Part shown: positions 1-64,000 of the stretch, piece by piece | How positions within the stretch are numbered: position 1 is the stretch's first letter | Layout: every line of letters starts with the position of its first letter | Assembly: GCA_013368325.1 (NCBI GenBank) | Contig: JAACJK010000005.1 | Location: 248,001-312,000, forward strand | DNA length: 64,000 nucleotides | Source of the DNA: Ephemerocybe angulata | Taxonomy: Eukaryota; Basidiomycota; Agaricomycetes; Agaricales; Psathyrellaceae | Reading direction: 5' to 3' | Notes under the pieces: model-generated | Seen by the model: the letters and a program-made list of their open reading frames with translations, nothing else | What the model was told of the DNA's origin: nothing | Database searches by the model: none | Translations under genes and position numbers: made by a program

Positions 1-103
1 GCTCGAACGAAATTGAAACAGGAACAGACAATATGTACAGTACAAAATATAACGGAGTTGAACTAAATTGAAAATGACCGAAACAAAACAAATAGAATCT
101 AAG

Positions 104-2081
104 TTAGTAGCCGAAATGAACATATGGAATCCAAGCGAGGAGAGATTCGTCCGAGTCGTTGCCGAGCCAAGTCCTCAGCCGCTGGGTTGCATGATGAAGC
201 GCACGCGCAGAATGCGACCCGTCGAAGCCACTCCCATCTGTAGGATCCTTATGATCAAGGAGATACTGGTAAAAGTCCGTGGCTACGGCTGGCGCGTGTT
301 CATCCCGGATCGCCCACATCGTTGCTACCACTCGACGATATCCAGCAGCGAGCATCCCGGCGGCGAGATGCACAGCCTCGTCAGGGAGCTTCTCTGAGCC
401 GGTGCCTGTTTGACAAGCTGAGAGGAAAGCAAGATCAGCGTCTTTGAGGTTGCGCTGGAGGATGGTAAACAGATCTAGTGATCCGTTGTGGAAAAGGAAT
501 CGACTTCCGAGGGGATTTGTCGCGTCCTGAGAGGCATGACAGGCCAAGTGAATGCTGCTAAACTTCTCCATGGAATCAAGACAGGTGGCTGGGGTGATTG
601 CGCTTCCGTCAAATCGTTCCGCCCTCAGCCCGTTCTTTGTCGCCAGGTCGTAGATGGACTCGACTTCTGTCGTTGTACCCGGGATGTGTGATGCGCCAGC
701 AGCGCTAGATTGGCAAGTCATGAACAGCCCAGAAACGTCCATTTGAATGGGACGAGTATTTCTAACGCGGTCAATGAGTGCGGCAATCGTGGGGGTATAT
801 GAGGAAACGGCGTAGTCGAGAACACATTCCGTGCTCTCACTGGTGTATGTCCCAGCAGCGTGAATGGGGAGAAAGGACAACGGGCCAGTGGGGCACCACC
901 AGATCCGAGGGGCTGCTGTGGGTGACAACGGTAGCTTCTGCAATCCACAATCAATAAAGTTGATTTAGATGGCTGAACGCGCTTACCTGGATCCCTACTG
1001 CTTGGAGAATCGGTTTAAGTAGATCTTGCCATAAACCCCGGAGAATACCCTGAACAACAGTCTCTTCATTCTTTCGACGTTTGAACCTCGTGACGGTACG
1101 ATATTCGTCACCTCCCACAGGATCAATCGCTACTGTGTGTCCACGGTCGCGATAATCGTAGATTTGGAGTTGAGCCTTCAGGTCCTGTCGGTATTGGTTG
1201 CATTTGGCGAGCGAAAAGCTGGGGAGCGGGATGTGGAGGGGAGTTCTTCGTCCTGCCGACAACACGATCGCATCACATCGACGAGCGTCAACATTGATGA
1301 TGATAGCGTGGCCGGCTTCAGCGAGGTAGGGGAGTAGAGTATTCCATGGTGACGGCTCGAGGAACCTTTCGAACCCAGGAGTGGCACGGACCTTGACGAG
1401 CAGGTCGTCCCACTCGCGTGCACTCCTCACATGGACCCGAGCTTGGTCCTCAAGAGAAACTTTCTCCGACATCGACATCGCTGACCGGGCAGCAATTCGG
1501 ACTGATCCTGCACCCTCAAGCCTCTTGGAAAGTTCTAAGAAGCGATCCACCAGGCGACCATCATGCCGGCGAAGGTCGTCCAATGGTGTCCTCAGGCTGG
1601 TGAGTTGACGCCATACAAGGCAGCGACCTTGTTCAAGCCACTCCAGTGCTTTGTCTACGCGTTCAAATTTGAATGCAGAGGAAGCGGCTTGGAGAGCTAT
1701 GCCGGAGGTATCCACAAGTCGAGAGTAGCGATTCTCCAGAACTTGGTCGAGGGTAGTCGTCAGTGTTGTCAGGCGTATGGTGGCATCGTATGCGGTCAAG
1801 ATGTCAGGTGAACCCGGATTGTACTTTTCCAATAGCCTAGCCCAATTTTTCGCCGCTTGCAGCCTATCATCTGGTGGGCCAAGTGTGGAGGTCGCAGAGG
1901 TCCTGTATTTGGATAGGGCCTCGGTGAAGTCATGAATTTCACCAGTGCTCCGAAAGCGAGATTTAAAGGAATAAGCGAGATTGGAGAGTCGCCAGGCCAT
2001 CTCCGGGTGACCCGCTGGAGTGAGATCGAGCGCTCGGGGCTCTGCTGAGATGGCCTCGGCGATGTCTTGAAGATCTCCGGT
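104..2081 (-). pseudogene. TPR-CHAT-1, 3' part: last TPR units and CHAT protease domain
   Basis: This is the C-terminal part of a caspase-fold CHAT protein preceded by tetratricopeptide-like repeats. Two exons are seen, 987..2081 and 104..937. The 49-bp intron (938..986) has GTAAGC at its donor and TTGCAG at its acceptor. The CHAT exon keeps the expected dyad: His in HLACHAS and Cys in LSACQTGTG, and it ends WIPYVHFGY like its paralogues near 50 and 56 kb. CHAT domains are cysteine proteases related to separase and caspases; the substrate here is unknown. The frame begins inside one 47-residue repeat because a 430-bp element sits exactly there (2082..2511) and brings a stop at 2463. The domain itself is undamaged, but the gene as a whole is probably dead unless the insert is spliced out. 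Confidence 0.85.
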
Positions 2082-2511
2082 CAAGGGTGGTCCGGTCTTT
2101 AAATAGCCGACCGGACGTTGGGTGGTTGGTCGAGCCGCCAGGCTCGAAAAAAAATTGTTGGACCCCTCCTCAAAACCCTAAAATGGGGCTCTGGGATGAG
2201 GTTTCTTGTTTTTCTGGGGGTTCAAATTATTTACAACACTTAATATATCACTTACATGCTCAAGAGAGGTCAGTATATGAGTGTGTGGGGTGTATATTGG
2301 GTGTAGAGACGCCAACCGGCAGTGCGCCCAAACGGGAATTGGATCACTGGTCACTCGGATTTTCCCGAAATTCGGTGCTGGGAACCAAAATTGATGGAAA
2401 TTACCCGATTTGGAAGGTCTTGGCGCTTACGTGGGTGGTTGGTCGGACCCCCGAGCCTCATTTCAGATTTTCCAACCCCAGGTCTCTTTTTTAAAGACCA
2501 GACCACCCTTG
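2082..2511. mobile_element. hAT-like MITE inserted in a TPR repeat
   Basis: A 430-bp non-autonomous DNA element. Its ends are 22-bp terminal inverted repeats beginning CAAGGGTGGTC and matching at 21 of 22 positions. It is flanked by a perfect 8-bp target duplication TCTCCGGT (2074..2081 and 2512..2519), the size made by hAT transposases. It has no coding capacity for a transposase. The target sequence is the conserved TPR-repeat motif of TPR-CHAT-1. The inserted length plus duplication is 438 bp, a multiple of three, but the minus-strand frame meets a stop at 2463. Confidence 0.9.
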
Positions 2512-2519
2512 TCTCCGGT

Positions 2520-3959
2520 GCGCTTGAAGCGTGACCAAAGTGAAGTACCCAGATTGGCGAGTCGCTTAGCCATTTCTGGGTGACCATCGGGAGTGAGCTC
2601 GAGCGCTTGCTGCTCTGCTGAGATGGCCTCAGAGAGGTCTTGAAGATCTCCGGTGTGCTTGAAGCGTGACCGAAGCGAAGCACCAAGATTGGCGAGTTGC
2701 AGAGACATGTCTGGATGGCCCTTTGGCGTGAGGTCGAGTGCTCTCTGCTGCATTGAGATGGCCTCAGCGAGGACTTGGAGATCTCCAGTGCGCTGAAAGC
2801 GGGACGATAGTGAAAGACCGAGATTGCCCAGTCGCAGGGCCATGTCCGGGTGACCCTCCGGAGTGAGCTCGAGCGCTCGCTGATATGCTGAGCTTGCCTC
2901 ACCGAGGTCTTGAAGATCTCCGGTGCGGTTGAAGCGGGACAGAAGGGAATTACCAAGCCCGCCGAGTCGCGAGGTCATGTCCGGGTGACCCTCTGGAGTG
3001 AGCTCGAGTGCACTCTGCTGTGCGGCGATGGCCTCAGCGAGGTCTTGGAGATCCCCGGTGCGCTCGAAGCGGGACCAAAGCGAACCACCAAGATGCCCGA
3101 GTCGCAGAGCCATATCTGGGTGTCCCTCTGGAGTGAGCTCGAGTGCTCTATGCTGTGCAGCGATGGCCTCAGCGATGTCTTGGAGGTCCCCGGTGCGCTC
3201 AAAGCGGGACCAAAGTGAATTACCGAGATTGACGAGTTGCAGAGCCATGTCCGGGTGACCCTCCGGAATGAGCACGAGTGCTCGCTGCTGTGCTGAGAGG
3301 GCCTCAACGATGTCTTGAAGGTCCCCAGTGTGCTCAAAGCGAGAGTGAATTGAAGCACCGAGATTGGCGAGGCGCTCAGCCACGTTAGGGTGACCCTCTG
3401 GCGTGAGCTCGAGTGCTCTTTGCTTCATTGAGATAGCCTGAGCGAGGTCTTGAAGATCCCCAGTGTGCTCAAAGCGAGAGTGAATTGAAGTACCGAGATT
3501 GGCGAGGCGCTCAGCCATGTCCGGGTGACCCTCCGGTGTGAGCTCGAGTGCTCTCTGCTCTGCCGAGATGGCATCAGCGATGTCTTGGAGATCTCCAGTG
3601 CGCTCAGAGCGGGACCAAAGCAAATCGCCCAGCCAGGCGAGTCGCAGAGCCATGTCAGGATGATCGCTCGGCGTGAACTCCACCGCTCTCCGAAGTTTGG
3701 ATATCGCTGTTGCGAGATCATCGTGGTCGTTGCCAGTTTTATACTGCCTCGTTAGAACCACACCATCGACAAATAACTGTTCGTGATTATCTAGATAATC
3801 GTTAGGCTGGGACTCTTATACCATAATACACGCGGTGTGAATTACTCACCCTCCGCCCCCGCCTCCGCTATCAAGGTATTCGAACCCCTACGAATACGTT
3901 GAGTTCACTGCACCTCACAGAAATACAGGGACAAGTTAAGCGTACCGTAGGCTTGTCAT
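2520..3959 (-). pseudogene. TPR-CHAT-1, 5' part: start region and nine TPR-like repeats
   Basis: N-terminal part of the same gene as 104..2081. A near-identical 47-residue unit (141 bp) with the core RTGDLQDLAEAIS and LELTPEGHPDMA recurs nine times here, with a tenth unit beyond the MITE. By comparison with TPR-CHAT-3, a 14-nt first exon (ATG at 3957..3959, donor GTACGC) and a second short exon ending at a GTGAGT donor near 3848 can be recognised. The second exon lacks one G compared with TPR-CHAT-3 (GAACTC against GAAGCTC, near 3905), which throws the predicted start out of frame. With the MITE this makes two independent lesions, so I call it a pseudogene, although an alternative start cannot be excluded. 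Confidence 0.8.
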
Positions 3960-4021
3960 ACCAGTCTCCGGGAGGGGATTGAATGTGAATGAATGGATGC
4001 TGCCATTCGAATCAACCATTT

Positions 4022-4029
4022 CTATATAA
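4022..4029 (-). promoter_or_regulatory. TATA box of TPR-CHAT-1
   Basis: TATATA-type box about 63 bp upstream of the ancestral ATG at 3959. The surrounding 300 bp (about 3770..4110) align well with the region upstream of TPR-CHAT-3 (52615..52930), including the same box, so the promoter was duplicated with the gene. Confidence 0.5.
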
Positions 4030-4109
4030 TCTCTGGCGCACAGCCTTCTTTAGCCTGAGATAGGCGCCGGTCTACAGCATTCGGTAACAGCCCGCATTTT
4101 CGATCGACA

Positions 4110-7045
4110 ACTTTGCACTCCCCGTTCTCTGCGAACCATGCATTAGAACCTCATTTCCGAAGTGAGAGTTTGTCCTATAGATATCCTTCATAGCTTTGGA
4201 GATTCGAGCATTGACGAGTATGGCGAATGCACATTTCATTCCATTTGTTTACCTGTCACAGCAAACGCACATCTATGGATAGGACCGATATGTATCAAGG
4301 TCGAGTCCGATTGTATAGACAATCTGCAACACAATCCACCGAAGGCGCCGATGTAAACACTAACACCGGCGACGAACGCTCGGGGAACACGAAGGGACCG
4401 AGATCGAACTGACCACGCAGAGGCAGCGTTGGTCCCCTCGCCCACGCCACACAGTAGTCAAGCAAGCGTTTCCCACAAGGACGAAAGCGACGATGGTCCT
4501 TTCAACACGGGGAAATCGAGACCGAAAAGGATCGTGAAAATCACGAGCAACGCGACGGACTCACCAGTGAGGTCGCCCAGAGTAGGAGAAGCCTGTATCG
4601 CCGGTTCCAAGACAATGAAGCGTTCGTCAGTACCTGTCGCTCAAGCAATTAGAGAATGGACTTAGGAAAGAAACGATAGATCAACAGAGAGAGATTGAAC
4701 GTAAGAACCTCAAGCACCGTGGCACAGCCCACTGCGCACCGACGACACCACTCTCTGCCTTCCGCATCTCCTCCCTGGCGTTACCTCCATGTATCACCCA
4801 GACCGAACTTTGTCATCCACGCTCTCCCAGCCCGGAACCGTACTACCCCGCCCTGTCCAGCGAGAGCACGGACGCTGGGCTGGACGGTGCAGAGCGCATG
4901 TTCGCACGCCTGTAGGTCGGTACGAGAGATGCAAGATCAAACCAAAAAGGACTGCTCTAAAGAAATAAAGAAAGAGAGTTGAGTGCCAACCAGAACACAA
5001 GCTTCGGTACGGATGATTGAACGCACGCAAGAACCGAAACGAAAATAAGACCAAGAGAACCAACTCACTGCCCGATTAAGCTCCCGCGCAAGGTCCTCCC
5101 GGCCCAATCCCGACCCCGCTCGTCCCATAACTTTCCCATGCGACTTCTACCCGCTCTATTCCTCCCACAATGCCCCCATACTCCAACTCCAGTATCCTCT
5201 CTACAACATTCGGCAATGGCGGCGGCAGCGAAGGCGGAACGCAGTCGTCGGTCGTCGTTGTCACTTGAGTAAGCCCTGTCCCTCCCATTCTCAATAGCCT
5301 TCCCATCCGCGTCGTCCTCTTCTACCCCGAGAGCTCCTCGCTGGCCTCCCCGTCCCTCTCCCCGCCCCAATCGTTCCTGCCGTCTTCCTTCCCACCTCCT
5401 CTCTGCCCCCACCACCGAAGGTCAACGCGGAGAACGTTCAACGCACATCCTGCTTCTCCAACGCCCCCACACACCCACACACCCAGGCTCCCCCACCCAG
5501 ACTCCCATTCGCCTCCACAATGGACAGCTGGCGAGAGCAGTGTGTTCGCTATGAACGCCTCGCCCCATCAACCCTCAGTCGACAGTCGGCACCAAAGCAG
5601 AAGTCGGCCTTGAAGAGAAGTCGAAGTCGACGGCAACAGAGAAGCGTAGAGCCATGACCTCTCTTCCTCGCCTCGAGCCCAGTGTCGAGCTTGTGAAAGC
5701 GGCCGGGAGCGCAGGCGGTGATTGTAGAGGCGGCGGAGAGAGTGTGCAATTTGGGTTTCGAGTGGGGCGGGAGGGGTGACCATCATTGGTAGAGCAATGG
5801 ACAGCGTCGGTTCGCGGTGAATGGCGTCAGGGATGGAGGTGTGAGGAAGTAAAGGTTGATTCGGTGAGGCCGATAGCAGAGTTGGCGTCGTCTTCCAGGT
5901 CTTGACATTGGGCGGGTGGTGTACGCTGTCGTCGGGTTCGCGTTCGCGTTCGCATTCATGTTGGTGTCGGTGATCACAGTCGTTGATGTTTCGTTCGCGC
6001 CTGCACCGTAGGCGTGCCCGAGATAGGCACCCCAGCCGCCCGCCCCCACCCCAGGACAGCGATCTATGATCCTAAACATCGGCGGCAACCGATCCGACCC
6101 TACCTCCTCCTCGAGTTCCGCGGTTCTTTGAATGCCAGGTCGTTTGTCCAGCGCACGTTATGAGATCCTGGGTCGAGTGTTTGAGGAGAAAGATGCACTG
6201 CGATGCTTGGAGGGGCCGAGAACGCGAACCAGCCTGTGGTGGGAGGTCGAAAGTAACACTGAGGGTGGGCGCTTTGACCTGATGGGTCTGCAGACACAAC
6301 AGAGAGAAGGATACGTCAGTTACTCAGCATGTATGGAATGTGACCACGGAGGAGAGACGTACCTGATGATGACTCTACCGAAGGTATTGGTGGTGGTAGG
6401 GCCGTAGAAGGGGACGATGAGCGAGACGGAGGTGACGACGCTGGACGAGCAGGGAGCATCCCAACGGACTCCTCTTCGCTCAGACCGAGCGGCGCGCACG
6501 TTGGAGAACAACCGTCAAGCTCGCCAGGGGTACAGCAGCACCTCCCACTCCTCGTCCCACTCCTGTTCCTCCTGTTCCTACTACGTTCTGGTCCCAACTC
6601 CAGGAACCGACAACGACGTCGTACATGCACTCTTCCCTCCTCTAAGCGAAGCATGCGACGTCCTTCGCATAAGTCACGGCGCAGCCGCGGTCGGAGCGAG
6701 CGACGTGAACGTAGAGCCTGATCATGACGCGGAGATGGAGGACTTGTGCGAGTGGTGTTGTGGCTGTTGCGGCTCGAGAGAGGGTTGGCGTTGGGATTGA
6801 GTTCTTGCGAATAAGAGTCCATGCGCTTTCCCAACTTTAGATCAGAGCCGCCCAGTCGACAAAATTCGGGGAAGATGAAGACGAAATGGAACGATGAGGA
6901 GGAGGAAGGAGAATGAACGTGTTGGTTCGCTAACAAGCACGATTGCCCCAATGCATCACCCCCGTCACCCTGCATCTGCCGTCGGCCGGAGCTCCGGTGC
7001 GGCGAAATTGCCAAGTTGATAGGGGCTTCGACGGGCGTCTAATTG
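4110..7045 (-). repeat. R unit 1 (segmental duplicate)
   Basis: About 2.9-kb unit seen six times in the window in the same orientation. Landmarks in order are: an ACACTAACACCGGCGACGAA block near 4360; a block near 4830-4890 ending GAGCGCATG; an AAGCAGAAGTCGGC block near 5595; the R gene on the minus strand; and a final GGGCGTCTAATTG box near 7035. The first third holds no reading frame that is conserved between units. Confidence 0.6.
5550..6822 (-). pseudogene. R1, Ser/Pro/Arg-rich hypothetical gene copy
   Basis: Copy 1 of the R gene family. Translation would begin MDSYSQE at 6822, matching the M-E-P-S-Q-E start of the other copies. An intron shared with the paralogues lies at 6288..6362 (GTACGT...CTGCAG). 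After it, the frame that aligns with the other copies contains GPSKHRSAS, RALDKRP and DRLPPMFRI, but needs a switch of frame and crosses a stop. No domain is recognised and the product would be largely disordered. I judge it decayed; the function of the family is unknown. Confidence 0.4.
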
Positions 7046-7539
7046 CAAACTGGTTTACCGACCTCCAGCACTCACGAATCCGTGGATGGGGTCCAGAATG
7101 GGCAGAAACCGCGCAGGGAATACGCCCACCCACCATTCGATCGTATCCCATAGACAGGTAGTCTTCACAGCATCGATAAAAGCCATAAATAGATCGCTAA
7201 TTTAGAGAACATGCCAAGCATTATGACCATGTTCGCGATGATAGCCACACCACTGTGGACCTCCGCTACCCATGTTATCGATCTCGAAAGTCTTCGTCTT
7301 GTTCACGCGCGGACCCTTGAAGATAGAAGCGATCATCCTTCGATGATCGTGGAAAAGGAAGGTGACGAGTACAAGCGAGTACATCACCAACGTAGAGTTA
7401 GGTGGTACGTATGGGGGAAATGGGCTTGAGCGCCACGCGCCTTCAAGTTGTTGATAGTTGGCACAGCATGGCCGGCGAGGCCGCTTCGTCTGTTCACATC
7501 GAGCGAGTGACTGAGGGAAAACGGCCATTCCCTCACGGT

Positions 7540-10500
7540 GTCGTCGACCGATTCCCCGGGTACTGCACAGCTTCCGAACACGAGGTGAAGAGGCGAGGCT
7601 TGACGGGCGTCTAAACTCAAAGTGGGCAAAGGACGCACTGGGAACGCACCGCGCAGCTACTTTGCTCTAAAAAGCGCACAGGTCTGGATACAGCAAATTT
7701 GCAGAGAGCGCCGCACTGCAGTGCTACCAATCGCTCGACTTCAATGGCATCGGAAGGTCGAAAATAAGCGCCCGAGACCGAAGCCATACAGAGCCCATGC
7801 TCGATCGTCACAGGAAGGAAAGCGCTGATTGCAGTCGCTAGCATTGCCAAGTATAGCGAATACCCATTTGATTCTATTTCGTTTACCTTTTACAGCAAAC
7901 GCACTGGACCATGGTCGAGTTCGACTACATAGAAAATCTGCTGCACAATCCACTGAAGGCGCCGGTGTAGACACTAACACCGGCGACGAACGCTCGGGGA
8001 ACACACGAAGGGACTCAGATCGAACTGGCCATGCAGAGCGCACACAACAGCAACGTTAGTGCTTCCGCGCACGCCACGCAACACATTAGTCCACCATGCG
8101 TTTCACAGGCAGCACGCAGAACCACAACCTCGCCTCCCTCGAGCAGACACTAGCGATACCTCGATCACTAGACGGACGTCCCACAAGAACGAAAGCGACG
8201 ATGGTCCTTCAACACCGAGAAATCGAGGCGGAAAAGGATGGTGAAATCACGAACAATGCAAGGGACTCACCAATAAGATCGCCCTAAGGAGGAGAAGCCC
8301 GAACCTCCGGTACGAAAGGACGACGCCCATCATCCTAGTAAGAACGAAATCGAAGGTAAGAACTCGGGCACCGCGGCACAGTCCACTGCGCACCGACGAC
8401 ACCAGTCTCTCCCTTCCACCTCTCCTCCCCCACCTTACCTCCATGTACCGCCCACTCTCCCAAGCGGAACCGCCCCCCGCCCTGTAGACACCAGGCTAGG
8501 CGAGAGCACAGACACTGGCCCGCCAGTGCATAGCGCATAGCGCATGCTCGCACGCCTGGAACAAGCTTCCGGCGATGTGGGAGAAAACCGCTCCAAACAA
8601 AGAAAGAAAGAAAGAAAAAAAAAGGAGAGTCGTTGCTCAAACACAAGCGTCAGCACGAACGACCTGACGGACACGCGAGAGGTATAAGGACGAACATCAA
8701 CTTCGCACCGGGCCAGGCTCGAGATCAAGGAAAAACGGTGCACTATACTCCCAAACAAAAAAGAAAAAAAACGCACCTCCAGACTCGCCTCCCGCCCCAC
8801 TTCCGCCCGATCTTCCAATAACCTCCCCTAAACTCAAGCAACGACAACCCCAGACTCAATCTTCATCCCTGCTCACCTCCACCTTTTCCCTTCACCCCAC
8901 CCAACTCCCCATCCCACAAAAGCGTCTGTGATAAACGCGGAAGACAGTCCTCTGTGTACTTCCGGTAAGACCTCTCCTTCCCAGTCTCAATATCCTTCCA
9001 AGTTCCTATCCACGTCCTCCTTTTCTTATCCCAGCAACTCCCCGCTCGCTTTCCATCCCCATCCCCACCTCAATCATTCGCGCCATCCTCCTCCTCGCCT
9101 CCTCGCTGACGCCCCCGCCACCAACGGAGATACATGCGATGAGGTTCTTGTTCGCCGCCAGAATTGGAACAGCTAGTGCAAGCAGCGTCCTCGCTATCGA
9201 CGCCTCGCTACCCATTATAGCTTTACTCAACCCACAGTCGACAGTCGGCGTCAAGGGAGAAGTCGGCGTTGAAGAGGATTCGAAGTCGAAAGTGATCGAA
9301 AGGTATAGAGCCACGACGACTTCCCCGGTGTCGAGCCGAGTGTCGAACTCGCGAAGGTAGCTGGGAGTGCTGGCGGCGACGGGAAAGGAGCCACGGCCTC
9401 TTCCTTCCCGTCGAGCCCGGCATCATAATCGTAAAAGGAGCCGGGAGCGCGGGTGGGTGGTCGAGGAGGCGGAGTGAGCGTAATCTCGGGTTCAAGGGGG
9501 CGGAAGGGGTGAGTGTAATCGGGATGGGGACGGGGGAGGATACCGCTCCCGTCGTTTCATGGTGGGCTTGTTCACGTTCTTCAGCGAGAGGGAGCGGCGA
9601 GGAAGTGAAGGTGGATTAGACCGAAGGCGGGGTCGGCGTCGTCGTCTCGGTCTCAGTCTTGTAGTTGTACTTGGACTTGGACTTGGACAGGCGGTGGAGG
9701 TCCCGTCGCATCCGCGTTCGCTTTGGTAGAGGTGGAGGTGTCGATAGCAATCGAGCCCGAAGTAGATGCCCCAGCTACGCCTTTCCGTAATCCTCATCAT
9801 CGGCGGCAGCCCATCCGTCTCTCCCTGCTCCCTTCTGACAGGCCGTTTGTCGAGTGGACGCTGCGAAATCCCAGGCAGGTAGTACTCGAGGCAGACGATG
9901 CGCTTGTCTTGGAGCGGCCGAGGGATGCGAACCAGCTTGCAGTCTTGGACGGGTAGTTGAAGGAGACGACGACGTTGGACGGAGAGGACGAGGAAGCGGT
10001 GAGACCCGCTCCGCGCTCAGACTGGGTGGTGCGCCAGTTCCTTCAGCGAAGACGACTGTTACGCTCGCCACGGGTGCTGCGGCAGGACTCGTTCCTCCAA
10101 TCCCGCCTCCTACTGGCCCTACGCCTCCTCCACCTCCACTTCCTCCTGACCCAGGCACCGACAGCGATGTCTTAGACGCGCTCTTGCCTCCTCTCAGCGA
10201 CGAGCGCGACGTCCTCCGCATAAGCCACGGCGCAGGTGTGGTCGGCGCGAGCAACGTGAACGCAGACCCCGACGCCGAGGCGGAGGATTTGCGCGAACAG
10301 TGTTATTGCGTTCGGCTGCTCGTGCGGCGCGGGATCCTGAAACTGCGGGCTTGTGGGAGAAGAGGCGGTGGGTTCTTGCGATAGTTCCATGTCTTCAACT
10401 TGTGCAGTCTTGTATGTGTATCGATTTCGGGTCGTGCTTGTGGGCTGTCTTCGTTGACTTCGTGTGTCGAGATCCGGTCCTCGAAGTCTAGCTGTAGTTC

Positions 10501-10680
10501 ATGCGCTTGCCCAGCTTTAGTCTAGGGCAGCGCAAGCGAGGAAGAGGAAGAGGAAATGGAACGATGAGGAGGAGGAAGGAGGACGTCACCGTGCATCGGC
10601 CGGAGTTCCGGCACGGCCCACGCACGTGCTTCTACCTGCACGTGGTTACCTGATAGGGGTTTGGACGGGCGTCTAATTGG
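7540..10680 (-). repeat. R unit 2 (segmental duplicate)
   Basis: Second tandem R unit, with the same order of landmarks as unit 1: the ACACTAACACCGGCGACGAA block at 7970, the GAGCACAGACACTGG block near 8500, the GTCGGCGTTGAAGAG block near 9260, the R gene, and TTGGACGGGCGTCTAATTG at 10660. The left margin (7540-7650) also aligns with 45.99-46.10 kb, the left margin of unit 4. Confidence 0.6.
9230..10390 (-). pseudogene. R2, low-complexity hypothetical gene copy
   Basis: Starts MELSQEPTASSPTSP at 10390, very like R4. The middle frame (9775..10254) carries the family block TTSLSVPGSG, a long Gly stretch, and VTVVFAEGTGAPPSL. The C-terminal block (DGLPPMM-like) is found in another frame near 9800 and the usual intron is missing, so at least one indel separates the parts. 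Product unknown; probably broken. Confidence 0.4.
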
Positions 10681-10689
10681 AATCGGCGC

Positions 10690-11725
10690 ATTATTGGCAT
10701 GGGCAAGTTTGTTGGAACGTGGAGCACGAGGTAGATCATAAAAACAAATAGAAAAAGGATAAACCATTATCAAGGGTCGAGAGTGAAATGGTTATTTCAA
10801 CTGACTGGAAACTGAGCCGAACTTAAGCGCCAATGACACCCGCTGCTCTTGTCGTCGGCGCTCCTCTGCGACTGCGACCTCTGTGAATTGAGCGAGGCCG
10901 CTCCCACTGTGGTCATTAATCCTGTTTAGCCAAAGGCGTACCCTGCTGTCAATACCTGATCGGAGGTACGAATGCTACCCTCCTACCCCATCTTCGTACC
11001 ATAGCCGAGCCCCACCACCATTCGTCCCATCAAAATACATTTCTTCACAGCCTAGAGCCGTGAACATCCCAACGGGCTGTCTTCAGCGCGACCAGGGGTC
11101 CGTAATTCCACGTCCTACTACGGCCGAGGCTACGAAAGCCACATTGCGGGAACAACTGTAGAGCACCGGTGGCTATTGTTTGTGGCCGACGAGAACCCGC
11201 TGGCCGGGAGGCTCACGCTGAGGGGGCCGCCCCTCGGATTACTAGTTTAAGCGCTCTGGAATGGAGACGAGCGATGCATGATATCCCGACGGATAACGTG
11301 TAGCAAAGCGCCCGCCTGATGTTTTTAGTATCGAGGCGAGCGTTCGTTCGTAGGTACTTACGCCCGCCTTCCGTACTATATACTCCCCAAAGCCCTGCCT
11401 CCAATACCGACCGCGGCAAGGGAAAATCCAACACTGAGACTTGCCTACTTGATGCCGACGGGGTATTTAATTCCGTCAGCAGAGCAGGCAACAACGGCCG
11501 ACCGAATGCTGGAGGCGCGCCGACTATAAGTAAAGGGTTCCAAGATTAAAATTGAGAGCGTGTACCTCACGCAGTACACGCCTAAATAATACGTGGTGTA
11601 TAGAACTATCCTGGTATGTAAGGGAATACGTCGCGAAGGGGAATATTTCGGAAAAAATTAGAATAAGAGAATCCGTACATATACTGCATAGTATCAGCAT
11701 CGGAATTCCCAAGTTTCCTCCAACT
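10690..11725. other. Intergenic, no gene recognised
   Basis: No supported gene. The open frame 11213..11494 on the minus strand resembles nothing I know and has no paralogue in the window. Confidence 0.4.
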
Positions 11726-11731
11726 AAATAA

Positions 11732-12212
11732 TTAAGTGGTGGTAGGTGAGATAGGCTCGCTGCACCTCTGAACGTGCGTGTTTTTCTAACCGACAAAAAT
11801 CAGAATTCAACCCATTCATGTAACCAGGAGCCCTGGGATAATATCATTACTCACCTCGGCCTCCGTATCAAATTTCCTGCCACAGCCGGGGCACTTGTAT
11901 ACGGGGTCGTGGCGGAAACCCAGGCCGCGCTTACCGGGCTGTTTTTTACCGGGACCGCGGCGCGAGAGCCTATTGTCCAGGCGTGCCGAAAGTTCGTTGA
12001 CGAGCTCGCGGGTACTGAGGCCATCGAGAATTTCTCGCCGCTCAAGGACGTCGTCGATGGCACGGGCGTCAAAGTCCACCTAAATGCATTTTACGGGGCC
12101 GTATTAGTCTGTAGTGAGGAGGCGTCGGTTGACGATAACGTACGTCGTAATATTGCGCATGGGTGAAAGAGGCCAGCGAGAAAAAGAGTGCCGTGATGAT
12201 CGATACGCGCAT
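11732..12212 (-). CDS. Small secreted protein SSP-C with C2HC zinc finger, 115 aa
   Basis: Three exons fit: 12144..12212, 11855..12079 and 11732..11785, with introns GTACGT..TTTAG and GTGAGT..GTTAG, total 115 aa. Residues 1-19 (MRVSIITALFFSLASFTHA) form a clear signal peptide with an Ala-x-Ala-like cleavage site before QYYD. The body contains LERREILDGLSTRELVNEL, shared with SSP-A and SSP-B. The C-terminus has CPGCGRKF, then His 12 residues after the second Cys, then Cys four further on: the C-x2-C-x12-H-x3-C spacing of C2HC fingers. The finger only appears with the acceptor at 11786, which supports the model. Role unknown; secretion is inferred from the leader. Confidence 0.75.
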
Positions 12213-12214
12213 CC

Positions 12215-13280
12215 TGGTTCTGAGATGGGTGTAGTTGGAAGGTTTTGGAAAGAGCTGGGGTGTACAGAAGATGTGGTGTCTGGTGAGATGTTCGACATAC
12301 TGTCAAGGTATGCCTCTATTTATACTGTGTCCCTTTCCTAATACATACGGTTATCCCGGAAAATATTTGGACCTACCCCACCTGGCCTTTGTCCCAGGGT
12401 TGCGATATGTTGCCAAATTCTCCGAGTCGGGGTGCATTGTCGTGGGACTTATCATAGGAACTCCACTCACTTTACGCAGCGAGCCGTCGCCGTCGCACTC
12501 CCCACACCCCGAGTCATACCTTGCGGCGATGCGACTCCCTTTATCGATGACATCGTAAGCGTAACATTACGCCCCGACGCTCTCGCTGACATCTCCCATG
12601 GGCGTAATTTCGTATGTATATTTGGAGGGTGAACAGGATTTTGGGCCCTCCATTCGCAATTAATCAAAGTCTCTCTCCTTTTCGCTCTGACAGCGCTTCA
12701 GCACAGCTAGGAGACTTACATACTTGATGCAATACGTCGGTTCCCACATACTGCGGGAGACTCAAAATTAATCTCAAAATCCGTCGACTTTGCTTTGCTC
12801 CTCCATGACTGAATATGCTGTCAATCTCGCAAGTTTGATTTCGCCTCTCGTTGCTCAGGGGTTCTTGATAAATCCGCGCTGGCGGTATATGGAGGTATTT
12901 AGAGACACACGGTTTCGTCAAGTGAAACCGGTCGTACACGCACCCTACGAGCATCAGCCTGGCCACAATGATGCAGCTTCAGATGCAGCATTAGGTTCGT
13001 TCAAGCGTACAAGTACTCAATTTAGCTTATAACAATAAGCACACCGCGTGCCCAAACACCCACGACGGCACCGATTATCGGCTCTCCTCAATGATTCAGG
13101 TCAATTAGGTGGTGTCCTCCCTTAATACTTGAAATATTTCGACGACGTTATCACGGTAAATGAAAGTGAGAAGCAAAGGATGGAAGGGAGATGATACAGG
13201 AAGTTCCGAATTACCTTGAAAATGACAATATATACATGACTTCGAAAAGATCTGGGCCTCGATTAACTTGGACGTCATGG
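12215..13280. other. Intergenic, no gene recognised
   Basis: Nothing supported beyond the SSP-C upstream region, which has a weak TATA-like stretch (TTTATA) near 12320. Confidence 0.35.
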
Positions 13281-13284
13281 TGCG

Positions 13285-13800
13285 GAACAGACAATATGTA
13301 CAGTACAAAATATAACGGAGTTGAACTCAAGTTGCAAATGACCCGAACAGAACAAATAGAATCTAAGTTAGTAGCCGAAATGAACATATGGAATCCAGAG
13401 ATTCGTCCGAGTCGTTGCCCCAAGTCCTCAGCCGCTGGGTTGCATGATGAAGCGCACGCGCAGAATGCGACCCGTCGAAGCCACTCCCGTCTGTAGGATC
13501 CTTATGATCAAGGAGATATTGGTAAAAGTCCGTGGCTACGGCTGGCGCGTGTTGGTCCCAGATAGCCCACATCGTCGCCACCACCCGACGATATCCAGCA
13601 GCGAGCATCCCGGCGGCGAGATGCACAGCCTCGTCAGGGAGCTTCTCTGAGCCGGTGCCTGTTTGACAAGCGGAGAGAAACGCAAGATCTGCGTCCTTAA
13701 GGTTGCGCTGAAGGATGGCCAAAAGATCTAGTGACCCAGAGGTGGCGGTATGCTCACGTGGCGGTATGCTCACTAGTGTACCTCCAATACTGGAGAACAG
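13285..13800 (-). pseudogene. TPR-CHAT-2 fragment (end of CHAT domain and 3' flank)
   Basis: This stretch is nearly identical to 35..480, including more than 100 bp of the 3' flank, so it is a recent duplicate of the end of TPR-CHAT-1. It keeps the catalytic Cys block (LAFLSACQTGTG) but not the part with the catalytic His, which should lie to the right. The frame is also damaged near the C-terminus by small deletions of about 10 and 5 bp around 13400-13425, so the usual WIPYVHFGY ending is lost. A 16-bp tandem duplication (GTGGCGGTATGCTCAC) sits at its right edge (about 13742-13773). The rest of the gene is absent. Confidence 0.8.
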
Positions 13801-13941
13801 CCCGGTCACATCAACCTTGACGGCCTGCAGCAGTCTAAAACCCGATAGACTTGGAAAATAAATGAAGGATATAGTAAACGAGCCAATAGATAGAGGCTGA
13901 GCACGATACAGTCCGAAATAGAAGGACTTGGGTAGCTAAAC

Positions 13942-13968
13942 TATGGCACGAATACCGTGCAGAATTAA
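13942..13968 (+). repeat. E1 left terminal inverted repeat
   Basis: 27-bp end, inverse complement of 23165..23191 with one mismatch. The outer 13 bases TATGGCACGAATA are shared with E2. Confidence 0.85.
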
Positions 13969-14305
13969 CAGCGAAAAATACGTACATTTTTGGGCATATT
14001 TTGAGGAGAACTCACTTATTTCGGTACACCTCAATTCAAACGAGACTTTTGGTATGGTACATCGAGATCTTTTGAGTAATAGTACACCATATAAATGGGG
14101 TGCAGAAAGGGTACATGCGCCGTAGTGCGGAATGGTACATGGATTTCCGAGCAATCGCGGCGTTGGTACATATGGGAAACGCCTTCCGAAAATGGTACAC
14201 CCCATGACTTTCACGTGTGGTGGCGATGCACTGGCCACCCTGGCATCGCGTCGTTGATTGTTTCGTTCCACCTTCATCTCTCGAGAACCAGACCTTCGCT
14301 ATACC

Positions 14306-17063
14306 ATGCCCGAGACAGTAGAAGGGCGTGCACACCACCTCACATCGCTATGGGGCCTAGAGGCCTACCCCGACTCAAGCCGGCAGGTTCAAGGCCTGTG
14401 GGCCGACTACACCGCAACCGAAACAAAGGCCGCGGAGATTCCTGAAGGCATTGTCCAGAAACTTACACCACAGACGACACTCCGGCGTGGAAAGCATGGC
14501 AAGCAGACTCCAATCATAGCCAAGGAGCTCCAAGGCACGGATACAGAACCCCCAGCCATTGCTATCACGTCTCTTGCTTTGAGAGGAGTCCACTATTCAG
14601 TGCGGGCGCTTATTGTTGATTTGGGTCTGCTTTGGCTCAGAGTACGTTCCGTTCCGTATCTTTCTAATCTATATCAACTAAGTTTATCCTCAGGTGGCAT
14701 ACCTCACACACACCTCCGTTCAGGTCTATTCTCGGATGCGCTGGGAGGAACTACTTCTCGTTTCAAGCAAGGTGCGCATTTTGAAGGCTTTTCATCTTGT
14801 TTTCATCTTGATACTGTGCTCAACTGCCCTGGCCTTCGTTTATGCAGCTTCGGAAGTTCTCCGTGGCACTTGCCATTGAGTGCGTCGACTTTGTTCTCGC
14901 GTTTGTTTCTATGGATAAGCTTTTCCAGGTGCGCAGTGTATGCTTGACACAACCCGCCACGACTGACAGCTCGTCCTCAGCCTATATGGTCCACTACGCG
15001 CACCGGTCTGCCTGTTGAACCGCCATATGTACTGGATGAGTACGGGAGGTTCCTGGATGGCGTTGCAGTTTGGATTAAGTCGCGCTGGCACACATCCCGA
15101 TTCGACTTCGCTGTGAACGCTATCCGGGGAGCAAGTGATGTTTGGATTGGAATTGGAGCCTATACCGTCAACGAGGTGTTCTTTATTGCAGGTGCGTCAA
15201 TGGTATGATCCTGGTGCTTCGACTATCTAACAAATGCTCAGGGATTCCGATGGGTATTCGCGAATGCGAGCTTTTCAATAGTCCGTCCCGCACCGCTCGC
15301 TTGTGTGAGGCTTACTGGGCTTTTGCACAGCGTGCCGAAGATAAACTCCCGTAAGTCTTGGTGTCCTTTGGTTATTCTATTACCGTGCTTCAAGCTTCAA
15401 CACGTTTTGACACTTCGACGCTTTTCGAGATTTCGAGTTCAGCGGTTTCGAGTTTCGAGCTTTCGAGTTCCGAGTTTTCGAGTTTCGAGTTTTCGAGTTT
15501 CGAGCTTTCCAGCGGTTTCGAACTTTCGAGTTTCGAGCTTTCATCGACTTCCGAGCTTTCGTGTTTCCGAGTTTCAAGATTTCGAGTTTTGAGCTTTCGA
15601 GTTTCCCGTTTTCGACTTTCAACTTTCGAGTTTTCGACTTTCAGAATTCGTTTTGAAGATTGAGAATATGTTCTAACGCTGCACACACTCCCAGCGCTCT
15701 CCTTCGACCAGCATGGGACCGTGGGTTGCTTGCCCCCAGTCGTGATGAGCGACATGCTTATCCAGAGAAAATGCTTTACATCTATGGAAAGCTCTCGTTA
15801 TCCCTTCCCACATCATTAGTCCAACTGGCAGAGGAGCACAATGTGAGTCGTTTAGCGCTTGTTTTGATCTTATACTCACCACCAACTAGCGGAACGTTCG
15901 CGAAATCACCACGGTCTTTGAACGAGAAGACATTCCCTTCTGGTTTCGCAGTGAATGGCTCGAACTTCTACCTGATCCATTTGAGCCTGCTTATATCCTC
16001 GAAAGCTTGCAATCCGATGGAAAGTACCACTTGGGGCACTTGATATTTCCACGGGAATGGAATGCTCTCCAGTCGTACTATCAGTTCCCATGCCCAACCC
16101 GAACCGACCCTCTCACACTTGCATACACCTGTTTACGTGAGTACGGATTCAACACAAGCGCTCACCTGCTAACCCGTTATGTTAGATGTTGATATCGAGG
16201 CTGCCGAAACTCATCTACGGCCTATTTCTGATATTCAGTCAGTATTTGCAGATCTGAGCGATAGGTCGAACCGTCGAAGCATCAAGCCTTATGCTATGTC
16301 AACATCGAAGAAGGGGTGTTTATGGTCGCTCATTGACCTCTATCCTAGTACCAGTCGTGCTAACGAAAAGTGAGTTCTGACTACCCAGTCCTGCACTGTA
16401 CTCACGAAGGTTGTATGCGAAAAGAGAACACTCGACGTCTGTTGCGATGAAGGAGATTCCTGAAGAACATGCTTTTATTAAGCAAAGCTCCGACAAAGGG
16501 GTGGCGATTGGGGCCTTTGAGTGGGCACCCAATGGACGAGTTTTGAAGCAGGGAAGGCGTGTTTTAAGGTGTGTTGTTTCTCAATCGATGCATTTGGTCC
16601 GATGCTAACTTGGATTGGCAGGGTACCCATGCGAGATCACTATTCAGCCGAGTTTTCGGAGAACGACGTCAAGCAGCTCACAATCCGCACCTGGAAGAAG
16701 GAGTATATCGAGAAGGAAACTGCCAAGATCATCAAGTTGGCGAAGAGGAAAGGTCGAGAGCCAACAGCAACAGAGCTGGCGGTTGGATCAAGGAAGCTCA
16801 GTGACGCTGCATGTCGCCAGCGTGACCGCAGGGTAAAGCAAGCATTGGAGGAGCACCATCGACTTTTTGGGGACCTGAAGCGAAAGCGCGAGGAAGACCT
16901 GACTCCAGCAGTATTGACAAGTGGGGATGTGAATGCGTTGCCAAAGCCAAAGCGCGTCTCGGTGGACAAGCAGCTTTTGGCAGCTTCGGCGAAAGAGAAC
17001 ATTGACATGGGTCCCCGGGCAACTCGATCGCGCTTGGCTATGGCTAAATCTGTATCTCTCTAG
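14306..17063 (+). CDS. E1 gene A: conserved-looking transposon accessory protein, 664 aa
   Basis: Ten exons join without a stop: 14306..14641, 14694..14771, 14848..14928, 14981..15191, 15242..15350, 15695..15842, 15890..16136, 16186..16369, 16410..16568 and 16622..17063, total 1995 nt. All introns are GT..AG with consistent phases, and the ATG sits in a good ACCATGC context. I do not recognise the family and see no signal peptide or catalytic motif. The last 150 residues are highly basic and helical (EYIEKETAKIIKLAKRKGRE, KRKREED), suggesting a nucleic-acid or chromatin contact. The gene converges on gene B with 41 bp between. An unusual 344-bp intron (15351..15694) is filled with TTTCGAG repeats. 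A role with the transposase is inferred from position only. Confidence 0.75.
15400..15660. repeat. TTTCGAG simple repeat inside an intron
   Basis: About 250 bp of imperfect TTTCGAG/TTTCGAC hexamer-heptamer repeats within intron 5 of gene A. The other nine introns of this gene and its neighbours are 40-80 bp, so this is a local expansion. Confidence 0.7.
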
Positions 17064-17104
17064 CTATTAGAGTACTTAGTTACTCGCAGTCCAGTTGAAT
17101 TACA

Positions 17105-18738
17105 TCAATCTTTTTGACTATAGAATGCTGTAAGACGAAGAACAACCTCACAGTAAGTATCTATACCCCAAGCACCATCATCTTTTTCCAAGTCCATGCC
17201 TCCTAGTGCGTCCCTTGCCTCAGAAAGCACCTCGTCATCTGTTGTTACAATGCCTGCCTCAATCTCATCATCTAAAGTCTCGAAGTAGTCTGACCTGGGG
17301 GGAACAGGCTGGCTATCTTCTGCACCTGGCTCATCACCCTCTTCTCCATAGTCGTCTCCCACATTAGATACATTGTCCCCTGCATCAAAATCCCAGTACC
17401 CTGCATTGATAGCCCGTTCTTTGCTAAGCTCGTAAAGGGCGAACGGCGTTTTGTAGCGTTCAGTGCGCAGCGAATGGTTGTTCCATGATGTTGTCGTTTC
17501 GTCAAGGGACTTTTGGATTCGAGGGTGGTAGACAAGGAAAAGTGCGGTGAGGTGCGTCTTGCAGTCGGTGTCGAGAAGTTCCTCCTTCTCTAACTGGCTG
17601 AACAGTTGGCGAAAAAACTCGAGAGTATCTCGCCTAACATCGCGCCATAGGCGCTCAATACGGACATTATGAACAGACCTAATTATCCGATTAGCAGATA
17701 TAAGATAGAGAGCAATGATGACGCACCTGCCACGGAGATATGCACGATGAGCTATTCCCCACTTCTCTACCATCTTCCGCTCAATCTCATTATTCTCCGT
17801 TCCATAGTCCCCTCGCACCCGGCTTGGCCAGCCAAACTGTGAGACCGCAGTCATAAAGCATGCTCCAACTGTTTTCGAACGCTTGTTATTTGAGCAAACC
17901 AGATAGATGATCATTCTTGAGTAACCGTCGACACAGCCATGGACAATGAAGCCCCATGGCTTCAACTTCTCATTCCCATCTTGATGCCATAGCGCGTTAG
18001 AGCCTCGAACCCGGTATACACGTCGCTTGGTCGCTCCCCGAAATCTAGATAGGGTTTCTAAGCGTTAGCAAAAGGCTATGCAGGATCGAGATATGTGCGA
18101 GAATAGTACCTCAGGGCAACACCCTCCTCATCTACTCTCCTGAGTGAAGCCCGAACACGGTGCAGCTGGATATTCAGTCCACCTGCAAGGAGGTGACCTC
18201 GAACCACAATAGAGCCAGAAAGAGGGTGGTGGAGATTGATTTGGGATACATATTCGTCCAAGGTTGCATCGTCGATGGTACTGTACGCGATTTTGGCTGT
18301 AGATATGCCTGCCTGGCCCAAGTGGTTGTGAAGCGTACGAAGCGAGACTCCCATTGATTCTGCGATATCCTTCCAGGTGTTTCCCATATCGTGTAGCTGG
18401 ACGGCGCGATGTAGATCGAGGTTGTATCGGGCGGGGCCAGGCTTTCCAGTTGCTGAGCGTGAACATTGTGGCATATGAGCTTTATGTGGCTTGCCTAAAT
18501 ACTCCATGAGTGGGAGGAGCACAAGGTCGACAAGTCGGACACATTCTTCAATTTCTGACTTGGTCAGAAGTGAGTAGTCTTTGAGGTCGGTCAAAATTGA
18601 GCGACTGGCTTGAAGTTGGCGAGCCAGACCAGACCCCCGTTCGATATCGACATTTGGCACTGAAGAGAGGTAGAAGCGAGTGTCGAGGATGAGGCGGTCT
18701 GCCTTTTCTAGCAAATGAGGGAGATAGTCATAGGACAT
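17105..18738 (-). CDS. E1 gene B: integrase-like DDE transposase, 506 aa
   Basis: Three exons join cleanly: 18110..18738, 17727..18044 and 17105..17678 (1521 nt). The N-terminal 200 residues are helical, with a helix-turn-helix stretch (DMGNTWKDIAESMGVSLRTL). The catalytic core is of the retroviral-integrase type: Asp232 in ALWHQDG, Asp289 in VRGDYGTEN and Glu324 in NVRIERLWRDV, giving D-x56-D-x34-E. It resembles the RT-free integrase-core proteins known from animals and fungi rather than gypsy integrases: it has no zinc-binding HHCC domain and no chromodomain. The C-terminus is acidic. It should cut and join the TIRs of E1. A longer start at 18810 is possible; I chose 18738 because the extra leader is hydrophobic and unlike the rest. 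Confidence 0.85.
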
Positions 18739-18859
18739 GAGATATGGTGGAGATGAAGAAAGAAACAGAAATTGCGAGCATGGATCAAAGGATTGAACAA
18801 ATATGAACAAGCAGGGTTAGGCTTAGGTCCCGCATAGTACCTCCAGCGGAATGGACTCT

Positions 18860-19360
18860 ACGAAATTATTGGTCCAAACGTAAGCTCAAAAAGCACAATA
18901 TACAGTCTCTCAAAGGTCTTCTGAGCACAAATCTAAAAGAATCTAGAGCCCAAGGTGCAAAGTTGAAGCAGAATACCAAGTTCTCTGACCGATATTGGTG
19001 GGATCATCAACGACCAGGCTGGATCAGGCCGCCCATACGCCGGCGACATTGGACTGTAAGAAGTTATTGGTCTAAACCTAAGCTTAAAAAACTTGATATA
19101 TGGTTTCTCATAGGTCTAATGAACACAATTATACAGAAATCTAGAGCCCAAGTATCTAAGTTGTAGCAGAGAGTCAAGTTTTCTGACTGACAGTCAAATG
19201 ATGGGCTGCCATCAAAGTCCGAGTGTGCGCGTGTGTTCGTCCAAACTGATGTGCCAATTGCAATACCTCTGATCTATTGGTCTAAATCTAAGACAGGAAA
19301 CACATATATAAGTATACTATAAGGTCTAATGTATATGTATGTGCAAAAATCTAGAGCCCA
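18860..19360. repeat. Three degenerate ~190-220-bp repeats between genes C and B
   Basis: Each unit begins with a TTATTGGTCTAAA-like word (near 18868, 19057 and 19277) and ends with AATCTAGAGCCCA (near 18940, 19140 and 19350). Between the two words lies a TCTCAYAGGTCTAATG-like stretch. The block fills the gap between the end of gene C and the start of gene B, where the gene B promoter should lie. Confidence 0.6.
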
Positions 19361-19366
19361 GCATCG

Positions 19367-22300
19367 CTAGTTTCGGCGCGAACCAATAAGTTGGACGACT
19401 TCCAAGTACAGCTGCTTCAACTGTTCTGGTACGTCCGTATTCTTGTCTGGATGATATATCTATTGAAATCCTTCAGCCAGAGTTCATGATAATGAGTAAG
19501 GGAGGGCGTACAAGCATCATCTGCTTCCATATATGGGGTTCATCCATGCCTTCGAAATCCGCCCACTGCTTGCGACGAGACGGAGCAGGGAGGAGCTGCA
19601 GAATGCGTTGATAGAGTCGAATCATCGGTAGCAGTGGTGTTTTCAATAGCTCTGCGATAATAGATTCAACGCTCTCAGTATCTGTGTTGAACGGTGTTGA
19701 GCGCAGCTGAGGTGGAACTTTTTTCTTGGGTTTTGGCTTTGGCTTTGGGTTGGGAGGTGGGGGAGGGCCATTCGATGACGACGATCCTGATGATGTATTC
19801 GGGTTGGACCCTAGGTGCTCCTTTCGGTACTGTGGATCCACCGATGGATAACTACTGCCCTTTTTTGGGAACAGAGTCTCTGGAACTTCATGGTCTGACA
19901 GCTGTGGGGTTGGCTCTCTTGCTGCTAACGTGAATCAACGATGAGGACACTATAGATATGCATAGTATGCATACTTACGTTCAAACTTGAACTCAAACTT
20001 GTGCGACCCCCACTCTATCTCTTCATCATCATCGTCGCTTACAACAAGAGGTCGATTTCTAAGTCATTCATTAGACACTACAGTCGACATATAATATAAA
20101 GGACATCTACTTAGTTCCACTGCTAGAGCTGCGAGTGTTACGAGTCGACCCTGGCTTCTCTGAGACACCGGGGTTAGGATTGTTCTGCATTTTTGCTTTG
20201 GATTGACTCTATCGAAATTGAACGAGTGAGCATGCAGCTAACTGACCTTAACGAAGTATGAGATCCATACCTTGGTCCAGTTGGTCAGTTTTCGGGCTAG
20301 CGCTGAAGCGAAAGCCTCGAGCATATTGAAGAGGGGATAGTACAGGGGATGGTCGAGGTCCATGTCATCCAGCAAAGGATCGAAGATCTCCTCCAGCATG
20401 CCCTGCATTCCAAAGCGTCCAACGAGCAACTTGCGGTCGACCATTTTGAGATGATCGTCGAGGGATCCAAAGTCGTTGGTGAGCGCAAGCTTGAAGTCAT
20501 CCAGCGACGATGTCGAGATATTCAATTGGAGAACAGAAAGAACTTCAGTTGGCTGGGCTTCCTAAATGATATCAGGTCGTTAGAAGAGTCAGGCTGGTTA
20601 ATACCGGAGAGAGAACATACAGCGAAGTAGGGAGCCTTCAACTGAAGGACTGAACGAAAGTGGCTGAAGCCAGGAGGGTCATACAGGGACCGTTTTGCCC
20701 CGTACCGCCCACGGAACACGAGAACGAGGTTGAGAATGGCCTTCCCATAAGGCTCCATAGCATCGATCATCTTGTTGAGCTCATTTGACATATCCGTAGG
20801 GCTACCCGCAGCCGCCTTTTGGATCACAAGGTAAGCGCGATGCATGGAGCTGATAATGGGGTGCAAGCCATGGGGACCCAAGCGAAAGACTGCATCGAAC
20901 TCATCCCCAACTCCTGGATCGAGCCCGTTCGCTGTAGCTTGCGCCGAGTGGGAGGTTTCGTCGAGTTCAAGGATGAATCCAAGAGAAGGGAGAAAAGCGT
21001 TGATCGCGGGGAAGAGCAGTGTCGAGGCATCTGGTCCCAGAAATGTCGTCCCAGTAGTAAGAGAGTCGAGTGCTTCGTTGAATTGAACAAGCTTTTGATG
21101 AGGTTTCGAGTAAGGATACATCGTAGTTGGAGGCCACTGGTACGAAGAGTCAGTTCGCTGTATGTTACTTGTGGAATATGGAGTGGTGAGCGTACCCAGA
21201 CAGAGGTTTTCGGACCTGGTGCACTAGGATGCACATTCACGGTCAAGCGATATGCAGTGTTGAGCGACGAGGAATCTGAGAATATTGATAATAAGCACCC
21301 ATGACTCGGAGTCTGCCACAACGAGCAGAGAACTTACGAAGAAAATCGCCAACGCTCTCATCATCGTAGCTTGGAGGGTTCCTGCGGGCCTTGGTGGAAG
21401 CAGGCTTCTTGCTTTTGGGCTTGTTGTTGCTGTTGTTGTTGAGGTCGTTGTGAGTGTCATCGTCGTTGTCGGAAGAGGAGTCAGCCCGATCGCCGGTGGT
21501 GTCATTGTCGGACCCATCGGAATCTGAGTCAGCCATGGGCTCTTCCTTACGCTTCTTGCTGTACTGCGACAGGCCATCAACAGGAATGTCACCACTCCCA
21601 GCAGACAGAGCGATATAGACGAGATTTTTGAACTCGGCCTTTGCCTGGCGATGTGCAGCAATCCTGGCTCTGAATGATTTCGTGAGTGCGACCCTCAGGA
21701 TCTGACGGAATGACATAACTCACCCAAGAATATCGTGGAATTCAACAGATCCACCGACTCCATCTACGAGAGGCTCTAGTAACTGGCGACCACCTTTTCC
21801 CTGAGGCACCGGCACGAGGAGACGCCATCCCCGGATAGGATCGCAGAGAGGGTCAGCCTCCGTCGCGTTCTTTACGAGAGGGCAGCGAGAAAATCCGGTG
21901 CGAACCGCATAGTCGATATCGTATGGGGTCATGCCAACATTGATGGTGATATAGACGACTTGGCGAATCTTCTGTAGGACTCGCATTCTATTCAAAGGGA
22001 CGGTCAATGATAGGACCCACAGGAAGCAGGAAGCACTTACGATGCAACTGAAGGCTGCTCGAGTCCCCCCTCATCTACCGCATCCGTACCATGCACGAGG
22101 GTGAATAGGGCTGTAATCTGCTCTCCTTTTTTGAAGACACGGGCACTCGCAGAACCGGACTTGTTCGTCTTCTTGTTTGGGACAGCAGAGTCGTTGCCAT
22201 CGTTCTTGCGCTTGCCACCTTGAGCGCCGGCCTTCGTCTTCGTCTTCGAGGAACTCCCAGTACCCTGTATATCAGTGAGTACGATGCCATTCTACAATCA

Positions 22301-22740
22301 GTGAAGGAGGGAGCGACACGTACAGGAGGTTTATTCACGTTGAACGCGTTTTGAAAGCGCGTATCATCGCGCTGCTTTTGCTCAGCTCGCTCCCTCGCAA
22401 GCTTCGCAGCCTCACTAACAGAGGTGAAGGGAGCCTGACCTGTACTTGGCTCTGCAGCAGGTGGTGGAATGAACTCGTTGGGCATACTCGGTGTTTTCGA
22501 CCGATGTCCATCCTACATCACCAAGTTATTAGACAAACACATCGCATGTGATGAGAAATAGAAACTTACATTCACGCCCGCATTGGTCGAAGCATCGTCG
22601 TGATAAGCATGCTGCATGCCGTAGCAGCCGCAGAGGCATTTTCGACCTCGTTCATCCGGAACAGTGGTTTCAAGAGAGTAAAAGGATGTGCAGCTTCCCT
22701 TGAAGGCGCACGCGAGGTTAGTGCAGCGTCCAAGCACCAT
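19367..22740 (-). CDS. E1 gene C: Cys-rich protein with J-domain-like C-terminus, 916 aa
   Basis: Twelve exons join in frame: 22570..22740, 22324..22512, 22041..22264, 21724..21987, 21338..21669, 21196..21275, 20621..21136, 20271..20561, 20111..20208, 19979..20058, 19512..19924 and 19367..19459 (2751 nt). The N-terminus is Cys-rich (LGRCTNLACAFKGSC, then CLCGCYGMQH), which suggests metal binding. The middle has a basic stretch, then an acidic Asp/Ser tract (DSDSDGSDND). A Pro/Lys linker precedes a helical end with IYHPDKN, the HPD signature of J domains. The final exon carrying HPD is short and is only visible after splicing. The family is not known to me. A J-domain would imply recruiting Hsp70, for example in complex assembly; this is inference. 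Confidence 0.75.
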
Positions 22741-23164
22741 TTCTAGGGGAATAGAAGTGGTGGGAGGACGAAAGGGATGAGAACGAACAAAGGTGGCCGG
22801 TCAAAAATTTCGCAGCGTCTGACCAAGCCCCCGGCAAAAAGTTGTGCAGCTCGGGATGGTCCGACGGAAGTAAATGTGCGGGCTATTCATTTATGGAAAT
22901 GGCGCAGATAAGCGCCGGTGGGCGCTTCGGCTGCCATGCCCATGCCACATGTACTACCTTGGCGAAGTGTACCAATAATTGAAAATCTTCGGATATATGA
23001 CATGTACCACTCAACGGTGCCCATGTACCAACCAATATATCATAGGTGTACTTATTTTTCAGAGGTGTACTAATTTCATTTTGACTGCAGGTGTACCACG
23101 GGCGGTCTCCTGTCATCCAGACTGTACTACCAAAACAGTGAAAAAAGCAGTGATGTGCTATTAT
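22741..23164. other. E1 right subterminal region
   Basis: No gene. Contains about eight TGTACC/TGTACT motifs between 22945 and 23125, mirror images of those at the left end; likely transposase binding sites by analogy with other large DNA transposons. Confidence 0.5.
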
Positions 23165-23191
23165 TTAATTCTGCACGATATTCGTGCCATA
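23165..23191 (-). repeat. E1 right terminal inverted repeat
   Basis: Inverse complement of 13942..13968 with one mismatch. It is followed by GG and then the left end of E2. Confidence 0.85.
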
Positions 23192-23399
23192 GGTATGGCA
23201 CGAATATTGTATCAATATTATTTTTTGGTACAACAAGCTTATTTACGTCCATTTGGGGGTACACCCTTCCCCTCAGACCCAGTGAGAATCGGAATCTCCT
23301 GGGGACATCCCAGAGTATCTTATTTCACAAAATCCGAGTGCCACTACTCCCACAGTATCCTAGAAGCACCTTTTTTGAAGATCTGATGCAATAAACACC

Positions 23400-25240
23400 T
23401 ACAACTCGCACAATGTAGTGATGATTTTTGCGTCCAGTATGTCAAAAGCCTCTTCGTAGATTGTGCGACCGCTTCGTAGACTTCTCTATGCACTACATTT
23501 TCTGGGCTAGTTGCCTTCGTTTGCTTTGCATTTGCTTCAGGCGTTTTTGATGTCCGAAATATGATAAATACACGGGTGTGGACTTGGCGCAGACGCGTCA
23601 AGCGCCCCAGGCCTTTCTTCTCCTTACCACAACCACCCGCTATTGATGCTCGAGTCCAGCTCTCCTGCGCGACCTCGCTGTTCCGCCACAACCCCGCCGT
23701 TTGTCGCCGAATGACTGTTGCCCATCTCCAAAGCAGAATGGCGGTTGGTTGTGGCAAGTTGTCAATGAAACCGAAGATGTGTGATGGTCAGTCCGAAACA
23801 GATTCGCTCTGGTCGTACACGTCAACTCATCATTGGGCATTCTAGTAGGCTTCATGGTGTATTCTGCCAGGCGAAGTGGAATCGCCTTAAGTTGCTTCGG
23901 GTTGCTCGGACTTGGGTGCGGCTCAGCGCTCAGCACTTCTCCCCTGCTCAGCGTGATTTGACCACCCCGCCATTAGCGCCTGCCTCCCCGCACATGCGAG
24001 CCATCCAACACCGGACCGTGATGAATCAAAGGCCCCTTCCCTCTGTGTTCGAAGTTCCATCTCACCCTCGCACCAGCCGCTGCCAGTTTCGGAGAATACG
24101 GTGTGGCAGGAGGTGGCAGGCTGCCAGGCATGTAGCATCCCCTTGAATACTTATTATGATTCCCACTCACTCTCACCTACCAGCTCTGGAACACGTTACT
24201 ATCGACGTTCCGTCTCGGCGCTTCGTTCTATGCTGTACGGTGAGTTTGGTCATTGGCGCCGCTTATTTGGGACCCATGCTGACTTTCGCTCGCCGGCTCT
24301 CGAACGCGTCCCTATCCTGAGTGTTCTCTCTCTCTCTCTTGGCTCCTGAGTCCAGGGGTGCAGAAATAGGAGGAGCGGGGAGAGGGAGGAGGAGGGCACC
24401 GGGATGGGTTTCGGTTTGTGTCCAATTTTCGGTACATTCCCTACATACTCCACCAGTGTTTGTCCATCAGTGCATGTGTTTATTTCCGTTCAACAAGCTG
24501 AACGTGACCGTGTCGAGACGCGTTCACGCGTTATTTGGTTTGATACCATATGGTACACTCCGCGAGGTATATAAGCCAGCACTCCATCATCAAATCCGCA
24601 TCCCTTCTCTTCCCTCTTCCACCACCATCCCAGACGTGGTGGCAGAGGGACTTGACGGGATCTCGACTTCTCGTCGAGCCTTCGGGCACTTGAGGGGCGG
24701 GTTGCCAGTCACACAGCTGGCAATGCGGGCTCCGTTTAAACGGGCTCCTCACGATGCCGTTGTTTAAATGTAGCTCTGTAGTACTTGCCATTTAATTGTA
24801 CCGTGATTTAATTATTTCTTCGTCATTTAATCAAACGAGCGAATGCGATGTTTAATCAACCCCGAGCCCTGCAGTACCTGATTCAACGCGAAGAAAGAGT
24901 GGGTTTGAGGCCATTTAAACAGGGAAGAGCAGCGCCCCCCTAACCTTGATTAATCGCGGCGTTGAATATTGTTTAAACAACTGTGATTTAAATCGAAAAC
25001 ACTTGCCATACGCCGGCTTGATTAATCAAGGTCCATCGGACTTTTGCAGCCGTGTGTATGCATATGATAGAAATGACAATTTGTTGTGTATTAACGGGGA
25101 GCTATTGTGAGCGATTCGGAGAGGCAAAAAAGTGCCACTTTTTCCTCCCAGAGTACCCTGGTGTCAATGTATTCTATGTGTATTAAAAGATACTCTGGGA
25201 TACTCTGAGGAGACTCCATTTCTGACTGGGCCTCAGAGCA
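23400..25240. other. E2 interior without recognisable gene
   Basis: No supported coding region. It includes a 290-bp cluster of TTTAAA/ATTAAT words at 24730-25025 and may itself be an insertion, because E1-like left-end sequence resumes at about 25250. Confidence 0.35.
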
Positions 25241-25674
25241 TCAGTTTGGTACAATGGTGAGCTGGGCATCGGTACATTGGCAAATTTAGAATATATACAT
25301 GGTTTTGCAATGGTACATTGAGGTTAATAAAAACGGTACATTTATATGGCAGAAAGGGACATGGCGAACGAAACGAGGACACTCCCACTTTTGAAATAAA
25401 TACACCGGCGAACGCTCACCAGCATAGTATACATGGAAGGGAGTTCGTACTGTAGTCTGTAGTACATAGTATTTCCGTATATGACTTGACCTCCATCCAG
25501 GTCCCAGTGCCAACCGTCCGAGTCCCGACGGCGGGCGTGTGACCGTCTCCTCTTCCTCTGTCCCCTCCTCTTCCTCCACCGCTGCGTTGTAAGGACGCGA
25601 TGGCTTACATCATCCCATCGTCCTTACTACACGCGTTTCGATCCTTTCGTTCCTTAGCTTAGTCCACCCATGAA

Positions 25675-25992
25675 TAGTGATCACCACGGGTTAACCCCGG
25701 GTGGAAATGCCCTGACCCGCACCCGACCCGCGCCCTAACCCTACCCGGAACCCGCGGGTCAACCCGGTCAAAACGAGCCCAAAAACATCCAGATCGGATA
25801 AGAAATGGGCGAGATAGGATGGAAATGAATAGTAGTATTCATTTCTATCCTATCTCGCCCAGATCTCGTCCATTTTGGACGTTCTTGGGCTCGTTTTGAA
25901 GGGCACGGGTTGGGAAAGGCCAACCCGCACCCCACCCGAGCCGGGTTCAACCCCGTAACCCGCGCGGGTTTCTCAACCCCTGCCTATCACTA
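25675..25992. mobile_element. hAT-like MITE, 318 bp, palindromic
   Basis: Starts TAGTGAT and ends ATCACTA, with imperfect inverted termini rich in GGGTTAACCC-type words. It is flanked by a perfect 8-bp duplication CCCATGAA (25667..25674 and 25993..26000). The centre (about 25805-25865) is a long near-perfect palindrome around AATGAATAGTAGTATTCATT. It has no coding capacity. The duplication size and the TAGTGAT ends point to the hAT superfamily. Confidence 0.9.
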
Positions 25993-26469
25993 CCCATGAA
26001 CCCTGTCGTTCGTCCTCGTTCGCCCAACTAGACGTTGTTCATATCATGTCTCGTCGTCCTCAGTGTTGACTCGTGTTAGCCCCACGAGCCTTCCATGCGT
26101 CCTCCAACTGGAACGAAAGTTGGGAGAGTAAACGAAGTGTGATCCTCATAGACATCTGACAGAGTGCTGGTTGCTGAGTACGCCGTGGACAGGGAGCAGA
26201 GTTACGCACTTGATACTACAATTTACGGCTGTGGCGACTAGGTGGGGACATCGTTTGATGATGACACATCTACAGTACAGCTTGTGGCCCCTAAACAGAG
26301 CGATGCACAGATGGGTACCCGGTATATCGCATTTCCAGCTCAAATGCTATCGCTATGATAGATGCCAATTCCGAGTAAATTGTAAGCGCCCATTATTCAT
26401 GCGCTTGCCCAAACAAATGATTTCGTATATAATCAGGCTACAGTCAAACAGAGAACTTTTGAGATCCCA

Positions 26470-26768
26470 ACTCACGCATTCACCTTGTCTCGCTCTACCT
26501 TGTCTATCACGCACGGATTCAAGGCTCGCTAAACGAGACGATTACATCGTGGAATAACCACTCACTTTGCACTCACTCCGAACCGAGAGGTATAAGACTC
26601 CTCTTGCCCTCTATGAGCTCAGTCGCGAGCCTGCTATCAACACAGGCTATTGAAATGGCCATGTGGGGGACAGACCTGAGGATGTTGATGATGATTATGA
26701 TGTTGAAGGGGAGTGTGTTTCAGTGTACTTCAGAGAAGGGGGCTGAGGAGGAGCCGGCCGTGCCCCGG
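26470..26768 (+). pseudogene. E2 integrase-like gene remnant, upstream piece
   Basis: On the plus strand, translated pieces align with the C-terminal third of E1 gene B: LVYHARIQGSLNETITSWNN, then after a frameshift RYKTPLALYELS and an in-frame stop after AINTGY. The catalytic core is not present nearby. The piece runs straight into the gypsy LTR at 26769 and continues at 39720. Confidence 0.75.
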
Positions 26769-27695
26769 TGTCAGCAAACGACCAGTCTGGTGCGCTGCTA
26801 ACCCTAACTTAGGACAGAAGACGAGAGAGAGAGAGAAGAAGCGAGAGAATCAAGGCGAGAGACTTGTAGACAAGGCCGTGATATTGACCAGCTAAAGACT
26901 GGGGAAATACAGTGAGATCTACCTAGGTTATATACTGCTATGCTTCGTGACCGTGACGTGACTATGGCTATACGAGGCTGTATGTACTGTGCAGAAGCTG
27001 TGGAACACTATGTATGAATCCTCGGGTACGTTACCTGGCTGTCCGGGTAATGTATGAATCCTCGGGTACGTTACCTGGCTGTCCGGGTAATGTCACGTGA
27101 CTCCGGAATTTTCCGGATTTTCGTCTGAGGGGTCCAGGACGACTCCTCAAACACTCTTGGCGGCAACTCTTGTGCATAGAAAGTAGCATAGGTATCTAAA
27201 TGAATGTATTTGAGTCTACGTAAGTACAAAAATGGAGGTACCAGGAGGAGAATGTGTGTAAAATGGACCTCAATGCCTCCCAATTGCCATCAGTGGCTGC
27301 GTTAGGGGCGTTGCCTAATCCGGAAGCCCTCCTCATCACCGGCCTTTGTTCGGCCTCCCTGGCAACGCCGGGCCAATTCCGTGTGGCAGAACGGTCCATG
27401 CGTGTTCACAATAGCCGTAGATACATGCCAAGACTATGTAAGGAATGACCGTGTATGAGTCGAAGAGCTGTGCGAGTGCTGTGCATATGATGTCATGCTG
27501 ACTGAGGTGCTGACTGATGCTGTGCTGGTCCCGTGATGTAGCAGGTGACTTGTGCATGTGATCGCACGTGCTGTGTCACGTGACCGAGACACGTCTTTAT
27601 AAATAGTAGAGAAATGAAAGACGAGAAATAAAGGAAAAAGAAAAGAAAAGAGAAAGAAAAGGAAAAAGAATAAATAGATCATCCAGGTCGTAACA
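26769..27695 (-). repeat. Gypsy 3' LTR (927 bp, with insert)
   Basis: On the minus strand it begins TGTTACGACC and ends CTGACA, matching the other LTR. It is about 460 bp longer because of a 418-bp insert (27015..27432) and a ~31-bp indel near 26938-26968. Confidence 0.92.
27015..27432. mobile_element. Insert in the 3' LTR with 8-bp flanking repeat
   Basis: Sequence absent from the 5' LTR and bordered by ACTATGTA on both sides (27007..27014, 27433..27440). It starts with a 40-bp tandem duplication containing GAATCCTCGGGTACG. No terminal inverted repeats are visible, so the class is unknown. A deletion in the other LTR is the alternative. Confidence 0.55.
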
Positions 27696-27697
27696 TC

Positions 27698-27711
27698 ACC
27701 CCCCCTTTAGC
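27698..27711 (-). promoter_or_regulatory. Polypurine tract of the gypsy element
   Basis: On minus the tract reads AAAGGGGGGGTGA directly upstream of the 3' LTR start; it is the primer site for plus-strand DNA synthesis in LTR elements. Confidence 0.7.
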
Positions 27712-27734
27712 TTCGTCGTCCTCGACGATTTCAG

Positions 27735-29559
27735 CCTCTCTCCCCCTCGCTCGGTAGTGTCGGATTTCCTTCAGTTTCCCATCTGTCCAGTCAAAGATCG
27801 CTCTCTTGGTCTCGGTAAGGTTCTCGTAAGGGATAAAGCGGAGTTGGTGTGGTTGGATCCATCTTGGTGCACTCGGGTGTTTTCGGTGGAAGTCAGCTAT
27901 AGCGTCCGCTGCATTATCGACGTTCCGTTCCGGTTCCCATGTTCGTTCTTCCTCAGGGTATCCAGCCCACTCTACGAGGTAATGGAGCTTGCCTCTGATG
28001 AACTTTGAGTCGTGGATGGCTTCAACTTCATATCATTCTTCCGTTTCGTCAACGGGTGGTGGTGGCGGTGGTTTCTGTTGAGAGGGGAATTCGGGCTTTT
28101 TGAACGGAGTTAGGAGTGATTCGTTAAAGACCGGGTGAATAGATTTCCACTTCGGAGGGAGTTGGAGTTGGTAAGCAGATTGTCCGATCTTCTTGATGAT
28201 GGGGAATGGACCATAGCGTTTATCTGAGAGCTTCCGAGAGGGACGAGTGATCGAGATGTTAGTCCCTTCGAGGTAAACCTTGTCTCCGGGTTTGTAGTCT
28301 ATGGCATCCCGGCGATGTCGGTCATAGTTCTCCTTCATTTTCTCAGCTGCTGCCTTGAGGCTAGAATGGGCATCCTCGTGTACCTGCTTCATTTGTTCAG
28401 CAAACTGTTGCGCAGGTTCTGACTTTACACGTGTCCGGGCTTCTTTTCCTTTCCAAGGGTGCTGTCCAGAGTTGAGGAAGAATGGGGAGTAGCCTGTTGC
28501 TGAGTGGACCTTGTCGTTGTACGAGAAGACTGCTAATGGGAGCCATTCTGCCCAATCATCCTGTCATTCGCTGATGAAGAGCCGGAGGTACTGTTCAAGT
28601 TCTTGGTTGATACGCTCGGTTTGTCCATCGGTTTGTGGGTGGAATGCAGTGGATCGGTTGTGCTTTATTCCCAGAAGAAGAAGTAGATCTGTCATGAAGT
28701 TGGAGACAAATTGGGTTCCTCGATCGCTGATGACCTTTTGGGGAAGACCGTGGTGTCGGAAAACATAGTCCCTGTATAGTTCGGCTACTCCTTTAGATGT
28801 CAGCTCGGTGGTCGTGGGTATGGCTTCGATCTTCTTGGAGAATCTGTCGACAATTACAAGTATGGCATTACTCCCATTGGACTCGGGTAATGGTCCGATC
28901 ATATCAATAGAGACGATTTCCCAGGGTCTGGATGGAATCTCGTTTGGGACTAATGGGGCTGCTGGGGAAGTGCGTTTGGGTTTCGTCCTTTGACAGGCTT
29001 CGCATCCTTCTACGTATCGTCGAACTGAGTCCTGGATCTTGGGCCACCAGTAGTTTCGAGTGATGAGTTCTCGGGTTTTGTACTGTCCCGGGTGTCCGGC
29101 GGTGGGGGCGTCATGGTGTTGTCTGATGATTTCCTCCCGCAGTTTCTTGTCTACTGGTACGTAAATCCGTCCTTTCCAGGTGATAATGCCATCTTCCGTT
29201 TCTTCCCATCCATCTTCCTTCTGTGAGAGTGCTTTTTCTACCGACTTGTCCCTATTCCTGCACACCTTCAAGATCCGTCGCATGACATCTTGGTCTGTTT
29301 CAATCGAAAGTGCTCGGAACCACTCGGATTTCAGGACTGTGACGTTTTCGTTGTCCCGTTCTCCTTTGTCGTGACCATCTCGTCTAGATAGAGCGTCTGC
29401 CTTGGCCATGGTTTTCCCAGGTCGGTGATGGAGTGTGAAGTTGTAGTCCTGCATCTCGGTGGTCCATCTCGCCTGTCTCCGGTTGAGCTTCTGGGGTTTC
29501 CTGAAGTAGCTAAGGTTCTTGTGGTCTGTGTAACATTCGAAGATTTCCTCAGCTCCAAG
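27735..29559 (-). pseudogene. Gypsy pol 3' part: RNase H end, integrase, chromodomain
   Basis: From 29559 leftwards on minus: the RNase H remainder (CYTDHKNLSYF), the linker with HRPGKTMAKADALSR, the integrase zinc-binding region with a C-x2-C pair (CEACQRTK), and the catalytic core with SIDMIGPLP, ISDRGTQF and FHPQTDGQTERINQ (Asp, Asp, Glu). The integrase C-terminus and a chromodomain follow (YLVEWAGYPEEERTWEPE near 27930-28000). Two in-frame TGA codons interrupt it: after LRLFISE (28564) and after VDETEE (28033). Both could arise by single transitions. The domains are otherwise well preserved, which suggests a fairly recent death. Confidence 0.9.
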
Positions 29560-29566
29560 CAGGTAT

Positions 29567-32500
29567 TGGGTAGGCGCAATGCCTGCGAGGGCTCCGGATG
29601 TTTGTACATGTTTGCTTCCCCTTATCAGGTGCAGTTTTCATCCCAATCCATTTTGCGCAAAATCTGTGGCCCGCATCCATCCAATTCCATCGGAAATCGT
29701 GTCCAAATCATTGAGCGGAGGGTGCCTAAAGCGGGGATTGGGGGAAATCGCGTTCAATAGGTTACTTCAGATAACATTTCAATACTTCCTGTCCGAAATT
29801 CGAAAAAAGAGCCTTTACACACCCTAGCTAACAGTTCCCTGAGCACTCTTACAAGTTTTTGAGATCTGAAAGTCAGTAGAAATTTCAGAATTTAGGTCAC
29901 AATAAATGACGCGACAACGCGCCAATTTGATTATGTAAGCCCACGTCAAGGCGCGCTCGAGACGCGCTTGACGCGGCAATTATCGACATATTCCCCCCCA
30001 AAACGCACTCCCACTCACAGTCCTTACTCTCAAACATGCTATATTCACACTCATTATAATTTACTATGTCTAGGTCGTGTCCGAAGCCCAGAAAAGGCAA
30101 ATCTCGCCAGCAACTCGCCGCATTGAAGGAAGGACGTGACGCATCTCGTAAGACGTCACAAGGCGGCAAGAAGCCATTCAATTCTGGCATCGACAGGCGC
30201 GACAAGTTAATACAGAAACTGAAGGACGATCTAGCCCACCATAAGAAGCAGCTGGCTCTGTACAAGAACCGATATTACTCAGAACGGCGGCGTTCTGCAC
30301 GCCTTACAATAAATCATGCCCGACTGAAGGCGGATTGCAAGGGGATCAAAGGCGAGGCTCAGAAGCTGCGGGAAACAGTGCGGAAGGTGGGAGACGATGC
30401 TACGAGGGACAGAGAGGAGATGCAGTTGGAATTCGCATACCTGAAGGATAGAGTTCGGAGTTTGGAGGCGGGAAAGCGAGAGCTTCAGCGCGACCGGACT
30501 ATACTACGGAAGCGGAATGCACGGATGCGAGTCGCACAGGAGAAACTCAAGGGGCAGGTACGCAAGCATCCACGGAAGGTTCGGTCAATGGTCCGTGGGT
30601 CATACAGCCGGCAATTTCGCGCAATGGCACGGTATCTAGCCTCAACGGGCATGGCTGAGAGCAAGGTGGGGGAAAGCTTGAGGGAGATAGCTGGAGTGTT
30701 TGGGACGGAGTTGGACCGGACAATGAGCAGGAGAACGGTGCAGCGGTGTATTAAGGAGGGAGGGGTCGCTGCAGATCTACAATTAGTATATGAAATGACT
30801 ATGACAAGCAGTGAGTACTCCTCCATTGGTTTATTCTCAGACTGTACTTACTAAACTTCAAAGAGCTCTGCTACAGCTCTGATTCTACGTCACACAAGCG
30901 AATCGAATACGAGTCCAGGCACATAGCCATGAAGGTCGTCGATTACACCGACCCATCCGCAGAACCGCAGTGGCAATTGCGGTCCCTTGGTGTGGATACA
31001 TCCGTCGATCACACCAGCGAGACGCAGATGGCAGGTTTACGGGCGAGGCTGCGCGAGCTCGAGGTGCTCTGGAACTCAAGCCCCTTGGCGAAGCGAACAG
31101 GACGGAAATTCACTGCAGATGACTTTGTCTATAAGCTCATTGGGACAACTGGGGACCATGCGGCAGATCAGAAGAAAAGCCATCGCATGCTCGTTGCATG
31201 GAAGATGGAGGTCATTTTTCTGCGAATGGGTGAGGAGGCGTTATTCTCAATGGACAACCTCAGCGTAGTCTCGCTTCTACTCGCTCTCAGCGCGAAGCAG
31301 GTGGACCTTGTGGGCGGACAGGAAGTTTGGAATAGACTGGGGGTAGAGGAGCGCAGTGTAGCGCAAACCGAGGTCGTACGGCAGGTGGGGAAACAGGTTT
31401 TCGAGAACCTGCCTGACAACGACCAGCTCCAGATGTCCCGCTGCATCCGAGGTGGCTGCTTCCTGCACAAAGATCTCAATTGCTTCAAAGCCGGGGACAA
31501 AGCGATGCAGGCCTGCTACGCAACACTCGACATCCCTCCACCAAGGCTACTTGCCAATAAACAGAATGCTGCGGTGCTCGAAGGGATGGTGAGTGGAGGA
31601 AGTATGTCGAAGGATCAGGAGCGGGCGCTGGAGTCTTCAAAGCGAGGAGGGAGCAAACTAGCTGAGCTGGGAGGAATGATTTGCAAAAACTCGGATACGA
31701 AGAAGGGCCAGCAAGATCTCTATCGAATATACATGAAGGACGTCACCGGGGTCGAGGTTCCATACCCAGAGGTCAGCAAAACGCGTTATGGATCGGTCGG
31801 TGAAGCCGCGGGCACAATGTTGCAGTTTTGGGAAGGCTTCGTCGGATTTGCCGGGCACATTCGAGACGCGAAGGATCGGCCGGGGCACACCAATATCGAA
31901 AAGAACTTCGCCGAAGGCCTCCAAGACATTCCGACACTTACGGAGCTCGCTGTACTGGCAATCTACAGTGTTGCCATGTCCCGGCCTTTCATGCGACATG
32001 CTCGGCTGCACGACAACTTACTTGAGTTGGAACCATTTGTCCAACACAAGCGCGCACTCCTGGACAGCATCGTCGAGAACCCACACATCTGGACGAGACC
32101 AGGCGCTCATTACTCCCAGGTATACGTCGACAAGAACGAGCCGGATGAACGCGCGATCGCCGTCTTTGCCGCCGTTCACAAATTAGCGCCCAAACTTCCA
32201 AATCTGGACACCCTCGTCGTTTTGTTCGCCAGGGCGTCTCGGGAGGCATTGGAGGATCGGTTCATGGATGAATTCAAGGAAGGGGGTGGAATCGACACAC
32301 TCACAGCCGAAGAACGAAAGGACTTGTTTATTCCGTCGACAAACGATGCCAATGAAGGCGCGCTGGGCGCTTGGAGAGTGGCTCAGCGCCACCGAGCTGC
32401 CGAAACCCTTCACAAGTTCAACTCGGGTAAACAGGCAGCTATAAACAAAACTGAGAGCTTTATTTCAGCTGTCCTTACCGAAGAGGAGGATCATTCGCAT

Positions 32501-33152
32501 CTACGACGCACCGCTCGACTTCGAGACGAAAGCAAACTCCAAAGCAAGATCAAGCTTGCACAAATAGAAGCTGACAAGAAGAAGGCGGCGGAAAATCGGG
32601 AACGGGAAGCAGCTCGGTTGCAGGTACAGCAGGAGAAGACTGCTGAAATTGCCCGAACTGGTGAGCACCTAGTGCTGGGCGAAGTCGAGATCAGCAAGCT
32701 ATCGAAGGACGAGTTAAACCGTCAACTGGATTACCACCGTAGCGCCGAGAGTGGGATCGACATGCCGAAGGAGACCAGGATACCTGCGAAATCCAATATG
32801 AGCAACAACTCTAAGCGCATAGAGGCTCTTCTCTCCGCAGTTCAACGCTACAAAGCACGCATTCAGGTGCCAGAAGTCGAGGGAGAGGGAGAGGGTGTTG
32901 CTTCAGTTGAGGGCTTTGAGCGGGAGTACGAGTTTGACTACCATGATGACCATTTTTAATTTTCGGACGGACTCTTATACCTCTAATTACTATATACCAT
33001 CTACTGTACATATACCTAGTCTTATTGTTGCATATTAACCCCCTCCCGTCGTTTCGAGGACCAGTGAAGAGTCGAAAGGCAGATTAGCCACTTTTACGGT
33101 GGCTGTACGCTTAGTCACCTGCCATCAGCATGGCAGGAATTGCGCCTACCCA
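29567..33152 (+). mobile_element. T3: 3.59-kb DNA transposon with intact putative transposase
   Basis: It splits the gypsy pol between RT and RNase H. The ends are inverted repeats starting TGGGTAGGCGCAAT, 19 of 20 bases matching. The target duplication is CAGGTAT (29560..29566 and 33153..33159), or CAGGTATT if the first T is counted as target; 7 or 8 bp cannot be decided. A single two-exon gene fills it. Removing the element and one duplication restores the gypsy reading frame around WRQYL. Confidence 0.92.
30066..32959 (+). CDS. T3 putative DDE transposase with coiled-coil N-terminus, 946 aa
   Basis: Two exons, 30066..30810 and 30864..32959, joined by a 53-bp GT..AG intron, give 946 aa without a stop. 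Residues 1-190 are strongly basic and helical, probably coiled coil plus DNA contact. A region ending MSRRTVQRCIKEGGVA looks like a helix-turn-helix. The join creates YSSDSTSHK and IEYESRH. Likely catalytic acids are Asp255 there, Asp346 in TTGDHAAD and Glu746 in NDANEGALGAWR, as in RNase-H-fold transposases with a large insertion; the assignment is inference. I recognise the pattern as a recurring Agaricomycete transposon protein without a settled superfamily name. The C-terminus is Lys/Glu-rich. It is intact, so T3 may still be active. Confidence 0.8.
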
Positions 33153-33159
33153 CAGGTAT

Positions 33160-34499
33160 TGTCTCCATTCAGATAGTGCGGTCATGATGGCGAGTAGCTC
33201 CTTATCGTAGATCTCGTAGTTCCGCTCCATCGGGTTAAGGGCGTGCGACAAGAATGCGATTGGTTTCCATTTCCCATCTAGTTGTTGCTGCGATAGGATG
33301 GCACCGATGGCGAAATCTGATGCATCACATTCGATTCGGAACTTCCCTTTATCGTTGGGCATGGTAAGTACAGGTGCCGTCGTGATTCTCCGTTTTATTT
33401 CCTTGAATGCTTCCTCCTGCTCCTTCCCCCACTCCCATTCCTTCTTTCCCGTGAGTCCCGAGAGTGGTCTCGCTAGTCCTCCAAACCCTTCGATGAATCT
33501 TCGGTAGAAGTTGGCGAATCCTAAGAACTGCTGGACTCCTTTGACAGACGTTGGAGCTGGCCAGTCTCTGACAGCTTTGACCTTTTCTGGATCCATGCGA
33601 ACCTTGTTGTGGGAGACGATGACTCCAAGGTATTCGACTTCCGTTTGTTCAAAGGAGCATTTGTCGGGTTTGGCAAATAGCTTGTATCGCCGTAGCCTTT
33701 CCAGAACTTTGGTGACTAGTTTCCGATGTTCCTCCAGAGTGTCCGTGAAGATCAGGATGTCGTCCATGTAGATGACAACATGCCCATCATTGATGAGATC
33801 TCTGAAGAGTGCGTTCATCATCGTCTGGAACGTGGCGGGTGAGTTCTTGAGACCGAAGAACATGAGGAGGGGTTCAAACAGTCCACGGTTAGTGCGGAAG
33901 GCTGCTTTCCATTCGTCTCCTTCTTTGATTCGGACGTTATTGAAACCCCATCGGATGTCGATCTTGGAATAGTACCGTGCTTCTCGGAGTTTGTCGATGA
34001 GTTCTTGGATGAGTGGAAGGGGATATCGATTGGTGATCGTAATCTCATTCAGCCATCTGTAGTCTTGGACAGATCTTAGAGTACCGTCTTTCTTTTTGAC
34101 GAAGAAGAGGGGTACTCCCATCAGTGACTTTGATGGTCTGATCCTTCCTGATTTGAGGTTTTCTTCCAGGAAGGCATCTAGTTGCTTCTGCTCTTCTGGG
34201 TTCAGGGGATAGATTCGACTGTCCATTACTTCTGCTCCGGGTATGAGTTCGATCGCATGATCCCATGCTCGCCTTGGGGGGAGTTCATCAAAGGCTTCCT
34301 TCGAAAAGACGTCCTTGAAGCCATGATAGCATTTCGGGACTACTTCTTCGAACGTGCGCTCTTTCGTTGCCTTGTGCTTGGTTTCGGCAATCTTAGAGGC
34401 AGTGGTTTGGAAAGCTCTTATCTTGATCTCTCCTTGGATATCGATGGCTAGCAGTCGATCTCCGAGTTCGATCTCTTCCCATTTGATCTCGTCTGATTC
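33160..34499 (-). pseudogene. Gypsy reverse transcriptase
   Basis: The frame runs from about 34499 to the T3 border. It contains VMDSRIYPLNPEEQ, the RT fingers (GVPLFFVKKKDGTLRSVQDY), the palm with YSKIDIRWGFN, and the catalytic box VVIYMDDILIF. The thumb/connection follows (FLGFANFYRRFI) and then the start of RNase H (ECDASDFAIGAILSQ). Asp-Asp of the YMDD box is kept. Upstream, near 34500-34511, a stop and a frame change separate it from the protease; downstream it is cut by T3. Confidence 0.93.
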
Positions 34500-34510
34500 G
34501 GGGTCACCAG

Positions 34511-35044
34511 TTACACTACTTCGGTAATGGGCCCGTTGTTGTTTGGACTTCCATCAGCGTTATAGACTGGTATGGGAAGGGGTAGCTGTCGCGTGTTGAT
34601 TCCCTCTTCTTTGACGAATGCAGCATCAATACAACTTCCGGTAGACCCACAGTCGATAAGACCTTCGATAGAGAAGCTTCGCTTATCATCACGTGTGCTT
34701 GCGACAATGTTGGCTGTAAGCTGCCTGTCCGTCCTTAAACTCCTTATGTATTGTTTGGGAGTCGCAAGGCTGTTTAGTGCTTCTACTACTTCAGTGTCTG
34801 TGAGCTTTCGGAGTCTGGCAACGAGTTCATCTCCTACTTCTCGGACCTTCTTGTGATGTGTCCATGCAAGAAGAAGTCCTACTGCTCGATCGGGGCTATC
34901 ATCAAGTCGCTGCGCGACCCATTCTGCCGTTCCTGGTTTTCCTTTCTTTCCTTTAAATCTGCCCTGGTTCTCTGATTCTTCGTCGAAATATAATTTATTG
35001 GGGATGGGGCATATTACGTCGGGTATCAGAATCTGAGAGTCCAT
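34511..35044 (-). pseudogene. Gypsy aspartic protease region
   Basis: The frame contains SIEGLIDCGSTGSCID, equivalent to the D-S/T-G active site of retropepsins although a Cys precedes Gly-Ser, which is common in fungal chromoviruses. It ends at a stop after PITEVV; the next domain is in another frame. Confidence 0.8.
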
Positions 35045-35076
35045 GACCAGCTCGCTTGGGCGCTCGAGTGGTCCCT

Positions 35077-36237
35077 TTAAAAATCCTTCAACTTGGCTTT
35101 GAGGGCCTCAATCTCGGATTCGGGCATAGCGGAAAGGTCGAAGTCGTTGACGCGGGTGTACTGGGGAGGGGCAGTGGTGTCTTTGGCGAATGGGGCAAAG
35201 GGCTTCTTGTTGGGGGACTTGCAGTCGGCAATCTTGTGTCCTTTGGCCTTGCAGTAGGCGCAGCTGACGTCGGGTACAGCCTGCCTGCACTGTGCAGGAG
35301 TCAGCCCGGTGACCGGGTTTCCCACAAGTGTAGCAGATGAGAGGGGAGCGATTGCGATCTATGTCCATGGCGTTGGGGTCGCGAGCCGGGGTTGTGGCGT
35401 AGTGCGTGGGTCGATTGTTCTCCCTTGGAGTCCATCTCCTTTGGGTGGTCTGTTCATTGTTTCGTTCCCCTTTTGATAGGCGGAACTGTCTGTCCAGGGT
35501 GCATGCCTTCTTGGCCCAATCATCCAGTGTCGTAGGCATTGGGATCAATCCATAGATCTTGTCCCTGAGTGCCTTGTTCAGTCCTCGCTTGTATTCGGCA
35601 AGCATGGCCGGTTCGTTATATCCAGACTGAGTCGAGTACCCCTGGAAGAGGATAGTGTACTCTTCGCAGGTGGAGCTGCCTTGGACCAGGTGCGCATCTT
35701 GTCAATGGCGGCTTCCAAGACGTTCTGGATGACAAAGTGGCTGTTGAACGTAATGACGAATTGCTTCCAGTTCTTGAAGTAGGTTGGTTCGTCGGCTGTC
35801 GGTTCGTGGTTCCTTATGAAAGTTCTCTGGCTGTCTGCCCAATGACTAGCCATGTCGTTCGTTCCTCCTTTGATCTTGGAAAGGGCGAAAATGATCCGTT
35901 GCTTCGCGTCGTCAACTTCCATGATGTCGTAGTACATTTCTAGTTCTGCGATGAAGCCTCCTGCTCTTTCAGGAGCTCCATTGAATTCTTTCGGAGGGTC
36001 GGGTTTCAGTTTCTTGAGCGCAGAAGTGGCTCGTTGCTTGGCAAGTTCCTCGGCGAGTTGGGTCTGTTTTTGGGTGAGGACGGCCTGTTCCTCGGAGGCG
36101 TTAGCGAGGTTGGTTGCAGCGGTGGAGAGTTCGGAAGAGCTTCGGTCGAAGGTTGATGCGAAAGAGGCGACGATGTTTCCAAGATTGGTCATAGTCGACG
36201 CCAGGGTGGCCATGGCGGACTGGAGGGCTTCTGCCAT
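35077..36237 (-). pseudogene. Gypsy Gag with two zinc knuckles, frameshifted
   Basis: Starts MAEALQSAMATLASTM at 36237. The capsid region has PPKEFNGAPERAGGFIAELE and WADSQRTFIRNHE. A frameshift near 35690 moves the frame to MLAEYKRGLNKALRDKIYGL, then the first knuckle CYTCGKPGHRADSC. A second shift near 35310 leads to the second knuckle CAYCKAKGHKIADC. Both knuckles have the C-x2-C-x4-H-x4-C spacing for RNA packaging. Two frameshifts make it non-functional. Confidence 0.88.
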
Positions 36238-36259
36238 AGTGGGCGATGTGGGATAGGGG

Positions 36260-36950
36260 GTTGCTTGTGCGGATACTCGGTCCGATCCTATGCGTCAGGC
36301 TGCAGGATATACCGTACAGTCTACGCAATGCGATTTGCTTGAGGTCGTGGAGATTGAGTTGCTATCTCCGAGATGGCGTCTCTCATGGAATGTGTCTACG
36401 TAGACTAGAGTGACCGTTGACAAACTACAAAGGGCCTAATTGGGCAGGAGAAAAAGGGGTAAAAGGGGAATTTGTAAACTAAGCCCGAGCCGTAGCTCTT
36501 GATCGCTCTGAGTACCGGTTACCAGGTTCTTAGCTTCCCGTTATCGAAGATCACAACGAACGGGGAAGATCAGAAGTCTGGGCCTCTCACAGTGGGGCTT
36601 CTATGCTACGTGCTTAAGACCTAAAGTCTCGCGCTCTCCAAGGTGCTGCCTCCTACAGAGGGGCGTTGCTTGGGATAAAAGAGGATAGTGTGAAAATGGA
36701 GTAAGGGAACACACGCCTAGGCGCGGGCAAGGTTTGATGGTTGTTGAGAGTGGTGATGGCGTCGAGGATCGAGGTGTGTGTGTGTGTATTTTCTAAGGTC
36801 GAAAGGGGCCACTCAAACTGACCATCGACCCCCGGGGTGATTACGGGGGAACTCTCCAACCCCATCATGCCCGGAACCGGCCCAGGGCTGAGGGCGACTG
36901 ACCTCACAAGGTTGTCCATCCCTCAGAAGCTGAACCGGCGTGGAGTTCGT
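36260..36950. other. Gypsy 5' leader region
   Basis: Between Gag and the LINE. No gene seen. A primer-binding site could not be recognised, because the LINE occupies the position next to the 5' LTR. Confidence 0.4.
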
Positions 36951-36954
36951 ACAT

Positions 36955-39250
36955 GAGTCTATGTAGTGCTGTTACCTACTATGCTACTCTACGTAATCAT
37001 GTTCTCTCCCTCTGGCGACTGTGTGACTTAGAAATTGGCAGCGTAGTTTGAGTTAAGTGGGTACGTATAGCGGGTGCTCATCAAATAGGGCGTTTACGTT
37101 CCACAAATATTCTGCCGTGATATTCATTGAGTCGGGGAGGTTGACTAGGGCGATCATCAGTTGCGCGGGGTCATGTATTTGCGAGACCTGAAGAACTGTG
37201 GCCTCCGTGCATTGTAAGATGAGTTTATTGACAAATTCACGCCTAAGAGTGATGAGCCCTGGGTCATTTGCGCATTCAAAGAGTGCATGCTCGGGGGTCT
37301 CGATCAATGTACGGCATAGGCGGCATTTTCTCATCTCGACGGGGACGGGATTCTTCGTGTATCGGAGGGACTCGATCGCATACCAATGATTCGAGGTGAG
37401 CACTCGGGTGACAGCTTTTCTGTGCTGCGCGTTCTTTATGCCAAGATATTCTCGGTAGGCGCACGCAGTTGGGAGGCCCGTGGCTGGGTCGGCTCGGCCG
37501 CGTAGCAAGTATAGCTTCTCCGAGGACTCGGTATCCCCCAGGAGTTTCTTGTTTATTCTATTTGTGACTCCCTTAATTAGAGCATCGACTTGTGCTACCG
37601 TCGGTAGGTCATGGAATGTCAGGATCTGGAGCTCGAAGGGCAGTTTCGCGAGGATTTCACGTAGAGACATGAGCCAATTTGATTGATTCGTTGCCGTCAG
37701 CTGAGCGCATTCCCTAACTGCAACCTTAACAAGCTGCTGCTCATCACAATCTACGATGTATCTGAGGTACCCCAGAGCAATCAGAATTCGCCTGTAGCGG
37801 ATGGGGAGGATACCTGTCTCAGTGTACAGTACTGATAGAATGGAGCGCTGTCCCAGGCCGAGGATGCGACGCAAGAATGCAATCTGTACCTTCTCGAGAA
37901 GTCCCAGTGCCGTGGCATTGGTATCAAGTGCGATCTCGCACCCATGAGTAAGGTGGGGGTCAACTAGCGCCATGTAAAGCTTGATTGCGTCCTTCATTTG
38001 AAAGCTTCCAACAAGCGCTTCTAATCCACAGATGACACGACCGACTCGCTGCACCTTCAGGGCCTTGTCATTGTAGTGGTTTCTGAATATGGCGCCGTAC
38101 CTCCCTGGAAGCGGATCCCGACATACGTCTGATCATCGACAATTGTGAGTGAGGCGGCGCCGAATTTGAAGTCAGGGAGGTTTCGTGGCTTCGAGCCAAA
38201 TATCATAATCACGGACTTTATGGCGTTCAGGATGAGGAAATTCGTGGCGCACCAGCGGGAGAGGGAGTCAAGTTTACTTTGGAGGCCAGCAGGGGTTGTA
38301 GAGAGGATAATGAGGTCGTCTGCTTGTTCAAGGTTCGTGATTGGTACGTCTCCCAGGATGATGTCGTTGGCGTCATTACCAATGAGCAGGTCCGCCATGT
38401 ACAGATTCCAGAGAATCGGGGAGCAAGTGTCTCCGATTAGTATTCCAATCGTCGATTTAAACTTGGACGATACACTACCCGCGTGTGAGACTTCGTAGGA
38501 CATCTCGCGGTAAATCATACGAAGCCAATCGAAAGCCTTTCCACCGGCTCCCATCTGTCTCAATTTGAGCCAAAGTGTGGGCTGGTCAGTTGAGGGGAAC
38601 GCGTTGGTCATGTCCACAAACGCGACGTACAGCGACTTTTGGTTTGCTTTCGCCTTGTCTATGGCACACTGGAGAATAAATGTGTTGTTGTTGGTGCGGT
38701 ATTCTTCTCTGAACCCATTCTGAGAGTCCGGGATAAGCCCATAGTGTGTGGCCCACCTAACCAAGCATTCGTTGATGAGCATTGTCATGAATTTGAGCAG
38801 ACAGCTCTCTAGGCCAATCATCCTGTAGCTGTTGGGGTCGTCCTTGGGCTTTCCTTTCTTGCATATCCCAATGAGCTCAGTTTCGATCCACGTAGATGGG
38901 GCTTCGCCTCTATGAAGACATGTGTTGCACAGCCGTAGTAGTGCCGTGTTGTCCATTGCAAAGATATCCGCATAGGAGATGCCATCTTTCCCCGTAGCGG
39001 ATTTGAGTTGCCCGCGTAGTTTCAACTTCACTACTTCAACCTCTTCCATAACAAACTCGGAAGAAAAGAATTGGAGCGCAGTTCCATCCTCGGTTTGGTT
39101 GGGGATGGTTGCAGCGACGGCTTCATTCAGTTTATGGCATTGCGCATCAAACGTAGGGGGCATGGGCTGAACAGGATTCATCCTGAGCTCGAAAACTTCT
39201 CTCAGAAGCTCCGCAGGAGGTGATCGGCAACGAAGGAAGTCTTTAGCTAT
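36955..39250 (-). mobile_element. 5'-truncated LINE in the gypsy leader
   Basis: A non-LTR element on minus, lacking its endonuclease and first ORF. Its coding frame begins directly at the LTR boundary (39250), the usual outcome of 5' truncation. The 3' limit (about 36950-37040) is not sharp, and no poly(A) or target duplication was identified. Confidence 0.65.
37053..39250 (-). pseudogene. LINE reverse transcriptase, truncated and frameshifted
   Basis: Reads IAKDFLRCRSPPAELL from the LTR border, then non-LTR RT blocks: NGFREEYRTNN, VAFVDMTNAFPSTDQ (block A Asp), GILIGDTCSPILWN, and QADDLIIL (catalytic Asp-Asp, with Gln in place of the usual Tyr/Phe). A frameshift near 38110 moves the frame to YGAIFRNHYNDKALKVQRVG, then the C-terminal part with a zinc-binding CRLCRTLIETPEHALFEC motif at about 37300, ending at 37053. 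The truncation and frameshift show it is dead. Confidence 0.9.
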
Positions 39251-39719
39251 TGTCAGCGAACGACCAGTCTGGTGCGCTGCTAACCCTAACTTAGGACAGA
39301 AGACGAGAGAGAGAGAGAAGAAGCGAGAGAATCAAGGCGAGAGACTTGTAGACAAGGCCGTGATATTGACCAGCTAAAGACTGGGGAAATACAGTGAGAT
39401 CTACCTAGGTTATATGGCTATACGAGGCTGTATGTACTGTGCAGAAGCTGTGGAACGCTATGTAAGGAATGACCGTGTATGAGTCGAAGAGCTGTGCGAG
39501 TGCTGTGCATATGATGTCATGCTGACTGAGGTGCTGACTGATGCTGTGCTGGTCCCGTGATGTAGCAGGTGACTTGTGCATGTGATCGCACGTGCTGTGT
39601 CACGTGACCGAGACATGTCTTTATAAATAGTAGAGAAATGAAAGACGAGAAATAAAGGAAAAAGAAAAGAAAAGAGAAAGAAAAGGAAAAAGAATAAATA
39701 GATCATCCAGGTCGTAACA
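39251..39719 (-). repeat. Gypsy 5' LTR (469 bp)
   Basis: Matches the 3' LTR apart from the 418-bp and ~31-bp stretches. On minus it starts TGTTACGACC and ends CGCTGACA. It contains the TTTATAAATAG box seen in both LTRs and a CACGTGAC word. Confidence 0.92.
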
Positions 39720-39927
39720 CCCGGTCGGACCAATTTGCAAGCTTAGAGGAAGAGGTTGAGGCTGGTTAGAGGCTGGAATAGTGATTACGGATGACGAGTT
39801 CATTGCAGAAGCGAGGGAAGTGGTTTCGGACATGGATTTGGGTCAGGAGGATTGTTCTTGGGGGATAGATTTGCATTGTGATGTTTTACTATGCCTCACC
39901 GCTCACTTCGGGGTTGGAACAGATTAA
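39720..39927 (+). pseudogene. E2 integrase-like gene remnant, downstream piece
   Basis: Continues the remnant cut at 26768. After the CCCGG duplication it reads RSDQFASLEEEVEAG, then past an 11-bp tandem duplication (GAGGCTGGTTA) that shifts the frame, GIVITDDEFIAEAREVVSDM and WGIDLHCDVLLCLTAHF, ending in TAA at 39925. This is the C-terminus of E1 gene B (GIVTTDDEVLSEARDALGGM, WGIDTYCEVVLRLTAFY). Confidence 0.8.
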
Positions 39928-40261
39928 ATATATAAATTAGTATAACCTATGACCCTCTTGAGCACACGGGCCAGCATGTCCCAGTCAGAACTGGCCATGT
40001 ACTGTTTTACGGAGAAGGATGTACCAGACACACGGGCATGTACATGTATCATATCCGAAACTGAGCTATGTACGAAGTTGTGTTACTGGAAATCCGGTGT
40101 ACCAAAAATAGGGAACGCACATGTACCACACTTCCGGGCGTGTAAATCACATGTACTATTCCATCCCTGGCATGCCTCAGTTTCTATCAAACATTAGATA
40201 GAAAGATGTACGGAATATGCCCTAAAACACGCCATAATAATGATACAGTATTCGTGCCATA

Positions 40262-41695
40262 CATCGGCTCCAAGTCGGCTCATGTTGAAGGTCATCGGGG
40301 AGAGGCTGAGAAGCAGAGGGGGGAGGCGGAGGGAGAAAGAACTGAGGCGGTGAATGTTGGAGACTCGAAGAGGCCGACAGCGGAGTCGGCGTCGTCCTTT
40401 CGTTCCTGCTGGACGACTGGTGTAGGCGCCGGCATTGCGTCAGTGCTGGTGTTCATAACGCCAGTCGCAGTCCCACCTACACTCCCGCTTACACTTATCC
40501 CCGTGTCTTCCGTAGTTAAGCCTGCATTAGACGCCCCGGCTACGTCCTCTACAGGAAAGAGATCCGTGACCCTCATCATCGGTGGTAGCCCGTCCGTCTC
40601 TCCCTTTTCTTCCGTTGTCGCAGGCCGTTCGTCGAGTGCACGCTGCGAAATCCCAGGGCGGGTGGTGTTCGAGGCGGATGACGCGCTGCGTGTCTTGGAG
40701 CGGCCGAGGGACGCGAACCAGCTTGCGGTCTTGGGCGAGGAAGTCGAGAGTGGCGTTGAGCGAGGGGCGCTTGGACCTAACGTGCTCGGCTGCGGGTCTG
40801 TAAAAGAGATAGAAAGCCGGTAGTCAGTAGATCGCATAGATAGACGTAGAGGATTGAGCTGTAATGCACCTGACGATCCCGAATTCGTTGGCCGCACTGA
40901 TACCGGTGACGAATCTGACGATGTGGATGTGGATGCAGATGAGGAGGAGGACGGCGAGGCAGTGAGACCCGCTAGCATCCCTACGCTCTCTTCCGCGCTC
41001 AGGCTGGGTGGTGCCCCCGTTCCTTCAGCGAAGACGACCGTAACGCTGGCCACAGGCACAGCAGCAACACTTGTCCCTCCCATCCCACCTCCCACTGACC
41101 CTCCTCCGCCTCCGACTCCAATTCCCGCACCTCCTCCCGACCCAGGCACCGACAGAGACGTTGTAGACGTACTCTTCCCTCCGAGCGAAGCATGTGTGAC
41201 GTCCTTCGCATAAGCCACGGCGCAGGTGCGTTCGGTGCAAGCGACGTGGGGACGCAGAACCGGATGCCGAGGTGGAGGAGATTTGCGCGAGGGGTGCTGC
41301 TGCGTTCAGCTGCTCGTACGGCGCGGGATCTTGGACTGCAGGCTCGGGGGATGCTGTGAAGCAGTGGTATGTTCTTGCGATGCTTCCATGGCTTCTACGT
41401 GTATGTGTTTGTGTGATCCAGGGTTGTGCTTGTGGGCTGTCTTTGCTGCGTTCGTCTGTCGAGACCCAATATGAGAAGTCTAACAATTGTCCGTGCACCT
41501 GCCCAGCTTTAGTCTAGAGCAGCGCAGTCGAGATAATACGAGGAAGATGAAGAGAAAATGGAACGATGAGGAGGAGGAAGGAGGATGAACGTGTTGGACT
41601 ACCGGAGCTCCGGCACGTCGAAACGTCCCACGTGTTTGTGGTGCACGTGGGCACAAGATAGGGGTTTGGACGGGCGTCTAATTGGAATCGGCGAG
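40262..41695 (-). repeat. R unit 3, left part removed by E2
   Basis: Begins at the E2 end and runs to GGGCGTCTAATTG at 41672-41684. Only the gene-bearing right half of the unit remains. The region to its right (41.9-42.2 kb) resembles 49.05-49.2 kb, right of R4. Confidence 0.6.
40292..41389 (-). CDS. R3, Ser/Gly-rich hypothetical protein (best-preserved R copy)
   Basis: The longest open R frame (40292..41218, open to the next stop). The family start MEASQEHTT lies at 41389 in another frame, so a small intron or indel between the two is unresolved. A canonical intron (GTGCAT..TTTACAG, about 40799..40869) is shared with R5. Blocks in order: HASLGGKSTSTTSLSVPGSG, a Gly-rich run, VTVVFAEGTGAPPSL, a Ser tract, then SWFASLGRSKTRSAS, ISQRALDERP and DGLPPMMRVTDLFP. 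No known domain; probably disordered. E2 removed the 3' end, so the copy may be non-functional. A CACGTG word near 41645 lies in the presumed promoter. Confidence 0.4.
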
Positions 41696-41699
41696 CGGT

Positions 41700-42640
41700 A
41701 TCGCCATTGGTGGGCTTACTTGAAGCAATAACTGTGTATGTTCTAGTAATGCGGCAGGGGAGAATCAAACCTGCACACGCAATGTGAGCCCTATTTCGGC
41801 TGTTCGAGACAATGGTATAAATCTCTACTCAAAATTAGAGGCGGTGTGGGTACTGTTTTAGTCGTTGGGATGGATTCACTTCAAATTGGAGAGACAGGCG
41901 CCTCTCTATTTTACCTCGTCTCGTCTATGCCTCCGACTGAGATGATAAAAGCTGAGAAGGCTTCTTCCAACAACGATTTATGCCATATGTTAACGAAACT
42001 CGCGAGCTCATTTGCGTCTGTTTATAGCTAGTCTTTAGCTTCGTACCTCTCTTCGTGTTCCCCGCTTATATTTCCTCTATCGCTCCAATTGCCTTTAATC
42101 GCTGTGCTGCCTACGTTCCTTGCTCTTCGCAGAGCCAACTCAGTTTTGGTGACAATTGGTGTGTCTTGCGTTATCTTAAAGTCCACATTGGATGCTCCCC
42201 CAACTCCCCCTCGTGGAAGAGGAATCGATTAACAAAGCTACCTCGAGAGAACCGTGAGGGTGATACACCTTGGCTGTCGCAGCGTAGGTGGATATTCAGA
42301 TAAACACATTCGCCGGGCTGAGAACCGCTACATGTGATAGATACTGCGTAACAAATCGGTTGAGCGTGTTGGGGTGCAGAGTAATATGTAAACGAATGTA
42401 GGTCGTGGTGTGCGCATTGGGGTGGTATCCTCTTGTTGGCTCAAAGGATTGTCGTTGGCAAGTCGCTACATGAGGAGCCCAGGTGCCGAGCAGCCCGAGC
42501 TACCGCACCCAGGGAGAAAAGTCACAATCGGGGTTCTTTGGTGCGTGAGGTCGCCATACTCGGGCTGCTCGGCTGAAACCCCCTTGATTCTACCCAAATT
42601 CTACCCGCAGTCGGTGCACAAAAGGTGTACAGTAAGTAGT
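41700..42640. other. Intergenic with a 15-bp perfect inverted repeat
   Basis: No gene. GCCGAGCAGCCCGAG (42485..42499) and its exact inverse complement (42559..42573) frame a 59-base loop, 300 bp upstream of SSP-A. Confidence 0.5.
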
Positions 42641-42642
42641 CT

Positions 42643-42840
42643 CGTCGCAAGACATACCTCCGCTTAGGCGTGAGAGGGTTTACTTAGTTGAGCCTACAAA
42701 AGGTGGGAAAAATGCGCACATTCACTTATCCCGGAAATATTCTTCGGGCTTCAAGGTGTGCACGGTTGCATAAAAAATGCCATACGTAGAGGCACTGAGA
42801 CTACCAGCTATAAAAAGAGGCACAGTGTCAACAGAGAGAA
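42643..42840 (+). promoter_or_regulatory. SSP-A promoter with TATA box
   Basis: Contains TATAAAAAG at 42809..42817, 55 bp before the ATG. The block is duplicated almost unchanged in front of SSP-B (43868..44095). Confidence 0.65.
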
Positions 42841-42871
42841 ACCAGCACTCGACTACCAACACACACCCACA

Positions 42872-43297
42872 ATGCGTCTCTCAATCCTCATGCCCGTCGC
42901 TGCCGCTCTTATTGGCTTCGCCAATGCCAACTATGAGGCCCGCGTGTCTTCCTCACCCTTCTCCCAGATATGGACGCTGACCGACGACCATTCTACAGGC
43001 CGAGCTTGACGCGCGCAACGTGGACTTCCTGGCCACCCGTGAATTCGACGCTGCGCTCGAACGTCGAGAGATCCTCGCAGACCTCAGCACCCGGGCCCTC
43101 ATTGTCGAACTCTCCGACCGTCTGAGTCGTCGGAACTCCGACTACATGTGTAGATATTGTGGTGCGAAATTCACAGATAATACTGCGGTTCGTGCAAAGT
43201 TTAGGGATTCGCGGATACGTTATGCCAGTCTGACACAAATCTTTAGTGGCATGCCCATGAGTGGAAGACCCATGAGGCACCCCGGGGCAGGAGATAA
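42872..43297 (+). CDS. Small secreted protein SSP-A with C2H2 zinc finger, 103 aa
   Basis: Exons 42872..42943, 42999..43187 and 43247..43297 give 103 aa. The leader MRLSILMPVAAALIGFANA is a strong signal peptide. The body NVDFLATREFDAALERREIL and DLSTRALIVELSDRL is shared with SSP-B and SSP-C. The last exon completes CRYCGAKF...HAHEWKTH, a C-x2-C-x12-H-x4-H finger with exactly the spacing of SSP-B. The second intron uses the unusual donor GTTCGT, shared with SSP-B. At the first intron, SSP-B has GTCCGC where this copy has GCCCGC, so the donor has probably moved 6 bp to GTGTCT. The target of the protein is unknown. Confidence 0.75.
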
Positions 43298-43299
43298 AC

Positions 43300-43860
43300 C
43301 CCGATGGGTCTTGATTACATTTAATATCGTTACAACTTCTCTCACTTTGGAAGGGTCATCAGAATGTTCGCTGAGGGGACAGGACTGGGGCCAAGTACAT
43401 AGCCTGGATTCTCTGAAGGCATTGTGCAAAAATTGATGGAACGTGGAGAACGTGATGAACCAACGAGGCGAGGCAAGGAGCAAGGGGAAAACGCAAACAA
43501 ACACACATTACCTGCCGCGTGCTGTCGCATCAGACATGTCTACATGCAGGACATGTACAGCAGACATCCATTAGTTATATAAGGTCTCCACAGCTCTACA
43601 CACACACTCTGCGGTCGAAAGCCCCTGCCTGACAACGTGAGTTCGCGCATGTGTTGTTGATTTCCACCATTCCCCTTGGTTGGGCATGCCCCGGTAACCG
43701 TTCCCATAGATCGCTAGTCGACCCTCCACCGGTATACCTCGATCTTCAATCTACGCATTCCGTCGGCCCCTCCGCCAAGAAGGACAGATTCCGAGCGACA
43801 TAGCTCTTTGTACCCATCGGCAATCCTTCGTGTTGTCAGTATTCGAAAGTCGACGACTCT
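43300..43860. other. Spacer between SSP-A and SSP-B
   Basis: No supported gene. A TATATAAGG box at 43575-43585 is followed by no recognisable reading frame. Confidence 0.35.
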
Positions 43861-43867
43861 ACAGTAG

Positions 43868-44095
43868 TCTCGTCGCAAGACGTACCTCCGCTTAGGCGTG
43901 AGAGGGTTTACTTAGTTGAGCCTACAAAAGGTGGGAAAAATGCGCACATTCACTTATCCCGCCCCAAATGATGAGGGCTCACCACCGGAAATATTCTTCG
44001 GGCTTCAAGGTGTGCACTGTTGCATAAAGAAATGCCATACGTGGAGGTACTGAGACTACTAGCTATAAAAAGAGGCACAGTGTCAACAGAGAAAC
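43868..44095 (+). promoter_or_regulatory. SSP-B promoter with TATA box
   Basis: Duplicate of 42643..42840 with about 25 extra bases (CCCCAAATGATGAGGGCTC region, near 43960-43985). TATAAAAAG at 44064..44072. Confidence 0.65.
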
Positions 44096-44144
44096 CATAC
44101 CAACACACACTGGCACCCTACTGTATCTCAGCCTTTACCCCAAA

Positions 44145-44612
44145 ATGCGTCTCTCAATCCTCATGCCCGTCGCTGCCGCTCTTATTGGCTTCGCCAATGC
44201 CAACTATGAGGTCCGCATCTTTCTATCACCCTTCTCTCAGGTCTGAAACTTGACCGACCGACCACATTATACCAGACCGAGTTTGGTGCGCGCGACGTGG
44301 ACTTCCTGGCCACCCGTGAAGTCGATGCCGCACGAGTCGAGGTTCGGGAGCTATTGGACGGACTAAGCACCCGGGCCCTTATTGACGAGCTCTCTGACCG
44401 CCTGAGCGCTCGGGGCCCCCCGCCCTACCCCTGCGCGATTTGCGACCAGGCGTTTGAAACCGAGAAGAGGGTTCGTCCAATGACTTCGCGCAGATGGGGA
44501 GACTAGCGGTCTGACATACATTATTTAGAGGGACGCCCATCAGAAAAGGTTGCATGCGGACGGCAAGACGGACGGCAAGACGGACGGCAAGACGGCTAAA
44601 GGCAGGAGGTAG
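44145..44612 (+). CDS. Small secreted protein SSP-B with C2H2 zinc finger, 114 aa
   Basis: Exons 44145..44210, 44276..44470 and 44529..44612 give 114 aa. The signal peptide is identical to that of SSP-A. The body reads VDFLATREVDAARVEVRELL and GLSTRALIDELSDRLSAR. The finger CAICDQAF...DAHQKRLH has C-x2-C-x12-H-x4-H spacing, and is followed by a basic tail with a threefold GKTD repeat encoded by a tandem GACGGCAAGACG. It is a tandem duplicate of SSP-A including the promoter, but the mature sequence has diverged. A C2H2 finger on a secreted protein is unusual; function unknown. Confidence 0.75.
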
Positions 44613-44614
44613 AA

Positions 44615-45060
44615 GTTTAAATCGAGGAGGTGCTCTTGATGCCGAGAGATATGATCATAGAGTTTTAATAGCTCTTTATAGACAAATTGTTCTTTTACCT
44701 CTTGGCGCGCTGTCAGTGTATGCTCTGCACCGCTCTGCAACTTAACGTTCTAAGATACGGATTACCCTGAGAGAAGACGTCTGAGGCATTAGGAAAAGGC
44801 CGTGGGCCCACGAGGTATTAGTGTCATTCCACGATCAGATTCGGGGGCCACGGCTAGCTCTCCACGGCTTCCACCTCGTGCACGTCTGCCTCTCGCCGTT
44901 CCGCCCAAAGCCTCCACAAGATGAATCATGCACAGCATAACACGCCGACCAGACCCTATCACATCGTAACGGCACTCTAACGAGTGCCAGTAGGTGCCAG
45001 TGCCCGACTCATAGGAGGCTAAATCCCAGTATCATCAAACTACGGTAAAGTGATTATGGA
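44615..45060. other. Intergenic, no gene recognised
   Basis: Nothing supported in this stretch. Confidence 0.35.
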
Positions 45061-45073
45061 AAATATATGTGTC

Positions 45074-45200
45074 ACGGTTCAAGCAACCCTAGGCCACTAT
45101 ATAAGCACGGTTCAAGCAACCGTAGGCCATATATAAGCACGGTTCGAGCAACCGTAGGCCACTATATAAGCACGGTTCAAGCAACCGTAGGCCACTATAG
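45074..45200. repeat. Four-copy ~33-bp minisatellite
   Basis: Four tandem units with the core CACGGTTCAAGCAACCGTAG followed by GCCACTATATAAG, nearly identical. Each unit contains a TATATAA word. Confidence 0.85.
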
Positions 45201-45356
45201 GGATAAGCAGGTGACAGGCAGCGATCCAAAACCTTGCGATTCCTGGTTTGGTCTCCAGCCTAGTGGATATGGTTCTGTAGGTGACATGGTGCCCACGGAT
45301 AGTACAGTGGGCCACCGGATAGCCTTACCCATAGCGCTACACCGAGTCTTTCGACC

Positions 45357-45690
45357 TTGCTTAAGAAGACTGAGGTTTCTCCAGGTTCGAAAACGTCTTC
45401 TGTCTCATCTCTACTCGCTACGTCTTCGCCATCCTTTGATGTTGTAATTGTCGGTGCCGGCGTCGCAGGGACGGCCATGGCCCACGCACTCGCTACGATC
45501 CATCGCCCAGCCAGACCGCATCGTCAGGGAGCTCCTCCAGCCGGCTGGAGTAGAAGCTCTCCAAAACTCTCTAGGTCATCGGCTATCGATGGAACAGGCG
45601 CAGTCCCGTGCGCCGGGTACAGCATCCATCCAGGTGGCATACCACAAGGGAACGGAGGGTCGCACTGCGGCAATCAAGGAAAAACGATGT
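45357..45690 (+). pseudogene. Squalene-epoxidase-like fragment (FAD-binding N-terminus)
   Basis: The first frame gives SFDVVIVGAGVAGTAMAHAL, the dinucleotide-binding Rossmann motif GxGxxG of a flavin monooxygenase. After a frameshift near 45500, another frame gives QPDRIVRELLQPAGVEALQ, which closely follows the fungal squalene monooxygenase (Erg1) sequence after its FAD motif; later pieces (GTASIQVAYHKG) are weaker. No start codon fits and the rest of the roughly 470-residue enzyme is missing. It is a decayed, displaced fragment; the assignment to Erg1 is from recognition of this motif pair. Confidence 0.65.
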
Positions 45691-45989
45691 AATATACCGC
45701 AAAACATCAAGAAGAAACCAAGAGAACCAACTCACCTCCCAACTCCTCCCGCCCACAATCATCCCGACCTACACTCCCGACCCCGATCCTCCGTGACCTC
45801 CCGGCACCTCAAGCAACGACAACACCATAGTCCACCTTCACCCCCTTCACCCCACTCTGCACCCCATTCCCCAAACCCAGTAGCCTCTGCGCGTTAACAT
45901 TAAATAAACACGGGCGACTGTGGTAAAGCCAGCGACTCAGGGAATATGGTCGGTCTATAACAGTGGTGTTTGCAGGCGCAATTCACAAG

Positions 45990-48035
45990 TCGTCGGCCGA
46001 TGTCCCGGGTACTGCTATCCCACAGCTTCGGGAACACGAGGCGAAGGGCTTGGCGGGCGCCTAACTCCAAATCTGGGTAAAGGACGCACTTAGAACGCAC
46101 CGCGTGGTGGTCTCGCTCTGATAAATGCACTGTGACGTTGTCAATGTTGACACCCATCGCCTGTTCTGAGGAAACGAAAATTCGTGGGCACAGGTCGCTT
46201 TCAATTAGAGATATACAGAAAGAAGAAGGAAAGAAAGGTCAGATCAACAGAGACGACGCTCATCACCCTAGGACAAGGACGAAAAGGGGACGCCGAAGGT
46301 AATAACTCAATACCAAAGACACCACTCTCTCTGTTTCGCCCAGGAGCCGAGGTCATCGCTCGAATACGAGCATCGAAACGAAACGAACGACAGACCGAAC
46401 GCACGCGCACGCGCACACCCACACGAGCGGTCGGTCGCACACCGCACGACGCCACGACACGAGCCAAGGAGGAACGATGGAACGAAAACAAAGCCAAATC
46501 GGAAGACACCCACTAAATCAAGAGAACGAACTCACCTTCCGATCTTCCCACCCGCAACTCCCAACTCCGATCCTCCAACACTCTTCCACCCTCCCAAGCA
46601 GCGACAACCGCACACTCAAGCCCCATCCCCTCCCCGTCGCTCTCCCGGCTTCTCGAGTTTCACCTCCCCTTTCATCCACCTCCTTCCCGCATTGTCCTTC
46701 CAGCACACCCTCAGAATGAACATGCGACTGCTATAGGCGGGACATTTCGTCTATGGAGCTCGGGTAGCTCTTCTCCGAGACCTCCTTTGAACACTCCTTC
46801 GCACTTTCCACCGACTCCTTATTTCCTGTCCTAATCCATACCCCGCCGCCGCCATCGTTATCGCCGAGGGAGGAGGGGTGAACACGGTGGATGCACAACC
46901 TGCTCCTCAAAGGTCCTCAAGCTCGCATCCACGTCGCAATTGCTGGACTGTTCCTCGCGTTGGCGTTGGCGTTGGCGTTGGCTGTTCGAGGTCGTCGAAG
47001 TTGAAGTAGCAGGTGAGCTCATCTGCGCACTAGACGAGCTGCGAACCAACCCCTCCCCAGGAGAGAGATCCATAATCCTCATCATCGACAGCAACCCATC
47101 CGTCCCGCCCTCCTCCCATCCCTTCTGATCCCATGCCGCAAGCCCGTTTGTCGAGCGACACTGTGTGATCCCCGTCCCGTTACTGTCTTGTGGTGGGAGA
47201 TACTCAGTAAGCCTTGGAAGGGCCGAAGGACGGGAACGAGTTACGAGGCTGCAGAGGTGGATGGGGATGTCGAGGGCGAAGGTAAGGGTGGGGCGCTTGT
47301 CCATGATGTACATAGGTGTGGGTCTGTGTAACGGTGAGGAAGACGGTGATTGATCGTTGAGTATGTGTGTAATTGAGTACGGAGAGGGTATAGACGTACC
47401 TGGCAAAGATGCCGAATGAACTCGTGGTGGTGGTAGGGTTGTGTATGGGGACCACGATGCAGAAGGAGAGTGCGAGGAAGCGGTGAGACCCGCAAGCACC
47501 CGGGGACTCTCGTCCGCGCTCAAGCCGGCCGTCGCACCCGTACCCTCCGCGATAATGACAGTAACCCTCGCCACGGGCGCATCGACACCTCCAAACCTGC
47601 TCCACGTCCTACTCCCGCCCTCCTCCTCCACTTCTTACTCCGGCTCCGGCTCCAGCACCGACTCCAGACACCTATAGCGACGTCGTAAGCGTACTCTTCT
47701 ATACTCTTAGTGCCGCGTGCGACGTCCTCCGCATAAGCCATGGGGAGGTGCGTTCAGCGAAGGGATGCGGGGGCGGAGGACTTGCGCGATGGGTGCTGGG
47801 GCTGCGTTCGGCTGCTCGTGCGACGTGGGATCTTGCACTGCGGGCTTGCGGGAGAAGAGGCGGTGGGTTCTTGCGATGGTTCCATGTCCAGCAAACGCCA
47901 GGAAGATGGAGACTCAGAGGAAGGAGGAAACGTGTTGCTCGGAGCTCCAGTTTGCTCCGGTGCATCGAAATGGCGCACGTGTTTGTGATGCACGTGCGGT
48001 GGAGATAGGGGCATCGCTGGGCGTCTAATTGAAAT
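45990..48035 (-). repeat. R unit 4
   Basis: The left margin aligns with 7540-7650; the right margin is CTGGGCGTCTAATTG at 48020. The middle is shorter and more divergent than in units 1, 2 and 5. Confidence 0.55.
46858..47885 (-). CDS. R4, low-complexity hypothetical protein
   Basis: Family start MEPSQEPTASSPASPQ at 47885. The frame 46858..47631 carries RVTVIIAEGTGATAGLSADE, PSALPRLTEYL and DGLLSMMRIMDLSPGE, the R-family blocks. The shared intron lies at about 47329..47400 (GTACGT..TTACACAG). The C-terminal part has a Gln/Arg repeat (QRQRQRQREEQ) encoded by GTTGGC repeats at 46960. The family function is unknown. The link between first exon and main frame is not settled, so the copy may be a pseudogene. 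Confidence 0.4.
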
Positions 48036-48059
48036 CGGCGAGCGTTGTTGGCATGGGTG

Positions 48060-49600
48060 GGTGTACTTGACAGCAATATCGCCAGAAAGCTAATCACAGC
48101 GATAGCATTTATAGCTAAGTGTAGACTACATGTAAGTCATTCAACCTGAGCTAACTTGCGCTTCATACTTTCCGGCATCTGTTTCCACAGGGGTATATCA
48201 ATCATCAAGCCCAATATATGGTAGAGCGTATCCATCCTGTATACAAGAGCTAACCTCCCTTCGCTTCGGTAGAAAGTCGAGTCAAAACTGGAATTGGGTC
48301 AGGGCTGTGGATATCAGAGTACTTGGGTAGCGAGCTGCGAATGCGACCGGTCCAAGGTGAACGCAATGCATATGGTCCGGTATCTCAAAATTCACGCGAT
48401 GTTGTTAGGGAGCAGATCAAAGCCTTGGGAGACAGAAATTGACAGAGAAGGCCGTAACAAAAAGACACTAAACAGCGGAACGGAACCCACTAGAACATAA
48501 TAATTTTAATAAACTCGCGAGTTTCCTTAATATATGGGTAATGTTATACATTGCTGCGGTTTGAGCAGAGCACACACCGCTCGGCATCATCTCTGAAGCT
48601 AAAACAAAAGCCGAATAGCCTATAGAATGAAGACCATGAACTATGGACCATGTTGTCGCGTGGTACCGGGGTTAGGCGGCCTACTTCATCTCATCAGACC
48701 TCCAATAATCACTTATGAATGCCTGAGTGGCCATAATCACTCAAATCGCCGAATGTAATCAGGACAGGTATGTGGATTGACACTAATTTGATAGAAGGTC
48801 GATACTCGCTCTACCCAAGGGATGGACAAAAAATGGCCTCCACAACGACGGACCCAGGTCCCAAACGAGGAATGTATAATGATTCCAGCCTGTGGGTGCC
48901 CCGAGCGGTAGGCCTAAGGCACCGACAAGTCTAACTCACTTAGACCGAACCTCATGCGTCGTGTGCAACCTCGCCATCTGCAACCCGTTCAAGTCACACC
49001 AGACTTGTGCCTTGCGTCCCTGTCTTTTATGAGACACGGTCACTGATAAGCAATGCCATTTAATTGGTTCGTGGACTATCAGCGATTCTCGTCCTTATGC
49101 TCTATTACGGCTATCATTTATTTAAATTGCCGTCAGTCACTGTGTCGCTGACGTTCCTTTCTCTTCTCAGAGCCGACTCAGCTTTGGTGTGTACCTTCGG
49201 TGAGTTAAACTTAAGTCGAGTGCGATACGCCGTTGAATGTTAATCTGAATAGCACCACTGGCGTTAAAACGTGGCCTTGGCATAGCACATATCACAGTGT
49301 ATACACTAGTCGACAGTGCTGAATGGACGATAGATAAATCATAAATGTACACAAATCGATTGGTGTGAGCTTGATGTAAGCCTTTGGAAATCGTGCAGCT
49401 GTAGAACTAGAAAACCCAGAGGTCTACGTATACTCGGATGGGAACGGGTAAATGGTTCTGAGTGAGTCGCTCGGCTGCGGCCTCAACGGTAAGTCAAGCT
49501 TTCCTACCGTCCATCTAGGCTCAAACCTTGAAAACTACATATTGAAAACATAAGGGAGTGGGCTAGGTTGATAATAAGAATGTACACGATACAGCCAACA
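48060..49600. other. Intergenic, no gene recognised
   Basis: No supported gene. 49.05-49.2 kb resembles 41.98-42.2 kb (shared words around AGAGCC.ACTCAG.TTTGGTG), part of the segmental duplication. Confidence 0.4.
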
Positions 49601-49609
49601 ATTGGTATG

Positions 49610-52600
49610 CTAGTATCCAAAATGAACGTAGGGAATCCAAGAGAGCAAAGACTGATCTGAGTTATCGCCCAGTCGAATCCTCAGCTGCTGAGTTGCATGG
49701 TGAAGCGCACGCGCAGAATGCGTCCCATCGAAAGCACTCCCATCCGCAGGATCCCTATGATCCAGAAGATACTGGTAAAAGTCCGTTGCTACGTGCGGCG
49801 CGTGTTCATCCCGGATAGCCCATATCGTCGCCACCACCCGACGATATCCAGCAGCGAGCATCCCGGCGGCGAGGTGCACCGCTTCGTCAGGGAGTTCCTC
49901 CGCACCGGTGCCCGTCTGACAGGCCGAGAGGAACGCAAGATCAGCGTTCTTGAGATTGCGCTGAAGGATAGCCAAAAGATCCAGCGACCCAGTATGAAAG
50001 AGGAAACGACTGTCAAGTGGATTGGCTATATCCTGGCACGCGTGGCAGGCCAAATGGATGCTGTTAAATCTCTCCATTGAATCGAGGCAGATGGCCGGGG
50101 TGATGGTGCTTCCTTCCAATCTTTCTGACCTCAATCCCTCCTTTGTCACCAAGTTTTCAATGAACTGGACCTCTTTTGTTGTTCCGGGGATGTGAGATGC
50201 GCCAGGAGCGTTGGGCTGGCATGTCATGAACAGTCCAGAAGTGGCCTTTTCAATAGGACGAGCATTCCTGACACGGTCGGTCAGTGCGGCGATTGTCGGC
50301 GTATATGAAGAGACCGCGTAATCGAGAAGACATTCAGCGCCCTCGTTCGCGTATATCCCAGCGGTATGGATGGGAAGAAAGGACAAAGGGCCAGTTGGGC
50401 ACCACCATATGCGAGGCGCTACTTCTGTGGATGGGGGCGCTGTCTTCTGCAACGAATATTCACTAAATCGACACATTTGATATGGATAATTAGATAAACT
50501 TACCTCAATTTCCAGTGCTTGGAGTACCGGCTTTACAAGATCTGTCCACAAGCCTTGAAGAATATCTTGAACACTGGTCTCTCTGTTCTTCGTCAAGATG
50601 ACCTTTCGGATGCCACGCTCCTTGTCAACCCCCTCAAGGACAGTCGCTACCGATCCTCCGCGTTCGCGATAGTCGTGGGCTTGGAGCTGATTCGTCAAGT
50701 CCTGCCGGTATTGATTGCATTTGGCGAGAGAAAAGCTGGGGAGCGGGATGTGGAGGGGAGTACTTCGCCCAGTGGACAACACGATCGCGTCACACCGACG
50801 AGTGTCGACATTGACGATGATAGCGTGACCGGCTTCAGGGAGGTAGGGGAGCAGGGTATGCCATGGTGACGGTTCGAGGAACCGTTCGAACCCAGGAGTT
50901 GCGCGGACTTTTGTGACGAGCTCGTCCCACTCCCGCGCATTCCTCAAATGGTCTCGCGCTTGGTCCTCCAGAGAGACTTTCTCCGACATCAACATCGCCG
51001 ACCGCGCCGCATTTCGGACTGATCCTGCGCCTTCGAGCTTCTTGGAAAGCTTTACAACACTCTCTGCCAGATGACTGTCATGACGGCGAAGGTCGTCTAA
51101 TGGTGTCCTCAAGCTGGTGAGCTGGCGCCATACAAGGCAGCGACCTTGTTCAAGCCACTCGAGCGCTTTATCGACTCGCTCGAGTGCGAATGCAGCGGAA
51201 GCGGCTTGGAGGGCTAGGCCAGAGGTATCCACAAGTTGAGAGTAGCGGTTTTCCAGAACTTGGTCGAGAGTAGTTGTCAGTGTGGACAGGCGGATTGCGG
51301 TGTCGAATGCGGTCAATATCTCAGATGAGCCCGGATTGAATTCTTCCAATAACCCAGCCCAATGTTTCGCCGCTTGCAACCTTATATGTGGAGGGCCAAA
51401 TGTGGAGGTTGCAGCAGTCCTGCAATGGGATAAGGCTTCGGTGAAATCCTGATTTTCGCCAGTGTGCCCAAATCGAGCTTCAAATGAAACTGCGAGATTG
51501 CAGTGTCGGAGAGCCATGTCTGGATGTCCCTCTGGAGTGATCTCAAGTGCTCTCTGCTGCATTGAGATGGCCTCAGCGAGGTCATGGAAATCTTCGGTGT
51601 GCCCAAAGCGGGAGAGAATCGAAGTGCCCAGGCTGGCCAGTCGCAGAGCCATGTCTGGGTGGCCCTCCGGAATGAGCGCGAGTGCTCGTTTCTGTGCTGA
51701 GATGGCCTCAGCGAGATCTTCAAGGTCTTCGGTGAGGTCAAAGCGGGACCGAAGTGAGTTACCGAGATTGGCGAGTCGCAGAGCCATGTCTGGGTGGCCC
51801 TCCGGAATGAGCACGAGTGCTCGCTGCTGTGCTGAGATACCCTCGGCGAGGTCTTGGAGATCTTCTGTGTGCTCAAAGCGGGCCCAAAGGAAATGGCCAA
51901 GATTCGCGAGCCTCCTGGCCATGTCCGGGTGACCCTCTGGGGTGATCTCAAGGGCTCTCTGGTTCAATGAGATGGCCTCAGCGAGGTCTTGGAGATCTCC
52001 CGTGCGCTCAAAGCGGGACCAAAGCGACATAGCAAGGCCGGTCAGCTGCCAGGCCATGTCCGGGTGACCTTCCGGAGTGTGCTCGAGCGCTCGCAGATCT
52101 GCTGAGATGGCCTCAGCGAGGTCTTGAGGATCTCCGGTACGCTCAAAGCGAGAACGAAGCGATGCACCGAGACCGCCGAGTCGCGAGGCCATGTCCGAGT
52201 GACCTTCTGGAGTAAGCTCGAGTGCTCTCTGTCTTGCTGAGATAGCCTCAACGAGGTCGTGGAGATCTCCGGTTCGCTCAGAGCGAGACCAAAGCGAAGC
52301 ACCGAGATTGGCGAGTCGCACAGCCCTATTTGGATCACCTTCTGAAGTGAGCTCGAGTGCGGTTTCTTGTACTGAGATGGCCTCAGCAATGTCTTGGAGA
52401 TCTCCGGTAGTCTCAAAGTGCAAAAAAAGCGAAGCATCCAGCCAAGAGAGTCGCGGAGCCGTGTCTGGATGATCCTTGGGCGTGAGCTCCACCACTCTCC
52501 GAAGTTTGCATATCGCTGTTGCGAGACAATCGAGGTCGGTTCTGGTAGCTTCATACTGCTTCGTGAGAGCGACACCATCGTCGAATAACTGCTCGTGACT

Positions 52601-52774
52601 GTCTATGCGAATATGACCGTTAGACTGGGACTCTCATACCTACACACCGTATGAATCACTGACCGTCCGCCTCCGTCTCCGCTATCAAGGCAATCGGGCC
52701 ACTACGAAAGCTTTGAGCTTCACTGTAAAGCACAGAAATGTAGGAACATTCCAGACATACCGCAGACTTGTCAT
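49610..52774 (-). CDS. TPR-CHAT-3: intact caspase-fold CHAT protease with TPR repeats, 1002 aa
   Basis: Four exons fit exactly: 52761..52774, 52664..52722, 50504..52602 and 49610..50446 (3009 nt). The start MTSLREAQS is created by splicing a 14-nt first exon. Eight 47-residue TPR-like units (RTGDLQDLAEAIS, LELTPEGHPDMA) fill residues about 35-410, followed by a helical linker containing WLEQGRCLVWRQLTSLR. The CHAT domain holds the dyad His in HLACHACQD and Cys in LSACQTGTGAEELPDEAVHL, and ends WIPYVHFGY. The 57-bp last intron is in frame and free of stops, so readthrough would only add 19 residues. TPR-CHAT proteins are cysteine proteases probably switched on by ligand binding to the repeats. 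No signal peptide or membrane segment, so cytoplasmic. Confidence 0.9.
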
Positions 52775-52826
52775 ATAGTCTCCGTATCCGGGAGGGGATT
52801 GGATGTGAATGAATAGATACTGCTCT

Positions 52827-52834
52827 CTATATAG
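52827..52834 (-). promoter_or_regulatory. TATA box of TPR-CHAT-3
   Basis: CTATATAG about 54 bp upstream of the ATG, in a block conserved with TPR-CHAT-1. Confidence 0.55.
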
Positions 52835-52899
52835 TCTCTAGCGCACAGCCCTCTTTAATCTGATATAGGCGCCGGTCTACAGCATCGGCAACAGCCCGC

Positions 52900-55635
52900 A
52901 TTTTCAATCGATAAGTTTGCACTCCTTTGTATCCTCATAGCTGTGCAGATTCGAGCATTGCCGAGTATACCGAATGTGTATTTGAATCTACTTCGTTTAC
53001 CTGTTCACAACAAACGAAACGCACACCTATGGATAGGACCGGCATGTATCAAGGTCGTCTCCAATTATATAGACAATCTGCTGCGCAATCCACCGACGGC
53101 GCCGATGTGAGGATGGTGGATCGGCTATCCTCACACCGAGATCGAACTGAGCACGCAGACCCCGCACAACAGCAGTGTCAGTACCCTCGCCCACCATGCG
53201 TTTCACAGGCAGTACGCAGAATAACAGCCTCGCCTCCCTCGGGTAGAGACTAGCGATATCTCGACGCCCAGTCGGGCATCCCGCCAGAACGAAAGCGACG
53301 GTTGTCCTTCAATATCGGGAAATCGAGACCGAAAAGGTCAACGATCGCCAGTAACTGTCGCTGAAGCAATTATACAATGAATTAGAGAATGAAAGGATGA
53401 AATAAAGAAAGTTCAACAGAGACGATGCCCATCATCCATGATCCCAAGAAACGAACGAGCAAACTAGATCGAAGGTAAGAACAAGCGTGACCGCGGCACA
53501 GTCCAGACCGAACTTCATCATCCACGCTCTCCCAGCCCGGAACCCTGGACAGATCAGCCGAGGCGAGAGCATGGACGCTGGGTCGGCACTGGCAGTGCAT
53601 AGCGCATGCTCGCGCCCTTGGAGGATGCTCCCGGGGATGCAAGAGAAAACCGAAGGAAAGGTCCAAAGAAAGAAAAAAGGAGAGTCGTAGCTTGAAGACA
53701 CGCGTCAGCGTGAACGACCGGGCGTACGCAAGAAAGAAGTAAGGAAGACCATCGACTTTGAGCCGGACAACGCCAGCAAAACCTCGAAATCAAGGAAATA
53801 CGATGCGCTAGACCCCAAAACAAAAGAAAAAAAAAGAAAGAGTACGAACTCACCTCCCGATTCGCCCCCCACCCCAATCATCCCCGAGCCACACTTCTGC
53901 CCCGATCCTCCATAGCCTCCCCACACCTCAAGCAACGACAACCCCCAAAATACAACCTTCATCCCCAGCAACTACTCCCTCACCTTCTCTTCATCCCACT
54001 CTGCTCCCCATCCCATAGGTACCGTACCCTCTCCGCGTTAACACCAAACTGTGACACATCTTTTCCATGCGCATCCTTCTTGTCCCATCCCAGCTTGATT
54101 CCAGGTTGCCTCCTTTCCCCGTCCCCGTCCCCGCCCCACTCGTTCCCGCCGTCCCCCTCCCCACCTATTCTCCCGTTCGCCGCCAGAATCAGCACAGCTG
54201 GCACAAGCTGCGTCCTCGCTATGGGTGCCTCGCCGCCATTATAGCCTTACTCAACCCACCAGCCGACAGTCGGCACCAAAGCAGAAATCGGCGCTGAAGA
54301 GAACTCGAAGTCGAAGGCGACCGAGACCTATAAACCACGCATCGTAAAAGGAGCCGGGAGCGAGGGTGGTGGTGGTAGAGGTGGCGGGGAGTATGTCCAG
54401 TTCGAGAGGAGCCTCGGCTCGGGTTCGTCGTCGGGTAGAGGTTGAGAATGACAGGGTGGGACGATTGGTGTAGACGCCGTCGTCGAGGTCGAGTTTGAAT
54501 CCGCGTTCGCTTTCGCTTTCGTGTTGGTGTTGGTGTCCGTGATCGAAGTGCACCCATCTTCCGTGTAGTCCAACGTGCAGTAGACACGGCAGCTACTCCC
54601 TCACCAGGAAAGAGACCCGTAATTCTCATTATCGGCGGTACCCCATCCGCCTCTCCCTCCTCTTCCCCTGGGGAAGGTCGTTTTACCATCGCACGCTGTG
54701 AGATCCACGCTCGGTTCGTGTTCGAGGCGGACGATCCTCTGCGCGTCTTGGAGCGGCCGAGGGACGCGAACCAACCAACAGTCTTGGAAGGGAGGTCGAG
54801 AGTGAAGTTGAATGTCGCGCTCGCTGCGAGCCTATACGAAAAAAGATGATAGTCAGTAGTAGAATAGATAGATGTAGAAGACCAAGGGTGATGCACCTGA
54901 GGATCCCGAGCTCGTTGTCGGTACAGACAGAGGTGAAGATGCGTATGAGGAGGAGGATGGCGAGGCTGTGAAACCCGCTAGCATTCGACGCTCTCCTCTG
55001 CACTCAGACCGAGCGGGGCGCCCATGCCCTCCGCGAAAACGACGGTCACACTCTCCACAGGCGCTCAACCGCAGCCCCTCCCAACCTTCCTCCTGTTCCG
55101 TTTCCTCCAGTTGCTGCTCCGGCTCCAGTCCCGACTCCAGCCATCGACAGCAACGTCGTATCGTCCCTCCTTCTGAGCGAAGCGTGGTTCCGAGCAAGCG
55201 AGGTCGACGCAGAGCTCACTGGCAATGCCGAGGTGGAGGACTTGCGCGAGGGGTGGTACTGCGTTCGGGTCGTGCGGCGCGGGGCCTTGGAGTGTAGGCT
55301 TATGGGAGGCGGGAACTCGGCGGTGTGTTCTTGCGCTGGTTCAATGTCTTCTACTCGTACAGTCGTGTATGTGCTTGTGTGATCTAGGGTAGTGCTCGTG
55401 GGCTGTGTTCACTTTGTTCGTGTCGCGATCCGATATGCAAGGTTAGACCATGCGCTTGCTCCAGCTTTAGTCTGGACCAGCGCAGCCGAGAAGCTATGCA
55501 GGAAATGAAGAGAGAATGGGACGATGAAGAGGAGGAAGGTGTTCGACGGTTCGTTCGGTGAGCGAACTGCATCGCGTCGCACGTGTTTGGCGTGCACGTG
55601 GGAGTGTGGATAGGGGCTTTGGCGGGCGCCTAATT
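52900..55635 (-). repeat. R unit 5
   Basis: Same landmark order as units 1 and 2, starting 125 bp upstream of TPR-CHAT-3 and ending in GCGGGCGCCTAATTC at 55625. Confidence 0.6.
54219..55345 (-). pseudogene. R5, low-complexity hypothetical gene copy without ATG
   Basis: The family start reads ATT-GAA-CCA-GCG-CAA-GAA at 55345, so the initiating Met is lost. The shared intron is present (GTGCAT..CGTATAG, about 54836..54898). The downstream exon has VGWFASLGRSKTRRGSSASN and DGVPPIMRITGLFPGE in one frame; the upstream block VTVVFAEG is in a different frame. Probably non-functional. Confidence 0.45.
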
Positions 55636-55639
55636 CGAC

Positions 55640-56380
55640 GTGTGCTCGCGTAAGGCGGTGTGCTCGGAGACAACCATGGTTACTTGGCAGCCCGAAGATC
55701 TTCTAAGTCTCTACAGAGCCGACGCCTGCCATCGACACTTCCTCCAACATCGGAAACAAAGGTGATATCATTATTTGAGGTGTGTGTATACCCAAAGCTT
55801 CTGTCCATTTTCAATAGGCCCACAATGCGGAGCAGAATACTGAGATGGAAATTAAGCTTGTCAATATACCATGATTACCCGCCCCAGCCGAGTTTACTGG
55901 CGCTGATCAACGAACCGTTGAGTATCGGGGGTGATTAAGTCAATCATACACACTGGCTAGAGCAAATATTTAAAGCAGTACTCTTCTTATATTCTTAAAT
56001 CGCAAAGACAAGACGACAGCTGGGGAGGTCGGACGGTCGCCCGCGGGCGCGTAATCAATGAGTCGCGCGGTGGGCATTCTGAGACGCGTTGGGGCGTATA
56101 TCTATGATCTTGTGCTGCATATTGAAGGATGTGGTTTTTTCAGTCAGAACGAAGAGCAGAAAACTCGATATTTATAGTCGCCCAATAGGAAGGGAAGACT
56201 ATGTTAAATATATAAAAACAGTAAAGGTGAAGGAGATACATAAGCAAAATCTACTGTATGAGTGACCGACAGTTGAGAAGTGCAAGGAAAGACGTAAACA
56301 TGATGAGCTGTGAGCATCAGGAATGACAGAGTCCAATCAAGGTAAATAGAAGTGGGCTGGGGGTGATGGGAAACGAGGGA
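55640..56380. other. Intergenic, no gene recognised
   Basis: Space between R5 and the 3' end of TPR-CHAT-4; nothing supported. Confidence 0.35.
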
Positions 56381-59300
56381 TTAATAGCCATAGTGAACGT
56401 ACGGAATCCAAGCAAGCAAGGACCCATCAGAGTTATCAGCGAGTCGAACTCTCAGCTGTTGGATTGCGTGGTGAAGTGCGTGTGCAGCATGTGCCCCGTC
56501 AAACCCTCCTCCAACATGATTGCCGTTATCCAAGAGATAGCGGTAGAAGTCGGTGGCCACGTTCGGCGCATGTAGATCCCCGATCGACCACATCGTTGCG
56601 ACCACTCGGAGATATCCCGCCGCGAGCATCCCGGCTGCAAGGTGCGCGGCTTCATCGGGAAGCCTCCGCATTCCACTGCTCGTCTGGCAAGCCGAGAGGA
56701 ATGCGAGATCGGCATTCTTGAGATTCCGCTGGACGATGTCAGCCAGTTCCAACGAGCCTCCGTGGAAGAGAAAGCGGCTCTTCAGAGGGTAGGTTGCGTC
56801 TTGGGAAGCGTGGCAGGCCAGATGCACACTGCCATGCCTCTCCATGGAATCGAGACACTTGATTGGCGTGGCGGCGCTTCCTTCGAGTTTCTCCACTCTC
56901 ACTCTGGCATTCACAACTAGGTCGTAGACGGACCGAACCTCTTTCGTCGTCCCTGGAATGTAAGAACCACCAAGTGCCCTAGGCTGGCAGGTCATGAAAA
57001 GTCCGGAATTCGCCATCCCATTGTATGAGGAGCTGTCTCGTACCCGCTGAGCGAGAGCAGCAACGGTGGGTGTGTACGACGAGATTGCGTAGTCCATAAC
57101 ACATTCGGGACTTTCGCTTCGGTATATCCCGGACGCATGGAGTGGGAGGAAGGACAGAGGTCCTGTAGGGCACCACCAGATCCTCGGAAGCGAGGTGGTA
57201 GACGACTTATTCTTCTTCTACGATAGTTAGCGACCTGCAACCATCGTTTAAACAAGCGAAAATGAATACTCACGGGAATGCACAAGCTTCGTAAAATTGG
57301 CTCAACGACGTCTTCCCAAAGCCCCCGGAGGATACGCAGAACAACAGTTTCACCGTTTTTTTTCAGAGTCAGGGAGGCACTCCTGATACCTCTTGCGTTG
57401 CTCACGTTCTCAGAGAGAACCGTCACCTTTCCTCCACGATCCCGAAGATTACGGAAATGCAATTGGCTGCTCAGATCTTGCCGGTACTTCTCGCAGGTCG
57501 CAAGCGAGAAGCTGGGCAGGGGAATATGAAGGGGTCCATCTCGTCCAGCTGATAGCACAATGGCGTCGCATCGATTCTTGTCAATGTTGATGACGACGAC
57601 GTGGCCTTTTCGGGGGAGGTATTGTAGCAGGGTGTGAGAAGGCGTCGGTTTGAGGAACGATTCGAACCCAGCGATAGCTCGAACTTTTGCGAGGAGTTCA
57701 TCCCACCGCTGCGCAAGGCTTAAATGGGCACGCGCTTCTTCTTCCAGAGATACCTTCTCCGAAAGAGACATCTCCGTATGTGTTGTGCGTCTGTTGGCCC
57801 CGGCGTTTTCGAGCTGCTTGGAGACTTCCTCGATGCTGTTGGCAAGGTGGCTGCTGTGTTGGCGAAGGTCGTTCAACGGGGCACGAAGATTGATCAGCTG
57901 ACCCCATACTAGACAGCGTCCTTGCTCAAGCCATTCCAGACCTCTGTCAGGTCGCGCAAGTCTGAAAGCTGCAGCGGCAGCTTCAAGCGGTAGGCTAGCG
58001 GACACCTGGAGCTGGAGGAACCGCTCGTCTAGGGACTGCCCAAGGGTGACAGTCAATGAGACCAGGCGAATTATCGTGTCGAAGGCGGAAAGCGTCTCGT
58101 CTGAGGAGGGGTTGGAGGCTTCGAGTAGTCGCGCCCATTCTTTCGCAGCGGAAAGCCTCGGCCTTGGGTTACCCCCGGGGTAGGTCGCGGATGACTTCAG
58201 GGTAGAAACGGCCTTGGCGAGGTCACAGGATTCACCGGTGTGCTTGAAGCGGGCCTCGAATGAGCTGGCGAGATTCAGAAGCTGGAAGGCCATCATTGGA
58301 TGGCCTTCTGGCGTGAGCCCTATGGCTCTCTCGCGCATGGAAATGGCCTCGTCAATGTCATCAAGACCTCCGAGACGCTCAAAGCGGGACTGAAGCGAGT
58401 CCCCGAGATTACCCAGTTGTAAAGGCATATCTGCATGACTGTCTGGAGTAAGCCCGACCGCCCTTCGTGAAACCGAAATGGCTTCAGCAAGGTCTCGGAT
58501 ATCCCCATTGATATCAAAGCTCGATTTCAGCAAGGCACCAAGATTGTGCATCCTTGAACCCATGTCCTCACTATCTTCCAGGGTGAGCGCAACCGCCTTA
58601 CGCATGACTAAAAGGGCCACATTGACGTCGTCTCGATCTTTCGTGTGGCGGAACTTGTATCCCAGCGAAGCTCCGATATTAGTGAGAATATCAGGCATGT
58701 CCGTATGACCTTCTGCGGTGAGCTCCACCGCTCTCTGCTGCGCTGAAATAGCTTGATCGAGGTCACTCCGTAGCCCGGTGCGCGCAAGTCGTGAAAGAAG
58801 TGGGAGACTGAGATTGTTAAGTCTAGTCGGCATTTTATCATGCCCTTCCGGAGTGAGCTCCACAACTCGTTGCAGCGCTACCATCGATTCAGCGAGGCAG
58901 TTCAGATCCCCGTTCTCTTCAAACTGACGTCCCAGTAAAACCCCAAGAGTGCTGAGCCTTTCGGGAAAATCATCGTGACTCTCTGGGGTTAAGTCCACGG
59001 CTCTCCGCTGCATTGAAACGGCAGCAGTCAGGTCACGATAATCTCCAGTACGCTCGAAGCGGGAAAAGAGAGAAGGTGCCAGGCTGGAGAGCAAGGTGGG
59101 AACCTCGGCGTGACCCTTGGGAGTGAGCTCCAGCGCTCTTTCCTTCGCTGATATGGCCTCATGGAGGTCTGCGAGATCCCGAGTTTGCTCGAAGCGGGAC
59201 GAAAGCGCATCGCCGAGTCTTGTGACCCGCAAAGGCAATTCATCGTGTCCTTCCGGAGTGAGGCCGATGACTTTGCGCTGTACCGATATGTGCTCATCGA

Positions 59301-60906
59301 GGGTACCGAGATCGTTTGTCATCTGGAGGTGGAACTTGAGCGCAAGAGCGAGACCGTTGAGTCGTTTGGGCATGTCTGGATGTCCATTTGCGGTGAGCTC
59401 AACCGCTCTCCGCTCGGATCGAATTGCCTCAGACGCGCCCTCGGGATCTCCAGTGCGCCCAGATTGAAAGATGAGCAAGCAGCTGAGAATTTCGAGCCTC
59501 CCAGGCATTTCCGCATCTCCCTCCGGGGTGAGCGCAATCGCTCTGCGCTGCAGTGCAATACCTTCGTCATTATCTTCAGCAGAGTTATCTTGGTTCAGGC
59601 GCGTCAACAGCGAGACGGTTAAAGCGGTGAGCCGGGAAGCCAGACTGGGATGATCCTCTGAGGTGAGCCTCACAGCTCTCCGTCGCGTAGAGATCACCTC
59701 CGGGAGGTCGCAAGGATCTTGGGCCATAAGGGCGGTACCAAGATTGTCGAGCCGCGAAAGCATTTCGGCATGCCCCTCCAGAGTAAGCTCGATTGTTCTC
59801 CGCCGTACTCGAATACACTCGACGAGGGATTCTGGATCCTGAGTGCGAATATAGATAGACCACAGTGAGGAAGCGAGAAGTTCAAGCCAGATAGGCATCT
59901 TAGCATGACCTTCTGGGGCGATATCAGCGGTTCTTCGTCTGACTTCAATAACCTCGTTGAGAACTTCAAGATCCCCAGTGCGCTCATAGCGAGAATGGAG
60001 TGAGGTGCCGAGATTGCTGAGCCGGAATGGCTTTTCGGCGTCGCCCTTCGGAGTTAGGGTTGCCGCTCTCCGCCTGAATTGGATGGCCTCGGAAAGAACT
60101 TCTGGGTCTTGAGTGCGTTCGTAGAGAGACTGGAGTGAGGTACCGAGCTCACTGAGTCGAGAAGGTTTCTCGGCATCGCCCTTCGCAGTGAGAGCTACAG
60201 CTCTTCTCCTGAATTGAATGATTTCAGAAAGTACTGCAGGGTCTTGAGTGCGTTCATAGAGAGACTGGAGCGACGTAGCGAGCTCGCTGAGCCGAGAAGG
60301 CTTTTCCGCGTCGCCCTTCGGAGTGACGATGACTGCTCCTCTCCTGGCTCGAATGGCCTCAGAGAGAACTTCAGGATCTGCGTCGCGCTCATAGAGAGAC
60401 TGGAGCAGGGTACCAAGTTCACTGAGACGGGAGGGCCTTTCCGAGTGGCCCTTTGGAGTGAGACCCACTGTTCTCCCCGACAGAGCAACGGCCTCGGCAA
60501 GGGCTTCAGGACCTCGAGTGCGTTCATCGAGATAGGGATGCAAGGTACCTGGAGTGGTCGACACTGGTGGCCGCCGTCGGGCAGAGATCGCCTTGTGGGC
60601 GTCTTCAAGATTTCCAGTGCACTTGGCACGGGACTTAAACGCGACAGAAAGGTGCCTTAGCCGAGACTTCCTGTCCTTATGACCTTCCGGAGTCAGCTCC
60701 ACCGCTCTCTCAATTAGTGATATTGCCATTGAGAGGTCAGCAAGGCTGTGCGATATCTTGTAACGGTCCATCAGGTCTTTGCCCTTCTTGAAGAGCGTGT
60801 CGTGGTTATCTAATGCACGTCAAAGACAATCCTAACATTAATTTGAGTCACTTGTGAGTAACGCACCCTCTGTGGTATCCGCTGGGACGTGTGATTCGCT
60901 GTCCAT
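56381..60906 (-). CDS. TPR-CHAT-4: long caspase-fold CHAT protease, 1470 aa
   Basis: Three exons fit: 60867..60906, 57274..60809 and 56381..57217 (4413 nt). The start MDSESHVPADTTE is supported by an in-frame TGA 18 nt upstream. About 19 TPR-like units of 47 residues follow, far more diverged from one another than in TPR-CHAT-1 and -3; units 3-6 (LTPKGDAEKPSRL) form a recent internal expansion. The linker (WLEQGRCLVWGQLINLRAPL) and the CHAT domain are conserved: His in HLACHASQD, Cys in LSACQTSSGMRRLPDEAAHL, end WIPYVHYGY. The 56-bp last intron has GTGAGT and CGTAG. It is the longest and most diverged of the four copies and looks functional. A TATAAAG box lies near 61051. Confidence 0.9.
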
Positions 60907-60909
60907 ATG

Positions 60910-61890
60910 CTCAGGTCGATATCACCGCCTATAATCGCAAAAGGGACATACCTCATGTCAGGTTTCTGTTCGCCAGCGTTTGTTCAACGCGTAACTGGCA
61001 AAGGGATGCGTGAACTGTGCAGGTGTGCAAGACCGTTCATCAAGCACCTCCCTTTATACGAGCGATCGACCTCAGAAAGAAAAATCAGTGTGATCGAACG
61101 AACTCCAAGTACGAGATTGAACTTCAGACGAAACACGAAAATGGTGTGATGTTCCTGCATCATTCCTGGCCGCGTGCCACAAGTGAACCGATGAAGTCCA
61201 CGCCTCAACCGTTTCCGATGATGGCTGGAGTAGAGCAGGCAAGAAGTCCCCCAGTCCTGCTCTCGTATCGACGCTACGCTGGGCCCAAAATTTGGACGCA
61301 CTGAATCTAACCTAATCATCAGCGGGCGCCTATATTTGTCCTAGAACGCTCACACATAACTCTAGCTTTCATTCAGTTGATCATTGCTGGTAGACAAGTT
61401 ACTCAAATCTATTCTGGGGGGCACCTTCCACGCCTAGTGATAGACATGAGCGCTATCGAGCACGCTGTAGGGATCGAAAAGTCATTGTGAAACAAGGAGT
61501 CGATTGAAAATGAAAGACACGAGGATACGGTACGTTCGACCTAAAGTAGAAAGAACTAAACATGTGTTTCTCCCCTCCCGAGTGAGGCTGTCGCCACTAT
61601 GTGAGCACGAGGCCCGGATGCAAGAATCAGACCGTCGAAGACACAATAGCGAAAGCATGTCTATCACTCTCCCCAACGTTATAGAAAGAAACCCCCTTAA
61701 TCGCAGAGGTCAACGATGCGGTATGCTGATTCATGGATCGCCTATGTCAAGTGCTGAGCGTGCCGTGAATACGATCGACAGCAGCCTAAGCTTTACATCG
61801 CTCAACGCAAGGACTTCCGATCCACCCCAATCTATACGCGCTCGCAAACAGGGGCTGGCCGTTCCGCAATGCAGCCACTCGCTCGATCGA
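60910..61890. other. TPR-CHAT-4 upstream region, no gene recognised
   Basis: Apart from the TATAAAG box at about 61051 on minus, nothing is supported. Confidence 0.4.
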
Positions 61891-61899
61891 CGACGATCA

Positions 61900-64000
61900 T
61901 AACAGCAGCCCGCTCGCCTCACCATCCGAAATAAGCGCCCAACAGCACGTACACTCTCCTCTTCCGCACCGATGTACGAGGATTCCAGTGTGAAGCGAAA
62001 ACCAAATTCACCTCCCCCTCCGACTGTCCTTACCGTCACCCAGAGCCTTATCTACAAGCACCAATTGTCCGCAGCGCAGCCCCAGAATAACCGCCAGTGC
62101 CGCGCGGTGGGTTACTCGACCATATGTTCCCCACATGAGAAGCAGGTCATTATGCTTCGCCGGGAGAATGGCTGGTTCCATCTGAAATCGCATCCCCGAC
62201 GAAGGCAAGCTTCGTGTGCGATGTCGCCAGAGAGCCGAGCCTCCTTCGCGCCAGGACTAGAATATCTCCACGATAGAACACAGAACGATCGAAAACTGAA
62301 GCTGAAGCAAAGTCGCGAACACAGAAGAGGACTCACCGGTAAGATCGTCAACAGCAGACGACGTCAATACCGCCACCGATTCTGATAAAAGAAAGGTTCG
62401 TCAGCACCTATCTTTCAAGCAAATACAAGAAGCAGAAATAGATTGGCGTTTCGAAGCGCTGCTAGATAGCGGAGGGAATACCCATCATCCAGAGAAACGA
62501 ACGAGCAAACGGAAAGGATCTCGTTGCGAAATCGTTCTAGCGGTAGAAAGTGGCTCAAGCACAATTGAACGGTGCATCGCAAGCGCATCCAGAACCCTAC
62601 AGTCTCTCAGCTTCGCCGACACCACACGGCTCTCCTCCTCCTCATGCACACCTTCTCATGCCATGGAACTGAAGACCAAATCTTCCACCTGTCGGATTCC
62701 GCCCCATCCCAGATCCCAACCTCTAACTCAAGCCTCACCCGCTCCCTTCCCCAGACCCACTCGCCCCTCGCACACCGTCCTCAAGCTCCAAAGCCGTATC
62801 CCTGTTGCCGTTCGTCAAAAGTCTCTCGTTCGCCTTCCCATTCTCATTTGCAACATCATCCTTCTCCTTCAAATTCTCCAGCATCCCTCCACTCTCGCAC
62901 TCATCTTCATCGTCGTCTCCACCGTACCCACAAAGGCCCGGGCGACGCCCAACCTCCTCCTACGCCCCCAGATTGAGGTTAACACACACCGCCATTCGTC
63001 GCCCCCAGTCGGCGTGCCCGCAATGGGGTGTCCAAGTTGCTGCAGGAGGGGTGCGGGATCGGTTACTGTGACTGTTACTGTGACCGTGATTGGGATTGGG
63101 TCGGGGATCGTCTTCAGCGAGAGTTAGAGTGTCGTTCGGGCTTGCGTTTGGACTTATACTTGGATTGGTGTCGTATTCATATCCGTGTTCACGTTCGTGC
63201 CGGTAAACCTGGAGGTCGCCGAGGCCAGAGGTCCACTCGCAGTTACACCCGCCTTCCCCGCAGTCGAACCTGCCGTAGCAAGAAAGAGATCCGTGAAATC
63301 CCATCATAGGCAGCAACTCATCCTTCTCTCCTCTTCGCCGCTGCTCCTGTGCCAGGAGGTTTGACCAGCGCGAGCTGTCAGATATTACACCCCAGGGTGG
63401 CTGATGCTCGAAGGGGAAGGTGCTCTGCGAGCCTTGGAACGGCCGCAGGACGCGAAGCAGCCTGCAGAGATGGATGGAGGTGTCGAGCGCGAATTTGAGG
63501 ATGATGAATTCGGGTTCTGTATAAACAACATGTTAGGGGCCTGTCGTAGAGCTCGATGAGGGTGAAGACGTACCTGGTGATGACACCGAAAGCGTTGGTC
63601 AGGCGTGCCTCCCATCCATCCTTCCATCGCACACACGCCCATCCCTCCTACTCATCCTTGCTACTCATCCTCCTCCGCTCCCTCCACCGACACCAGCCCC
63701 GACAACGACTCCAAGCATCGATTAAGACGCCAAAGACGCACATTATCCGTGCCTCGCTTACGTTCTGCGCATAAACCACGACGCCGATGCGTCTGGCGCA
63801 AGCGACGTTGACAAGGAGCCTGATGCCAAGCAAGCGAACCTGGCTGAGCAGTGTTGCGTCCACCTGCTCGTACTAACGTGGAGGGCTGCGGGGTGGTGGG
63901 GAAATACCTTCGTGCGGTGGTTCCATGGTGTGTAGCCTGTGCGTTTACTGATATCTATCTGTGGTCTAGCAAGAGCCCATGCCTTTGAACAGTTTGAGTA
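61900..64000 (-). repeat. R unit 6, cut by the window end
   Basis: R-family landmarks recur (coding blocks at 63.1-63.9 kb), again directly beyond a TPR-CHAT gene; the right margin is outside the window. Confidence 0.5.
63000..63926 (-). pseudogene. R6, low-complexity hypothetical gene copy
   Basis: Start MEPPHEGISPPP at 63926 and the shared intron near 63513..63572 (GTACGT..TTATACAG) are recognisable. The downstream exon (RHLHPSLQAASRPAAVPRLA) changes frame and the usual DGLPPMM block is not intact. Product unknown, probably decayed. Confidence 0.35.

Follow-up and report, generated by a model that had tools for sequence, protein, structure and literature searches.

Closest described DNA transposons

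Elements of the IS3EU superfamily are marked by TA..TA ends and usually by 6-bp target duplications; Ginger1 elements are recognised by an integrase N-terminal domain of the HHCC type that precedes the core (both as described in PMC10045372). The IS3EU termini of rust fungi are given as TAYGG..CCRTA, and TET/JBP genes are described as cargo of fungal transposons, IS3EU included (PMC12730594). The TET-positive rust IS3EU elements hold several genes each, among them one enzyme that might reverse DNA modification, and are thereby similar to the element described here as we read it. However, their cargo consists of a TET/JBP oxidase and an alpha-kinase, neither of which was found in our element. 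According to the same source, the KDZ and Plavaka elements are likewise mushroom DNA transposons, and the enzyme they carry is believed to relieve silencing by methylation, but they employ other transposases, carry TET/JBP cargo and have duplications of 7 bp (Kyakuja) or 8 bp (Zisupton).

The window analysed here, a stretch of 64,000 nucleotides from Ephemerocybe angulata, contains the element E1 at 13942..23191 (9250 bp; G000:C16:261942-271191). E1 shares with the IS3EU superfamily an integrase-type DDE transposase lacking the HHCC domain, TA..TA ends and, in its relatives, 6-bp duplications, but it differs in its partner genes, which encode an Fpg/Nei-fold protein and a protein with a predicted J-like domain, and in having no duplication itself. 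A preliminary description had considered two partner genes unusual for such elements, a view that does not hold given the rust IS3EU elements already published with alpha-kinase and TET/JBP genes (PMC12730594). Multi-gene IS3EU elements are already known; what is new here is the kind of partners.

Termini, transposase and superfamily placement

The left terminal inverted repeat (TIR; 13942..13968, plus strand) reads TATGGCACGAATACCGTGCAGAATTAA, and the right TIR (23165..23191, minus strand) is identical to it at 26 of 27 positions, in agreement with the 27-bp repeats with one mismatch reported before. The mirrored arrays of GGTACA-type motifs inside both ends are likewise borne out by word counts and shuffles. 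The left subterminal array (13982..14199, plus strand) contains eight GTACA words, six of which are GGTACA, and the right array (22968..23097, minus strand) contains four TGTACC words; in the terminal 320 bp, GGTACA occurs six times on the left and never on the right, and TGTACC zero and four times, respectively. GTAC words are found at 25 per kb in both ends compared to 3.5 per kb inside (approximately sevenfold), and the 16 occurrences at the two ends exceed both the mean (2.4) and the maximum (11) of 2000 mononucleotide shuffles.

The middle gene, B (17105..18738, minus strand; three predicted exons, 506 aa), has an HTH-like N-terminal part and matches the DDE transposase family PF24764 (rva_4) with an E value of 5.3e-67. 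The D-x56-D-x34-E triad was found at D232, D289 and E324, as had been proposed, and none of the 11 Pfam rows is a reverse transcriptase, in line with the earlier reading of B as an integrase-like transposase acting without one. The HHCC motif, sought as H-x2-8-H-x15-40-CxxC, was not found in residues 1-240 of B, so that B does not show this mark of Ginger1 elements.

Among the 10 TIR-bounded elements that could be paired in the stretches inspected of this genome, 6-bp duplications are exact in seven, match at five of six positions in two and at one of six in E1. Further TIR matches are unpaired (C16:114759, 114774 and 124101; C69:121567 and 123730; C104; C224, at a contig end; and three at C218). 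The element family thus shows the IS3EU hallmark. The termini of E1 (TATGG..CCATA) fit the pattern TAYGG..CCRTA of the rust elements (PMC12730594). Taken together, the type of transposase, the ends and the duplications of the relatives, compared with the published descriptions, support the placement of E1 within the IS3EU superfamily that had been suggested at first. The earlier label of a structurally complete element stands for the ends and genes but not for the target site, as the flanks of E1 (CTAAAC and GGTATG) agree at only one of six positions and no target duplication surrounds it; this footprint has been lost or rearranged.

The partner genes A and C

The three predicted genes join without a stop from 10, 3 and 12 exons, as described initially, and the lengths given for A and B were reproduced, while C is 915 and not 916 aa long. 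Gene C (19367..22740, minus strand; 12 predicted exons) encodes an N-terminal Cys cluster and, as supported by fold prediction and profile comparison, a putative C-terminal J-like domain. A database gene model (P0001, 882 aa) is 97% identical to C, but has a later start and some exons spliced otherwise. In the gene model P0004 of Coprinellus aureogranulatus, a relative of C is fused to a Tc1-type transposase (PF01498, PF13358), perhaps through a nested insertion or a joined prediction.

Gene A (14306..17063, plus strand; 10 predicted exons, 664 aa) starts at the first Met downstream of an in-frame stop (segment 14258-14944), and a 659-aa database model from another E. angulata contig (P0008) is 99% identical to it. 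The stretch 14969..15016 (plus strand) is part of gene A, with the start region of exon 4 at 14981, and is no separate feature. Intron 5 (window 15351-15694) far exceeds the other introns with 344 nt and contains degenerate TTTCGAG repeats.

No Pfam family was matched by A or C in the Pfam search. Fold prediction and profile comparison indicate a two-domain Fpg/Nei fold over about 230 residues of A, with a very low sequence similarity of about 12-18% in structure alignments. In common with MutM and NEIL1, A has this predicted fold, an MPE start and a GxGx5E H2TH-like motif; the MPE start recurs in 8 of 14 relatives from several genera, the other six being partial or having a different predicted start. 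A differs from these enzymes in the replacement of Lys57 (NEIL1 Lys54) by Arg, in the loss of the H2TH Asn, where A, V or G is found, in the absence of a CxxC pair and in a large, family-specific C-terminal half beyond the glycosylase domain. The first of these assignments follows from the hhalign alignment, in which A101 is paired with Tyr58, so that Arg100 of A lies opposite Lys57. Lys57 and the H2TH Asn are expected residues of Fpg/Nei glycosylases. The modelled Fpg/Nei fold of A is well supported, and the comparisons support A as a divergent member of this family that keeps the N-terminal Pro-Glu and the H2TH-like motif; its glycosylase activity and purpose are putative.

Related elements in the E. 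angulata genome

Two further elements contain B and C: E2 (C16:114798-123974, duplication TCATTA) and E3 (C47:752908-760764, duplication CCTGCG). No match to A was found within either, and none of the seven genome matches to the alpha-kinase family PF02816 falls within E1-E3. The ends of E2 are rich in GTAC (25 and 28 per kb compared to 3.6 inside), while the enrichment in E3 is slight (6.25 versus 5.0 per kb). In genome searches with C of E1 (at least 22 matches) and with a relative, P0003 (at least 11), the matches listed fall only in E1, E2, E3 and a remnant on C69 that sits beside IS3EU TIRs.

Part of a second copy of E1 is found at the end of contig C224, where 2.8 kb align to the left end of E1 with 0 mismatches in 2807 bp and five gap openings, next to a different flank; the right part is unassembled. 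To judge by this identity, the copy is a second, very recent insertion, which supports the recent origin proposed for E1 at the outset. Overall, E1 is a genuine element of the IS3EU type that has moved recently. Four short elements with related TIRs and exact 6-bp duplications (C43:53134-56951, C218:37936-39362, C196:47033-48385 and C16:112024-113356) contain A-like remnants (parts of residues 1-266) that start approximately 0.4 kb inside one end, as A does in E1. The expected co-occurrence of A, B and C between similar TIRs therefore applies within this genome to B and C in E1, E2 and E3, but only partly to A. Since A is present in E1, in the copy on C224, of which one end is visible, and as remnants in the four short elements but unmatched in E2 and E3, it is a recurrent but non-obligatory component. 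In this genome, neither A nor C is a plain host gene, the outcome that would have spoken against the initial proposal.

Possible roles of gene A and alternative explanations

E1 probably moves by its own transposase. As a cut-and-paste transposon of the IS3EU kind, it would be bound by B at the TIRs and GTAC arrays, excised and inserted with a 6-bp duplication, and C may recruit Hsp70 so that the transposase-DNA complex is assembled or taken apart. A would act as a DNA glycosylase/AP lyase on modified or damaged bases, most plausibly by excising the oxidised methylcytosine of silenced copies, after which base-excision repair would restore cytosine and the element would evade silencing. This is the explanation we tentatively prefer, although it falls a little short of being probable. 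In that case, A would provide the excision step that complements the TET/JBP oxidases borne by other fungal transposons. The link to methylation is drawn from this cargo, from a report that 5hmC and 5fC are enriched in the transposable elements, including those with TIRs, of two Agaricales (PMC8889193), and from the ability of NEIL1 to act on 5caC (PMC5566547). Two points lessen its weight, namely the altered catalytic positions of A and the scarcity of TET-type matches (PF20515), with two fragments only in this genome. The narrower claim that mushroom IS3EU elements encode a base-excision demethylase, with a NEIL-like A excising the oxidised 5-methylcytosine that TET/JBP enzymes encoded by the host or by other transposons produce, is doubtful. 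If true, it would supply the excision step that is reported as undiscovered in fungi (PMC8889193), and the element would reset its own methylation.

The classical role of Fpg/Nei enzymes is the repair of abasic sites and oxidised bases, and A, with its fold and Pro-Glu kept, may be a working glycosylase/AP lyase that serves repair around transposition and has no link to methylation. It could trim ends that are damaged or abasic at the gaps of donor and target, or shield the element against damage by oxidation or deamination. The two TET-type fragments fit this explanation as well, but the host has an H2TH-family match of its own (C128:1676248), E2 and E3 managed without A, and there is no sign that A takes part in the transposition reaction itself; we consider it unlikely. 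The altered equivalents of Lys57 and the H2TH Asn, together with the large C-terminal part, would also suit a DNA-binding accessory without catalysis, which for example binds the TIRs or GTAC arrays or bends DNA via its H2TH-type fold. The Met-Pro-Glu start, which only catalysis requires, is nevertheless conserved in A and in the 8 of 14 relatives that begin with it, across several genera; this explanation is quite improbable. Finally, rather than being one mobile unit, E1 might owe its two halves to different, adjacent IS3EU elements that were brought together by recombination or deletion, with A enclosed by chance. The lack of a target duplication, the start of a similar element only 2 bp beyond the right end (at 23194), whose flanks agree at five of six positions, the single occurrence of the right 592 bp of E1 in the assembly and the C224 copy being visible for the left 2.8 kb only are all in its favour. 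However, the two ends of E1 share one TIR type, which differs from that of the neighbour, and the A remnants of four other elements lie at about the same distance from one end as in E1. We consider such a junction very improbable.

In the open-licence literature, to which the search was confined (subscription journals and preprints being outside its scope), no report of a transposon-borne Fpg/Nei glycosylase was found; PMC12730594 mentions a glycosylase a single time, for TDG. For the fungal excision of oxidised methylcytosine, gene A provides a concrete candidate that can be expressed. As members of one superfamily that contain A (E1) or have no match to it (E2, E3) coexist in a single genome, its role is directly testable.

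Neighbouring and decayed elements

The neighbour of E1 is a decayed element (window 23194-40261) with IS3EU-type TIRs matching at 25 of 27 positions, flanks CATAGG and CATCGG, and two remnants of gene B at 26.4-26.8 kb and 39.7-39.9 kb. Elsewhere on the contig, C16:111928-128537 is a nest of IS3EU-type elements comprising C16:112024-113356, 113428-114744, E2 and a further element that starts at 124101 and has remnants of B at 126.0-127.0 kb. At C16:114759-114798, three TIRs begin within 40 bp of one another.

No related TIR was found beside the A-family matches of C207 and C134 within the stretches inspected, and more such matches are located on C68, C107, C120, C143 and C215. On C107, an alpha-kinase match (337607-337753) lies approximately 6 kb from A-family matches (343798-344721), and because rust IS3EU elements carry alpha-kinase genes, C107:337607-344721 may represent a degraded element that once held the two genes. 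The gene-A element of C43 contains an inner inverted repeat (L072 5294-7328) with arms of approximately 110 bp (5294-5404 and 7218-7328), directly behind the remaining A exons.

Extra PF24764 matches are found on C128, C18, C110, C207 (468 kb), C143, C22, C28, C113, C162, C112 and C134 (663 kb), several of which have open frames of close to 304 aa and none of which has a gene C match nearby. A small inverted-repeat scan of the short flanks of seven of these loci found nothing; at C143, a 22-bp inverted repeat surrounds the PF24764 match.
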